Below, in pieces: positions 1 through 54,757 of a stretch of DNA of 54,757 bases. A program made the position numbers and the translations under genes. Location: positions 1 to 54,757 of the forward strand of contig JAEULK010000101.1 in assembly GCA_016793775.1 (NCBI GenBank), written 5' to 3'. The notes beneath the pieces are model-generated. The model was not told the DNA's origin and did not search any database. It saw only the letters and a program-made list of their open reading frames with translations. Position 1 is the first letter of the stretch; each line of letters starts with the position of its first letter. The DNA comes from Sphingopyxis sp. (GTDB taxonomy: Bacteria; Pseudomonadota; Alphaproteobacteria; Sphingomonadales; Sphingomonadaceae).

Positions 1-141
1 GGGGCCGAGTCCGCGCTGGCTTTTCACCTTGCGCACCGCGCGATGGCCGATACATTCTGGACGCGGGGGATAGCGAAGGACACCAGCGCCAGCGATGTTG
101 ATCTGCAATCCGAACCACACGCCGCTGCACATTCTTCATGA
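1..141 (+). CDS. 3' end of an unidentified gene (partial)
   Basis: The first reading frame is open from the window edge to a TGA at 139-141, giving about 46 codons that end in an Ala/His/Ser-rich tail. It overlaps the start of the following GH130 gene by 47 bases. The visible part contains an Ala/His-rich helix-like stretch (LAFHLAHRAMAD) and a hydrophilic tail. A glycosyltransferase would fit the neighbourhood of three carbohydrate-active genes, but nothing in these residues proves it. The overlap would suggest co-transcription with the GH130 gene if the frame is real. Confidence 0.35.
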   Translation, partial: GAESALAFHLAHRAMADTFWTRGIAKDTSASDVDLQSEPHAAAHSS

Positions 142-1402
142 GAAGCTTGCGGCCGACCCTGCGCGGGTCGTGCTCAGGCCCTTCCACCTCGCCTGGCAGT
201 CGAATGTGTCCGAGCCGTCGCGGGCGGCGCAGCTCGCCGCCGACATATTGGCGATGGACGAGGAGGAGGCCGAGGCACAGCTCGGCCTCGTGTGGAAGGA
301 TTTTTCCGAGCGTCACTGGCAGATCGGCCGGATCTTCGACGAACGCTTCGCCGAGGTCGCGGAAGATCTGGAGCTCGATCCCGCCATCGTCTCGCCGGTC
401 AAGCGGCGGCTGATCGGCGCCTATTTCTGCCACGAATATAGCTATGCTGCTGCGGCGCTCATGAACCCGAGCGTCGTCCCGCATCCCGACCAGAGCGGGC
501 TTGCCGCCGACCAGCAACGCTTTCTCATGTCGATGCGCGCGGTGGGCGAGGGTCATATCAGCTCGGTCGCCTTCCGCGAGGGGATCATCGGCGAGGGCGG
601 CGACTTCACGCTTTGGCCCCAGTCGGGACCCGCGATGGCGGCGGTTGCCGACGACCGCCATCGGCTTGGCGATGACGGCAAGGTGAATGTCCACCGTCAG
701 CCCGACAGTGCGATCTCGAACAGCGTACTTTTTCCGATGACAGAGGCGCAGCGCGGCGGCATCGAGGATCTGCGCCTCGTGCCCTTCGTCCACGACGATG
801 GCCGCACCGAATATATCGGCACCTATACCGCTTATTCGGGGCAGGCGATCCGCTCGGAACTCCTGCGCACGACCGATTTTTCTGGCTTCTCGCTCGAGCC
901 TCTGTCGGGCCGCGCCGCGCGCCACAAGGGCATGGCGCTGTTTCCGCGCAAGGTCGGCGGCCGCTATCTCATGATCGCGCGGCAGGACGGCAAGAACATC
1001 ACCATCATCGCGTCGGACAGTCTCACCGACTGGGACGACGAGGGACAGATCCTCATGCGCCCCGCCTATGCGTGGGAGCTCATCCAGATGGGCAATTGCG
1101 GCAGCCCGATCGAATGCGACGAGGGCTGGATCCTTCTCACGCACGGCGTCGGCGCGATGCGCAAATACAGCCTTGGCGCAGCCTTGCTCGACCGCGACGA
1201 TCCGACGAAACTCGTCGCGCGCACCGAGTGCCCGATCCTATCGGCCGCCGAGAGCGACCGCGAAGGTTATGTTCCGAATGTGGTCTATACCTGCGGCGCG
1301 ATGCGCGTCGGCGGGGACCTGTTCATACCTTACGGGATTTCGGACAGCGCGATCGGCTTTGCGACGACGCCGATCGAGCGGCTGCTCGCGAGCATGCGTT
1401 AG
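95..1402 (+). CDS. GH130 family glycoside phosphorylase/hydrolase (beta-mannoside type)
   Basis: This 435-residue protein has the five-bladed beta-propeller pattern of glycoside hydrolase family 130. The N-terminal block VVLRPFHLAW and the central GIEDLRLVPF block (residues ~225-235, the family's E-D-x-R motif) are visible, as is a GNCGSPIE stretch near residue 330. Family members phosphorolyse or hydrolyse beta-mannosides such as 4-O-beta-mannosyl-glucose or beta-1,2-mannobiose in the cytoplasm; no signal peptide is seen here. The exact substrate cannot be read from sequence. The ATG at 95 has only a weak, distant GAAGGA (75-80) as ribosome-binding site, which suits translational coupling to the overlapping upstream frame. 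A second GH130 gene lies at 6.1-7.2 kb on the other strand. Confidence 0.85.
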   Translation: MLICNPNHTPLHILHEKLAADPARVVLRPFHLAWQSNVSEPSRAAQLAADILAMDEEEAEAQLGLVWKDFSERHWQIGRIFDERFAEVAEDLELDPAIVSPVKRRLIGAYFCHEYSYAAAALMNPSVVPHPDQSGLAADQQRFLMSMRAVGEGHISSVAFREGIIGEGGDFTLWPQSGPAMAAVADDRHRLGDDGKVNVHRQPDSAISNSVLFPMTEAQRGGIEDLRLVPFVHDDGRTEYIGTYTAYSGQAIRSELLRTTDFSGFSLEPLSGRAARHKGMALFPRKVGGRYLMIARQDGKNITIIASDSLTDWDDEGQILMRPAYAWELIQMGNCGSPIECDEGWILLTHGVGAMRKYSLGAALLDRDDPTKLVARTECPILSAAESDREGYVPNVVYTCGAMRVGGDLFIPYGISDSAIGFATTPIERLLASMR

Positions 1403-1414
1403 AGGCCGGGCGCC

Positions 1415-1675
1415 TTATTTAAAGGGCGCGGGACGCTCGATCTTCCGCCTGGCGTCGACCGATGCGACGAGCACGGCGCAGCAAAGGCAGCCATCCTCGT
1501 CGGTCACCTCGATCCGGAGCGTATCGACATCGTTGATGAGTTCGGGATTGTCGCCGAGGAGGTGCCCCGCATAGCGCGCCGCCTCGACCCTTGCTGCGGC
1601 CGTGTCGGGCAGATCGACGCCTTCATCGTCGAGCTCGCGCTGGCCGCTGCTGCTGTGGAAATAATAACGGGGCAT
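1415..1675 (-). CDS. DUF6894 family small protein
   Basis: This 86-residue protein begins MPRYYFH and carries the pattern of the DUF6894 family: an N-terminal beta strand, a D-x-EG-x-x-L-P-D turn (residues ~16-25), then an Ala/Arg-rich helix. Family members are common and often multicopy in sphingomonads and rhizobia, and their function is unknown. The gene is convergent with the GH130 gene, separated by only 12 bases. The C-terminal half contains a CLCC cysteine cluster (residues ~63-66), which is unusual for so small a protein. Confidence 0.7.
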   Translation of the reverse strand: MPRYYFHSSSGQRELDDEGVDLPDTAAARVEAARYAGHLLGDNPELINDVDTLRIEVTDEDGCLCCAVLVASVDARRKIERPAPFK

Positions 1676-1796
1676 CCAACTTCTCCCACCTTCGGCAACT
1701 CACAAGTCTGCCTAGGGTTTCGATCCGGCCACCGCCCCTTCGTCACTGCACCACGACACATGCCGATCGGGCGGGCCTCATGCCCGCCTATGGCGC

Positions 1797-2375
1797 TCAG
1801 GCGGCGGCAAATCCAGCCTTGTTCATCACCGCGGTCACATGTTTGTTGCCATCGGCGCCGAGCGCCGCCTTGAGGCGGGGGAAGAGGCGCTGCTCCTCCT
1901 CCTCGACATGCGCTTCGATCTCGGAGCGAAATTCGCGGACCTTGTCGATCCAGGCGGGGTCGGCGGCGTCCATTTCCGAGAGGTCGAACAGATATTGCTT
2001 CACATAGCCATGGTCGTGGACGAGCTTGTCGGCATCCTCGATCTGGCCATGGTCGCGCATCGCCGGATAGACGACATTCTCTTCCTCGAAGGCATGTTTC
2101 GCGAGCGCGTGCTGGAGCTGGACGAGCAGCGCCTTTCGCTTTTTGACGTCGCTTTCGTCGGTCGCCTCGAGTGCGTCGAATAGCGTCATCGTCAACCGGT
2201 GTTCGGCCTTGAGGCCCTCATCCCACTGTCCCTTGAGCGCGGTGAGGCTCTGCACCGCGGCCTTTCGGCCGAGGTTGGCGACGAGGCCGACGGCAAATCC
2301 CGCCGCGGCCGCGCCGAGCAGGAAGGCCGGGTTGCCCAGCGGCTGGCGCGCGTTGGCGAAAATGTTGAGGGACAT
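1797..2375 (-). CDS. Hemerythrin/HHE domain protein with N-terminal membrane helix
   Basis: The protein has 192 residues. An Ala/Gly-rich hydrophobic segment (residues ~15-35) may anchor it in the membrane. It is followed by a four-helix HHE domain with the expected iron ligands: KAEHRLTM (~57-60), KHAFEEENVVYP (~93-97), VHDHG (~119-122) and EAHVEEEEQRLFP (~154-158). HHE proteins bind a di-iron centre and are linked to O2, NO or oxidative stress sensing. The gene lies 20 bases downstream of an SDR gene on the same strand, so it is probably the last gene of a small stress operon. Confidence 0.85.
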   Translation of the reverse strand: MSLNIFANARQPLGNPAFLLGAAAAGFAVGLVANLGRKAAVQSLTALKGQWDEGLKAEHRLTMTLFDALEATDESDVKKRKALLVQLQHALAKHAFEEENVVYPAMRDHGQIEDADKLVHDHGYVKQYLFDLSEMDAADPAWIDKVREFRSEIEAHVEEEEQRLFPRLKAALGADGNKHVTAVMNKAGFAAA

Positions 2376-2395
2376 GGGAAGGCTCCTTCGAAAGG

Positions 2396-3151
2396 TCAGG
2401 GATGGTCGAGGCGGGTCTCGACGCGGATGAGCGATACCGCCGTGCGTCGCGGCTGAACAAGCATGAAGTGGGCCGCGACCGCGATGTCCTCGGCGCGAAG
2501 CATCTGATGCTTGCCGATCAGTTCCTTCTGCTTCTCGGGCGGGAATTCGGGATATTGGAAGTCGGCACCGGTAAACCCGGGCTCGATCAGTCCGACCTTG
2601 ATATCCTGCTCCGCCAGCTCCTTGCGGAACGACTGGACGAAGCCCTGTATGCCGCTTTTCGCCGCGACGTAGATCGAGCTGCCCGGACCGCGCGACACCG
2701 CGGTCATCGATCCGATCACGATGATGTCGCTGCCCGCCGACATGCAGCGCGCCGCTTCCTGGGCGCAGACGAGGTAGGCGGTGAAGTCGGTCTCGAGCTG
2801 GTAGCGCGCCTCATTCTCGCCCGCGTCGGCGAGCGCCGCCGCCGGGACGGCGGCGTTGATCACCGCGATGTCGATTTCGCCGAGAAAGTCTCGCGCTGCC
2901 TCGAAAAACCGGTCGACGTCTTCCGCCATTGAAAGATCGACGTTGATGCCGTCGCCTTCTCCCACTTCGCGGATGCGCTGCAGCGCATCCTCCAGATGTT
3001 CGGGCGTACGGCCGCAGATATACACCTTCACGCCGTAGCTTGCGAGGAGGACCGCGATCGCGCGGCCGATCCCGGTCGTGCCCCCGGTTATGATCGCCCG
3101 CCGGCCCTTGATGTCGGGGGCCTCGGTATGCGCGTCTGCTTCATCGATCAT
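2396..3151 (-). CDS. Short-chain dehydrogenase/reductase (SDR)
   Basis: This is a classical SDR of 251 residues. It shows the NAD(P)-binding TGGTTGIGRA motif (~21-30), the NAA motif (~100), the catalytic Ser in a GSMTAVSRG block and the YVAAK catalytic Tyr-Lys pair (~160). Substrate is not predictable; the N-terminal 12 residues are extra and acidic. Its start overlaps the end of the upstream small gene by 4 bases (ATGA), so the two are translationally coupled. The hemerythrin gene follows 20 bases downstream. Confidence 0.85.
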   Translation of the reverse strand: MIDEADAHTEAPDIKGRRAIITGGTTGIGRAIAVLLASYGVKVYICGRTPEHLEDALQRIREVGEGDGINVDLSMAEDVDRFFEAARDFLGEIDIAVINAAVPAAALADAGENEARYQLETDFTAYLVCAQEAARCMSAGSDIIVIGSMTAVSRGPGSSIYVAAKSGIQGFVQSFRKELAEQDIKVGLIEPGFTGADFQYPEFPPEKQKELIGKHQMLRAEDIAVAAHFMLVQPRRTAVSLIRVETRLDHP

Positions 3152-3471
3152 GGCTTTTCCTCGAAGGTCGCGGAGACGGGATCGGCTCTCGTTCGCGCTG
3201 TGGGCGCGGCGACGACCCAGTAGGGATTGTCATCGTCGGCCTTGAGCAGGCTGCAGAGCGGCGCGCCGTCGACGAACAGCCGTGCGGAGCGGCCTGCCGC
3301 TTCGCCGGCAGCGATATCGAGCGCGCTTGCGGGGCTCGCCGCCTCGAAGAGGAGGCGCTTCTCGAGGCCGATATCATCATCGTCATAGTGCAGCATGAGC
3401 GTCGGCTTGCGTGCGGGCGCCGGGCCGTCCGATGTTACTGCCGCGACTTGGCCGGTGACGGTAGCGTTCAT
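3148..3471 (-). CDS. Hypothetical protein in stress-gene cluster
   Basis: I do not recognise this 107-residue protein. It is acidic in the middle (HYDDDDIG), has no signal peptide or membrane segment, and contains a central Ala-rich stretch followed by RLFVDGAPLCSLL. It overlaps the SDR start by 4 bases and sits 10 bases after the preceding minus-strand gene, so it is part of the same operon. The position argues for a real gene despite the lack of a known family. Confidence 0.55.
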   Translation of the reverse strand: MNATVTGQVAAVTSDGPAPARKPTLMLHYDDDDIGLEKRLLFEAASPASALDIAAGEAAGRSARLFVDGAPLCSLLKADDDNPYWVVAAPTARTRADPVSATFEEKP

Positions 3472-3481
3472 CGTCAGCCCC

Positions 3482-3769
3482 TCAGTAAGCCGGCGGATCG
3501 CTGCTCGGGAAGGATTCGTCGGCGGCCTGGTCGACGCGGTCCCACTCGCGCCTTACCTCGTCGCGCATGCCGTCCGGTCCCGCCGAGCGGGTCTGATCGA
3601 AGTTTTCGGCATGCGTCTCGCCGTCGGCGAAGGCGGCCGAATGGCCATCGTCCTTTCCATCGGCCGGCGCCTGCTTGCGCGTGAACCAGAAGAGCGCCCC
3701 GAGGACGCCGATACCGAGAATTTTTCCGAACCCCGACGAACGGCGGGGCGCCGTCATTGCATGTGCCAT
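3482..3769 (-). CDS. Small membrane-anchored protein with DESFPSSDPPAY tail
   Basis: I chose the ATG at 3769 because GGAGA stands 7-11 bases upstream; a longer in-frame start at 3850 has no such site. The 95-residue product has one hydrophobic segment (KILGIGVLGALFWF, ~15-30), a hydrophilic acidic region, and the C-terminal motif DESFPSSDPPAY. This tail motif recurs at the ends of short uncharacterised alphaproteobacterial proteins. It is the first gene of the four-gene minus-strand operon that ends with hemerythrin. A GGAAC element lies about 105 bases upstream (see findings). Confidence 0.65.
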   Translation of the reverse strand: MAHAMTAPRRSSGFGKILGIGVLGALFWFTRKQAPADGKDDGHSAAFADGETHAENFDQTRSAGPDGMRDEVRREWDRVDQAADESFPSSDPPAY

Positions 3770-3899
3770 GTCTGTCTCCAGCTTCAGAGAAAATCCGGGA
3801 GGCTGAAAGGGCAACGGGGGGGCGGCCTCAAAGTTGCCGCGGCGCCGCACCGATTAACAAATGTTGCGCTGTTTGTTCCGCGTGAGCGCGGCGGACGCC

Positions 3900-6122
3900 T
3901 CAGTTCCAGCTGAGAAGGAGGCTGCCATTCGCCGGAACGAGGAAATCGAGGCGGTCGCCGCTGTTCCCGTCGGGCCGGATCGCATCGCCGTCCGCCGCGG
4001 CGACGCGTATCGCGGGAAGCTCGCCCCGGCTCTTCCGGACGAAGCTGAGCCGGGCCGTGCAGCCTTCGCCGCCGTCGAGGCGAAGCGAGAGCCGCGCGGG
4101 AGCCATGCGCTCGAGGGTACGGACGAAATGATCGCAATAAAGGTCGAACGGCGCGCCGTCGACGCGGTGAAAGGCGCGGGTCGCAAAGATGAATGCGGCC
4201 CCGGCGCCATAGACTTCCTGCCCCACCTGGCCCGCGGGCTGACCGTCGGCATAAAGATCCTCGACCGGGAAGGAGAGGGTGGGGTCGATGCGCCCGTTAC
4301 CGGGGCGCTGTTCGTCCGAGACGCCCTCGGCGGGCAGGGCGTCGGGATAATAAAACCAGGCCCGATCGAGCGCATAGCGGCAATATTCCGAAATCAGCAT
4401 GCGGGCCGCAGGCTCGAGGTCGGGTCCGCTGTCGGCAAGATAATGTTCGAAAGCGGCGAAGCTGTCGAAACATTCGTAGATCGCCATATAGGGTGCGTCC
4501 TGCAGACAGGTTGCGCCCAGAAAGTTGCGGTGGTGGACGGCGAGGCCGATCTCGCTTTCCCACATCTCGGTGTGATGAAAGAAGCTCGCGAGATAGACAT
4601 AGCTCTGCTCGCGGTAGACGTCGCGGCCGGTGACCCGCCACAGGCGCATGCAGGCGGCAGCCCCCCAGGCGGTGAGGTTGGCTTGATAATTGATGTCGAA
4701 ACCCAGACCGACCGCGGTGTCGATCGCGGCGCATGCCTCGTCGAGGTACAGCTTCTCGTCGGTGAGCTCGAAAGCCTCGAGCATCACCCAGGCGTAGATG
4801 CCGCCGACATCGGTCTGGCCGCGCCCGTCGGCTCCGGCGGTTTCGGTGATGACCGAGAAGTCGGCGATCTTGTACTGGATCGGCCATTTGTAAGCGAAAT
4901 GCCGCGCTGCGCGGATCGCATAAGGAAGCGATTTCACAAACAGCCGCCGCGCCTTCGGGTCGCCATCGAGAGCGAGTTTTCCGAGGTTCAGCAGCGGGTG
5001 GTAGAGATACCAGCTGTCGACGGCGTCGGCATCCTTCTCGTCACCGACATTGGGCAGATAGCGGCGCAGCGTCTCGAGCTTCGGATCGTAAAATTTGCCG
5101 AGGCCGGCCTTGAATTCTTCCTCGAGGGGATGAACCTCGCCGCGCCATTTCCCCCAGTCGTGCAGCGCCTGCACGATCGACATCTGGACCATGGCGTCCG
5201 GATATTCGGCATCCGTATAAGGGTGCACGTACCGATGACCATAATGGCGCACGGTCGCCTCCGGCGCGGCGCCGAGGTGCCGCGCCGTCCGCGCGGCCCT
5301 CTGCCGCCAGTCGCGATATTCGGTAGGCGGCAGGGAGAGCGATCGATAGACGGCGCCCAGCATCTGGAGAAATCGCCGCGCGCTGTCGCGCTCGTCTGCC
5401 GGAGAGCCGTCGCGGACGACGAGCCGCGCATCGCTCAGCGTATATGTGATCCCGGGCGCCAGCGGCGCGGCTTCGTCGGCAGTGTGGAGCGTCTGGCCGG
5501 GAAGGCGGAAACCCAGCCCCGGCCAGATGCCTCCCACCGCGGCATCCGGATTGGTGCCAGTCGCCTGAAAATAGGGATTGAGCGCGGTGAAATCCTGGAA
5601 ATAGAGAAAGGTACCGAAGGCGGGGTCGGTAAGTTCGCCATAGAGGAGCCCGGCGTTGAGACCGCGTTGCACCGCCTCGACGGTGCCGCGGGTCCCCATC
5701 GGATCGTCCTGGGCGTCGAACGGAAAGAGATCGCGCGCTCCGGGCGGAAGGAGCAGCGGCGCCGAGGGGCGGAGTGTCGAGACAAGGCGGAGGCAGGGGA
5801 GCGGCCCGGGTCGCGCCTCGAGTGCGACCTCATGCGCGCCGATCGCACTGTCGACATGCACGCGGGCGAGCTCGCCGCCCGCGCGCTTGACGCGGCGGAC
5901 CTTCGCTGCGCCGGGCCACGAGGCCGCGCGCAGGGCGACGCCGCCACTGTCGGCGCGCCGGACGAAGAGCCAGAGCGCTTCGCCGCCCGCAGCAAGTTCG
6001 ACGGAGAGGTCGTCGATCCTCTGCGAGACGATCGGAGTAGCGGCCGCGAGCTCGCCGCGAACGCGAACGAGATCGGGCGTCAGCGGCGTGTCGCGGCGCG
6101 TCTCCACCCGCTGGTCAGTCAC
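3900..6122 (-). CDS. Large cytoplasmic six-hairpin-type glycosidase (conserved hypothetical)
   Basis: This is a protein of about 740 residues. Its C-terminal two thirds is rich in aromatic/acidic helical repeats (DSWYLYHPLLNLGKLALDG, GGIYAWVMLEAFELT), as in (alpha/alpha)6 six-hairpin glycosidases. The N-terminal third looks like a beta-sandwich. I do not recognise the exact family. It directly follows a GH130 gene and overlaps its stop, so a role in cleaving or remodelling the same oligosaccharide is likely. The start is uncertain: GTG at 6122 overlaps the GH130 TGA, while an ATG at 6143 is also in frame; neither has a clear ribosome-binding site, which fits translational coupling. Confidence 0.65.
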   Translation of the reverse strand: MTDQRVETRRDTPLTPDLVRVRGELAAATPIVSQRIDDLSVELAAGGEALWLFVRRADSGGVALRAASWPGAAKVRRVKRAGGELARVHVDSAIGAHEVALEARPGPLPCLRLVSTLRPSAPLLLPPGARDLFPFDAQDDPMGTRGTVEAVQRGLNAGLLYGELTDPAFGTFLYFQDFTALNPYFQATGTNPDAAVGGIWPGLGFRLPGQTLHTADEAAPLAPGITYTLSDARLVVRDGSPADERDSARRFLQMLGAVYRSLSLPPTEYRDWRQRAARTARHLGAAPEATVRHYGHRYVHPYTDAEYPDAMVQMSIVQALHDWGKWRGEVHPLEEEFKAGLGKFYDPKLETLRRYLPNVGDEKDADAVDSWYLYHPLLNLGKLALDGDPKARRLFVKSLPYAIRAARHFAYKWPIQYKIADFSVITETAGADGRGQTDVGGIYAWVMLEAFELTDEKLYLDEACAAIDTAVGLGFDINYQANLTAWGAAACMRLWRVTGRDVYREQSYVYLASFFHHTEMWESEIGLAVHHRNFLGATCLQDAPYMAIYECFDSFAAFEHYLADSGPDLEPAARMLISEYCRYALDRAWFYYPDALPAEGVSDEQRPGNGRIDPTLSFPVEDLYADGQPAGQVGQEVYGAGAAFIFATRAFHRVDGAPFDLYCDHFVRTLERMAPARLSLRLDGGEGCTARLSFVRKSRGELPAIRVAAADGDAIRPDGNSGDRLDFLVPANGSLLLSWN

Positions 6123-7233
6123 CGAAACAGGCCTTGGGGACATGGGTGATCCGGCAGGCAAGATCGGCTTCCCCCGACGCGACGACATAATGATCGCCGC
6201 CATCGGCGATGCCCGTCGTGAAGACGACATCGCGTATATAGAGCTTGTCTTCGAGCAGACGCGTAAGCTCGGGGTTCGCCTCGAGGAGCGGCCGGTGATC
6301 GGTGCGGAGGACGACCGAGGGATCGTCGAGATCGAGGAGCGACCAGTAGGTGCGGTAAATGCCGACGATCTCTTTCGGCTCGACCCCATGCCAGAGCGTG
6401 AGCCATCCCGCGTCGGTACGGATCGGCGGTGTACCGCCGCCGATGCGCGCGGTCGCCACCGTGTCGGCATGCGGACGGATGCCGGGGGCCTCATGAGGCT
6501 TCCAGTGCAGCGCATCGGGCGAGGTCGCGAGGTTGATCGAGGGCCCCGCCCGCCACCTCGATCCCGGCGGATAGGCGAAATAAAGATCGCCGAGCGGCCG
6601 CGTCTGCGCCCAGTAGCGGCCGTCGATCAGGCCCTCGAAGATCAGCATGTCCTTGTTCTGATGATCGAGAACGATCCCCTCGAAGACCCAGTCGAGGCCG
6701 TTCGCCGAACTGTAGAGCGTCGTCGAGTGGCGCTCGGGGCTTACCGAACAGGTGGTCATCAACCAGCGCCTTCCGATCCGGCTGATGCGCGCGTCCTCGA
6801 CGCCATAGCATTGAAAATCCGCGCCCGGATCGACAGCCTTGTCGTAATGGACGGCAACGATCTCGAGCCCGTCGGGCGAGAGCTCGACGGGAAGCAGCCA
6901 CGAAAGCGAGGTTAGTGCCATGACCCGCCAGCTACCGCCGTGCACCATGAACTTTCTGGGATCCGACGTATCGCAAAGCTCGAGCGGCCAGCTATCGACC
7001 TTGTAGCGCCCAGCCTCCCACCGGATCGAATGGACATGACCATCCTCGATCGGGGACCGGAGCGCCTCGGCGACGCGCACCATCATCAGGAGATTGCCCG
7101 AGGCGAGGCGCAGCAGGCCCGGATTGAAGGCCCCGAGCACATAGGTCTCGCGGCCGAGCTGACCCGCAAGCGGCGAGCGCGACAGATCGACATCATCGGG
7201 GCCGAAGACCAGCCGGTCGGTCGCGAATTGCAT
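6115..7233 (-). CDS. GH130 family glycoside phosphorylase/hydrolase
   Basis: This 372-residue protein is of the GH130 type. It shows FNPGLLRL near residue 35, the YGVEDARISRI motif (~143-153, the family's E-D-x-R), and a TTCSVSPERHSTTLYSS block. The ATG at 7233 is preceded by AAGGAG at 9 bases, so it is preferred over an in-frame start 21 bases upstream. Family members act on beta-mannosides in the cytoplasm. It follows katE by 26 bases and overlaps the glycosidase gene downstream, giving an apparent katE-GH130-glycosidase operon. It differs clearly from the GH130 protein at the left edge, so the two probably have different substrates. Confidence 0.8.
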   Translation of the reverse strand: MQFATDRLVFGPDDVDLSRSPLAGQLGRETYVLGAFNPGLLRLASGNLLMMVRVAEALRSPIEDGHVHSIRWEAGRYKVDSWPLELCDTSDPRKFMVHGGSWRVMALTSLSWLLPVELSPDGLEIVAVHYDKAVDPGADFQCYGVEDARISRIGRRWLMTTCSVSPERHSTTLYSSANGLDWVFEGIVLDHQNKDMLIFEGLIDGRYWAQTRPLGDLYFAYPPGSRWRAGPSINLATSPDALHWKPHEAPGIRPHADTVATARIGGGTPPIRTDAGWLTLWHGVEPKEIVGIYRTYWSLLDLDDPSVVLRTDHRPLLEANPELTRLLEDKLYIRDVVFTTGIADGGDHYVVASGEADLACRITHVPKACFGD

Positions 7234-7259
7234 GGGTCTTGCTCCTTCGCCCAACCCGG

Positions 7260-9581
7260 TCAGCGTGCCGGCTTGGAAGCCGGTTTCGCCGCCGGAGCGG
7301 ATACCGCCTTGCGCGATGCCGATGTCTCGGCCGCCTCCTTCGTTCCGCCTTTTGCGTCGAGGTCGACGCCGGCTTCACGCGGCCAGTGCCGAAGCGCCAC
7401 GCAGGCATCGAGGAAGGCGGTGACATCGCCAGGTTTGGCCAGCGCGATGCAGGCCTCGTCGAGCTTGTCGGCGAGGCCGGCGGCCGCGAAGAGCGGCGCC
7501 GCTTCGGCGCCATGGCCGATAAATTTGCAATGCGCGAAGGCGTCGCTGACGAAGTCCTTCGCCGCCGCATCGCCTGCCAGCAGCGCCGCCCCATCGTCGC
7601 TCGGGAGAAGCGCGACCGCGTCGAACAGGACGGACGGCCCGCCGTCGATCTTGTGCCGGCCCGCGACGCTCGTGCCGTCCGAGAGCGTGATCCCGCCAGT
7701 CTTCGGTGCAACGAGTTCCCAGACAGCGCCGGCGGCGTCGACCGCCTTGGTCAGCGCCTTGAAGAGCCGCGCATCCGCGCCGTCGGTCGCGAGGATTCCG
7801 AGCTTGCGTCCGGCGAAGCTCGCCGGGCCGTTGAGCAGGATACTGAGCGGCCGGGAAGGGGGAAGGTCGGCGAGGGGCTTTTTTGCGGCCTTGGCGGGCG
7901 CCGGAAGCGGCAGCCCCAGGCCATCGGCCACCGTGGCTGCGAGGCCGCGGTCGATATGGAGGAGATGCGATACGGTGCGGGCGCGAATGTCGGGGCGTTC
8001 GACCTTCGACAGCTCGAAGACAAGCGCGTCGCCGATATGCTTCTGCTCGATCGGGGTCTGGCTCACGAGGAATTGCCGCGCCTGGCTGTAGTGGTCGGCG
8101 AAGCTCTCGGGGCGGATGCGGCGCTTGGCGCCTTCGGCCTCTTCGGGAAAGCTCGCAAAGCCGCGCGCGGGATCCTCGCGCGGGCCGCCGTCCGTCGGTC
8201 CCCAGCTGTTCGGCTCGTAATTGGCGCGGCCGACGGGGTTCCGCATCGCCATATGACCGTCCTGCTGGAAATGCGCCATCGGGCATTTGGGCGCATTGAT
8301 CGGGATATGGGTGAAGTTCGGGCCGCCGAGCCTTTTGATCTGCGTGTCGAGATAGGAGAAATTGCGGCCCTGGAGCAGCGGATCGTTCGAGAAATCGATG
8401 CCGGGGACGATGTTCTGGGTGCAGAAGGCGACCTGCTCGGTTTCGGCGAAGAAATTGTCGACGACGCGGTCGAGAACGAGGCGGCCGACGGTGCGGATCG
8501 GTACCTGCTCCTCGGGGATGAGCTTGGTCGCATCGAGGACGTCGAATTCGAACGTGTCCGCAAAGGCGTCGTCGAAAAGCTGAACGCCGAGTTCCCATTC
8601 GGGAAAGTCGCCGCTGTTGATTGCATCCCAAAGGTCGCGGCGATGGAAATCGGGGTCGGCGCCGTTGATCTTGACCGCCTCGTTCCACACCACAGACTGG
8701 AGGCCCTGCTTGGGCTTCCAGTGGAATTTTACGAAGGTTGATTTGCCGTTGGCGTCGACGAGGCGGAAGGTGTGGACGCCGAAGCCTTCCATCGTGCGGA
8801 ACGAGCGGGGAATCGCGCGGTCCGACATCACCCACATGATCATGTGGAAGCTCTCGGGCATCAGGCTCACGAAATCCCAGAAATTGTCGTGCGCCGACGC
8901 CGCCTGCGGGAAGGCGCGGTCGGGCTCGGGCTTCACCGAATGCACAAGGTCGGGGAATTTCATCGCATCCTGGATGAAGAAGACCGGGATATTGTTGCCG
9001 ACCAGGTCCCAATTGCCTTCCTTGGTGTAGAGCTTGACCGCGAAACCGCGCACGTCGCGCGCAAGGTCGAACGAGCCTTTCGAACCCGCGACGGTCGAGA
9101 AGCGCACGAAGGCGGGCGTGCGCTCGCCGACGCGCTGGAAGATGTCGGCGCGGCTGACGTCGGCGAGGCTGTCGGTGAGCTCGAAATAGCCGTGCGCGCC
9201 ATAGCCGCGCGCATGAACGACGCGTTCGGGGATGCGCTCATGGTCGAAGTGAAAGATTTTCTCGCGGAAATGGAAATCCTCGAGCAGCGTCGGGCCGCGC
9301 GCGCCCTGCTTGAGGCTGTTCTGGTCGTCGGCGACCGGCACGCCATGCTGGGTGGTGAGCGGCGCATGGCCGGCGCCCGCCTGATGCGTCTCGCCGCCGG
9401 TGCCACGATCCTCGCCATAGCTCTGCATGATCGGCGCATCGGCCGGAAAGACCGGCGCTTTGCGAACCGATTCCCCGCCCATGTCCTTGCCCGCGATCGC
9501 AGCGGCGCTCTGCCCACGGCGCGGCTTCGGCTTCGCGGCGTCCGCGCGGGTGGAAGAGGGGGCGGTGGGGGATTTGGCCAT
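7260..9581 (-). CDS. katE: Large-subunit (clade 2, HPII-type) catalase
   Basis: The product of about 773 residues has the full catalase core: [21 protein letters not shown], the catalytic His in ERVVHARG (~115-122), and the proximal heme Tyr in RNFSYLDTQ. The extra C-terminal domain, from about residue 580 ([16 protein letters not shown]), is the flavodoxin/DJ-1-like domain typical of large catalases. It converts H2O2 to water and O2 in the cytoplasm. The ATG at 9581 begins the Ala/Lys-rich lead (MAKSPTAP) expected for the family; an earlier in-frame start at 9794 would add an unlikely Cys/Arg-rich extension. The C-terminus carries an Ala/Lys-rich tail. Two carbohydrate genes follow on the same strand within a few bases. 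Confidence 0.95.
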
Positions 9582-9711
9582 GTCGGATCTCGCTTTGTCT
9601 GAAGGGGCGCAGCAGTTGGGCGGAACGCGGTCCGCGGGCGTGCAAGCACGCCCTCCGGATCCGGCGATGGAACGAGTTTGCGCTTTGAAAGTTGCTGCAC
9701 CGGGCATGCGA

Positions 9712-9725
9712 TTAACCTCGATCAT
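9712..9725. promoter_or_regulatory. Candidate FNR/FixK-like half-conserved box
   Basis: TTAAC-CTCG-ATCAT resembles the TTGAT-N4-ATCAA operator of FNR/FixK proteins, with changes in the left half. It sits in the divergent katE / Crp-Fnr intergenic region, 100 bases before the regulator start. The following ACGATT is shared with a better-matching box at 22013-22026. Functional role is inferred only. Confidence 0.3.
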
Positions 9726-9824
9726 GACGATTCCGCTTCCCTTGTTGGCGGTTGCCGGGCTTTCGGATGATCGCAGTCGAGCAGGCCCGCTCACGCATTT
9801 CGGACGAAACAGGGAACGTCAGTG

Positions 9825-10574
9825 ATGTTAACCGATCGCTTCTTGAGAGACCGTCGCGGGGTAAGCCTCGAGGCTGGCGAGCGCGCGCGTCTCGAGGCCT
9901 CCATCAGCTCGACAATGACGGTCGATGCCCGCAAGATCATCGCGCGCGCTGGCGAGCGGCTCGACCAGAGCACGCTCCTCGTCGAGGGCATCATGTCGCG
10001 TTACCTCGATGACCGGAACGGTCTCCGCCAGCTTGTCGCGATTCACCTGCCCGGCGACTTCGTCGACCTCCACGCCTACCCGCTGAAACACCTCGACCAT
10101 GATGTCGGGACGATGACCCCGGCGACGATCGCGATCGTCCCGCATGTCGAGCTCGACGCGATCACCGAGGAAATGCCCGAGCTGACGCGCAAGCTCTGGT
10201 TTGCGACCTTGCTCGACGCCGCGATCCACCGCGCCTGGCTCTTCCGGCTTGGCCGCCTCGACGCCATCGGGCGCGTCGCGCATTTCTTCTGCGAAACCAA
10301 TGTGCGGCTCCAGTCGGCGGGGCTGAGTGACGGGCGCCAGTTCACGCTCGGGCTGACGCAGGCCGATGTCGCCGAAATCTGCGGCCTGACGACCGTGCAT
10401 GTGAACCGTGTCGTACGCCATCTTCGCGAGGAAGGGCTTTGCACTTTCCGCAACGGCAAGGTCGAGATTCTCGATGCCGCGAAGCTGGCTCGGCGCGGCC
10501 AGTTCGATCCCGCCTATCTTTATATCGACGATCCCGAATCTCCGCCGCCCCCAGACCAGAGGCCCCGCCGATGA
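9825..10574 (+). CDS. Crp/Fnr family transcriptional regulator
   Basis: The protein of about 249 residues has an N-terminal cyclic-nucleotide-binding-like barrel (~30-120, LPGDFVDLHAYPL) and a C-terminal winged helix (~165-225). The helix-turn-helix reads ADVAEICGLTTVHVNRVVRHL. The N-terminus lacks cysteines, so it is not an FNR-type iron-sulfur oxygen sensor. The recognition helix has VHVNR in place of FNR's E-x-x-SR, so it may not bind the classical TTGAT box. AGGGA lies 9 bases before the ATG at 9825 (a GTG three bases earlier is also in frame). It is divergent from katE and overlaps the next gene by 4 bases. Confidence 0.85.
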   Translation: MLTDRFLRDRRGVSLEAGERARLEASISSTMTVDARKIIARAGERLDQSTLLVEGIMSRYLDDRNGLRQLVAIHLPGDFVDLHAYPLKHLDHDVGTMTPATIAIVPHVELDAITEEMPELTRKLWFATLLDAAIHRAWLFRLGRLDAIGRVAHFFCETNVRLQSAGLSDGRQFTLGLTQADVAEICGLTTVHVNRVVRHLREEGLCTFRNGKVEILDAAKLARRGQFDPAYLYIDDPESPPPPDQRPRR

Positions 10575-10768
10575 CCGATGATTTATCTTCGCCCCCGCCG
10601 CCCGAGACGGAAGCGGGGATCGCCACCGCCGAAGATGGCGTGGTTCTGCTCGACGGCCCCGACGGTGTCGCGTTGACGATGACCGCAGCGGCGGCGCGCA
10701 GTACCGGCGAAAGCCTCATCGAGGCGGCGAAGCGCGCGGAAGAACAGCTCGCCGCCAGGCGGTCCTGA
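10571..10768 (+). CDS. Small acidic protein coupled to the Crp/Fnr gene
   Basis: This 65-residue protein begins MTDDLSSPPPPE. Its ATG overlaps the regulator's TGA (ATGA). It has a Pro-rich head, a short beta-like VVLLDGPDGVALTMT segment and an Ala/Glu-rich helix. I do not recognise a family. Because of the coupling it is probably made together with the regulator. Confidence 0.6.
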   Translation: MTDDLSSPPPPETEAGIATAEDGVVLLDGPDGVALTMTAAAARSTGESLIEAAKRAEEQLAARRS

Positions 10769-10966
10769 AGGATCGCCTGATCGCGCCCGTACGGGGGCGA
10801 CGGCCGTCGCCGATTTGGCGCCAAGGAGCCGACGCACAGCGCGCGGCGCCGATAAACGCATTGATCGATGTTGCATCGCCGCCGTCCGGGGGAACGCAGT
10901 GATACGGCGGCGGGTTCTGCCCGGGAGCGGCGCCAGCGGGTGCCGCCGACCGAGGAGAAGCCGCAC

Positions 10967-11644
10967 GTGGAAGAGGCCGCCGGACTGATTGCGCCTGCCG
11001 CGACGATGATCGCGGCGATGATGACGGCAGCCAATCTCGGCGCGCGCGTGACCGGCTCGGGCTTCGTCGTGTTCACTTTGGGCTCGCTCGCCTGGTCGGT
11101 CGTCGGGTTCACCTCGGGCCAGACCAATCTTCTTGCGACGAACCTGTTCCTGACTCTCGTCAATCTCGTCGGAATTTGGCGCTGGCTCGGCCGCCAGCGC
11201 GGCTATGAGGATGGCGCGCGGCGTGCCGCGAAGCGAAGCCGGATCGCGGCCTCGCCCTCGCTCTTCGCCGCGAGTGCGCTAGGCGGTCTTCCGGTGAGCG
11301 ATATCCGCGGCGAAGTTGTCGGCCAGGCGGTCGATGCGATGATCGAATGCGAAAGCGGCTGCCTCTCTTATGTCGTCGTCGCGAGCGGCGGGCTCGGCGG
11401 CATCGACGAGACGCTGCGCGCAGTGCCGGCGACGATGCTCGACTGTCATGCCGACGGGCTCGTGCTGCTGATGAGCGCGGCGGAATATGACAAGCGCGAT
11501 ACGCTCGACGGCGCCGCCTGGCCTGCGCGGCCGCCACGCGGACAGGTGGCCGTGGGAGCGTCGCTCGCCCCCGCGGCCACGGCGGCGGGCGAGATGACGC
11601 GCGGCGCCGGAAAGGAAGGAGCCCATGACGCGGCTCAAGGATAA
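10967..11644 (+). CDS. Membrane protein with C-terminal PRC-barrel-like domain
   Basis: I chose the GTG at 10967 because GAGGAGAAG stands 7 bases upstream. The product of about 225 residues starts with two hydrophobic segments (~5-25 and ~35-65, AGLIAPAATMIAAMM and LATNLFLTLVNLVGIWRWLG). A soluble part follows with ALGGLPVSDIRGEVVGQAVDAM, the start of a PRC-barrel-like fold. PRC-barrel domains occur in photosynthetic reaction centres and RNA-processing proteins but are widespread with unknown roles. The gene overlaps the next one by 20 bases. Confidence 0.65.
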   Translation: MEEAAGLIAPAATMIAAMMTAANLGARVTGSGFVVFTLGSLAWSVVGFTSGQTNLLATNLFLTLVNLVGIWRWLGRQRGYEDGARRAAKRSRIAASPSLFAASALGGLPVSDIRGEVVGQAVDAMIECESGCLSYVVVASGGLGGIDETLRAVPATMLDCHADGLVLLMSAAEYDKRDTLDGAAWPARPPRGQVAVGASLAPAATAAGEMTRGAGKEGAHDAAQG

Positions 11645-12281
11645 TGGTCTCACCATCGTGCTGCTGCTGCTGTTCGCAGCGTCGATCGTCGGCCACTGGG
11701 TAACGGGGTGGCACGTCGCGCTCACGGACGCTGCGCGGCACCATCAGCCCGGTCTCTCGCTCTGGGCCTATGGCAGCAGTCCGCAATTCCTGTCCTCGGT
11801 GTTCGAAAACTGGGAAAGCGAGTTTCTCCAGATGTCGGCCTATGTCGTGCTGACGGCGATGCTCGTTCAGCGCGGCTCGTCGGAATCGCGGGGTCCCGAC
11901 GCGCCGCTGCGCGACGCCGATCTTGACGCGCAGGCGCGCAAGCCCGGTGCCCCTGCGGTGCTGCGCAAGGGTCGTCTTGCGCGCGCTCTTTATGCTCGGT
12001 CGCTGGGGCTGGTGCTCGCGATGCTGTTTCTTGCCTCTTTCATCCTCCACTGGACACAAAGCGCGCGCGCGGCCGCCGAGGACGCGCGCGAGCATGGGGA
12101 CCTCGCCCTTTCCACCTTCGCCTATCTCGGCGACCCCGGCCTCTGGTTCGAATCCTTCCAGAACTGGCAGAGCGAATTTCTGTCGACCGCCGTTCTCGTG
12201 CTCTTGTCGATTTTCCTTCGTCAGAAAGAGTCGCCCGAATCGAAGCCTGTCGCCGCCCCGCATGCGGAGACGGGATCGTGA
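11625..12281 (+). CDS. DUF6766 family membrane protein
   Basis: This 218-residue integral membrane protein matches the DUF6766 pattern. Two internal copies of a similar hairpin end in a tryptophan-rich loop: SVFENWESEFLQMSAYVVL (~58-77) and SFQNWQSEFLSTAVLVLL (~175-193). Each copy has an upstream segment with a GHW or LHW motif. The function of the family is unknown; it is common in alphaproteobacteria and often lies near stress genes. The start is preceded by AAAGGAAGGAG, a good ribosome-binding site. Confidence 0.75.
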   Translation: MTRLKDNGLTIVLLLLFAASIVGHWVTGWHVALTDAARHHQPGLSLWAYGSSPQFLSSVFENWESEFLQMSAYVVLTAMLVQRGSSESRGPDAPLRDADLDAQARKPGAPAVLRKGRLARALYARSLGLVLAMLFLASFILHWTQSARAAAEDAREHGDLALSTFAYLGDPGLWFESFQNWQSEFLSTAVLVLLSIFLRQKESPESKPVAAPHAETGS

Positions 12282-12509
12282 CGGCGAATGGCCGAGCGAA
12301 CCGGCGTGGGCGTTACGGCCCCGCTGCCCCGGTGCCTGTCTCGCTGGGCGCTCGGAGCGCCGATTTAATCCTCGAACCGCGGAACGATCGCAGCGGACGG
12401 GCGTCAGTCGTTCATCGCCCCGAAGCCGGGGCCGCTTCCCCCGACCGGCGCCGGCCCCGCCGACGCTCCCCAGATGACGCCCGGCCCCTGCCCGGGCGGG
12501 AGATGATCC

Positions 12510-13184
12510 ATGTCCAGATCCAAGAATGACCTTCCCGATCCGCTGATTTTCGCCGCCGCGGGCGCGGGCATCGCCGTGCTCGCAACCGGCGCGGCCCTCT
12601 GGCAGCGCCGGCGGCACCGCGAGAGCCGTGGTCAAGAAGAAACAATCGCGACCGACGCGCCGCATTGGACGCTCGACAAAGACTCCTCCCGCGCGATGTT
12701 CGGCAAGTCGGTGCTGATCAATCGCCCCCGCGCCGAGCTCTACGCAGCATGGACGCCCGAACGCTTTCCTGACTTCATGGAGAATGTGGTCGCGGTCGAC
12801 GACCTCGGCGACGATGTCTCGCAGTGGACGATCAAGGCGCCCGCCGGGCGCGAAGTGACACTGGTCAACCGCATCACCGAGCGCGTCGAGGACACATCGA
12901 TCTATTGGCAAAGCACGCCCGCCTCCGACATCGCGAACAGCGGCGAGGTACGCTTCACCGACGCGCCGGCGGGGCGAGGCACCTACGTAAGCTTGATCCT
13001 CGCCTATGACCCGCCCGCGGGGAAGGTCGGGCGCTTCGCCGCCAAGCTCCTACAGCGCGAGCCCGAAGTGCAGGCGCGGCGCGACCTCCACCGTTTCAAG
13101 CAGCTCATGGAAACCGGCGAAGTGACGACCAATGCCTCGCCCTCCGCGCGAGGCGCCGAGAGCCCTGCCGAGCCGCACATCTGA
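12510..13184 (+). CDS. SRPBCC (START/polyketide-cyclase-like) family protein, membrane-anchored
   Basis: The protein has 224 residues. It has one N-terminal transmembrane segment (LIFAAAGAGIAVLATGAAL, ~12-30) and then an SRPBCC-type helix-grip domain (~60-200) with the typical INRPRAELYAAWTPERFPDFM entry. Such domains bind hydrophobic ligands; related cyclase/dehydrase proteins are often found in stress loci. GGGAG lies 8 bases before the ATG. The gene stands 228 bases after the DUF6766 gene and just ahead of the zinc alcohol dehydrogenase gene, which it probably precedes in one transcript. Confidence 0.75.
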   Translation: MSRSKNDLPDPLIFAAAGAGIAVLATGAALWQRRRHRESRGQEETIATDAPHWTLDKDSSRAMFGKSVLINRPRAELYAAWTPERFPDFMENVVAVDDLGDDVSQWTIKAPAGREVTLVNRITERVEDTSIYWQSTPASDIANSGEVRFTDAPAGRGTYVSLILAYDPPAGKVGRFAAKLLQREPEVQARRDLHRFKQLMETGEVTTNASPSARGAESPAEPHI

Positions 13185-13222
13185 ACGCCGAACCGCAGCA
13201 CAATCACATCAAGGAGAAGGCC

Positions 13223-14440
13223 ATGCGCGCCGTTACCTGGCAGGGACGCCACAAGATCAGTGTCGAAACCGTTCCCGATCCCGAAATCGTCAACCCGCGC
13301 GATGCGATCATTCGCGTGACCTCGACCGCGATCTGCGGCTCGGACCTTCATCTTTACGACGGCTATATTCCGGGCATGCGCGCGGGCGATATCGTCGGCC
13401 ACGAATTCATGGGCGAAGTCATCGAGACCGGCGCCGCCTCGACGCTGAAGCGCGGCCAGCGCGTCGTCATTCCCTTCACGATCAGCTGCGGCCAATGCTT
13501 CTTCTGCGAGAAGAAGCAATATAGCGCCTGCGACAACAGCAATCCGTCCGAGACGCGCGATGCATCCGAGCTGATGATGGGTCATGCGATGGGCGGGGCG
13601 TTCGGCTATGCGCACCTTACTGGCGGATATGCCGGCGGACAGGCCGAATATGTCCGCATTCCCTATTCGGATGTCGGGCCGGTGGTCATTCCCGACGACC
13701 TTCCCGACGACGACGTGCTCTTCCTCTCGGACATCCTCCCGACCGGCTGGCAGGCGGCGGTCAACGCCGATATCGAGCCCGGCGACACCGTTGCCGTCTG
13801 GGGCTGCGGCCCCGTCGGCCTGTTCACGATACAGTCGGCGCTGCTCTTGGGCGCCGGGCGCGTGATTGCGATCGATCATTTTCCGACGCGGCTCGCGCTC
13901 GCGCGCAAATATGGTGCCGAGATCCTCGATTATACACAGGTCGACGTTCGCGAGGCGCTCGATGAAATGACCGGCGGCGTCGGGCCGGACGCCTGCATCG
14001 ACTGCGTCGGAATGGAGAGCCACGGGTTTACGGCCGACAACATTCTCGACCAGGTCAAGGTCAAGATGCTGTCGTCCACGGAACGTATCCACGCCTTGCG
14101 CCAGGCGATCCTTGCGTGCCGCAAGGGCGGCCGCCTGTCGATCCCCGGGGTTTACGGCGGCTTTGCGGACAAATTCCCGCTCGGCCAGCTCATGGAGAAG
14201 GGCCTTTCCGTCAAGAGCGGACAGACGCATGTCCAGCGCTATTCGGGCGAGCTTCTTGACATGATCCGCGAAGGCAAGTTCGACACCATTTCGCTCATCT
14301 CGCATCACGCGCCGCTTGAAGACGCCGCCGACATGTACCGGCATTGGCACGATGACCAGGACCTCTACACGAAGATCGTCCTGAAACCCGGCCTCAAGAA
14401 AGGGGACATCTCGGCCCGGCAGGAGCTGCAACATGCCTGA
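13223..14440 (+). CDS. Zinc-dependent alcohol dehydrogenase (formaldehyde dehydrogenase-like)
   Basis: This is a 405-residue medium-chain dehydrogenase. The catalytic zinc site is visible as CGSDLHLYDG (~38-47) and GHEFMGEV (~60-67). The structural zinc loop is present as CGQCFFCEKKQYSAC (~91-105). The nucleotide fold is VWGCGPVGL (~193-201). The length and motifs match the branch that includes glutathione-independent formaldehyde dehydrogenases. The substrate is not determined by sequence. AAGGAGAAGG stands just upstream of the ATG. The end overlaps the following SDR gene by 8 bases. Confidence 0.9.
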   Translation: MRAVTWQGRHKISVETVPDPEIVNPRDAIIRVTSTAICGSDLHLYDGYIPGMRAGDIVGHEFMGEVIETGAASTLKRGQRVVIPFTISCGQCFFCEKKQYSACDNSNPSETRDASELMMGHAMGGAFGYAHLTGGYAGGQAEYVRIPYSDVGPVVIPDDLPDDDVLFLSDILPTGWQAAVNADIEPGDTVAVWGCGPVGLFTIQSALLLGAGRVIAIDHFPTRLALARKYGAEILDYTQVDVREALDEMTGGVGPDACIDCVGMESHGFTADNILDQVKVKMLSSTERIHALRQAILACRKGGRLSIPGVYGGFADKFPLGQLMEKGLSVKSGQTHVQRYSGELLDMIREGKFDTISLISHHAPLEDAADMYRHWHDDQDLYTKIVLKPGLKKGDISARQELQHA

Positions 14441-15215
14441 TCGCAAACTCGCTATCGTCACCGGTGCCTCGAGCGGCATCGGCCGCGAGATCGCCATACT
14501 CGCTGCGAAGGATGGTTACGACCTCATCGTCGCGGCCGACGAGCCGCTCGTCGATGCTGCCGCAGGTCTTCTTGCAAAGGGCGTCGAGGTCGAGGCGGTG
14601 GAAGCCGACCTCGCGACTGCTGCCGGGGTCGAACGTCTTCTTGCCGCTGCGGGCGGCAAGCCGATCGACATTCTCGTCGCCAACGCGGGTCATGGCCTCG
14701 GCCACGGTTTTCTCGACCAGCCCGTCGACGAGTGGCGTCACGTCATCGACACAAATATCACCGGCACGCTGTTGCTGCTTCAGCCGGTCCTGAAGGCGAT
14801 GGTCGCGCGCGGCGAAGGCAAGGTGCTGATCACCGGCTCGATCGCCGGGCATCTCGCCGGCTCCTTCCAGGCGGTGTACAACGGCACCAAGGCCTTCGTC
14901 GACAGTTTCGCCGCGGCGATCGGCAATGAATTGAAGGACAGCGGCGTCACCATCACCTGTCTCAAACCCGGCGCGACCGCGACGCGCTTTTTCGAGCGGG
15001 CCGGCATGCTCGACACGAAGGTCGGGCAATCGGAAAAGGACGATCCCGCCGATGTGGCGAAAACCGGATGGGATGCGCTCCTCGCAGGAGAGCATGCGGT
15101 CGTTCACGGGCTCAAGAACAAGGCGCAGGTCCTCGCCTCGGGCGTTCTCAGCGAAGCGGCGACAGCCGAGATGCACCGGAAGCTGGCCGAGCCGGGGTCG
15201 GGGACGCAAGGCTGA
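14433..15215 (+). CDS. Short-chain dehydrogenase/reductase
   Basis: The 260-residue SDR shows TGASSGIGRE (~10-19), NAGHG (~85-89), a catalytic GSIAG Ser and YNGTK (~150). AGGAG lies 8 bases before the ATG inside the end of the alcohol dehydrogenase gene, so the two are co-translated. The pair suggests one detoxification or stress route for aldehydes or alcohols. Substrate cannot be read from the sequence. Confidence 0.85.
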   Translation: MPDRKLAIVTGASSGIGREIAILAAKDGYDLIVAADEPLVDAAAGLLAKGVEVEAVEADLATAAGVERLLAAAGGKPIDILVANAGHGLGHGFLDQPVDEWRHVIDTNITGTLLLLQPVLKAMVARGEGKVLITGSIAGHLAGSFQAVYNGTKAFVDSFAAAIGNELKDSGVTITCLKPGATATRFFERAGMLDTKVGQSEKDDPADVAKTGWDALLAGEHAVVHGLKNKAQVLASGVLSEAATAEMHRKLAEPGSGTQG

Positions 15216-15255
15216 TCTGGCCGATCCGGCCACATTTGGTGAAGAGGAGACGATC

Positions 15256-15591
15256 ATGAACAATCGCAATGACAGCAGGGATGGGGGCTCCGCCGGGGAC
15301 GGGTCGCTGCCGCAAGAGCCCGTGGAACGCCGGGAGAATGTCGGAACGACCACGCCCGACCGCTATCCCGCCGGGGAGCGCGAGGCCGGCGACGTATCGG
15401 GCGCCGCCAACCGCGGCCATCGGCGCAGCACCGGCAGCGGTCCTGTCAGCGGAAGCGGCGCGGGTGCCGGCGGCAAAGGCAATGCCGAGGATTATGACAG
15501 CGACCCGCAAGGCGGCGGCGGGCGCGCCGCCGAACCCGATACGCCCCCGCCCGGCAAGGGGGCGGACGCGCCGGTTGGCGGGAGCCGTTAG
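15256..15591 (+). CDS. Disordered Gly-rich hydrophilic protein
   Basis: This 111-residue protein is almost free of hydrophobic residues and rich in Gly, Asp, Arg and Pro (GSGPVSGSGAGAGGKG). It is expected to be intrinsically disordered. The ATG at 15256 has GAAGAGGAGA 5 bases upstream, a strong ribosome-binding site that supports a real gene. It resembles in composition the small hydrophilic proteins at 17.1 and 52.0 kb. Function is unknown; a stress-related role is only an inference. Confidence 0.6.
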   Translation: MNNRNDSRDGGSAGDGSLPQEPVERRENVGTTTPDRYPAGEREAGDVSGAANRGHRRSTGSGPVSGSGAGAGGKGNAEDYDSDPQGGGGRAAEPDTPPPGKGADAPVGGSR

Positions 15592-15650
15592 GCCCTCGCG
15601 GCGGTCGGGCGGCGCGGCGCAATCGCTGTGGCCGCGCTGTACCCGCCGGT

Positions 15651-16229
15651 TCACTCGATCCGGTAGTCGATCGGCTTGAAGCTGCCGCCGCAGCTGTCGT
15701 AGGCCGAGCAGGCGGTGAGCCCGACGATCAGGTCGTCGAGCGCGCGAAGCCGGATGAAGTCGCCGGCCTTCGTCGTCGGCGGAAGGACGCGGATCTTGCC
15801 GTCGCTGCCGACCGGCACATTCATGAACAGGTTGAACGCGACGGGAATGGCGTCGGCAGCAATCCCATATGGCTCGAGCGCGTCGGCCAGATTGCCGAAG
15901 CAGCCGCGATGAACAGGCTTGTCGGCGTAGAAATGGCGAAAGGTCGCCTCGCTGCATGGCGTCAGCAGAAAATCATGCACCCCGCAGCTGTCCTCTACGA
16001 TCTCGAGCAATGCGTTTGACCGGTTCGACCACAAGCGGTTGCCGGTCGTCAGCCGGATCGTCTCTTCATAGTCGAACGTTCGCCCGTTCGAGATCGCTTC
16101 GCGGGGATCGGCCGCACGAAACGCAAGAAGGTCGCCGACCTGGCCGCCCTCGGGGTCGGTCACGCAGAGAATCTTGTCCTTGGGAAGCGTGAAGGCAACG
16201 CCACTACGGGGCGCGATCCGGTCGTTCAT
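15651..16229 (-). CDS. DUF1989 / urea carboxylase-associated family protein
   Basis: The 192-residue protein matches the urea carboxylase-associated (DUF1989) family: EGGQVGDLLAF (~29-39), a conserved SNGRTFDYEET block, and CSEATFR / GCFGNLADAL / FNLFMNVPV. The Cys and His residues of the family are present. Related proteins act with urea or guanidine carboxylases or as aminomethyltransferase-like folds, but no such partners are nearby. AGGAG lies 6 bases before the ATG at 16229; an earlier in-frame start is unlikely. It follows the DUF4142 gene on the same strand but a hairpin separates them. Confidence 0.8.
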   Translation of the reverse strand: MNDRIAPRSGVAFTLPKDKILCVTDPEGGQVGDLLAFRAADPREAISNGRTFDYEETIRLTTGNRLWSNRSNALLEIVEDSCGVHDFLLTPCSEATFRHFYADKPVHRGCFGNLADALEPYGIAADAIPVAFNLFMNVPVGSDGKIRVLPPTTKAGDFIRLRALDDLIVGLTACSAYDSCGGSFKPIDYRIE

Positions 16230-16314
16230 GGGAACTCCTGTACTGAAAGGGTGCGGCGGCTGGCGGCAAGGATGCGGTGCGGCGATTCCCGGGAGGACGA
16301 GGGGCAGCAAGCGA

Positions 16315-16343
16315 AAGCCGCCGCGCATGGCGCGCGGCGGCTT
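16315..16343 (-). terminator. Intrinsic-terminator-like hairpin after the DUF4142 gene
   Basis: An 11-bp perfect stem (AAGCCGCCGCG / CGCGGCGGCTT) with a 7-base loop lies 24 bases after the DUF4142 stop on the minus strand, followed by a short pyrimidine stretch. Confidence 0.5.
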
Positions 16344-16366
16344 CATGACACTGCTCCTGGCCTCTG

Positions 16367-16942
16367 TCAGGGTGCCAGCTTGCCGAGTTCGGCGCGGTGC
16401 GCCTCCACCACCGGAACGATCTCGGCCGCCGCCTGCTTGAGCTGGACTGCCTCGCCCGAGGCGGCATAGCCCTGATGAAGCGCCAGCGCCGAACCATGCG
16501 CGGTTTTCTGATGATCGAGGTAGATTTTGTCGATCGCTGCGGCATCGGCCGCCTTGATGTCGGCAAGCATCTTCTCCTGGTCAGGTGCGAGCTTGGGTGC
16601 CGGCGCCTCGACCCCGGCGCTCGCGGCGGCCGCCTTCACTTTCGCGGTCGATTTGCCGTGGTTGTCGATCATCATCTCGGCAAAGGCCCTGACCTTTTCA
16701 TCTTTCGATTTGGCGAGCAGGGCTTTCGACGATTCGATCTCCCAGAGGTCACCGGCGCCCGCCTGGGCAACATAGTCTGCGGTGCTAACGGCTGCCGCCG
16801 GCGTTGCGGCGGCCGGAGCGGGCTCCGGTGCCATAGCGGCGGTGTCGGCAGACGCGGCGGCTTGCTCCTCGTCGCGCGTATCGGGTCCGCCGCATCCCGC
16901 GACGATCGCGGCGATCGCCGCGGCTCCAATCCATGTCTTCAT
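16367..16942 (-). CDS. DUF4142 family lipoprotein
   Basis: The 191-residue product begins with a lipoprotein signal peptide: KTWIGAAAIAAIVAGC, with the lipobox VAGC at ~14-17. The mature part has a helical DUF4142 domain with the AFAEMMIDNHGKST and DHQKTAHGSAL motifs, whose spaced histidines resemble a ferritin-like fold. The protein should sit in the outer membrane or periplasm. Members of this family are frequent in stress regulons of alphaproteobacteria. The ATG at 16942 has GAGGAG nearby, supporting this start over one 15 bases earlier. Confidence 0.8.
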   Translation of the reverse strand: MKTWIGAAAIAAIVAGCGGPDTRDEEQAAASADTAAMAPEPAPAAATPAAAVSTADYVAQAGAGDLWEIESSKALLAKSKDEKVRAFAEMMIDNHGKSTAKVKAAAASAGVEAPAPKLAPDQEKMLADIKAADAAAIDKIYLDHQKTAHGSALALHQGYAASGEAVQLKQAAAEIVPVVEAHRAELGKLAP

Positions 16943-17054
16943 CTTATCTCTCCTCAAACCATTTTCTGCGCGTCGGCTGGGCGGCGCTTTTCCGCATGCA
17001 AGACCGGGCCGCGGCGCGCGCGGCCCGGTCTTTCACCCGGGAAGCGGGAGGGGC

Positions 17055-17198
17055 TCAGCCGCGCTGTTTGCCCTGGTCCTTGCTTCCGGACTGCTTGCCG
17101 GCGCCCGACTGGCTTTTGCCGTCGTCCTGCTGCTGCTGACCGCCCTTGCCGGACGAGCTGCCCTGCTGCTTGCCGTCTTTCTTATCATGTTGTGCCAT
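17055..17198 (-). CDS. 47-residue Gly/Gln/Lys-rich hydrophilic protein
   Basis: The frame runs from ATG at 17198 to TGA at 17055. It encodes a protein made almost only of Gly, Gln, Ser, Lys and Asp, beginning MAQHDKKDGKQQG. An AGAAAGGA ribosome-binding site lies about 7 bases upstream. The composition is that of small disordered, heat-soluble stress proteins. It is encoded just upstream of the DUF4142 gene on the same strand. Confidence 0.55.
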   Translation of the reverse strand: MAQHDKKDGKQQGSSSGKGGQQQQDDGKSQSGAGKQSGSKDQGKQRG

Positions 17199-17506
17199 GA
17201 CGCATCCTTTCTCCTGATCCCGATCGGATCGAACAGGAAACCCCGCGCCTGTCCCGCTTGTTGCGTGGAAGATGAGCTGGGTTGATCGAAGTTATAAGCT
17301 TTTGGGCTGCCGCAACGGTCCGGGGCGCCGTGCGCGTTCCGGGCCATCTTTCGGCACGGCGCGGCCGCGCGGCAGCAGGGCGGGGCGGGCAGGCGCGTTC
17401 GGCGAGTCGCCGGACACGTCATGCGTTCAGGAGCGCGGCGGCGCGGCGCCTGTGCGGCCAGGAAACGCCGGGCGCGCGGCGCGCCTCGCGGTCGGCTAAC
17501 ACACCT
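17199..17506. other. GC-rich intergenic stretch, no gene seen
   Basis: No convincing frame was found. It must hold the promoter of the 47-residue gene. A GGAAC element on the minus strand (17336-17340) followed 18 bases later by CGTT is close to, but longer than, an EcfG-type promoter spacing. Confidence 0.4.
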
Positions 17507-18253
17507 TCAACCGAGGCAGGCGACGATCGCCTCGATCACCGCTATCGTCTCCCTGGGGTCGCGCACGCTCACCGTGTCGAGTCCTAGCAACTTCGCCGGA
17601 TAGTCGTTGCCGCCCGGAAAGATCGCGTCGCCGATGAAGATCATGTCGCCGAGCGCGATTCCGCTCTCGGCGCTCAGCTTCTTGAGTCCATAGCCCTTGT
17701 CGACGCCCTCGCGCGTGACGTCGATCGAAGTCGCGCCGCCCATGTTGATCGACAGGCCCGGGAGCCGCTCGCCGAGATCCGCCTGGATGATCCGCCGCTT
17801 CGCGAAGTCGGGATCCCAGACTTCCTTGGCGGCGATCGGCGCCTGCTGGCCGAGCGCCGAGAACGTGATCTGGCTGCCGCGGTCCTCGATGCGATCGCCC
17901 CAGACTTCCTCGGGAACGAACCCCGTCGCCTCGAGCGACGCGTCGAAGGCGGCGAGGATGCGCGCCTTTTCCTCGTCGCTGAACAGCTCGGCATAAAGCG
18001 GCGTCCAGCCGCCGCCGCGGTGGACGAAAAGCTTCGTGCCCGTCGTCGGCATCAGCCAGAGCCGGCCCCGATCGGCGTCTGCCGGAAGTCGGCTCGCGAC
18101 CTGCGTGTCGAACTGCGGCCAGTCGCCGCCCGAAATCACCGCGACCTCGGCGACGCCCAGGAGCTTCGCGATCGCCGTGCCCATCTCGGGGGCGAGCGGC
18201 TGCTTGCTTTCCGCCAGGGTTCCATCGAGATCGAAGGCGACGAGTTTCTTCAT
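17507..18253 (-). CDS. HAD-IIB family phosphatase (phosphomannomutase-like)
   Basis: The 248-residue protein starts KKLVAFDLDGTLAESK, the HAD motif I with nucleophile Asp at ~8. Motif II is ISGGDWPQF (~40), and motif IV is FIGDAIFPGGNDYP (~200-213). The cap region follows the IIB type seen in eukaryotic-type phosphomannomutases and sucrose or trehalose phosphatases. It probably acts on a sugar phosphate in the cytoplasm. GAGGAGA lies 6 bases upstream of the ATG at 18253, so the earlier in-frame start is rejected. Confidence 0.8.
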   Translation of the reverse strand: MKKLVAFDLDGTLAESKQPLAPEMGTAIAKLLGVAEVAVISGGDWPQFDTQVASRLPADADRGRLWLMPTTGTKLFVHRGGGWTPLYAELFSDEEKARILAAFDASLEATGFVPEEVWGDRIEDRGSQITFSALGQQAPIAAKEVWDPDFAKRRIIQADLGERLPGLSINMGGATSIDVTREGVDKGYGLKKLSAESGIALGDMIFIGDAIFPGGNDYPAKLLGLDTVSVRDPRETIAVIEAIVACLG

Positions 18254-18548
18254 GATTGTCTCCTCTGTTCGCTGTCGCCGACGCTGAGCCGACAAAGCAT
18301 CCCAATCGCCTGAGGCCTTCCGAAGTTCCTGCGGGCACCTCGCCCCAACCTACCTCGCGGGCAAAATGTCAAAGGCGGGGCGACGAGCACGGCGGGAGCG
18401 GGCGTGGCGGGGACGGATGGCGGGCCGTCGTTGTCGGCATGCCGCGGCCGCGGCAAGGTCGGGGCCGCTCGCTGGGCGACCCGCGAGCCTAACGCAACGA
18501 GTTCGGCTTTGGAGGCGTTAGCGTGTCGATGACGAGGAAAGCCATTCG

Positions 18549-19310
18549 ATGACCCCGCGCTGGCCTTCGGTGCTCTGGGTGGTTCGCCACGGCCAAAGCG
18601 CGGGCAATGTCGCGCGCGATGCCGCCGACGCGGCGGGTGACCTGCGCATCGCGCTCGACCACCGCGATGTCGACGTGCCCCTCTCGGCGCTGGGTGAGCA
18701 ACAGGCACGGGCGCTCGGCGCCTGGTTCGCCGCGGGCGAGGAAGACGGCCGCCCCGAGATCATGCTCGCCTCGCCCTATGTACGGGCCGTGCAGACCGCC
18801 GAAATCTTCCGCGGCGCAGGAGGCTGCGCGGCCGACGAGAAAATCTGCATCGACGAGCGGCTGCGCGAGAAGGAGTTCGGCATCCTCGATGGCCTCACGC
18901 GCCGCGGCATCGAGGCGGCGCATCCCGATCAGGCCGAATTCCGGCTGGCGCTCGGTAAATTCTATCACCGCCCGCCGGGCGGCGAAAGCTGGTGCGACGT
19001 GATTCTGCGCCTCCGCTCGCTCCTCGACACGGTCTCGCTCCATTATGGCGGGCGGCGCGTGATGATCGTCGCGCACCAGGTGGTCGTCCTTTGCCTGCGC
19101 ACCATCATCGAAAATCTGGGAGAGGCCGAGATATTGGCAATCGACAGCGAAGGCGACGTCGCCAATTGCGCGATCACCGAATATCGCTTCGACGCTGACG
19201 TGGGCCGCGACGGCAACCTCGTCCTGTCGCGCTACAATGTGACTGCGCCAATGGAGGGCGAAGTCCCCGTCACCCGCGAACCCGATGCGATGGTGGCCGC
19301 GCGTGGCTGA
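18549..19310 (+). CDS. Histidine phosphatase family protein
   Basis: The 253-residue protein has the N-terminal VVRHGQSAGN motif (~11-20), with the phospho-accepting His. It also has the E-x-x-FG-x-x-DG motif and a late VAHQ motif (~176-179). It is a phosphoglycerate-mutase-like phosphatase of unknown substrate. GAGGAAAG stands just before the start. It is the first gene of a run in which each gene overlaps the next. Confidence 0.85.
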   Translation: MTPRWPSVLWVVRHGQSAGNVARDAADAAGDLRIALDHRDVDVPLSALGEQQARALGAWFAAGEEDGRPEIMLASPYVRAVQTAEIFRGAGGCAADEKICIDERLREKEFGILDGLTRRGIEAAHPDQAEFRLALGKFYHRPPGGESWCDVILRLRSLLDTVSLHYGGRRVMIVAHQVVVLCLRTIIENLGEAEILAIDSEGDVANCAITEYRFDADVGRDGNLVLSRYNVTAPMEGEVPVTREPDAMVAARG

Positions 19311-20184
19311 GGCAACCCCGCTCGACACCGCCTGGCTCAAGGCGCATCCGCTCCCCGATCATCATGACGATGTCGACAAGAACGGACGCGGCCGGGTGCT
19401 CGTGATCGGCGGTTGCCGCCGGGTGCCCGGCGGCATGCTGCTGACCGCCGAGGCGGCGTTCCGCGCCGGGGCGGGCAAGGTGACGATCGCGACGATCGCC
19501 TCGGCCGCGATCCCGATCGGCATCGCCTTTCCGGCCTGCGCCGTCGTCGCGCTCCCCGAAACCGAAGCGGGCGAGATTGCGCCCGAGGCGGCCGAACTGC
19601 TGCTCGCCGAGGTGGCGCTGCACGACGCCATCGTCTTCGGGCCCGCGATGATCGACGCCGACATCGTCCGGACCCTGCTCGAAGCCCTGCTGCCGGCGCT
19701 GCCCGAGGACATCTTCCTCCTCCTCGATGCCGTCGCGCTGCGCGCTGCGGCCGCGCATTCGGATGCGATCCGGGCGCGCGCCGCGCACACAATCCTCACC
19801 CCGCACGAAGGCGAACTTGCCGCGATGCTCGATGTAGCGAAGGAGGCGGTCGCGAGCGACCCGCTCGCGTCGCTCGGCAAGGCCGCCGACCGGTTCGGCG
19901 CGGCGGTGATGGTCAAGGGCGCGACCAGCCACCTGATCGCCGAGGGAAGCTGCCTGGCTTATGCGGGCGGCGGGCTCGGCCTTGCCGTCAGCGGCTCGGG
20001 CGACGTGCTGGCGGGCCTCATCGCCGGGCTCGGCGCGCAAGGCCTCTCGCCCCTGCAGGCGTCCGCCTGGGGCATCTGGCTGCACGGCGAAGCGGGGCGG
20101 CGGCTCGGCGAAACCATGGGGCCGCTCGGCTATCTTGCGCGCGAGCTGCTGCCGCTCGTCCCGGGGCTGATGCGCGGTGTCTGA
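19285..20184 (+). CDS. nnrD: ADP-dependent NAD(P)H-hydrate dehydratase
   Basis: This protein of about 299 residues has the YjeF C-terminal kinase-like fold: RGRVLVIGGCRRVPGGMLL (~35-53), LDAVALR (~150), LTPHEGELA (~171-179), MVKGATSHL and SGSGDVLAGLIAG (~233-245). It repairs hydrated NAD(P)H using ADP. The usual fused epimerase half (YjeF_N) is absent. The start may be ATG 19285 or GTG 19303; both overlap the phosphatase stop and neither has a clear ribosome-binding site. Confidence 0.85.
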   Translation: MRWWPRVAEATPLDTAWLKAHPLPDHHDDVDKNGRGRVLVIGGCRRVPGGMLLTAEAAFRAGAGKVTIATIASAAIPIGIAFPACAVVALPETEAGEIAPEAAELLLAEVALHDAIVFGPAMIDADIVRTLLEALLPALPEDIFLLLDAVALRAAAAHSDAIRARAAHTILTPHEGELAAMLDVAKEAVASDPLASLGKAADRFGAAVMVKGATSHLIAEGSCLAYAGGGLGLAVSGSGDVLAGLIAGLGAQGLSPLQASAWGIWLHGEAGRRLGETMGPLGYLARELLPLVPGLMRGV

Positions 20185-20872
20185 GCTCGATCTCCTCGAC
20201 CCCGATCTCCTGCTGCCGATTGCGGGGGCGGTCATCGCCGGCGCGATTATCGGCGGCGAGCGCGAATATCGCGCGAGCCCGGCGGGCCTGCGCACCCATA
20301 TCCTCGTCGCGCTGTCCTGCTGTCTCCTCATGCTGTCGGCCGTTCACCAGATGGAATGGCTCACCGACACGCCGACCGAGGTCGTGCGCATCGATCCCGT
20401 GCGCATGGCGCATGGCGTGCTCACCGGCATCGGTTTCCTGTGCGGCGGCGTGATCTTTCGCGAGGGGCTCAATGTCCGCGGGCTCACCACCGCTGCATCG
20501 CTCTGGATGACCGCGACGCTCGGCATCCTGTTCGGCGTAGGCTTCTACGAACTCGCCATCTTCGGCGGCGTCGCGACCTTCCTCGTGCTCGCTGCCGTCA
20601 CCTGGACCGAGCGCCACGCGCCGCAGCGGCGTATCGCGCATGTCACGCTCGATTATCGGGCGGGCACGAGCATCGCCTCGGCCGAGGTCATCGCCTTGCT
20701 CGGGGAACATGGCCTCAAGGCGATCACCGTCGAACAGCGCCGCGCCGGCGGCGCACCCGGCTTTACCGCGATCGCCGCAGGCTATGGCGAGGAATGTGCC
20801 GATGCGCTGGCGGCGGCGCTCAGTGGGGACGATCGCATCGCCGCCTTCGACATCAGGCCGCAGCAGGGATGA
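20177..20872 (+). CDS. MgtC/SapB family membrane protein
   Basis: The 231-residue protein has five hydrophobic segments and the MgtC hallmark motifs GGEREYRASPAGLRTHILVAL (~29-49; 8-segment signature) and GIGFLCGGVIFREG (~92-105) plus a soluble C-terminal domain (~160-231). MgtC proteins act in magnesium/acid adaptation, possibly by modulating the F-type ATP synthase. The start is a GTG overlapping the nnrD stop; the stop overlaps the next ATG (ATGA). Confidence 0.85.
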   Translation: MSELDLLDPDLLLPIAGAVIAGAIIGGEREYRASPAGLRTHILVALSCCLLMLSAVHQMEWLTDTPTEVVRIDPVRMAHGVLTGIGFLCGGVIFREGLNVRGLTTAASLWMTATLGILFGVGFYELAIFGGVATFLVLAAVTWTERHAPQRRIAHVTLDYRAGTSIASAEVIALLGEHGLKAITVEQRRAGGAPGFTAIAAGYGEECADALAAALSGDDRIAAFDIRPQQG

Positions 20873-21861
20873 AGGGTGGGGCCGGAACGGGAGCGCGCAT
20901 GCCCGCTGGCCGCGACCCTTCGGGCGAGCCCACTTATGATGCGCTCGTCATCGGCGCGGGACCCGCAGGGCTCACCGCCGCTCTCTATCTTGCGCGCTAT
21001 CGCCGCCGCACCCTCGTGCTCCACGACGGACGATCGCGCGCGCTTGGCGCGCCGATGGCCTGGAATGTGCCCGGATTTCCGGACGGGATATCGGGAGCCG
21101 ATCTCGTCGCGCGGCTCACCGATCAGGCCGGGCGATACGGTGCCGAGATCGAGTTGGCCCGTGTCGACTGCCTGTCCGCAGGTGCCGGCGGCACCCCGTT
21201 CGCGGCGCGGCTCGAGGACGGCAGGCACCTCTCGGCGCGCGGGCTCATTCTCGCGACCGGCGTCATCACCAACGAGGCGGTGCTTGCCAGCGGCGACCAT
21301 GACGCCGCCGTCCGCAGCGGCGCGCTGCGCTACTGCCCGATCTGCGACGGATTTGAGCATCGCGGGCGCAAGATCGCCGTACTCGGGTCGGACCTTCATG
21401 GCGCCGCCGAGGCGATGTTCCTGAGGCAATATACCGACGATGTGACCCTCATCCCCAAGTGGCAGGTCGAGCTCACGCCGGCGCAGCGCACCGAACTCGC
21501 GGCCAGCGACGTGCGGGTCGAGGAGCGGCAGCTGCTTCGCCTCGCGCACCGGGACGGGCGCATCGCGGTGCAGCTGGAGGGTGCGGATGAGCCACTTCTT
21601 TTCGATACCCTCTACCCGGCGCTCGGATCCGAACCGCGCAGCGAACTGCTGGCGGGGCTCGGTCTCCAAGGCGACGCCAATCGCTGCCTGCCCGCCGATG
21701 CCTTTGCCGAGCCCTTGATGCCCGGCGTCTACGGCGCCGGCGATGTTCTCGCCGGGCTCGACCAGATCAGCACCGCGACGGGCCATGGCGCGGCGGCTGC
21801 GACGCGGCTTCACAACTGGCTGCGCCGTGTCGAAGGGCATGTCATGGCGGACCAGCACTGA
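20869..21861 (+). CDS. Thioredoxin-reductase-like FAD/NAD(P) oxidoreductase
   Basis: The flavoprotein of about 330 residues shows the FAD-binding VIGAGPAGLTAALY (~25-38), the redox pair CPICDG (~155-160) and GVYGAGDVL near the C-terminus. The second Rossmann motif reads LGSDLHGAAEA where NADPH-dependent enzymes have GxGxxA/G, so it is degenerate. It may therefore use an unusual electron donor or no NADPH. The ATG at 20869 overlaps the mgtC stop; a later ATG at 20899 is possible. Confidence 0.8.
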   Translation: MKGGAGTGARMPAGRDPSGEPTYDALVIGAGPAGLTAALYLARYRRRTLVLHDGRSRALGAPMAWNVPGFPDGISGADLVARLTDQAGRYGAEIELARVDCLSAGAGGTPFAARLEDGRHLSARGLILATGVITNEAVLASGDHDAAVRSGALRYCPICDGFEHRGRKIAVLGSDLHGAAEAMFLRQYTDDVTLIPKWQVELTPAQRTELAASDVRVEERQLLRLAHRDGRIAVQLEGADEPLLFDTLYPALGSEPRSELLAGLGLQGDANRCLPADAFAEPLMPGVYGAGDVLAGLDQISTATGHGAAAATRLHNWLRRVEGHVMADQH

Positions 21862-22201
21862 AGGGCACGGGGCAGGCTATCGCTTCGACGGATGCACGAA
21901 AGCTGCTCGGCCGGGCGCGTTCGGCCCACATAGTCGTTGGGCAAAACCTGCCTCGATGGATCTGGCGACGCGACGGGCGGATGGGGCCCAGCCCGCCGCA
22001 CCGCGTGCAGGATTGATCTCGATCATCACGATTTTCGCGCCTTGGGCCCTGAAATCTGCTATGCAGAACTGGCTGAGTCCCACCCTCGTCGGCGCGTCTT
22101 GCCGCTGCCTCATTTTGCGGCCCGTCCTTACATGAGGCCTGCCGATCATCGGGTGCTAAGAGCAGGGTCGTGCTTGCTCCGGAACAGAAACGGAGCATGT
22201 C
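21862..22201. other. Intergenic region with an FNR/FixK-like box
   Basis: No convincing coding frame. The clearest element is the near-symmetrical box at 22013-22026. It probably carries the promoter of the 85-residue gene downstream. Confidence 0.4.
22013..22026. promoter_or_regulatory. FNR/FixK-type operator candidate
   Basis: TTGAT-CTCG-ATCAT matches TTGAT-N4-ATCAA in 13 of 14 positions counting free spacers. It lies 176 bases before the ATG of the small gene at 22202. It shares 20 of 23 bases with the element at 9712 including a downstream ACGATT. Whether a Crp/Fnr protein binds it is untested. Confidence 0.4.
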
Positions 22202-22459
22202 ATGCGCCTTTTTCATCTTCTTTTTCATGGCGAGGATGCGCGCGAGCCGCGCCGCGTCGAATTTCGCGCGCCCGACGCCTATCAGGCGTTCCAGTTCGCG
22301 CTCAACGATCGCGGCAGTGCCGAGGTCGAACTATGGGACGGCGAGCAGCTTCTCGTTCGCATGAGCAAGACCGAAGCCAATCTCTGGAAGCTGCACGGCC
22401 TCCCCCCATCCCAAGGCACCGCGGGGCCCTCGGCTCAGCCTGGCGCCGCCGCCGCCTGA
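22202..22459 (+). CDS. Small hypothetical protein
   Basis: This 85-residue protein begins MRLFHLLFHG and contains a compact alpha/beta-like part (VEFRAPDAYQAFQFALNDRG, ELWDGEQLLVRM) with a Ser/Pro/Ala tail. I do not recognise the family. GGAGCATGTC provides a ribosome-binding site 8 bases before the ATG. An FNR/FixK-like box lies upstream. Confidence 0.55.
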   Translation: MRLFHLLFHGEDAREPRRVEFRAPDAYQAFQFALNDRGSAEVELWDGEQLLVRMSKTEANLWKLHGLPPSQGTAGPSAQPGAAAA

Positions 22460-22526
22460 CCCGCGCTGCGGCGGTGACGGGCGCGCGATAGACGCTTGAC
22501 AGGTGGATGACGGCCGCTTGCCCGCC

Positions 22527-22919
22527 TCAGGCGGGCCGGCCGTCTTGCCCGGCGCAAAGGCCGAGGCATGCATCGACGAGCGCGCTCATCAGCACGGGCT
22601 TCGAAAAGAAGAAGCTGCCCTCGACCTGGCGGTCGGCGAGCGGCACATTGGCCGAGGCGTAGACGACGCCGCCGCCCGGATGAGCGTCGCGATAGGCTTC
22701 CGCGAGGCTCCATCCGTCGAGAGCGCCGGCAAGCCGGATATCGGTCACGAGGATATGCGGTCGCTCCTCGCCGATCAGGAGGAGTGCGTCCTCGGCGCTT
22801 TCGACCTCGCGAACCGCGAACCCGGCTGCCTCGAGCGCCTCGACGATGTCGATGCGGACGAGCCATTCGTCTTCGGCGACGATCGCCGTGCAGAGAGGGG
22901 CGGGGGACGGGTTTGGCAC
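22527..22919 (-). CDS. Single-domain response regulator (CheY-like)
   Basis: The protein of about 130 residues is a lone receiver domain: acidic pair ED (16-17), phospho-acceptor Asp in VTDIRLAG (~60) and the conserved Lys in FFSKPV (~108). It has no output domain. It starts with GTG. It is divergent from the HWE histidine kinase 170 bases away, which is the likely partner. Single-domain regulators of this type act as phosphate sinks or protein switches. Confidence 0.85.
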   Translation of the reverse strand: MPNPSPAPLCTAIVAEDEWLVRIDIVEALEAAGFAVREVESAEDALLLIGEERPHILVTDIRLAGALDGWSLAEAYRDAHPGGGVVYASANVPLADRQVEGSFFFSKPVLMSALVDACLGLCAGQDGRPA

Positions 22920-23090
22920 GCTGATGACTTTCGCCCTGAAACATGGATCGAAGTAGAGAGGTCGCTCGGCGTCACGGCTGGGCGCATGGCAGTCTCGGCG
23001 GAACGCATCAACCCCTCAAGGGTTTCTTTGCGATAGCGAATTCCCGTTTCGGGAACGCAGGGGCCATCGGAGGGGCAGGGACCATGACAT

Positions 23091-24659
23091 ATGCGTGAGA
23101 CGCTGATCGAGGAGGAAGCGGCGCAAGGGGGCTTAGCCGTTCGCGAAAGTGCCGCGCACCTCGCGGCGCTCGTCGAGGGCTCGGACGATGCGATCATCAG
23201 TAAAACGCTCGATGGTATCATCACCAGCTGGAACCCCGCGGCCGAACGCATGTTCGGCTATTGTGCCGACGAGATCATCGGCCGCTCGATCCTCACCCTC
23301 ATCCCCGAGGAACGCCGCAGCGAAGAAACCGCGATCATCGAGCGCATTCGCGCCGGCGAGCGCGTACCGCCTTTCGAGACGGTCCGGCGGCGCAAGGACG
23401 GCAGCCTCGTCGATCTCTCGATCACCGTCTCGCCGGTGCGCCGCGCCGACGGCACGATCATCGGCGCCTCGAAAATCGCGCGCGACATCTCGGAACGCAA
23501 GGCGGTCGAGGCGCAGCTCGCCCGCCAGGCCGAGCGGCTGACCCAGCTCAATCGCGCCGCCCTCCTCGTCTCGCAGGATCTCGACCTCGAACGGATCGTC
23601 CAGTCGGTGACCGATATCGCGACCGAGCTCAGCGGTGCGCGCTTCGGCGCCTTCTTTTACAATGTTTTGGGCGACGAGGGCGAAAGCTATCTGCTCTTCT
23701 CGCTCTCCGGCGCGCCGCGCGAGGCGTTCGAGCGCTTCGGCATGCCGCGCAATACCGCCGTCTTCGACCCGACGTTCCGCGGAGCGGGGACGATCCGGTC
23801 GGACGATATCCGCAAGGATCCGCGCTACGGCCTGAGCGCGCCGCACCACGGCATGCCGGAGGGGCATCTGCCCGTCGTGAGCTATCTCGCGGTTCCCGTC
23901 ATCTCGCGCTCGGGCGCGGTGCTCGGCGGTCTTTTCTTTGGCCATGACGAGCCCGCCATGTTCAATGCCGAGGTCGAGGAGCTTGTCGAGGCCGTGGCTG
24001 CGCAGGCGGCGGTGGCGATGGACAACGCCCATCTTCACGAGGCGGCGCGCGTCGAGATCGCGGCGCGTGTGAGGGCCGAAGAGCAGCTCCAGCTCACCCT
24101 CGCCGAAATGCGCCACCGGGTGAAGAACACGCTCGCGATGGTCCAGGCGATCGCCGCGCAGACGTTTCGCGAGACGCCGGCCGCCGAGCGCCAGTCGTTC
24201 GAGGCGCGCGTCCGCGCCCTCTCCGACGCGCACGACCTCCTCACCGAACGCCACTGGGGCACCGTATCGGCCGGTGAAATGATCGAGCGCGCGCTGCACG
24301 CTTTCGACAAGATGAAGCCGGGCCGCATCAGCCTCGCGGGGCCGGACGCCGAGGTGCCGGCGTCGAGGGCGCTGCTCGCGGCGATGGCGCTGCACGAACT
24401 CGGGACCAATGCGGTCAAATATGGGGCGCTGTCGGGCGATGCCGGCACGGTCGCGGTTGAGTGGGACATGGTGAACGAGAACGGTCGGGATCGGCTCCGC
24501 TTGCGCTGGAGCGAGCAGGGCGGTCCCCCGGTTTCGTCTCCCACGCGCACGGGTTTCGGCACGCGAATGCTCGAACGGGCGCTCCGCGGGAAGGGCGGCA
24601 GCGCTGCGATCGAGTTCCGGCCCGAGGGTGTTTGCTGCACCCTTGAGCTTCCTGCATGA
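23091..24659 (+). CDS. PAS-GAF HWE-type sensor histidine kinase
   Basis: The 522-residue soluble kinase has a PAS domain (~22-145; EGSDDAIISKTLDG, ISERKAVEAQL), a GAF domain (~170-325) and an HWE/HisKA_2 kinase core. The phospho-His is in EMRHRVKNTLAMVQAIAAQ (~341-359). ATP-lid motifs HELGTNAVKYGAL (~435-447) and GTRM follow. No membrane segment, so the signal is cytoplasmic (redox, light or ligand). It faces a single-domain response regulator. HWE kinases are typical of alphaproteobacteria and often feed the general stress response. Confidence 0.9.
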   Translation: MRETLIEEEAAQGGLAVRESAAHLAALVEGSDDAIISKTLDGIITSWNPAAERMFGYCADEIIGRSILTLIPEERRSEETAIIERIRAGERVPPFETVRRRKDGSLVDLSITVSPVRRADGTIIGASKIARDISERKAVEAQLARQAERLTQLNRAALLVSQDLDLERIVQSVTDIATELSGARFGAFFYNVLGDEGESYLLFSLSGAPREAFERFGMPRNTAVFDPTFRGAGTIRSDDIRKDPRYGLSAPHHGMPEGHLPVVSYLAVPVISRSGAVLGGLFFGHDEPAMFNAEVEELVEAVAAQAAVAMDNAHLHEAARVEIAARVRAEEQLQLTLAEMRHRVKNTLAMVQAIAAQTFRETPAAERQSFEARVRALSDAHDLLTERHWGTVSAGEMIERALHAFDKMKPGRISLAGPDAEVPASRALLAAMALHELGTNAVKYGALSGDAGTVAVEWDMVNENGRDRLRLRWSEQGGPPVSSPTRTGFGTRMLERALRGKGGSAAIEFRPEGVCCTLELPA

Positions 24660-24826
24660 CAAGCATCGCGGACGCGGCGGGATCGCGCGAGGTTCGCGCG
24701 CTTCGTTGGTCGAGGATCGAAGGTGAGGGCCGAAGGTCGATGGTCGAAGGGAGCGGGTCGCAGGGCGCGCGTCTCAATCCTTGCTCGTGGCTGGCGAGTC
24801 CGGCGCGGCTCGGTTAAGGCGTAGCC

Positions 24827-25084
24827 ATGGCGGGAATCGGATCACGCATCGACGAGTCGGGGACGCTGCTGCGGGTGGCAGGCGGCTTTGCGCTGCGCCG
24901 CGACCTCGGCGGCCGCTGGCGGCTCGACCTTCGCCGCACCCCCGTAGACCATGTCGAGAAGCGCGTACGCATCACCGGCACGCTCGTCGGCGACGATCTT
25001 GTCGAAGTCGACGGCGTCGCCCCGGAAGGTGCCACCCCGCCGGGTGGCGAACGCCCGGACAGCGGCTCGGCGATGGAGGCATAG
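24827..25084 (+). CDS. DUF5818 family protein
   Basis: The 85-residue protein contains the small beta-barrel pattern of DUF5818: GRWRLDLRRTP followed by EKRVRITGTLVGDDLVEVDGV (OB-fold-like). Family members are short, of unknown role, and found mainly in sphingomonads. The ribosome-binding site is weak. It stands alone between the kinase and the membrane protein gene. Confidence 0.65.
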   Translation: MAGIGSRIDESGTLLRVAGGFALRRDLGGRWRLDLRRTPVDHVEKRVRITGTLVGDDLVEVDGVAPEGATPPGGERPDSGSAMEA

Positions 25085-25217
25085 ACACGCCGCGACTAGC
25101 CGGAGCTGCCTGGCGGAAGGATCGTAAAGGCGGATGTCCGCAGGCGGTCCGGATGCCTCTCATTTTTGACGGTCTCGAGCCGCGGAACAAAGTGCTGCGG
25201 CGCCGGTTGAAGCTTGC

Positions 25218-26021
25218 ATGACTCAGACCATCGCAACCCCCACACCTGCCGCCGATCCGGCGCGTTTCATCGTCCTTCTCTGTGCGCTGGCGCAAATCGG
25301 AGCTGCCCTATTGCCCGCGATGGGGATCGGCACGCCGGTCGGCGAGCGTTCGGACGCCGTGCAGACGCTGATAACGCCCGCGGGCTGGGCCTTCTCGATC
25401 TGGGGCGCGCTTTATCTGGGATCGCTGGTTTTCTCGCTTCTCCAGTTCACCGCTTCCGGGCGCGATAGCGCGTTGTTCGCCGCGCTGCGCTGGCCGGCGG
25501 CAGGGGCCTTCCTCGGCAACGCGCTCTGGGCCACTTGGGTGCAGCTCGGCGACATCGACGCGGTATCGACCCTCATCATCTTCGGTTCGCTCGTCTCGAT
25601 CCTCATTGCTTACCGGCGGATCGCCTCCTGGACGACGTCCTTTTCGGCGGCCGAGCGCTGGGGCGCCATCCTGCCGCTGTCGGCGCTCGCTTCCTGGTTG
25701 ACCGCAGCCTCGATCGTCAATGTCGCGGCCACGTTGCGCTACTATGGCGTCGACGCTGCGCCCGATGTCGCGCCGCTCATCTCCGCCGCGATTATCGTCG
25801 TCGGCGGTCTGATCGCGGCCGCGGCCCTTGCGCGGGGCAAGGGCAATCCGCCTTTCGCGCTCGTCTTCCTCTGGGCGCTGACAGCAATCTTCGCAGCCGG
25901 CGGGCAGGAGGCGGCTGCCGTCGCGGTGGCGGCAGCGATCGCGGCGATCTTGGTGCTGATCGGAATTTCGCTGGGCTGGCGCGACGGCGGCGCGCGCCAT
26001 TGGTCCGGTTCGAGATCGTAA
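25218..26021 (+). CDS. TspO/MBR-related polytopic membrane protein
   Basis: This 267-residue protein has about seven hydrophobic segments. The motif ITPAGWAFSIWGALYLG (~52-68) is the hallmark of TspO/MBR-related tryptophan-rich proteins, though this one is longer than the canonical 160-residue five-helix TspO. Ligands could be porphyrins or other hydrophobic compounds, but that is inference. The ribosome-binding site is weak. It is the last chromosomal-type gene before the accessory island. Confidence 0.65.
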   Translation: MTQTIATPTPAADPARFIVLLCALAQIGAALLPAMGIGTPVGERSDAVQTLITPAGWAFSIWGALYLGSLVFSLLQFTASGRDSALFAALRWPAAGAFLGNALWATWVQLGDIDAVSTLIIFGSLVSILIAYRRIASWTTSFSAAERWGAILPLSALASWLTAASIVNVAATLRYYGVDAAPDVAPLISAAIIVVGGLIAAAALARGKGNPPFALVFLWALTAIFAAGGQEAAAVAVAAAIAAILVLIGISLGWRDGGARHWSGSRS

Positions 26022-26180
26022 ATCTATCTCGGGGGCGCTTGAGCGTCTTCGCCGCAGTCGGTTTGATTTCGAACTTTTCCGAGGTTGAGCGCGCGGTCGG
26101 CACTTTCTTGCGGCCAGGCGCACCGGGCATCGCCGCGTCCCTGCGGCCAGCCGCGATCCCGACCCGCGCTTGAGGCGTCT

Positions 26181-26266
26181 GCCGGGGCGCGGCCCCGGCG
26201 CAACGGGCTTCGCCCGTCCTCCACTGCCGTTGCGGCCCTCTGGGTGCGCCGGCGCCTTGCGGCGCC
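26181..26266. repeat. Cluster of three short GC hairpins ahead of DUF736
   Basis: Three perfect hairpins follow one another: GCCGGGGC/GCCCCGGC (26181-26199), ACGGGC/GCCCGT (26203-26217) and GGCGCC/GGCGCC with TTGC loop (26251-26266). They form the long leader of the DUF736 gene. Such structured leaders are seen ahead of DUF736 in integrative elements; a regulatory role is inferred. Confidence 0.5.
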
Positions 26267-26322
26267 CCGGCTGCCTTCCTGCGCCGCGGGACGGGCTCGC
26301 GGGCAAGGTCAGGAGACACATC

Positions 26323-26646
26323 ATGGGAGCCATCGGCTTCGTTAGCGGCACGATCGAGAAGGGCTTTGTCGGCGAACTTCGCACCCTCTCGATCAGGGTG
26401 CCGATCGAGATTCGCATCAACCGCGGCAAGGGGAGCGACGTGCAGCCCGACTACCGCGTCTACTCTGACGACGTCGAGATCGGCGCGGGATGGGTGCGCC
26501 TCGCGGCAGTTTCCGAGCGCCGCTATGTGTCGCTCGCGCTCGAAGCCCCCGAGTTCGGGCAGCGACGCCTTTATGCGAACCTTGCTCGCGCGGCAGGGCA
26601 GGACAATCCCGACGCTTATGCGCTGCTCTGGAACCCCGCTGACTGA
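26323..26646 (+). CDS. DUF736 family protein (integrative-element marker)
   Basis: The 107-residue protein begins MGAIGFVSGTIEKGFVGEL, the typical opening of DUF736, and contains PDYRVYSDDVEIGAGWVR and SLALEAPEFGQRRLYANL. DUF736 genes are a regular component of integrative and conjugative elements in alphaproteobacteria; the function is unknown. AGGAG lies 7 bases before the ATG. No transfer, partition or integrase gene is found near it, so it looks like a left-over of an element. Confidence 0.8.
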   Translation: MGAIGFVSGTIEKGFVGELRTLSIRVPIEIRINRGKGSDVQPDYRVYSDDVEIGAGWVRLAAVSERRYVSLALEAPEFGQRRLYANLARAAGQDNPDAYALLWNPAD

Positions 26647-26729
26647 CGGCGTGCAGGAAACGCGGGTTATTCTCGCACTGGCTGCAATAGCTGGTGCGCG
26701 GGAGCCCCCGCCTTGATAGGGTGACGAAG

Positions 26730-27659
26730 ATGAAAAGCGGTATCGACCATCTCCCCCCGCACAAGCAGCGCGAACTCGAGCGCGTCGTCGAGATTATCTT
26801 CGAGGAATTCGAGGATGCGCTGGCGCTCGCGACCCAGGGCTGGAAGAAGAAGGGACGCATCTCGAAGATCATTCTCTACGGCAGCTATGCCCGCGGCGGC
26901 TGGGTCGACGAGCCGCACACCGCCAAGGGCTATCAGTCGGACTATGACCTGCTGATCATCGTCAACGACAAGCGGCTGACCGATCGGGCCGACTATTGGT
27001 CGAAGCTCGACGACCGGCTCATTCGCGAGTTGTCAGTGACGAAGACGCTGCGGACGCCGGTGAATTTCATCGTGCACAGTCTCGACGAGGTGAACTCCGG
27101 GCTGTCGCAGGGCCGCTATTTCTTCATGGACGTCGCGCGCGATGGGATTGCGCTGTACGAGGCTGAGGACAGTAAGCTTGCCGAGCCGCAGCCGAAGACA
27201 CCGCATGCGGCGCTGGAGATGGCGCGGGAGTATTTTGACGAGTGGTTTCCGAGCGGCGGCGAGTTCTTCGACAACTACCAATTCAATCTGGATAAGGAAC
27301 GTTTCAACAACGCCGCTTTCCAACTTCACCAAGCAGCGGAGCGCTACTACAATTGCGCTCTTCTCGTCTGCTCGTTCTACTCACCCCACGTGCATAACCT
27401 CGCCTTCCTGCGAACCCAAGCGGAGCGGATTGATACGCGGATAATCGATGCCTGGCCTCGCGAGACGAGGTCGGAGCGGTCTCACTTTGAGAAGCTGAAA
27501 GAGGCATACATCAAGGCGCGCTACTCTAAGCATTACAGCATCACCGCCCAGGAACTGGCTTGGCTGGGTGAGCGGGTTGCCGATCTGGCTAGCATCGTCG
27601 AACTGGTGTGCCGCGAACGCATTGTGCTCTTGGAATCGACGGCGCGCGACGCTGGCTGA
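26730..27659 (+). CDS. Nucleotidyltransferase-HEPN fusion protein
   Basis: The product of 309 residues joins two parts normally made as toxin-antitoxin partners. The N-terminal part (~1-150) is a minimal nucleotidyltransferase with GSYARGGW (~51-58) and SDYDLLI (~70-76), the metal-binding Asp pair. The C-terminal part (~185-305) is a HEPN-like helical bundle (AFQLHQAAERYYNCALL; ARYSKHYSI near residue 270). The fused type is common on alphaproteobacterial mobile elements. It may AMP-ylate or sequester a target; this is inference. The ATG at 26730 is preceded by AGGGTGACG. Confidence 0.8.
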   Translation: MKSGIDHLPPHKQRELERVVEIIFEEFEDALALATQGWKKKGRISKIILYGSYARGGWVDEPHTAKGYQSDYDLLIIVNDKRLTDRADYWSKLDDRLIRELSVTKTLRTPVNFIVHSLDEVNSGLSQGRYFFMDVARDGIALYEAEDSKLAEPQPKTPHAALEMAREYFDEWFPSGGEFFDNYQFNLDKERFNNAAFQLHQAAERYYNCALLVCSFYSPHVHNLAFLRTQAERIDTRIIDAWPRETRSERSHFEKLKEAYIKARYSKHYSITAQELAWLGERVADLASIVELVCRERIVLLESTARDAG

Positions 27660-27674
27660 GGCTCCAAAAGCAAA

Positions 27675-27696
27675 GGGCCCTGCCATGGCAGAGCCC
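27675..27696. terminator. Bidirectional terminator-like hairpin
   Basis: A near-perfect 22-base palindrome (GGGCCCTGCC ... GGCAGAGCCC) lies 15 bases after the nucleotidyltransferase-HEPN stop and is followed by a pyrimidine-rich stretch. Confidence 0.6.
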
Positions 27697-27836
27697 TCTC
27701 TTCTTTCGGCGTGGAGGGGTCTCCAACCGAAAGATGCCCCTTTTGCTCCCGGGGTCGCACGGAAGCATTAGAACGACGACAATAAGCCTCCGGTCGTCCA
27801 TGGCAATAAACACAGGTTAAGTCGGCGAACTTAGTT

Positions 27837-28091
27837 TTAGATCGCCGTGCTGATGCGATACGGTCCTTTGCGAAGGGGGAGGGTCTCACCCTTCCAGCTG
27901 AGCTGCACCAGATTCTTGGCGAGCATGCCGTCGATTGCGGCATGGTCCGTTGGCATGGTGCTGCGCCAGTTCGGTCCGTCGATTATCGCGCGAGCGACCT
28001 CACTCGGACATACCGAACCCCCAGGGAACCGGGCGGCCAGAAGCGCGAGAACTTCCTCACATACTTTATCGTCCACGCTCGCCTCCACCAC
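27837..28091 (-). CDS. DUF3253 family protein
   Basis: The 84-residue protein has the DUF3253 pattern: GGSVCPSEVARAIIDGPNWRSTMP (~24-47 region) and KGPYRIS at the C-terminus, a small winged-helix-like fold of unknown role. The start is probably a GTG (28091 or 28088) and lies within the end of the UVR-motif gene upstream, overlapping it by 26 bases, so the two are likely coupled. Confidence 0.7.
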   Translation of the reverse strand: MVEASVDDKVCEEVLALLAARFPGGSVCPSEVARAIIDGPNWRSTMPTDHAAIDGMLAKNLVQLSWKGETLPLRKGPYRISTAI

Positions 28092-28359
28092 GCGACGAGC
28101 GTCCTTTGGTCATAGGGTCTGGTTTCGGTGGCGGCTTCCATCCCGGAGGCGGTGTCATGCGTTGCTGGTTCGTGCCGAGTCCCATCGCCCCAGGCCGCTG
28201 CCGCTCGATACCGGACAGGTCCGCCTTCTCTGCCTTGTCGGGGGTCGCGCCGCCGCGCAAAAGATTGATCTGGTCTCGGCAGCGGCGTGCCTCTTCGAAG
28301 TCGAGGTCGGCCACGGCGGCTTGCATTCTCTTTTGAAGTGCTTCGATTGTGTTGGCCAT
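28066..28359 (-). CDS. UVR-motif (UvrB/UvrC-type) small protein
   Basis: The 97-residue protein begins MANTIEALQKRMQ and carries a single UVR motif (ALQKRMQAAVADLDFEEAR, ~7-25; CRDQINLL). This helical hairpin mediates contacts between UvrB and UvrC. A stand-alone copy is of unknown role. The C-terminal half is Pro/Gly/Arg-rich and disordered. A start 15 bases upstream (28374) is also possible; I prefer 28359 but neither has a good ribosome-binding site. Confidence 0.6.
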   Translation of the reverse strand: MANTIEALQKRMQAAVADLDFEEARRCRDQINLLRGGATPDKAEKADLSGIERQRPGAMGLGTNQQRMTPPPGWKPPPKPDPMTKGRSSRGGGERGR

Positions 28360-28540
28360 TCTTACATTACGCATGACCCGAGGATTGGCCGCATCCAGTT
28401 GGCAGCGCCTGCATCTCGCCGGATAAGTTGCATACGAAACGATGTGTTGCGCTGTGGCATCAGTAAGAAAGAATCGCCGAACCGGTGCGGCAATTTCTAT
28501 GGCCTCTTCCTTGCGTTGAAGTATGTGCCACCCGCGACCC

Positions 28541-28597
28541 GATGAAGGGGCTCCTTCATCACAAAAACTTGGCGGCCGTTCCGGCCGCCTTTTTTTT
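28541..28597 (+). terminator. Double hairpin with poly-T tail
   Basis: An 8-bp hairpin (GATGAAGG/CCTTCATC, 28541-28560) is followed by a 7-bp GC hairpin (GGCGGCC/GGCCGCC, 28571-28589) and eight T. This is a strong plus-strand intrinsic terminator, yet no plus-strand gene is seen upstream; a small RNA or a lost gene could precede it. Confidence 0.65.
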
Positions 28598-28671
28598 GGG
28601 CTGATTGCAATTCCGGCGACTGGCGGCTCAGCGCCCGATGTCGGTCGTTGCGGCCGCCGGCAACCAACGCT

Positions 28672-28688
28672 CGAAAGCGGACATTCGG
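28672..28688. repeat. Copy of the GAAAGCGGAC intergenic motif
   Basis: The sequence CGAAAGCGGACATTCGG is one of about six similar short sites that lie in the spaces between island genes (others near 28755, 28835, 36071, 39595 and 47495). Confidence 0.45.
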
Positions 28689-29023
28689 TTTCACGGTGAT
28701 CAGAGGCAGCAGTGCGCCCCACCCAAGCCATTCGGAGGTATCGATCAAATACCCGAAAGCGGAAATTAGACCGAGCGGGCCGGCGGCAGGAATGTCGGAC
28801 AACCCGGAAAGCTCCTTTCAGAAACGCCGACTGAGATAGCGGACGTTCTAAGTTGCGAACCGGCATGTAAAATTTCGTCGACATTGCTGAGATGTTTAAG
28901 CTGCGAGGCAAAAAGGCAGTTGCGACTAATTTGTAGGTGCGCTCAGAGCTTGCGCCAGAGCAGCGCCTCGAGCTTGTCGATCTGAAGTGCGACCGATGAC
29001 GGCGGAACATCAAATGCATCTAC

Positions 29024-31666
29024 CTATTTCTTAGGTTTCATCTGCGGGCGAGCCGATTCGGCGGCAAGGCCCTCCGCCTTCATATCCGCGATGAGGTTTT
29101 CGAGCGCCGCGATGTCGACATTGAATTCATCGGGCTTGGGAACAGGAACCGTGTCCGCCGCCGGATTGTCGTGACTATGGGTATTTGCCTTCGTCATTCC
29201 TTCGTGGAAGCGGATCGCGAGCGCATCGGACAGTGTGACGAAGCGCAACAGCTGCGTCTGAATGACGTCGGTGCCACGACGCACGATGTCGCGAAAAATC
29301 ACTTCCTCGACTACACGCTCATAGGTATCGCGTAGACGTCCATAGAGGTGCTTGACCTTGTATTCATAGTCGGCGGGACTAGTCGCGAGCAGTTTGGGAA
29401 GCGGCGCGAAGTCGTTCTTGATCTTGCCGATGCGCTTGGCGACGTTGAGACCCTTCCAAACCATGCCTGCAGGGTCGATTTTACCCGCCGCATCTTTGTC
29501 ACCGAACAGAGCAATCGTCACCGGTTCAAGGCCCCGGTTTTCCGCGGCGGTACAGAGCTCGTTGAAGAAGATTATGTCGTGGGTGAACACGACGACCTGG
29601 CGTTGGCAAGCCTCTTCAGCGAGCCGTTCCGCAACGCGCGCACTGCGGTCGCGGTCGAGCGAGGACACTGGATCGTCGACGACGATCGGGCCGGAACCAT
29701 CGGTCAACGCCACCTCGGTCAGGAATCCCGCGAGTGCGAGCGCACGCTGCTCACCTTCGCTGAGAATTTCGGAGGTCACCTTGGTGAGCTTGGTCTGCGG
29801 ATCGACCTCGAATTTCGCCTCGGTCTGGCTGCTCTTGCGCGAAAGGCCGACCTTTAAGTGCATGATGTCGAACCGTTCACGCTCCGCATCAAATTGCGTG
29901 ACGACAGCGGTCGTCAAATGCATATCGACCAGTTCGTTTGCACGTTGCGTGATGCTTCTGGTGTGCACTTCGCCGAGCGCTTTTTCATAGGCGGCATCGG
30001 CGATCATCAGATCGCGCCGGGTCACGAGCTTTGTCCGATTGGCGGCGAGGATCTTCTTGTCCTCGAGTTCAGCCTTCTCGGCGACCAGCTTGTCGCGCTC
30101 CTCCGTTTCCCCGGCCTTGGCGAAAGCTTCCTTCTCGTCGCGCAGCTTCTGCGCCAGCGCTTTCAGCTCGGCATGCGGCGAAACAAACGCTGGAATGGGC
30201 TTGGTGTCTTCGCCCGCCAACCTCGCAGCGGCATCTGTCCGCCGGTCGATCGATGCGATTTGGAAACTCGCCACGGCGTCGGCGAGACCGCCGTCGCGTT
30301 GCCGGACCTGGTCGACCCGATCGGTAAACCCCTCAGCGCGTAACTGCGTCAGCGGTGCAAGCGCTCCTGCGGCGTCCGCGAGCGCCTTCTCGGCCTTCGT
30401 GGCGGCCACATCGAGCGTGTCGTCCATATATTTCTGAAAGCGCTGCATCCGCTCCGCGCCATCTTCTCGCAGTGGCTGCTGACACAGCACGCAGGCCGCC
30501 GGGCCACTATCGCTGGCTAGGACCGGAAAGTCTGACCCGGCATAGGCTTCGCTTACGGAATAGTCGCGCGCTGCGTTCCACAGCGCCCGCCAGGTTTCGC
30601 TACCCACTCCCGGGAGCGGCTCGTCGGTGAATAAGGCGCCTGCCGACAGCTGGGCCGTCTTGCGCGCGGTAACCGCAGTCTCGCGCAGGTTGGTGAACGT
30701 CGCCAGAGAAGCGTCCGAATAGGCAGTTGCCGCACTCTCGCATTCGCTGGCGATTGCATCGACCCATCCGATGAGCGCGTTGAGATCGGCAACCGCTGCG
30801 GCGCTGGCAGAGAGGATGGCCACGATTTCGTCGAGGCGCGCTTGGTCTTCTGGCTTGAACGTCGCTGCCTCATCGATTTTGACATTGTCCGTGGCCTTGG
30901 TGAGCGTCCGGTCGAATGTCTGCGCTTTGGTCGTGCGTTGCACGGGAAAGGCAATAGCGGTCAGGCTGACCTTGTTGCCGATCGCCGTCGCCCGTTCCGC
31001 CTCGAGACACTCCTTCAATTTGAGGCAAACGCCGTTGAGCCGGTGGGGCAGAGCCAGGCCAAAGGGCAGATAACGAATCTGATTGCCGCTATCGACATAG
31101 AGCTGCGCCGACAAAGTATCGAACACCGCGACTTGCATGAGCTCGGGCCGGGCAGTCATTCCGCTCGTCCAGGCGATCGATGCGTCCCCGCTGCCTGTAT
31201 CGACGATGATCTCGGCGGCTTGCGGACCCGTGCTTCCGCCATAGACGTCGGAGAGAACCTTGAGCTTGTCCGCCTTTTCTACCCGCGTTCGGCAGGCCGT
31301 ACGCAGAATCCGCACGAAGCCGCTCTTGCCACTACCGTTGCGGCCGTAGACGACCGTCAGCGCCTTTGGACAAAAATCGAGACCGGCCTTCGGAACGAGC
31401 CGGTTGACGTTCTCGACATTCGCGATCCCTTTGAGCACCACCGGTTGCTGCTTGCCACCGCCGAAATGCGCCTTCACGAAAGGCACCGGTGTGGGGGCCG
31501 GGCTTGGGAGGACGAAACCTGCGGCATGTTTGATCATTGCCAGCAGCTCGTCGGAATCCCCGTCGGTTAAATCATTGCTTACCGCAAGCCGTCGCAAGGC
31601 ATCTTGGCGCCAAGGCGAAAGCTTCTTCGACCAGTTCTCGATATCGTCGATCGGCTCCGTCGCCAT
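29024..31666 (-). CDS. SMC-like AAA ATPase with CxxC hook (AAA_13/RloC-like)
   Basis: The 880-residue protein is a self-contained ABC/SMC-type ATPase. Walker A is VVYGRNGSGKSGFVR (~106-120), signature LSEGEQRALALAGFL (~630) and Walker B PIVVDDPVSSLD (~655). The middle holds helical arms and a CVLCQQPL motif (~392), like the zinc hook of Rad50 and RloC. The C-terminal part (~740-880) contains RDTYERVVEE and THSHDN but lacks a clear PrrC/RloC anticodon-nuclease triad. It may be a DNA-damage or defence ATPase. AGGGGA lies 4 bases before the ATG. It stands alone, divergent from the SbcD-like gene. Confidence 0.75.
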   Translation of the reverse strand: MATEPIDDIENWSKKLSPWRQDALRRLAVSNDLTDGDSDELLAMIKHAAGFVLPSPAPTPVPFVKAHFGGGKQQPVVLKGIANVENVNRLVPKAGLDFCPKALTVVYGRNGSGKSGFVRILRTACRTRVEKADKLKVLSDVYGGSTGPQAAEIIVDTGSGDASIAWTSGMTARPELMQVAVFDTLSAQLYVDSGNQIRYLPFGLALPHRLNGVCLKLKECLEAERATAIGNKVSLTAIAFPVQRTTKAQTFDRTLTKATDNVKIDEAATFKPEDQARLDEIVAILSASAAAVADLNALIGWVDAIASECESAATAYSDASLATFTNLRETAVTARKTAQLSAGALFTDEPLPGVGSETWRALWNAARDYSVSEAYAGSDFPVLASDSGPAACVLCQQPLREDGAERMQRFQKYMDDTLDVAATKAEKALADAAGALAPLTQLRAEGFTDRVDQVRQRDGGLADAVASFQIASIDRRTDAAARLAGEDTKPIPAFVSPHAELKALAQKLRDEKEAFAKAGETEERDKLVAEKAELEDKKILAANRTKLVTRRDLMIADAAYEKALGEVHTRSITQRANELVDMHLTTAVVTQFDAERERFDIMHLKVGLSRKSSQTEAKFEVDPQTKLTKVTSEILSEGEQRALALAGFLTEVALTDGSGPIVVDDPVSSLDRDRSARVAERLAEEACQRQVVVFTHDIIFFNELCTAAENRGLEPVTIALFGDKDAAGKIDPAGMVWKGLNVAKRIGKIKNDFAPLPKLLATSPADYEYKVKHLYGRLRDTYERVVEEVIFRDIVRRGTDVIQTQLLRFVTLSDALAIRFHEGMTKANTHSHDNPAADTVPVPKPDEFNVDIAALENLIADMKAEGLAAESARPQMKPKK

Positions 31667-31982
31667 GTTTCCCCTCGCTTCTGTCCCTGCTGCCCGCCGT
31701 GCTCAGGCCTAGGCGTGCCTCTTTTCGTCTTTCAAGCCGACCTGACAACTGCCAACCAATCGATGTGCCGGCAATTTTAATCCAGAACGAACACTTTCTT
31801 TGGTCTTGGTAGAGCCCTCTTGTCGCTTCGCCACCATTGTTCGATATCTGTTCGACGCATCGCGGAACCGATGCTAGTTTTATACGCAAGGGGGAGTTAG
31901 CAAAAGTGTTGCGTGTAAATAACCCGTTGGTTCGATTCCGGGATGTCGGGGACGATCCTCAAAGAGTAGAGGCTGGGGGAGG
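31667..31982. other. Divergent promoter region
   Basis: A 316-base space between the minus-strand ATPase and the plus-strand nuclease gene. It is comparatively AT-rich and must hold both promoters. No gene was found. A tRNA T-arm-like string near 31930 has no matching stems. Confidence 0.45.
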
Positions 31983-33104
31983 ATGATCCGCATCCTCCAC
32001 ACAGCCGACTGGCAGCTCGGCAAGCCGTTCGCGCGCTTCCCGGACGAGGTCCGTTCGGCGCTTTCCGAAGCTAGGCTCGATGTCGTCGACAAGATCGGCG
32101 CGCTCGCGCGGGAGCAGGAGGCCGGCCATGTGCTGGTCGCAGGCGACGTTTTTGACAATGTCGATCCGGGCGATCGCATCCTTACGCAAGCGCTTTCGCG
32201 CATGAGCCGGGCCAGCACGACCTGGTGGCTCATGCCTGGAAATCATGATCATGCTCGCGCCGACGGCCTCTGGTCGCGCGTTCGCCGCCAAGCGCCACCC
32301 AATGTCCGTGTGCTCGATCGTGCGGAAGCGGTGGAACTTGAGGAGCAGGCCTGGCTGCTTCCCGCGCCGCTCGAGCATCGGCGCACGCGGGACGATCCGA
32401 CAGAGTCTTTCGCCTCGATGTCCACGCCCCTGGGCGCAATCCGTATCGGTCTTGCACACGGGTCGATTACCGATTTCGGTGGCAGCAGTCCCGCCACGAA
32501 CGTCATTCCACCCGATCGGGCCCGTCAGGCGGGCCTCGACTATCTTGCGCTTGGCGACTGGCATGCTCATCTGCAAATCAACGATCGCACAGCCTATTGC
32601 GGTACGCCCGAAGTCGATGGCTTCGGGAGTGAGGAGCCCGGCAGTGTTATCCTCGCCGACTGCGCCGCCGGCGGCCCTCCGAGCCTGCAGCGCGTTCGAT
32701 CAGGAACTTATTGGTGGCTGACCCAGATATGGGAACTTCATGGTCGTGATGACTTCACGAGCGCGCTTCAAGGGCTGCGCGTGTCGGACGATCTCCCGCG
32801 GACTCTGCTCGACTTGCGTTTGGAGGGCACCGTTTCGCTCGCAGACCGCATCGCGATGCTGGATGAACTTGGGACCGTGCTCGCTCATGAGCTGCGCTGG
32901 CTCGACCTGCGTCATGAGGGCCTCGCGATCCGACCAACCGAAGACGATATCGCCGAAATCGATGTGCAGGGGACGCTTGCCAATGCGGCATCGCTGCTGG
33001 CGAGTAAGGCCGACGCGGGCGGCGACGAAGGATCGCTCGCGAGCGCCGCGCTCGAACGGCTCTATGTCGAAGCACTACGCGCGCAGCGGGAGGCTGACGC
33101 ATGA
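31983..33104 (+). CDS. SbcD/Mre11-like metallophosphoesterase
   Basis: The 373-residue protein has the Mre11/SbcD nuclease signature: ILHTADWQLGK (~4-14), VAGDVFDN (~52-59), MPGNHDHARADG (~85-95), an AHGS motif (~160) and GDWHAH (~190). It should cut DNA ends or hairpins with manganese. It overlaps the following ATPase gene by 4 bases (ATGA) and must form a complex with it. The C-terminal cap is about 150 residues. The motif order is canonical, but the pair is not near core replication genes. Confidence 0.85.
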   Translation: MIRILHTADWQLGKPFARFPDEVRSALSEARLDVVDKIGALAREQEAGHVLVAGDVFDNVDPGDRILTQALSRMSRASTTWWLMPGNHDHARADGLWSRVRRQAPPNVRVLDRAEAVELEEQAWLLPAPLEHRRTRDDPTESFASMSTPLGAIRIGLAHGSITDFGGSSPATNVIPPDRARQAGLDYLALGDWHAHLQINDRTAYCGTPEVDGFGSEEPGSVILADCAAGGPPSLQRVRSGTYWWLTQIWELHGRDDFTSALQGLRVSDDLPRTLLDLRLEGTVSLADRIAMLDELGTVLAHELRWLDLRHEGLAIRPTEDDIAEIDVQGTLANAASLLASKADAGGDEGSLASAALERLYVEALRAQREADA

Positions 33105-35740
33105 AGCTACGTGCGCTGGAAGTCGCCAATTTCCGCAAATTCCGCAAGCCGCTCGAGATCACCGGCATTGCCGAGGGGCTCAATATCGTCGTCGAACCGA
33201 ATGAGGCGGGAAAATCGACTCTTCTCGAGGCATTGCGCGCCGCGCTGTTCATTCGCCATTCGGCGAAGAGCGAACTCGTGCGGTCGTTTTGCCCGTTCGG
33301 CGACGAGGTGGGGCCAAGGGTCGGGCTCGATTTCGAGGTCGATGGCGAGGCATGGCGGCTCGACAAGCAGTTTCTCAAGGCGGCATCGATCACGCTCGTC
33401 GGCCCTTCTGGCCGCTTCGAAAGCGACGCCGCTGAGGACCGGCTGCAGACCCTGCTTGGCTTCGACAAAGGTAACAATCGCGGCACCGATCCTGAAAGCC
33501 GCGGTGCGCTGGGCCTGTTGTGGGTTGAGCAGGCGAGTGCGTTGGCGGTCGAACCACCCGGCCATCTCGTGCGCAACAACATTCGCAGCGCTTTGGAAGC
33601 CGAAGTCGGCGCCGTCTTGGGTGGTCGGCGGTTTGAGCTGGTGCGGGCGCGGATCGACGAAGCATATGCCGCGCTCAGAACGGCCCGCACTGGCAAGCCA
33701 ACCGGGCGTCTGGCGGAAGCCGAGTCCCGTGCCGCCGAGGCCGGCGCGCGCCGAGAGGTGGCTGAGGACCAGCTGCGATCCTACGAGCAGTCGCTCGCTG
33801 CCCTCGAGCAGGCGCGCACTCAGAAGCGGCTCATCGAGCGCGAGCTTGAGGATCCCGAAATGGCCGAGCAGCGGCGCAAGCTTGCCGAAGATCTCAAGCT
33901 CGCCGAATCCGCGCAGCTGCGTCTGACTGCGGCACAGGCGCGTCATGCAGAGGGCGAAGCCCAGCTAAAGGCGCTCGATCAGGCGCTTGCGGCCTTCGAG
34001 CACGCCGAAAGCGCCGTGCATGAGGCGCTTGCCGTGCGCGACAAGGCGAACGCAGCGCTGGCCGCGCATCGCCAGGACCATGAGATGGCGGTGGAAGCAG
34101 AGACCACTCGGCGCACAGCGCTAGCCGAGCGTCGCCAGGCACGCCGCGATGCGCAAGGCGCACTCGACGCAGCGCGGACGATTGCTGAGGGCAATGCGCG
34201 GCGGCAGGCCGTTGCCAGGGCCCGCGCACAGCTCTCACAGGTTAAGGCGGCTGAGCAGGCGATCGCCGTCAAGCGCGACCTTGCGAACTCTTCGCTCACC
34301 GCAAAAGATGTCGAACAGCTCGCCGCCCTCGACCGCAAGGTTACCGAAACGCAGACGCTGCGCGATGCGGGTGCGGTCTCGATCGAAGTCGAATTGACCG
34401 AGGGGCAAACGTTCACGATCGATGGTGAACCGGCCACGGCCGGGCGTCATGACGTCCTTCAGGCGACTACCTTTGCGATTGGTAAGGCTGCCCGCCTGAC
34501 CATTACCCCTCCCGCCGTTGTCGGACGAAGTGCCGTGGACGCCCACGACGCGGCGCTCGAGGCGTATCACGACAAGCTCGCAGAGCTGGAGGTTGAGAGC
34601 TACGCAGCCGCGGTTAAGCGCCTCAATGCGGCCCAGAACGCGCGCGATGAACTTGTTGTGCTCGAGCGACAACTCGCCGCTCTGTGCCCAGGCGATATCA
34701 CACTGGATCTCGCGCCCGGCGCAGCTGCCCTCAAACTATTCCTTGAAGATCAGACCGCAGATGCGGACGATGCGGAAGCCGAACCCGACCTTGCGGCCTT
34801 ATCGAAGGCGCTCGACTTAGCGAACGAAGCCGAACAGCATGCAATTGGCCAGCACGAGAGTGCCCAGCAAACGCATCATCAGGCCGAGACGCGACTCGTT
34901 CAGCTCGGCGCTGATACGGCGACGGCGGAGCGCGACGTCGCCAGTGCGCAGGCGCAGCTCACGGCGCTCGAAGGCGAGCACGATCGGTCCGCACTCGCGG
35001 CACAGCGCCAGGCGGCAGGGGAAGACTATGCGCGCCGGGTCGACGCGCTTGATCAGGCTGAACGCGCCGCCGGCGCGCTCGATATCGAGCGGATTCGCCG
35101 CAGTATTGCTCACCAGGATCAAGCTCAGACGCGGGCCCAGGAAGAACGCCTCGCGCTCGTCGCGAAGATCGCGTCGCTCGAGGCCACCGTGGCGAGCGAG
35201 GGACCCAAAGGCCTCGCCGGCATCGCCGCTGAAACGCGCGAGGTGGAGGAGAGCGCCGCCGCGCAGCTGGTACGGCTGACGCGCGAAGCCGATGTCCTCG
35301 CGCTTTTGCGCGACACCTTACGTGAGGCGGGCGACGCGGCGGCGCGGACTTTCCTAGGGCCTGTCACCCGCCGCGCCGCCCGTTATGTCGAGCGTATCCT
35401 TCCTGGCAGCGATCTCGTTTTCGCCGAAGATATGGGGTTAGTCGGCGTGCGTCGGGACGGTTTCGACGAGGGCTGCGGTGATTTAAGCCGTGGGACGCAG
35501 GAGCAACTCGCCGTGCTCACGCGTCTCGCTTTCGCCGACCTTCTTCTTGATCGTAAAGCGCCAGTCTCTCTCATTCTTGACGACCCGTTGGTCTATTCCG
35601 ATGATGCTCGCCTCGAGGTCATGACCGATCTGCTTGAGGAGGCTGGCACGCGGATGCAGGTCATCCTGCTCACCTGCAGGTCCAAAGCCTTCCGGCATGT
35701 TGCAGCCCATCGCATCGACCTTGCGGGGGCGTCCGCGTGA
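33101..35740 (+). CDS. SbcC/Rad50-like ATPase lacking a zinc hook
   Basis: The 879-residue protein has the N-terminal Walker A VEPNEAGKSTLLEAL (~32-46) and a C-terminal LSRGTQEQLAVLTRLAF signature (~790) with Walker B LILDDPLVYSDD (~830). Long coiled-coil arms lie between. The position where Rad50 carries the CxxC hook has instead a beta-rich insert (~425-475, EVELTEGQTFTID) and no CxxC is present. It works with the SbcD-like nuclease encoded just upstream. Confidence 0.85.
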   Translation: MKLRALEVANFRKFRKPLEITGIAEGLNIVVEPNEAGKSTLLEALRAALFIRHSAKSELVRSFCPFGDEVGPRVGLDFEVDGEAWRLDKQFLKAASITLVGPSGRFESDAAEDRLQTLLGFDKGNNRGTDPESRGALGLLWVEQASALAVEPPGHLVRNNIRSALEAEVGAVLGGRRFELVRARIDEAYAALRTARTGKPTGRLAEAESRAAEAGARREVAEDQLRSYEQSLAALEQARTQKRLIERELEDPEMAEQRRKLAEDLKLAESAQLRLTAAQARHAEGEAQLKALDQALAAFEHAESAVHEALAVRDKANAALAAHRQDHEMAVEAETTRRTALAERRQARRDAQGALDAARTIAEGNARRQAVARARAQLSQVKAAEQAIAVKRDLANSSLTAKDVEQLAALDRKVTETQTLRDAGAVSIEVELTEGQTFTIDGEPATAGRHDVLQATTFAIGKAARLTITPPAVVGRSAVDAHDAALEAYHDKLAELEVESYAAAVKRLNAAQNARDELVVLERQLAALCPGDITLDLAPGAAALKLFLEDQTADADDAEAEPDLAALSKALDLANEAEQHAIGQHESAQQTHHQAETRLVQLGADTATAERDVASAQAQLTALEGEHDRSALAAQRQAAGEDYARRVDALDQAERAAGALDIERIRRSIAHQDQAQTRAQEERLALVAKIASLEATVASEGPKGLAGIAAETREVEESAAAQLVRLTREADVLALLRDTLREAGDAAARTFLGPVTRRAARYVERILPGSDLVFAEDMGLVGVRRDGFDEGCGDLSRGTQEQLAVLTRLAFADLLLDRKAPVSLILDDPLVYSDDARLEVMTDLLEEAGTRMQVILLTCRSKAFRHVAAHRIDLAGASA

Positions 35741-35799
35741 GCCGCGTGTTGGGCACCTTCATCGCGGCGGGAGGCGCTTGATGCTGTTCGGTCAGCTCA

Positions 35800-36111
35800 A
35801 TGACTATATTTTACGCTCTTCTCGGGCTCGACCGGCACCTCTACGAGGCGGTGAGCGTGAAGATTTGCGAAAATTTCTATCGCAGCGACCTGCGCTTTCC
35901 GAGTCAGGTCGAGATTGTCGGCCTGGTCTACGAGACGCTCGCGAGCAATGCCGATCTGTGGCGTGAGGACGAAGCTCCGGTCGTGCTCGATCAGGTCGTC
36001 ACGCGAAAAGGGCGGCGTATTCGTCGGGCAAGAATGAAAGGCGACTTCTGCCCGAGAGATCCGAACGTAGGAACGTCCGCTTTGTTGGCGATGGCTGACA
36101 TGCGGAAATGA
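35800..36111 (+). CDS. Hypothetical protein, possibly truncated
   Basis: The 103-residue frame begins MTIFYALLGL and contains the protein-like stretch NFYRSDLRFPSQVEIVGLVYE and a GRRIRRARMKGDFCP block. The last 15 or so codons run into a degenerate intergenic repeat motif (36071-36084), so the original C-terminus may be lost. It lies just after the SbcC-like gene on the same strand. I do not recognise the family. The ribosome-binding site is poor. Confidence 0.4.
   Translation: MTIFYALLGLDRHLYEAVSVKICENFYRSDLRFPSQVEIVGLVYETLASNADLWREDEAPVVLDQVVTRKGRRIRRARMKGDFCPRDPNVGTSALLAMADMRK
36071..36084. repeat. Copy of the GAAAGCGGAC intergenic motif (inverted)
   Basis: GAACGTCCGCTTTG is the reverse complement form of the motif. 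It lies at the convergent end between the SbcCD-like pair and the helicase. Confidence 0.4.
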
Positions 36112-36169
36112 AAAGGGAATGACATAGCCGGGTACCTCGCCGAAAACTGCCAGTCGGAAATCGGCCAGG

Positions 36170-39100
36170 CTACTCGAACAGAGCATCGAGCGTGGCGAAC
36201 ACGCCGGCGGTACGCCACAGATTGCGATTACCGATTACGTATAGGGCCTCTTTGGCGCGCGTTACTGCGACGTTGAGGAGGTTGGGTTGTTTGCCAGCCC
36301 AAGCGCGGGCGCCTGTCTGATCGGCATTGGGAGCGCCGAGCACGAAAATCACCGCCTCGGCCTCGCGGCCCTGCACCGTGTGGATGGTTCCGACACGCTC
36401 ATAGACCCAGCTGCCGAGCTCCGGGATTGCGGCATTCAGGGCGGCGCTATCGCGGATCGCGGCGCGCAGGCCATCGGCGACCTGCACGAAGGGCGTGACG
36501 ACATAGAAGTCGGGCGCAATGCCTTTCGCGATGATCTGCTCCAGCAGACGGACCGCCTCGCGGCCTTCATCTGGGCACCATTTGTCGCGCCCTGAACCTT
36601 CGACGTTGATCCAGCGCGACGGTCCGAGACAGGCGCGAATGTCTGAATTGCGGGGCGTTTTAGCCTGCACCATGAGATTTTCATAGGCGATGCTGTTGGC
36701 GATCTTGAACATTGGCTCGCAGCAGCGGCGATGGACAAGCAGCGGAACGCCGACCGTTCGGCTTCCGGCGCCCGACGGAAACTCAGCGAACCAGGCGGTA
36801 GCATCATCTGCCAGTGTCTGGACCGAGGCCGCGGGGGCGCCGAAGCGCTCGGCATCCACTCCGAAGCTGCGGCAGATGGCGCCGACAAGATCATCGGGAA
36901 GCATCACGACGGGCGGGACCTGGATCGGGTCGCCGACGACGACGGCATGGTTCGCACGCAGGAGCGCGCCGACCGCTTGCTGCGGCGCCGCCTGACCTGC
37001 TTCGTCGATGAGAAGCCAGCCGAGCGATTGGGGCGGCAGCTTTCCGAGCATCGCGCTGACCGACGCGAAGGTCGTCGAGACCACCGGCACGACCAAGAAA
37101 AGGCTCGACCAGATATCCGGTATCACCGCGTCGCGCGCGGGTGAGCCGAGACCCTTTCCATCTAGGACCTGCATCGCGAGGCCGAGATTGTGGCGAAGCG
37201 GTTTCGCAGCGGCATCGAGAAAGGCCCGGTGTAGATCCATAGCCGCTTCGAAAAGGGCATCACGTTCGCGATGCTCGGCCTTGGTCAGCCAAGGCGCCGC
37301 CTTCTGAACGATGGTGTGGCCATTCTCGAAAAACTCCTCGTCGATGATATCGCCCGTACGCGCTCGCTTGTCGCGGCGCCATTCTGCCGCCATTGGCGCG
37401 AGCTGCTGGCGAAACGCGTCGGCTTGTTTCGCGGCGCCAAGTCCGAGCCAGGGCGAGCGGCCGAGTTTTAGCAATTTGCCGTCCGGCCATGATTTTTCCT
37501 GCGACGCGCTTTGGCACGCATCGACGAGCGCATAAGAAAGCGGAGCGTGATCGGCTTCCCAGTCCCGATAGCAGCGAGTTCCGAAGAGGCGGTGGAACCA
37601 GCTCGGCCGACCGGCGCCATGCGCTTCGACCGCCTCGAAGCGCCGCTCGATGACCGGCAGGTGCAGTCCGCGGACGCGCAGCAGTTCGACTTGCGCGAGT
37701 ATGTCGTTGACGCGCCTTTCGAGCTCACGAAAGCGCTCGCGCTTCTGCCGCCAATTGCCCAGCGCCTCGCGCCGGCTGCGCGGCGGATCGAGCGCGGTGA
37801 CGATGTGAGGTGGTCGTGATGGCTTGCCGGGCTCGTCGATCTCTGCCTCGCGGCCATCTACTGCTTTCAGATATGCGAACAAACCATTGTCCGCGTTCCA
37901 CCAGAAATCATCCTTGAACGCATAACGATTGGATGAATTGCCGAGAATCGCGGCGATCAGCCCCCAGCTCGGCCCGCCAACCATCGTCTGCGCAATGGGT
38001 TCGAAATAACGCATGTCCGAATCTTCGGCGATGGCGCCTTTCGCCGGGAGCTCACCGCTGACATTTTCCACCGCTTTATTGTTCGATGAAGCGACGAGAA
38101 TCTCGAAACCCTTTAGGCGCGGATCGAGCCGGTAGAGATGGATCCAGGCTGCACCCGCTTTCAGCGTTTCGCCCGACGCGGTGAAGGCCTGTTCGGGATC
38201 GGCAAATCCCGCCATCACGCTCGCTCGTGCAGTCACAAGGGCGGCGACAACATCGCGGAGCAGTGTCGTTTTGCCCGTGCCCGGTGGACCATTGACGGCC
38301 AGTATCTCGCCCGTCGCCGTTGCGGCGGCGAGATTGACCGCCGCCTGCTGCATCAGGACGAGCGGGTGGCGGCCGAGACCCGGCCACCGGCCGGCTGGAA
38401 TGGAGGCGGGTGCAACGGCCTCTTCGATTGCCAAGGCGTCGTGCTTCAGATCGCGCCGCTGTGCGGGTTGTTTTGCGCCGAGGTAGCGCAGTAAGAGGTC
38501 GGGTGCATTGCGACCAGCGCAGAGCTTGCTGGCTGACGCAAGGTCCTTCAGGAAGAAGCTGTTGAGCAGTAGTGCCTCGGGCGGGTCTTTTGATTTGAAC
38601 GGGACGAGGCTGCGGACAGCGAAGCTCGGCGGGCGGAGAAGTGCCGGCTCGATGGCGAATTCAGCTGCTAGCCACTCATAGGCGGCGCGAATTGCTTTTT
38701 CGTCGAGCGGAAACGGTTTTCCGTCCGATCCTTCGCGGTACAGCCGCTCGTGCAACGCTTCGCCAATACGCTCTTCCTCGCCCGGCCAACGCGCGAGCGC
38801 GGCGGGCCCTTCGCACAAGATGACCGGTAGCCCCCAGCCGAAACTCGACAAAGTGGCGCATTCATCTTCAATCGGTCGGCCGTCACGATCGACGATAACG
38901 ACCGCAAGCGGCGTGTCGCCACGCGCCTGCGGGCGTTCGGCCCGTCCATCGCCGAAGCGCTGGAGTAGCCGATCTACCGCTCCCGCCATATCGATCGATC
39001 CGAGGACGATCTGGTAATAGAGCCGCTTTCCGGGCGGACCTTTTGCTCCGCTTGCCCAGGGCAGGCCGCGATCCAGGCGCGCGATTCTTTTGATGTCGCC

Positions 39101-39544
39101 CGCAAGATCGGCGGGCCGCCGGTAGCTCGTCGGAGAGAGAACCTCGAGTGCAGTCCACGCCTGCAATATCTCGACCGGATGGTTCGACCCGTCGGTTCGC
39201 TCCGGCAGGGCAATGATGGGCAGTGCCGTCTCAGCCGGCATCGTGGCAGATGGACTGAAGTTGGGGGGCGGAATCTCCCGCGCTGTTGGGCGGACCCTCG
39301 CCGGGGCTGGCGCCGGCTTCGGCGCGGGCTGGGCGACCTTCGTCGCGCTGGCCTTCGGCGTCTTTTTTGCCACGGCCAGTTGGTCGCGCAAGCGCCCCGC
39401 GCGCGCGGTATTCCGGTGACGCAGCTCAGCGAGGATTAGCGCATCGGTGGCCGCATTCTTGCCGGCGAGCGTTTCCAGTTCGGCAATACCGGACTGGGCA
39501 AAAGGACGGTTCTTGAATGACATCTCGGCGGCTCTGTTACGCAT
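36170..39544 (-). CDS. UPF1-like SF1 helicase with AAA domain
   Basis: This 1124-residue protein is a superfamily 1B helicase. Walker A is VNGPPGTGKTTLLRDV (~415-430), motif II LLIDEAGQAAPQQ (~845), motif III VVGDPIQVPPVV (~870), and late motifs GTIHTVQGREAEAVIF (~1055) and VAVTRAKEAL (~1090). The N-terminal 100 residues are Pro/Ala-rich and disordered. Between the motor halves lies a large insert with a coiled-coil-like region (~560-700). It is the last gene of the minus-strand set, 72 bases after the WYL-TerB gene. The start may be ATG 39544 or 39523; neither has a good ribosome-binding site. Confidence 0.8.
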   Translation of the reverse strand: MRNRAAEMSFKNRPFAQSGIAELETLAGKNAATDALILAELRHRNTARAGRLRDQLAVAKKTPKASATKVAQPAPKPAPAPARVRPTAREIPPPNFSPSATMPAETALPIIALPERTDGSNHPVEILQAWTALEVLSPTSYRRPADLAGDIKRIARLDRGLPWASGAKGPPGKRLYYQIVLGSIDMAGAVDRLLQRFGDGRAERPQARGDTPLAVVIVDRDGRPIEDECATLSSFGWGLPVILCEGPAALARWPGEEERIGEALHERLYREGSDGKPFPLDEKAIRAAYEWLAAEFAIEPALLRPPSFAVRSLVPFKSKDPPEALLLNSFFLKDLASASKLCAGRNAPDLLLRYLGAKQPAQRRDLKHDALAIEEAVAPASIPAGRWPGLGRHPLVLMQQAAVNLAAATATGEILAVNGPPGTGKTTLLRDVVAALVTARASVMAGFADPEQAFTASGETLKAGAAWIHLYRLDPRLKGFEILVASSNNKAVENVSGELPAKGAIAEDSDMRYFEPIAQTMVGGPSWGLIAAILGNSSNRYAFKDDFWWNADNGLFAYLKAVDGREAEIDEPGKPSRPPHIVTALDPPRSRREALGNWRQKRERFRELERRVNDILAQVELLRVRGLHLPVIERRFEAVEAHGAGRPSWFHRLFGTRCYRDWEADHAPLSYALVDACQSASQEKSWPDGKLLKLGRSPWLGLGAAKQADAFRQQLAPMAAEWRRDKRARTGDIIDEEFFENGHTIVQKAAPWLTKAEHRERDALFEAAMDLHRAFLDAAAKPLRHNLGLAMQVLDGKGLGSPARDAVIPDIWSSLFLVVPVVSTTFASVSAMLGKLPPQSLGWLLIDEAGQAAPQQAVGALLRANHAVVVGDPIQVPPVVMLPDDLVGAICRSFGVDAERFGAPAASVQTLADDATAWFAEFPSGAGSRTVGVPLLVHRRCCEPMFKIANSIAYENLMVQAKTPRNSDIRACLGPSRWINVEGSGRDKWCPDEGREAVRLLEQIIAKGIAPDFYVVTPFVQVADGLRAAIRDSAALNAAIPELGSWVYERVGTIHTVQGREAEAVIFVLGAPNADQTGARAWAGKQPNLLNVAVTRAKEALYVIGNRNLWRTAGVFATLDALFE

Positions 39545-39594
39545 CAGGTGATTTGAGAGAGGAAGGCGCGTTGTGGGTGGGCAGTCGCTCCAGT

Positions 39595-39611
39595 CTGAAA
39601 GCGGACCCGTG
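39595..39611. repeat. Copy of the GAAAGCGGAC intergenic motif
   Basis: CTGAAAGCGGACCCGTG lies in the 72-base space between the WYL-TerB and the SF1 helicase genes. Confidence 0.35.
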
Positions 39612-39616
39612 AATTT

Positions 39617-40393
39617 CTAGTTTGTCATCCAGTCGATATAGCGCGCGATCCAATGATGTTCTTCGGGCGCAATTCGGCCGTCGGCCTCGATCACCCGCTT
39701 CGCATAGCCCGCCACGATCGGACGCAGCGTATCCGAAGCGCGGATGCGCTGCGCCGCCAGGACGAAGGCCTCGACGTCAGGCGCCATGCGCCGGATATGA
39801 GCCGAGATATCGGCCTCGGGAAATGGCGCGCGAATCTCGGCACGGATCCACCAAGACGCGGTGAAGGTGTCGATCTCGTCATTCTCCGCGGCATCGACAT
39901 GCCCGTCGCATCGCGACAAAAATATGAGTGCCGTCAGGCCGGCGCCAAGGTCGGCGCGCTGCACCGGGGAGAGGCCCCAACCAAGGGGGCTCTCGCCAAT
40001 TCGATCGTCAGCGAAGGGCGCAAAATAGTCGGTGCCCCCAGCCAGTTCCTCGCCGGTCTCGGCGTCGTGGACGGCTTCGATCCGCGTCATCAGGAACACG
40101 CGCTGCGCGCGGCGGTGATGGCAAAAGGCTCGCAGATAGCGCTTGCCCTGTCCCGTCTCGATGCGGATGCAGCTGACCTGTCGCAGCGAGGCGGCTCCCT
40201 TCGCGTCGCGATAGGAGATGATGATTGTCAGGCCGTTGACGCTGTCGCCTGCGGGTTCGCGCATAGCCGGCAAATCGACGGGAGCTTCATCGGAATCTTC
40301 TTCCGGCAGGCGGGGCGTAAAGCCTTGAGGCGACGGCGCTTGCGGAACGCTTACGCCAAATCGCTCGCGAACCAGTTCGAGTATCTGAAGCAT
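39617..40393 (-). CDS. WYL-TerB fusion protein
   Basis: The 258-residue protein joins two domains. Residues ~54-112 form a WYL-like domain (ISYRDAKG, RYLRAFCHHRRAQRVFLMTRIEAVHD) typical of regulators that sense nucleic-acid ligands. Residues ~145-258 form a TerB-like helical bundle with two metal-type D-x-x-x-x-x-x-E sites, RCDGHVDAAE and EADGRIAPEE. There is no obvious DNA-binding helix-turn-helix. It lies 46 bases after the SF2 helicase. It is probably a sensor or adaptor for the operon; this is inference. Confidence 0.75.
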   Translation of the reverse strand: MLQILELVRERFGVSVPQAPSPQGFTPRLPEEDSDEAPVDLPAMREPAGDSVNGLTIIISYRDAKGAASLRQVSCIRIETGQGKRYLRAFCHHRRAQRVFLMTRIEAVHDAETGEELAGGTDYFAPFADDRIGESPLGWGLSPVQRADLGAGLTALIFLSRCDGHVDAAENDEIDTFTASWWIRAEIRAPFPEADISAHIRRMAPDVEAFVLAAQRIRASDTLRPIVAGYAKRVIEADGRIAPEEHHWIARYIDWMTN

Positions 40394-40439
40394 ATGAACC
40401 TCCGTCCGTGTCAGCTAAGGTCAAAATGATGGGCGACGG

Positions 40440-42656
40440 TCATGACAGCGCCCGCGCGATGTCGCGGATCATGTCGCCTACATCGGTTTCGAGGTGCGCA
40501 TGGCGCTTGACCCAGAAGCGGCGGAGCAGATCCTCGGGAATATACTCGTCATACTTCTCATGGGCGAGATTGGAGACGAAGCGGCCAAGGATTTCGATCG
40601 GCGGGCAACCATCGAGCGCCCCGAGCACTTGGGCCGCCTCGTCTGAAGGGGTGCCAAGGAGCGTCACCCCGACGTCGAACGTCTCGCACTCGAACCCGAC
40701 CGATCCGAGCAGCACCGCCAACAGGCCATTGGCGACGCTGCCGCGCCAGGTCATGAGATGCGTATCCTTGCCGGCCGCGATCAGCGGCGTTCTCGCGAGG
40801 TCGAGCGCGGCGAACATCTCGCGCCCTTCGGTGAGCAATCGGGCAGCGACGGGGTCGAGATAGGCCGGCATGTCGGATGCGACGAGCGCGTCGCGGATCG
40901 CACTTGCGAGCCGATCGTGGATCGGTTCTCCCGACACGCGATCGAATTTCGGGATACGGCCGGCACGATGGGCAGCGACCTCGACGACTTTCGCCGGGTC
41001 GTCGATAGCTACCGCGCGCCACCGGCGCCCGGCGAAGGACAGGATGCTTCCGACCGCGAGTGCATTGACGATTGGCAGCGTGCCAAGCGACCGGCCCTGA
41101 TGGACGAGGCGCCATTCTTCATCCGTCTTGAAGTTGGCGTAAAAGTCGCGCGAGGCCGTGAGCCGTTCGCCAAGCGGCCCGAGCATCAACGACCCGTCGG
41201 GCGCCTGTTCGAGCATCGGCTCTTCTCCACCGCCGAGCCCGCGCAGCAAATCTGCGAAATCGCCAGGTTCGATCGCCGCGAATGGGCCATCGCGGCCGAT
41301 TGCCTTATAGAGCTGATCGGCTCGCTGCGCGCCGCGCTCGGCAATGCGCGACAGTAGCTGGTGGACGGTGACCGAGAGGAGGGCGGAATCGCCCAAAGGC
41401 GGCTCCACGAACCGCTCGGCAAGCAAGTGCAGCGCCGCGACCGACTGCGCAACGGGAAGGTGAAGCCGGTCAAGCGGATCGGCGTCGGCCGCCAGATAGG
41501 GCTCGCGGACATAACCCCGGAAGATGGCCGCGCTGCCTTCGCGCCGCCCCGACCGGCCAAGCCGCTGGCGAAGCGATGCGAGCGAGCGCGGCGCTCCGAG
41601 CTGTGCGACGCTGTGGACAGACCCGATATCGATTCCGAGCTCGAGCGTCGTCGTGGCAACTGCGGTCGTCGGAAGGCGATCCTCTTTGAGGCGCGCCTCG
41701 ACTTCTTCGCGCAATTCCCTGGCGAGGCTTCCATGGTGCGGGAAGAACTCGTTCGGCACGCCGCTGTCTTCCGACAAGGTCCTGAGGCGGTCGGCAAGGG
41801 CTTCGACGTTGGCGCGCGAACCGGCGAAGAAGAGATTGTTCTTGCCGCGCAGAATCTCGTGCGTGTGCCGTGCGATCTCGGCGAGGGCACTGCGAACCTC
41901 GAGGTCCGCCGCTGGCGGGCTCGTCTCCGGTGGCTCGACGACGGCACGTATCTGAAGCTTGAGCGGCGCGCCGCCGCCATCGACCGCGATAATCTCGGGT
42001 TGCGGTGTTCCGCCGGCGAGCCAGTCGACCGCATGCTGCTTGTCGCCAAGCGTTGCCGACAGTCCGATACGGCGGGCGCGGCCAAGCGAAATGGCATCGA
42101 TCCGGTGCAACAGGCTCCACAGATGAAGCCCGCGCGGACCCTGAAGAAACGCATGGAGTTCGTCGATCACGATCGCGTCGAGCCGTCCGAACATCGCCTC
42201 GATACTTGCGGGTCGCCGCACAAACATCGCCTCGATGGATTCGGGCGTGATGAGCACAACGCCCTCAGGTGACTTCAGTAGGCGCGTCTTCGGGCCTTGG
42301 GGCGCGTCGCCATGCCAGCGCGTCAGTCCGATTTCGAGATCCGCGCAGAGGCCTTCCAGCCTTTTATGCTGGTCGTTGATAAGCGCTTTCAGCGGAGCGA
42401 CATAAAGGATTGCGACCCCGCTATCCTGCCGTGCTGCGGCTGCGCCGAGAAGTGGCAGGAAGGCCGCTTCCGTTTTTCCAGCAGCGGTTGCCGCTGCGAT
42501 AAGGATGTCGCGGCGGTGCCCCGCAATGGCCATGATTGCGCGCGCCTGGACCTCGCGCAGCTGCGACCATCCCTGCACGCGTACCCAGCGCTGGACCTGC
42601 GGATGCAGTCGGTCGAATGCTGCTGCGGGATCAGAGAGTGAAGTCGGCAAGGCCAT
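40440..42656 (-). CDS. Lhr/BrxHI-like SF2 helicase
   Basis: This protein of about 738 residues is a superfamily 2 DExH helicase: Walker A AAATAAGKTEAAF (~50-58), DELH box VIDELHAFL (~162), SATL (~200) and RLGRSGR (~365). The C-terminal 300 residues are like the extra domain of Lhr-type helicases. BrxHI of BREX systems belongs to this group. I prefer ATG 42656 (MALPTSLSD) over an earlier in-frame start at 42704. It overlaps the upstream ATPase gene by 26 bases, so the two are coupled. Confidence 0.8.
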   Translation of the reverse strand: MALPTSLSDPAAAFDRLHPQVQRWVRVQGWSQLREVQARAIMAIAGHRRDILIAAATAAGKTEAAFLPLLGAAAARQDSGVAILYVAPLKALINDQHKRLEGLCADLEIGLTRWHGDAPQGPKTRLLKSPEGVVLITPESIEAMFVRRPASIEAMFGRLDAIVIDELHAFLQGPRGLHLWSLLHRIDAISLGRARRIGLSATLGDKQHAVDWLAGGTPQPEIIAVDGGGAPLKLQIRAVVEPPETSPPAADLEVRSALAEIARHTHEILRGKNNLFFAGSRANVEALADRLRTLSEDSGVPNEFFPHHGSLARELREEVEARLKEDRLPTTAVATTTLELGIDIGSVHSVAQLGAPRSLASLRQRLGRSGRREGSAAIFRGYVREPYLAADADPLDRLHLPVAQSVAALHLLAERFVEPPLGDSALLSVTVHQLLSRIAERGAQRADQLYKAIGRDGPFAAIEPGDFADLLRGLGGGEEPMLEQAPDGSLMLGPLGERLTASRDFYANFKTDEEWRLVHQGRSLGTLPIVNALAVGSILSFAGRRWRAVAIDDPAKVVEVAAHRAGRIPKFDRVSGEPIHDRLASAIRDALVASDMPAYLDPVAARLLTEGREMFAALDLARTPLIAAGKDTHLMTWRGSVANGLLAVLLGSVGFECETFDVGVTLLGTPSDEAAQVLGALDGCPPIEILGRFVSNLAHEKYDEYIPEDLLRRFWVKRHAHLETDVGDMIRDIARALS

Positions 42657-43935
42657 CGTCTTCAGCCGCGATCTCTTCGCCGACCGCGCCGTCATCCTGT
42701 TCAAGCGCGATCGCGCCGAGAAGCTGCGCCCATTCGGCGCCCGGATTCTGCTCTAAGACGGCTAGGAATTGAACGAATGCTTTGATCGTGTTTCGCGGTG
42801 TCCGGAAATAGGCTTCGCCGATCCGCTGATTGCAATGCTCCATGAAGGCCGCGAGCGCCGCATTGGGAACGAGATATTTTGAAGCATCGCCAAGAGCGAA
42901 GACCGACCGGATATTGCCGAGTAGTACGAGGAAATCCTCGGGGGACAGATTCTGGAGCCGGATGACGGGCCCTGTCATGTCGACGAGGCCGTGCGCCGCG
43001 AACTGGTTTTCGGCCAGCCGCGACTGGAGCGCTTCATAGCTGTAGAGCCCACGCCGGCTGTCCATCAGAAACTCCGGGGTTCCGCCGAAGATGAAGCCGA
43101 GACCTTCCGAATTGCCCTGCAGCATGTCGTTGACGATCCGCAGGATCTGCTCGAAATTCTGGTTGCGCGCCTGAGCGCTTTGCAGCTTGTAGATGTTCAC
43201 CATCTCGTCGAACACGACGACAAGGCCCGAATAGCCCGCCAGCCTCACAAATTTCGCGAGAAGTTTCAGGCTGTCATAGACATCGGCGTCGTCGATGATC
43301 GAGCGCACCCCGAGCGCCTGGCGCGCCTCGGTCTTTGTCGGATATTCGGCGCGCAGCCAACGCAGCGCTGCCGCCTTCAGAGCGTCGTCGCCGGTTTCGC
43401 TCCCGCGCCAATAGCATTTCAGGACTTGTGCGAAATCATGGCCGCCTACCAATTCCTGAATCTCGCCAAGACGCGTGTGGATGGCTTGCTCGACCGTCTC
43501 GCCTCCGGTCTCGGCCTCCTTGACGCATTCGCTGATGAAGCGCTCGACGACACTTGCGAGCGCGCCTCCATCGGCTTTGGTCCGGGTTGCCATATGCCGC
43601 ACTGCCTCGGCATAAAGGCCGCGCGCCTGCCCGCCCGTTGCATGAATGCGGCGGTCGGGGGCTAGGTCGGCGTGGATCGTTACGCAGCGTCGCTCGAGCG
43701 CGATCAGTCTGACGAGGCTGAGGAAGAAGGTCTTGCCGGCGCCATATTCGCCGATGATGAACCGTACCGACGAGCCGCCGTCGACGATCCGGTCGACATC
43801 CTTGACGAGCGCGCCGACCTCCAGCGCGCGGCCGACCTGGATATGCTGGAGGCCAATGCGCGGAACGACGCCGGCGGCTAACGCCTGAACGATAGTGTCG
43901 CGTTCACGCGGCTTCACCTGTGCGGGCTGGGTCAT
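42631..43935 (-). CDS. BrxD-like ATPase (DUF2791/BREX ATP-binding domain)
   Basis: This ATPase of about 434 residues has Walker A IIGEYGAGKTFFLSLV (~60-75) and Walker B LVVVFDEMVNIYK (~240). It belongs to the DUF2791-type ATP-binding proteins; BrxD of BREX type 2 is such a protein and is usually encoded beside the helicase BrxHI, as here. The ATG at 43935 overlaps the upstream stop (ATGA). A sensor-like region GDASKYLVPNAALAAF follows. No other BREX component is present. Confidence 0.8.
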   Translation of the reverse strand: MTQPAQVKPRERDTIVQALAAGVVPRIGLQHIQVGRALEVGALVKDVDRIVDGGSSVRFIIGEYGAGKTFFLSLVRLIALERRCVTIHADLAPDRRIHATGGQARGLYAEAVRHMATRTKADGGALASVVERFISECVKEAETGGETVEQAIHTRLGEIQELVGGHDFAQVLKCYWRGSETGDDALKAAALRWLRAEYPTKTEARQALGVRSIIDDADVYDSLKLLAKFVRLAGYSGLVVVFDEMVNIYKLQSAQARNQNFEQILRIVNDMLQGNSEGLGFIFGGTPEFLMDSRRGLYSYEALQSRLAENQFAAHGLVDMTGPVIRLQNLSPEDFLVLLGNIRSVFALGDASKYLVPNAALAAFMEHCNQRIGEAYFRTPRNTIKAFVQFLAVLEQNPGAEWAQLLGAIALEQDDGAVGEEIAAEDDGLADFTL

Positions 43936-46900
43936 GGTTTTTGGATCATTCCTTTGAGCGTGGTCAGGATATGTGGCTGCAGGCAATAGATGTCCTCATC
44001 TTCGATCGCGACCTCGTCGAGGATATCGAACGCCCAATCGTTGATCGTCTCGATCGCACCGCCGGGAAGAAGCTTCTCGCGCTTGCAGAGCGAAGCGAAG
44101 ACATCGGCTTCAATGGGGCTCTCGATGAGCGCCATGAGAAGATGGCTATGGGGAGCATCTAGTCCGGCGAAGAGCGCTTGCTCTTCGGCCTGGAGCGGTG
44201 CGGCGGGTTCCGGTTCGTTTTCGGGGTCTTCCTCCCGGAAGATCGAGGCGAGCATGGTAGAGACGGCGGCCGTTTCTTCGCGGATGCGAGCGAGCTTGTC
44301 GCTATCGATATCTCGCGAAACGCGGGCTGCGGCCTTGTTCGGGGTGGGCGCAGGTGACGGCGCATCAGGTCCGGAATGCAGCCGCGAATAAACTTCATCC
44401 TGCGGCTTCCCGAGCAATTTGTAGAGGCCCTCGAGAAAGCGCACCTCGGTCGGGGTGACGCGCTGATCGGCAAGCACGGCATTGATGACGGACTGCAGAA
44501 CCATTTCTTTGTCGGCAGGGGTGAGATCGGCAACGCGCTTGGTCGCGGCGCGCAGCTTGGGCGGATTGTGCACAAGCGCATGCATGTGCGCCTCCAGCCG
44601 CGTGCGCTCCGGCGGCGTGAGTTCATTAAGTGCCCCGAGATCGCGCACGATCGATTCCAGTTCGGCCTCGACGACCAGATTATCAGCCTGTGCGGCGAGA
44701 ACTGCGATCTCTACCATCGTTCGTGCAACGTCATACCGTCCGCTGCCCGCCGCAGGCGCACCCGAGGTAGCGTCAAACAGGCACAGGGTCATATCCTCGC
44801 TGAGCGTCGGAGCCGGCCCGAAGCGCTTGTCGGGTTCGAAACCGACTTTCATTGCATCCAGGATATCGCCGAGACGCTTTCGATAATTTTGCCGTTGATC
44901 TTTGGCCTCAATTGCCCCGTTATCCAAAAACAGATCGAGGAGTTCAGCAAGCTTGACGGGCGCGAAGCCGGTCCCTGCGATCCTTTCTTCCAGCTGGCTT
45001 CGCACCAACGCATAGCGGCCTGAAGGATCGCGCGACCGGATCAGCGGCGGAGCGAGCGCGGCGGCGAGCACCGAGCCTTGCTCGGCGGGGTGGCGGCCAA
45101 GGAAGCGGCTCAGGGGATCGAGCGCATCGGTGCAGTCGTTGAGCAACTGTTCGAACTTGGCGACAGGGGCACTGATCGAAGCGATGTCGGGAAGATGGTC
45201 TAGTGACGCGATTGCGTTAAATTCGCTGCTTGCCGAACGATATTGATAACTTAGCCGCGTCTTGGGTTTGGCGACCTTGATCCCGCCCGGAAAGCGAGTC
45301 TCATATTCATGGTGCCAGAGCGCTTTGAAGTCGTCGAAGCACCGCTTCGCCGCGGTGCGGGGCCAGATTTGCGGATGCGCCAGCGCCCAGCAAAGCGCAT
45401 CTTCAGCGCCTATCGGCTCGCCCTTGGCAACTTTCTCGCCGAGGTAGAGCCGGACCGGTATTGGTATTTCCCAAGCGTAGCGAGACTCGATCGATGCGGT
45501 GAGACTGTCAGGAGGCGATCCATGCAGGACTTGGGCGGCATCCATCAGCGAACGAGCGTATCCGGCGAAACTGTAGTTGTCGCCGTAAACCGACAAAAGC
45601 GCATCAAGCTCGCCCATAATGGCGCCGGATTCGTCCGCTGCCTTCGCTTTGACGAGCCGTCTTTCGAGACCGTAAAAATAAAGGAAAACATAGCCGATAG
45701 GAGTTGCCGGATTGCGTCTGCCGTCGGCTAGCCATTCAATATAGGCTCGCCGCGCACCGGGCTGAAGCTCGCTATAGTGCGGCCAATAGCCGAGGCTGCT
45801 ACCGCTGCGGTCGGACCACGCCCCCAAGGGAAGCGCGGGGTCGACGAGGGCGCGGTGCCGACCCTCCTTCCTGGCCGGTGAACCGAAGTAAAGAAGCTCG
45901 GCTTCGAAATCGATGTCGCCGACAGTTACCCTTGTCGCCGCTGCAATCCAGCGTTCGGCGGCGATGTTGCGTCCAGTCGATGCTCGCGGGCGACCCGTCT
46001 CCGCCGCTGTCTTGGATGAAAAGAGCGATGAAAGGGCGCTATGAAAACCCGTCGCTACCTGCTCGCTGCCACGCTGCGCTGCAGGAATAGTTCGCTCAGA
46101 CTGTTGTACCAGGCGCGGATCGGGCGGGCGGATCGAGTTGGACGCGACGCCGCGCCGCCTTTCGGCATAGTGGCGGGCCTGGTCGAATGTCGTGAAAATA
46201 TAACCGCCGCAAGCGAAGCGTCCATCGCCGGTCTCGTGCACTTCCGGCCAGTGCGGGAAGGGCAGGCTGTGCGGCGTCGTTGTGCTCGCGGGATTTTCGG
46301 GCTCAGTGACGATCGCCGTTTCAGCCGGCACATCCTCAGCCGCAGAACGCAAGATCGCGGGAGACGCGGTGGTGGCAGTAGAAGGGCGTGGCGGTGCTCC
46401 TGCGGGAAAAGTCGGCTTGCGCTTGCGCTTTCGCTCCGCCGCCGCGCGCGCTTGCTCGAAACTCGAATAGCTTAGCCCACCGCTCGCATAGCGCCCGTTC
46501 TCGGTGCGCCTAACGTCCGGGTCGCTGGTATCGCCCGCTTGCTCGGTGACCGGGCGTTCGGAGTTCGGACGTTCAGCAAAGGTGCGATCGGTGCGGTGCG
46601 TATGCGCGGGAAGAGGGCTAAGGGGCCTGCGTTGCCGCTCCGCGAAATCTCTCGCCTGTTGTTCGGTTGTAAAGCTGAACCCGCCGGCCACGAATCGGCC
46701 ATCACTGCGGGCCTCCACGTCGGGATCGGCGAGCAACTCCGTGCCGGCAGATGGTGTGCCAGACGTCGACTGTGCCACATGGCTTTGAGGTGACGTCAGC
46801 CGATGGCGTTCTCGGTCTGGCGCGTCTTCGGTTACCGTCTCGCTTGGTCGCGCCACGGATTTGCCGGGGATTGCCATCAACAGCAGCGACAATGCAAAAA

Positions 46901-47237
46901 GCACGAGACCAACAGGCGGTGCGATAAGCAACGCGAGATATGCGCTGCCGTTGATCAGCGCCAGCCAACCACTCAGTCCGATGTCGTGGAAACGGCGAAC
47001 CTGAAGCGCGAACCAAGGAACTGCAGTTGCGAGCCACCACAATAAATAGATGAGAACAGCGTTTGGCGGGTCGGCGGCAGGGTCGGAGACATTTCCTATC
47101 TGGGCGTCGAAAAGCGAGCCGAAGACCGTGAACATGAAGACAAGCGCCGAAAGACTGAAAAACAGCCAGAATTCACTTCGTCCCGAGCGACCCTGAAAAT
47201 CAGCATAGCGCCATAAAGGCCGCAATAAATTCGCCAT
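43932..47237 (-). CDS. Membrane-anchored TerB_N/TerB/TerB_C protein with DUF805 domain
   Basis: The protein of about 1101 residues has an N-terminal DUF805-like membrane domain (~1-125; four hydrophobic segments, FQGRSGRSEFWLFF and VRRFHDIGLSGW). A disordered region follows with three similar ~33-residue repeats (~171-204, 239-272, 330-363), each reading like DGRF-x-x-GG-x-x-F-T-x-x-QAR-x-x-AERRR. The remainder is a TerB_N domain (~438-650), a TerB-like helical part (~850-935; AVLADQRVTPTEVRFLEGL) and a TerB_C domain (~1010-1101). Its stop overlaps the BrxD-like start. I chose ATG 47237 as it precedes the DUF805 domain directly. TerB domains are linked to phage, colicin and metal stress. Confidence 0.8.
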   Translation of the reverse strand: MANLLRPLWRYADFQGRSGRSEFWLFFSLSALVFMFTVFGSLFDAQIGNVSDPAADPPNAVLIYLLWWLATAVPWFALQVRRFHDIGLSGWLALINGSAYLALLIAPPVGLVLFALSLLLMAIPGKSVARPSETVTEDAPDRERHRLTSPQSHVAQSTSGTPSAGTELLADPDVEARSDGRFVAGGFSFTTEQQARDFAERQRRPLSPLPAHTHRTDRTFAERPNSERPVTEQAGDTSDPDVRRTENGRYASGGLSYSSFEQARAAAERKRKRKPTFPAGAPPRPSTATTASPAILRSAAEDVPAETAIVTEPENPASTTTPHSLPFPHWPEVHETGDGRFACGGYIFTTFDQARHYAERRRGVASNSIRPPDPRLVQQSERTIPAAQRGSEQVATGFHSALSSLFSSKTAAETGRPRASTGRNIAAERWIAAATRVTVGDIDFEAELLYFGSPARKEGRHRALVDPALPLGAWSDRSGSSLGYWPHYSELQPGARRAYIEWLADGRRNPATPIGYVFLYFYGLERRLVKAKAADESGAIMGELDALLSVYGDNYSFAGYARSLMDAAQVLHGSPPDSLTASIESRYAWEIPIPVRLYLGEKVAKGEPIGAEDALCWALAHPQIWPRTAAKRCFDDFKALWHHEYETRFPGGIKVAKPKTRLSYQYRSASSEFNAIASLDHLPDIASISAPVAKFEQLLNDCTDALDPLSRFLGRHPAEQGSVLAAALAPPLIRSRDPSGRYALVRSQLEERIAGTGFAPVKLAELLDLFLDNGAIEAKDQRQNYRKRLGDILDAMKVGFEPDKRFGPAPTLSEDMTLCLFDATSGAPAAGSGRYDVARTMVEIAVLAAQADNLVVEAELESIVRDLGALNELTPPERTRLEAHMHALVHNPPKLRAATKRVADLTPADKEMVLQSVINAVLADQRVTPTEVRFLEGLYKLLGKPQDEVYSRLHSGPDAPSPAPTPNKAAARVSRDIDSDKLARIREETAAVSTMLASIFREEDPENEPEPAAPLQAEEQALFAGLDAPHSHLLMALIESPIEADVFASLCKREKLLPGGAIETINDWAFDILDEVAIEDEDIYCLQPHILTTLKGMIQKP

Positions 47238-47647
47238 CGCATCCAAAGCCCCCCTGAGCCCGGGGCAGCTTGTCGAACGTGCGGCGGATAAACAAGCGGT
47301 TATCGACAAAGATCGATTAAGGGGACGCCGTCAAACTTATCGCGAGGGCACCCAAAGAACCCATGTTCAGGGTGCTGCGACCCCGTATGCAACTCTTGAG
47401 AAAATAGTCCAGATTGGATGGAATTTATGAGTATCAGGACCTGCCGATGCAACCGTGCTGATCGATCGAGTGCATTCCCCTTCTCGGCAATTAAGGTCCG
47501 CTTTCGCCTGTTTTCGGCCTGAAAGCCGACAGACTGCAACCGGCCACAAGCGGGCAACGGGCTAAAGAGCGCTTGCTGATTGTCTTGTCGCATGTGGGGG
47601 CAAGGCAGCAGGATAACGAGGTCGGACGGCTCGCGCGATCGAAATGC
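47238..47647. other. Intergenic region at the right island edge
   Basis: No convincing gene. It includes the promoter of the TerB operon and a copy of the degenerate motif (GGTCCGCTTTCGCC, 47495-47508) in a stretch that resembles decayed intergenic repeats of sphingomonads. Confidence 0.45.
47495..47508. repeat. Copy of the GAAAGCGGAC intergenic motif (inverted)
   Basis: GGTCCGCTTTCGCC is the reverse form of the motif, located outside the TerB operon near the right island edge. Confidence 0.35.
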
Positions 47648-48256
47648 TCAGCCGGGATAAGGTGATCCCCTCAATAGTCGGGCAAGATGCGTGGCATTAG
47701 CGGCCACCATTTTGGCGGTCTCGGTTACTTTGCTGGGGCGATGCTTAAGGTCCTTGAAATCGACTGAACCCATCGCCTCACCGACCCAGTAGCAGGCGGC
47801 CACAGCGGGAATCGTCCATCCCACATCGTTCAGCGCCTGAAAGATTTGCGACGAAGCATTATGCGCGCCGTCTTCATTGCCGACGATCGCGGCAACAGCC
47901 ACTTTCGAAAAGCTTGGCATCCGCCCCTTGTCGTCGGTCTCCGACAGGAAGGCATCCATTCGTTCCATCACAAGCTTGGCGACGCTTGATGCTTGACCCA
48001 TCCAGATCGGTGTGCCGAAGATGAGAATATCGGAGGCGAGGATCGCCTCGCGAATTTTCGGCCATTCGTCGCCAGCACCCTCGTTCGAGGTGACACCCCA
48101 TTTGATGCTGTGCGCGGCGATACGGATGGGCTTGCCGACACGGACGCCTTCCGCCTCGAAATGTTCGGTAAGCACCGCGAGCATGGCATCGGTCGAGCTC
48201 TTGCGGCCACGGGCCGACAGCGAGCAATTGATCGCGGTAGCGGTAATCGGGGGCAT
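47648..48256 (-). CDS. Flavodoxin-family NAD(P)H:FMN oxidoreductase
   Basis: The 202-residue protein has a flavodoxin-like fold: INCSLSARGRKSSTDAML (~9-26, phosphate loop), FGTPIWMGQASSVAKLVMERMD (~79-100) and GNEDGAHNASSQIFQALND (~125-143). It likely reduces FMN or quinones, as in WrbA-like or NADPH-dependent FMN reductases. It is probably a chromosomal gene just outside the island. AAGGAGACG is present before the ATG. Confidence 0.8.
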   Translation of the reverse strand: MPPITATAINCSLSARGRKSSTDAMLAVLTEHFEAEGVRVGKPIRIAAHSIKWGVTSNEGAGDEWPKIREAILASDILIFGTPIWMGQASSVAKLVMERMDAFLSETDDKGRMPSFSKVAVAAIVGNEDGAHNASSQIFQALNDVGWTIPAVAACYWVGEAMGSVDFKDLKHRPSKVTETAKMVAANATHLARLLRGSPYPG

Positions 48257-48428
48257 ATCGTCTCCTTTACCCCGCCGGGGTGAAGCGCGCGCCGGTCGCG
48301 GTTGGTTCCGATGTCATACTGGCGGCGTACTCGGAATGACGATGAGCGTCCGCTCTCGACGCGCCTTGGGCGAGTTCCGACAGGGAATTCATGTTGAAAA
48401 TATCGGTGCCGCCGAGCGCGGGCAGTAA

Positions 48429-48454
48429 GAAGGGGCCGCCAAAGCGGCCCCTTC
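48429..48454 (-). terminator. Terminator after the BON-domain gene
   Basis: An 11-bp perfect stem (GAAGGGGCCGC/GCGGCCCCTTC) with a 4-base loop lies just after the BON gene stop on the minus strand, followed by a T-containing tail. Confidence 0.6.
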
Positions 48455-48470
48455 CTGCCGGCTTGCCGGG

Positions 48471-49262
48471 TCAATCGAGCTTGGGACTGACGACGCCCGA
48501 GCTGTAGCGCAGATTGTTCTGCACATGTTTGACGCCCGTGACGTCGTCGGCGACATCTTCGGCGCGGCGCTTCGACCGGCGATCCTCGACCGTGCCGGAG
48601 AGCGTGACTTCGCCCTCTGCGACGCTGACCTCGATCTCGGAGGCGTCGATCCAGACATCCTCGGTAAGACGGTCGTTCACGTCCTCGCGGATGCGCTCGT
48701 CGGAGCGGATATAGCTTTTGGGGCCGCGGCCGCGATGATCGAGTTCCCGGCGACGGCGCGCGTCGCGATCGCCGAACCAGGAAAGCACTTCGTCGCCGGC
48801 GCGGTCGAGGAAGCCGCGGTCGTCCGGGTCGTAATCGGGGCTGCGCGTCCGCGGATAATTGCCGTAAGGCGAATAGCCCTCGACCGGGAGATAGCCGAAC
48901 TCGCTCGGCCAGTAGTTGCCGCCGCGCGAACGATCCTCGCCTCGGGCTTCGCCGGCAGCATCGTAATAGGCGTCGCGGCGGGGCGTGCGGTCGTAACGGG
49001 GCCAGTCGGAGCGCTCAGCGCGGCGGACCGGCCGGCGATAGTCGCCCGCGCGCTCATCCTCCCAATTATCGCGGCGATATTCCTGCTCGCGATAGGCGCG
49101 GCGCGGGCGGCGCTGCTCGCGCTCGTCTTCCTCGATCGCCACATAAGCGCGCGAGGCATCCTCTGCGCGGCCGCGGTTGTAGCGACCCGGCGATGCGCCG
49201 GTGTCGGGGCTGCTGTTGTCGCTATAATCCCAGAGCGGGGTGCGGTCGTCGAACCTGTCCAT
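48471..49262 (-). CDS. BON-domain protein with SWFGD motif
   Basis: The 263-residue protein has an N-terminal disordered, Arg/Asp/Tyr-rich region (~1-155). An SWFGDRDARRRRELDHRGRG segment (~165-185) leads to a C-terminal BON domain (~190-263; ERIREDVNDRLTED, EVTLSGTVEDRRSK). BON domains bind membranes or phospholipids and occur in envelope and osmotic-stress proteins. GGAG lies 8 bases before the ATG at 49262, so the longer in-frame frame upstream is rejected. Confidence 0.8.
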   Translation of the reverse strand: MDRFDDRTPLWDYSDNSSPDTGASPGRYNRGRAEDASRAYVAIEEDEREQRRPRRAYREQEYRRDNWEDERAGDYRRPVRRAERSDWPRYDRTPRRDAYYDAAGEARGEDRSRGGNYWPSEFGYLPVEGYSPYGNYPRTRSPDYDPDDRGFLDRAGDEVLSWFGDRDARRRRELDHRGRGPKSYIRSDERIREDVNDRLTEDVWIDASEIEVSVAEGEVTLSGTVEDRRSKRRAEDVADDVTGVKHVQNNLRYSSGVVSPKLD

Positions 49263-49468
49263 GATCCATCTCCATTTGTTGAGGGTGGCGGGCAGGTTGC
49301 CGGGAAGGGAGGCAACCCCCCGTCCCGCCGAACCGACGCATGGAGTGGGGGCAAGTTCCCGATTTGGGCGCAATATGTCGCGCTGCGACGTCAACGCATC
49401 GACGAATGTGACCCGATCTCTCCAATGGGCGGTTGGCGTCGCCGGCGCTTCCGAGTTCTCATGGAGAA

Positions 49469-50392
49469 TCAAATCTGCAAAGGATCATACCCATTGGGCC
49501 GCGCGAGCTTTGCGTCCGGCGAACTGGCTGCTGGGGAACCGGATCTCTCCAACGCATCTTTCCAAAGCCTTCCCAGCTCGACGTCGATCCAGTCGGCGGC
49601 AAAAGGATCGAGGCCAGAGCCGGGATAAAGGCAAAACTCGCCGAAAAGCGGTTGGCAGTCGATTTCGTAAAAATCGACCCGAACGAAGGCTAGGTTCCCG
49701 GCAAGCGTCTCTGCAGCTTGCAGCATCGCCCCGAGGGAGGAGGGTCTGGAAGGTCGATCGGCGGCAGGCACGAGCTGCCGCCAGTTGCGGTCATGCAATA
49801 TCCAGCGGTGACGGACACCGCGCCCCAAATGTACCTGGACGTGCGTCGCGACACCGCCAAAGACGTAGATCTTGTAGTCGATGGGGAGAGGACGTGCGCC
49901 GCCGAGCAACGGCTCGGCGAAAACGCCACGCGGCACATTGCGATAAGCCCATTCGTCGAGCCAGCGGCCGTACTCCCGGCGCTGCCATCGGCGCGCGGCT
50001 CGCTGGACCTGCTTCCAGCGCTCGCAGTCCGGAAATGTCTCCAAGATTTGATATTGGTTACACCCATGTCGCGCCTTGACGATAGATGGGAGGGCGAACG
50101 GAATCATGCGCGGCAGAAGCTGGCCCTGCCAGAGCGTTGGTACGATCCAGTTTGCGCCGAGTTGCTCCGAGGCCAAGCGTTTTGCCTCAAGTTTATCCAG
50201 CAGCGTCGTTTGCAACGGTGACCGATCATTCAATTTGCGGAGCTGGACGAACTCGGTGAAGCGCGTCGGATTGAGCAGGTCGGGCAGGCGTCGATGACGC
50301 AAGGCGTAGAGAAGGGCAATCCGGTGCGCGGCTATCGAGGAGCCGACATTGTCCACTTTCGCCGGGTATTCCGAGGCGCGCGAGAGTTTCAT
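49469..50392 (-). CDS. TupA-like ATP-grasp protein
   Basis: This 307-residue protein is a member of the ATP-grasp TupA-like family: LLDKLEAKRLASEQLG (~64-79), YKIYVFGG (~173-180), VRVDFYEID (~243-251) and the FGEFCLYPGSGLDPFAADW C-terminal block. Relatives act in teichuronopeptide or surface polysaccharide biosynthesis, ligating amino-acid or sugar parts. No polysaccharide genes are adjacent, so the target is unknown. Confidence 0.75.
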   Translation of the reverse strand: MKLSRASEYPAKVDNVGSSIAAHRIALLYALRHRRLPDLLNPTRFTEFVQLRKLNDRSPLQTTLLDKLEAKRLASEQLGANWIVPTLWQGQLLPRMIPFALPSIVKARHGCNQYQILETFPDCERWKQVQRAARRWQRREYGRWLDEWAYRNVPRGVFAEPLLGGARPLPIDYKIYVFGGVATHVQVHLGRGVRHRWILHDRNWRQLVPAADRPSRPSSLGAMLQAAETLAGNLAFVRVDFYEIDCQPLFGEFCLYPGSGLDPFAADWIDVELGRLWKDALERSGSPAASSPDAKLARPNGYDPLQI

Positions 50393-51230
50393 GCCATGTC
50401 GGTCTCAGGGCTGAACGACGTGTGGCCGCTATCGCGGAAGCTCGGCCGATCCAGGTTTATATCGCGGCAAAGCTGCATGCGGATACGAACGACCCGGCGC
50501 AGAAAACGCTCCCGGCAATATCATCGACCGACCTCCGATCACCTGGGCAGCGCTCAGGCGCTCGGGTGCGACCAACCGGTGAGGAACGCGTCATCGCGCG
50601 CACCGCTGCGGATCGCGTGCAGCATCGCACGTCTCAACCTCGGATCTTCATGAACGGGCAAAAGAAGATTGCTACCGGTCAGCCTATTCGAGCGAAGTGG
50701 GGAGGGAAAGACCCCGGCGTGACTATGCCGAAACAGAAAAAATGCTGACCGTGTATCCGATGATTTGATTGCAGCATCCGCTTGCCTCAAACATTAGGCG
50801 CGTAGCACACTCCGACGGCCAAGCTGAGCGATATGTCGTTGAGCCGGATATGCGCGCCGATATTCGGACAACGTTGGGGAGCGGCGCGGACGACGATTGA
50901 ATGCGTACGCCGACGGCAATTCGACTGAGACGTGGGATCGAACAGCCGCGGCGATACGCGAAGCGATGCACATGGCGGCGGCAGACCGACCGATCACCGT
51001 CGAAGCCCGTGCGCCGTTCAAATGCAGTTGGCGAAGAAAGGTTGCAAAGATGGCACGCACGGTCGCCGCCATTCTGGAAAATTGTCGAGGCTGCCCTCCA
51101 CGCGATCGCGGCCTCAGGCCTCGGTGCTGCCATTGCCGATAGACGAGGACGGAGAGCCGCGCGCGCGGGCACGGGCGGGAACGACGATAGCCGCGGCGCA
51201 TTGGTCATGAGACAGCAAAGGAGCTTTCCG
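50393..51230. other. Long stretch without a convincing gene
   Basis: Several open frames exist on both strands but none has a good ribosome-binding site or a recognised family. One plus-strand frame near 50897-51142 contains a protein-like stretch (TVEARAPFKCSWRRKVAKMA) and might be a degraded or very small gene. One minus-strand frame near 50554-50790 ends in a protein-like tail. The 3' part holds the promoter of the PfpI gene. Confidence 0.4.
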
Positions 51231-51791
51231 ATGACCAAGGACAATATACTCGCCGGCTGCAGGATCCTGATCATGGCGACAGATGGCTTCGAACAATCCG
51301 AGCTTGAAGTGCCACTTCAGCGTCTGGAGGACGCCGGCGCGAAGGTCGAAATCGCATCGATCGACGATGATGATATTACCGGCTGGGACGAAGACGATTG
51401 GGGCGACGAGGTCGAAGTCGATCTCAAGATCGCTGACGTCGATACCGACCGTTATGACGCGCTCGTCCTCCCGGGCGGTCAGATCAATCCCGACTTGCTG
51501 CGGGTCGAGGACAAGGCGATCTCGATCATCCGGGCCTTCGCAGGTGCTGGAAAGCCGGTTGCCGCGATTTGCCATGCGCCGTGGCTTCTTGTCGAAGCCG
51601 GGCTCGCATCGGGCAAGCGAATGACGAGCTACAAGTCGATCCGCACAGATGTTGCCAATGCCGGCGCGCAGGTGGTCGATGAGAGCGTCGTGGTCGACGG
51701 CAATATCATCACGAGTCGCTGTCCCGACGACCTGCTCGACTTTTGCGATGCGATCGTTGCAGCGGTGGCCGACCGCAGGGCGCGGCCGTAA
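51231..51791 (+). CDS. PfpI/DJ-1 family protein (type 1 glutamine amidotransferase-like)
   Basis: The protein of 186 residues has the PfpI/DJ-1 pattern: ILIMATDGFEQSELEVP (~11-27), VLPGGQINPD (~78-87) and the nucleophile elbow AAICHAPWLL (~108-117) with catalytic Cys followed by His. Family members act as proteases, glyoxalases or protein deglycases in stress. AAGGAG lies 8 bases upstream of the ATG, so a longer frame starting earlier is rejected. It fits the stress-gene content of the right part. Confidence 0.85.
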   Translation: MTKDNILAGCRILIMATDGFEQSELEVPLQRLEDAGAKVEIASIDDDDITGWDEDDWGDEVEVDLKIADVDTDRYDALVLPGGQINPDLLRVEDKAISIIRAFAGAGKPVAAICHAPWLLVEAGLASGKRMTSYKSIRTDVANAGAQVVDESVVVDGNIITSRCPDDLLDFCDAIVAAVADRRARP

Positions 51792-51944
51792 CTGTGCCGA
51801 GCTCAATACGGGACTGTTGAGTTGTGAAAAGGCGATCGCGTGCGGGCACGGCGATTCTTGCGATAAGCTGTTGAAAGCTCGCTGTTCTATTTCGCGTCGC
51901 TTCAAAGCCTACCGCCCAGGCAGTTTGGAAAGAGGATGACCCAC

Positions 51945-52100
51945 ATGGGACAGAACAACCAGCAGAGCGGCCAAGCCGATCACAATCCGAACGAGAACCC
52001 CGGCGAGCAGGAACAGCAGCGTCGCCAGCTCGGTCAGGACAATGACCAGAAGTTGGGAAACCAGGCCGGCCGCGACGACGAGAATCTTCAGAAGCGCTGA
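51945..52100 (+). CDS. 51-residue Asn/Gln/Asp-rich hydrophilic protein
   Basis: The frame runs from ATG at 51945 to TGA at 52100 and encodes a protein beginning MGQNNQQSGQADHNPNENP. It is almost free of hydrophobic residues. An AGAGGATG-type site stands upstream. An earlier ATG at 51936 is in frame but too close to the site. It resembles the proteins at 17055 and 15256 in composition. A strong terminator follows. Confidence 0.6.
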   Translation: MGQNNQQSGQADHNPNENPGEQEQQRRQLGQDNDQKLGNQAGRDDENLQKR

Positions 52101-52141
52101 CGTCGGAAAGAAGAGTGACGCCGAGGCGCCCTCTCGGGGCA

Positions 52142-52171
52142 GGGCCGCACTTCGATGCGGCCCGGCCTTTT
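52142..52171 (+). terminator. Intrinsic terminator after the 51-residue gene
   Basis: An 8-bp stem (GGGCCGCA/TGCGGCCC) with a 6-base loop (52150-52155) is followed by GGCCTTTT. Confidence 0.65.
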
Positions 52172-52268
52172 CTATTCCCCGGTTGCGCCCATTCCAGGTG
52201 CAACCTTCCTACCACTTTGGCATTCTCCCTTCATCGATCGCGGACAGCGGAATGGGAAGGAGAGGCCC

Positions 52269-52472
52269 GTGCGAACGATTGAGATATGGCCCGACGAAAT
52301 CGAGGGCGGCGACACCGAGCGAGAGGGTGTCTTCTACGCGACTATGCGCTTCATCGACAGGGAAGCTGAAACAGCCGTCGTGATCTATCTGCAACCCGAG
52401 ATCGAGCGAGGCATGATCGCCGATCTTTACGGCTGGGCGCAAAGCCGCGGCATGACCGGTCGAACGAACTGA
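52269..52472 (+). CDS. Small hypothetical protein
   Basis: This 67-residue protein begins at GTG 52269 with AAGGAGAGG just upstream, which decides this start over a longer frame. It has a compact alpha/beta-like sequence (RTIEIWPDEIEGGD, YATMRFIDREAETAVVIYL) and a basic tail. I do not recognise the family. Confidence 0.55.
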   Translation: MRTIEIWPDEIEGGDTEREGVFYATMRFIDREAETAVVIYLQPEIERGMIADLYGWAQSRGMTGRTN

Positions 52473-52537
52473 ATTGGAAGCATGGGTTGGCAAGCGGTCG
52501 CCCGCCTGAATCGGAGCGCCCCTTGGCGGCCACCTTT

Positions 52538-52720
52538 TCAATTCGGAGACGTGGTTCGATGCAAGTCAGTCAGCACGGCGTTCCAGAATGCGATCTCTTC
52601 GTCATTGCCCCGGTCGCGCGACCATTGCACCTGCCTGGAGACGATGAAGTCGGCCTGTTTGCCATGCCGCAGCTTGATCTCCGACACACAATTTCGAATG
52701 TTATGACCTCCGAACGGCAT
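52538..52720 (-). CDS. 60-residue hypothetical protein
   Basis: The protein begins MPFGGHNIRN and ends in DLHRTTSPN. AAGGAG stands 7 bases before the ATG, a strong ribosome-binding site, which is the main support for a real gene. It has a helical C-terminal half (ADFIVSRQVQWSRDRGNDEE). No family is recognised. It is encoded just after groL on the same strand. Confidence 0.5.
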   Translation of the reverse strand: MPFGGHNIRNCVSEIKLRHGKQADFIVSRQVQWSRDRGNDEEIAFWNAVLTDLHRTTSPN

Positions 52721-52760
52721 TGCCGATCTCCTTGATGCTTCGCATAGAAACAGGGCAGGT

Positions 52761-52786
52761 GAGGGCGGCGGTTTCCCGCCGCCCTC
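52761..52786 (-). terminator. Strong hairpin after groL
   Basis: An 11-bp perfect stem (GAGGGCGGCGG/CCGCCGCCCTC) with a TTTC loop lies 7 bases after the groL stop. There is no long T-run, but the stem is very stable. Confidence 0.6.
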
Positions 52787-52792
52787 GATATG

Positions 52793-54436
<1,644 letters not shown>

Positions 54437-54458
54437 TCAGTTGGTGATGAGTGCGGCA

Positions 54459-54757
54459 TCAGGCCGCCTGCTTGAGCGCCTCGGTCTGCTCGATCACGCC
54501 GAGGATGTCGCTCTCCTTCATGAAGAGCAGTTCCTCGCCGTCGATGCGCACCTCGGTGCCCGACCATTTGCCGAACAGGATGCGGTCGCCGGCCTGAACG
54601 TCGAGTGCGGTGACCGAGCCGTCCTCGGCGCGGGCGCCCGGACCGACGGCGACGACTTCGCCTTCCTGCGGCTTTTCCTTGGCGGTGTCGGGGATGATGA
54701 TGCCGCCCGAGGTCTTCTCCTCGGCTTCGATGCGGCGGACGACCACACGGTCGTGCA
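54459..54757 (-). CDS. groS: Co-chaperonin GroES (5' end cut by window)
   Basis: The visible part reads from [13 protein letters not shown] to the C-terminus. Standard GroES motifs are present: [16 protein letters not shown] (mobile loop, ~residues 20-35 of the usual protein), GEVVAVGPG, and [13 protein letters not shown]. The first ten or so residues lie beyond position 54757. It forms the lid of the GroEL chamber and is the first gene of the groSL operon. Confidence 0.95.

Follow-up and report, generated by a model that had tools for sequence, protein, structure and literature searches.

The minus-strand core at 40440-47237 of the DNA analysed here is, by its matches to defence-system profiles, the Shango anti-phage operon SngA-SngB-SngC, with phage protection itself predicted. 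This DNA is a 54,757-nucleotide stretch from Sphingopyxis sp., referred to below as the window. With high confidence, the locus as a whole is best explained as a Shango core with a proposed membrane-tethered mechanism, beside which a WYL gene and an SF1 helicase gene are probable passengers or accessories and an SbcD/SbcC-like module is separate. A preliminary description had presented seven genes at this place as one undescribed system. That claim is dropped here, the core being filed as Shango, which is already known, and the other four genes being its neighbours. The seven genes are as follows.

43932 to 47237, minus strand: sngA, with a PADLOC SngA match of 281.6 bits and Pfam matches to TerB_N (158.6 bits), TerB_C (85.1 bits), DUF805 (67.5 bits) and TerB (28.8 bits)
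42631 to 43935, minus strand: sngB, for a BrxC/BrxD-like AAA+ ATPase, with a PADLOC SngB match of 589.6 bits and a Pfam BrxC_BrxD match of 511.1 bits
40440 to 42656, minus strand: sngC, for a BrxHI-like SF2 helicase, with a PADLOC SngC match of 764 bits and Pfam matches to DEAD and Helicase_C
39617 to 40393, minus strand: gene for a WYL-domain protein of 258 aa, with a Pfam WYL match of 33.8 bits (cut-off 21.8)
36170 to 39544, minus strand: gene for an SF1 helicase of 1124 aa, with Pfam AAA_11 and AAA_12 above cut-off
31983 to 33104, plus strand: gene for an SbcD-like metallophosphoesterase, with Pfam Metallophos above cut-off
33101 to 35740, plus strand: gene for an SbcC-like SMC-type ATPase, with Pfam AAA_23 and AAA_27 above cut-off

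All seven frames are open at these places among the window ORFs, in two convergent sets 429 bases apart, so the genes, coordinates, overlaps and gaps are as first described. The domain calls made at that time are also right, with Pfam matches above cut-off. The sngA frame runs from an ATG at 47237 to a stop at 43932, with an alternative TTG start at 47309. It overlaps sngB by 4 bases in an ATGA junction (sngB ATG at 43935), and sngB in turn overlaps sngC by 26 bases (sngC ATG at 42656, sngB end at 42631). A gap of 46 bases separates sngC from the WYL gene, and 72 bases separate the WYL gene from the SF1 helicase gene. Because the five minus-strand genes are packed so tightly, they are compatible with a single transcript. 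The SbcD-like and SbcC-like genes overlap by 4 bases and are directed toward the minus-strand set. Promoter and terminator sites are no commoner in a scan than in shuffles (4 versus 3.1; 14 versus 14.4), and no transcript ends are inferred from them.

Identification of the core rests on nearly full-length profile matches. The PADLOC profiles are covered at 24-527 of 528 for SngA, 4-438 of 439 for SngB and 4-711 of 720 for SngC. SngB has the Walker A motif GEYGAGKT and the Walker B motif VVVFDE, and a Walker A motif and motif VI were seen in SngC by motif scan. The defence role proposed earlier is borne out by these matches to the Shango models, and the accompanying caveat that the system might already be catalogued under another name was well placed, as the PADLOC models give that name as Shango. 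No solved structure matches SngA or SngB at the limits used, and SngC leads to general helicases only.

As described in PMC10250203, Shango is a three-gene anti-phage system of TerB, ATPase and helicase proteins; it came from a core defence hotspot in the genome of Pseudomonas aeruginosa PA14 and was protective when tested in PAO1. According to the same paper, Shango was also identified in E. coli immune islands. Another paper groups SngC with BrxHI, DruE and DpdJ in an SF2 clade that is potentially distinct (PMC12278908). Our literature search found no Shango mechanism and no paper with both Shango and SbcCD.

Conservation of the neighbourhood was examined with a SngB alignment scanned against one genome per species for 84,980 species, in which at least 592 stretches matched and at least 558 were confirmed. 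The best 80 of the at least 558 confirmed SngB loci, a set that leans to the closest kin of the window, were compared with up to 10 kb of flank on each side. By length, 52 of these loci have at least 21,000 bases, 63 have at least 15,000, and 5 have less than 8,000; because some loci are short, the flanks of some are incomplete. In this set, SngC is found in 80/80 loci and SngA in 79/80, and the three genes are adjacent on one strand and in the order A-B-C in 79/80. The sole locus lacking a SngA match, L043, starts inside SngB at a contig end. When 1086 ORFs from the 80 loci were clustered, three families were found in 78, 76 and 73 loci, and the next largest family in 7. As it takes the longest ORF, the caller used for clustering can set starts wrongly or choose antisense frames. 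The core families fall slightly short of 80 because antisense frames were picked, for example over sngB in L079, as seen in the 7-locus family.

The other four genes behave differently from the core. Among the same 80 loci, the SF1 helicase is matched in two, L067 and, partially, L068, and a profile made from it also picks up another helicase family four times, at 22-26 bits. The WYL protein is matched in one, weakly (L035). At 60 bits or more, the SbcD-like and SbcC-like proteins are matched in 0/80 within the fetched flanks, and their weak matches there are 41 bits for SbcD in L083 and 43 bits for SbcC in L064.

A second sample consisted of 387 same-class genomes drawn evenly from the class, searched with E limits of 1e-60, 1e-30, 1e-20 and 1e-6 depending on the query. 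With the genome of the window included, SngB was found in 6 genomes, WYL in 9, the SF1 helicase in at least 7 and the SbcC-like protein in at least 15, where the last two counts are lower bounds, as two best candidates per genome were scored for these queries. Six Shango stretches from five other same-class genomes contain no match to the WYL, SF1 or SbcCD proteins. Four of the six have all three core genes, L012 has no SngC match, and L013 has no SngA match. Shango and the SF1 helicase are on different contigs in one genome (G136), and Shango and SbcC are on different contigs in two (G054 and G243). In the sequences compared, the WYL, SF1, SbcD-like and SbcC-like genes lack conserved linkage to Shango.

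On plasmids, SngB matches 680 records at E 1e-60; the SF1 helicase matches 636 at E 1e-20, over 80% of its length in only 15. The closest relative among the matches listed is on plasmid pSWIT02 of Rhizorhabdus wittichii RW1, where identity is 80.7% for SngB, 66% for the best segment of SngC, and 43% for SngA, which has DUF805 too. The three genes are adjacent in a 25-kb Shango stretch of pSWIT02 that has no WYL, SF1 or SbcCD match, and hypothetical genes lie on the opposite strand downstream of SngC. In L043, a metagenome contig, SngB (79%) and SngC (66%) are followed by a large opposite-strand ORF without a match to the other proteins of the window.

The preliminary description had joined the SbcCD pair and the TerB operon in a single nucleic-acid surveillance system, in which the SbcCD-like pair would be the nuclease arm. 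The convergence of the two sets at a distance of 429 bases would suit such a system, and so would the presence of Shango and an SbcCD-like pair on two other replicons, namely pSWIT02, where they are ~16 kb apart with transposase genes between them, and a Polymorphobacter megaplasmid, where they are ~59 kb apart. However, of the seven genes, only A-B-C co-occur across the best 80 of at least 558 loci, none of which has the SbcD-like or SbcC-like gene at 60 bits or more, and 29 SbcC loci are without a Shango match save one 37-bit match to a helicase motif, in L165. In the loci compared, the pair and the TerB operon are rarely together. Moreover, in PMC10250203 Shango is functional as a set of three genes. 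A seven-gene system is therefore highly improbable, and the core is better read as Shango by itself.

A smaller extension deserves more consideration. The WYL protein and the SF1 helicase could be accessory subunits of a five-gene Shango operon, for example with WYL as a ligand-sensing gate and SF1 as a second helicase that widens the range. The five genes share a strand, and the gaps after sngC and after the WYL gene are short (46 and 72 bases). Shango has an SF1 helicase relative close by in L067, partly in L068, and in two Azospirillum plasmids, where among the matches listed SngB and the helicase are a few kb apart; such company is not random. In L035 a WYL/TerB relative adjoins SngA, and beyond it lies a large ORF that belongs to the L070 helicase family and scores only 26.1 bits against the SF1 profile. 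In addition, WYL-TerB fusions are reported in a survey of defence regulators (PMC4012209). On the other side, among the best 80 of at least 558 Shango loci the WYL and SF1 proteins are as scarce as given above (1/80, weak, and 2/80, one partial), and they are together in no other locus that was searched with both. The SF1 helicase also occurs without Shango in 6/6 loci from other same-class genomes and in stretches from the plasmids pLGM and pC280_1. From its proximity to SngB in the two Azospirillum plasmids, the helicase is taken for a companion that now and then shares the island, and not for a subunit. We regard the five-gene operon as unlikely, and prefer a three-gene Shango of which the WYL protein and SF1 helicase are probably passengers or optional accessories.

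The two proteins do not form a pair of their own in the loci searched. No WYL match is found near the 6 same-class SF1 loci or in the plasmid SF1 stretches fetched, and no SF1 match near 8 WYL-relative loci, in one of which (L150) the WYL query itself is below the limit. On plasmids the WYL protein has no match in the 72,556 records at E 1e-5. Around one WYL relative (L146), the five genes scanned are of the folate and sarcosine-oxidase type. Of the earlier name 'WYL-TerB', the WYL part holds, with a score over its cut-off, and the TerB part is weaker, as its DUF533 match of 21.0 bits is below the Pfam cut-off of 29.6. The relative in L035 likewise has a TerB match of 21.4 bits, below the cut-off of 24.4. 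The C-terminal half of the WYL protein is probably TerB-like. Its AlphaFold model has a mean pLDDT of 41.9, too poor for use, and the SF1 helicase matched no solved structure at the limits used.

Within the core, SngA stands out by its architecture. Its N-terminal DUF805 membrane domain is followed by a linker in which a DGRF-type motif occurs three times, and then by TerB_N, TerB and TerB_C; at 1101 aa it is longer than most of its family (median 826.5 aa). The membrane domain in a TerB protein had been recognized before, and Pfam assigns it as DUF805 in SngA. DUF805 itself has no tblastn match in the 80 Shango loci (best 80 of at least 558). A strongly hydrophobic segment ahead of TerB_N is nevertheless recurrent, as it is present in 48/72 SngA proteins and absent in 24/72 by a simple test of hydropathy in which start sites were approximate. 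In shuffles of the same SngA regions the mean was 7.07 and the maximum 14. Six of 78 SngA ORFs were left out, because they gave no match or had under 25 residues before TerB_N. Neither the SngC family (0/77) nor the SngB family (0/73) has a hydrophobic segment in its first 120 aa.

These sequence features point to SngA being a membrane protein in many cases, with the DUF805 of the window as one form of anchor. In the PA14 Shango paper (PMC10250203), the word transmembrane is absent, and membrane is used for gasdermin alone. The recurrent hydrophobic N-terminus of SngA gives the Shango complex a testable location, the membrane, and SngA with DUF805 would be a natural variant with a different anchor.

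We conceived a mechanism in which SngA, tethered to the inner membrane through its hydrophobic N-terminal domain, would be a scaffold or a sensor. The BrxC/D-like AAA+ ATPase SngB and the BrxHI-like SF2 helicase SngC would join SngA in acting on phage DNA as it enters or replicates, with no methylation mark involved; as described earlier, no methyltransferase is among the seven genes. The sequences show core protein identity, conserved order, the hydrophobic SngA N-terminus and the unlinked state of the other four genes; we infer the division of labour, DNA as the target and every activity of the Shango proteins. If true, Shango would be a membrane-tethered DNA-processing defence.

The SbcD/SbcC-like pair was followed separately. 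SbcC matches are on 34 plasmid records, of which 15 were fetched, and the pair is kept in 15/15 of these plasmid loci and in 14/14 same-class genome loci (one place per genome), with L169 having SbcD matches in part only. Apart from the helicase-motif match in L165, no Shango genes are near SbcC in these 14 and 15 loci. The pair resembles SbcCD/Mre11-Rad50 in being a metallophosphoesterase and an SMC-type ATPase encoded by an overlapping gene pair. The canonical motif I of Mre11/SbcD is Asp-x-His, which is catalytic, and SbcC carries a CxxC zinc hook. In contrast, motif I of the SbcD-like protein in the window is Asp-Trp-Gln, with motifs II-V kept, and a pattern search found no CxxC in the SbcC-like protein. 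Asp-x-Gln is found in 16/18 aligned SbcD-like proteins, that of the window included, and two keep His. The SbcD-like protein is also below the NCBIfam SbcD cut-offs, with 60.6 bits for TIGR00619 (cut-off 77.65) and 36 bits for NF041754 (cut-off 750). In PADLOC it has no match, and the matches of the SbcC-like protein are partial and weak.

On plasmids, the neighbours of the pair include AbiE and other Abi genes, restriction-modification genes, a SIR2 gene with an ATPase, an ATP-dependent endonuclease with a helicase, and conjugation genes. By annotation, no evident defence gene is near the pair in L168 and L171. A TM0106-type RecB-like nuclease, in one case annotated only as nuclease, is near the pair in five Sphingobium or Rhizorhabdus plasmids, three or more of which have the same replicon cluster. 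Because this nuclease is absent at the other plasmid loci fetched, it is not taken as forming a system with the pair. The convergent pair is best read as a separate two-gene DNA-processing module in the same island, plausibly defensive as well. It is not a part of Shango and, carrying Asp-x-Gln, is well suited to a functional study of its own.

The two readings can be combined, more tentatively. The window would then have Shango with SngA tethered by a multi-pass DUF805, an extreme of the anchoring suggested for roughly two in three of the SngA proteins examined, and beside it an SbcD/SbcC-like pair with an altered metal-binding motif (Asp-x-Gln) and no zinc hook, often among defence genes, serving as a two-gene module for defence or plasmid protection. 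Neither was found described in our literature search. This joint picture is possible, though we hold it to be rather doubtful in full.

The surroundings add another candidate defence gene. Just upstream, at 29024-31666, lies a PDC-S06 candidate defence ATPase with a nearly full-length PADLOC match of 553.3 bits. The GC fraction is 0.69 at 24-26 kb and drops to 0.58 by 28-30 kb. Together, the defence genes and the GC fall indicate that the ~28-47 kb region may be a defence island, with approximate ends. The other window genes scanned are mostly ordinary, such as catalase, glycoside hydrolase 130, alcohol dehydrogenase, Cpn60 and others.

Among known systems, BREX shares a homologous ATPase and helicase with the core. 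The likeness to BrxD and BrxHI that had been pointed out is real, as PADLOC scores SngB against BrxD with 156.3 bits and SngC against BrxHI with 400.6 bits. The locus could accordingly be imagined as a BREX type 2-like system after loss of pglZ, pglX and brxA/B, but the Shango models score far higher (589.6 and 764 bits), and the NCBIfam BrxD score of SngB, 156.3 bits, is far below the cut-off of 350. As noted before, pglZ, pglX and brxA/B are missing, with none among the window genes scanned (by PADLOC and Pfam for PglZ and PglX). Since no further family is found in more than 7/80 of the Shango loci (best 80 of at least 558), no BREX gene is a conserved neighbour. A BREX remnant is rejected on the scores, and decay from BREX has very little probability compared with Shango.

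Mokosh is approached only by the SF1 helicase, whose C-terminal part matches MkoC with 184 bits, the best stretch being residues 808-1112 only. A PLD-like domain is listed for Mokosh types I and II in PMC10952713. The 1124-aa SF1 helicase has no PLD-like domain by Pfam, which rules it out as Mokosh. In Zorya, a membrane-anchored component works together with a DNA helicase, and its likeness to Shango is drawn as an idea only, with no homology claimed.

Shango itself is the closest system. The core agrees with it in the three proteins, in gene order, in overlapping genes and in the set of a BrxD-like ATPase, a BrxHI-like helicase and a TerB protein. It differs in that SngA has DUF805 and a repeat-bearing linker, in common with SngA of pSWIT02, and in that, in the window, a WYL gene and an SF1 helicase gene lie downstream on the same strand.

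The linker of the window SngA, between DUF805 and TerB_N, carries three copies of a short motif of the DGRF..GGYSFTT.DQA type, and a Pfam scan of this protein found no family in the linker. The copies are placed as follows.

From about 46703 downwards, minus strand: SngA linker motif
From about 46499 downwards, minus strand: SngA linker motif
From about 46226 downwards, minus strand: SngA linker motif

Three copies of this motif type are likewise present in SngA of pSWIT02, the closest Shango relative found, and weak matches to the window linker occur in four of the Shango loci around the best 80 of 558 SngB matches (L036, L037, L041 and L042). Within the same 80, three ORF families (~665, ~236 and ~1026 aa) recur jointly upstream of sngA, on the minus strand, in four sphingomonad loci (L036–L039). 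Five of the 80 (L035, L045, L046, L063 and L070) have an ORF of ~1145 aa from a helicase family close to Shango; the one in L070 lies ~30 bases past the end of the SngC match. Its domains are RNase_H_2 and AAA_12, both of which also occur in the TM0106-type protein adjoining the SbcCD-like pair of locus L161. In two same-class genomes SngB is present with no match to SngC (L012) or to SngA (L013), possibly through decay or divergence of the partners.

Of 18 SbcD-like family proteins that were aligned, the window protein (31983–33104) among them, 16 carry Asp-x-Gln at motif I. Further genes noted in the window are the following.

26323–27659, plus strand: DUF736 protein, then one protein that combines nucleotidyltransferase and HEPN domains, possibly a fused toxin–antitoxin
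28066–29019: UVR-motif protein, 317 aa, 4 bases after the ATPase gene below
29024–31666, minus strand: AAA_13-type ATPase, 880 aa

This ATPase matches the PADLOC candidate PDC-S06 (553.3 bits) over almost its whole length.
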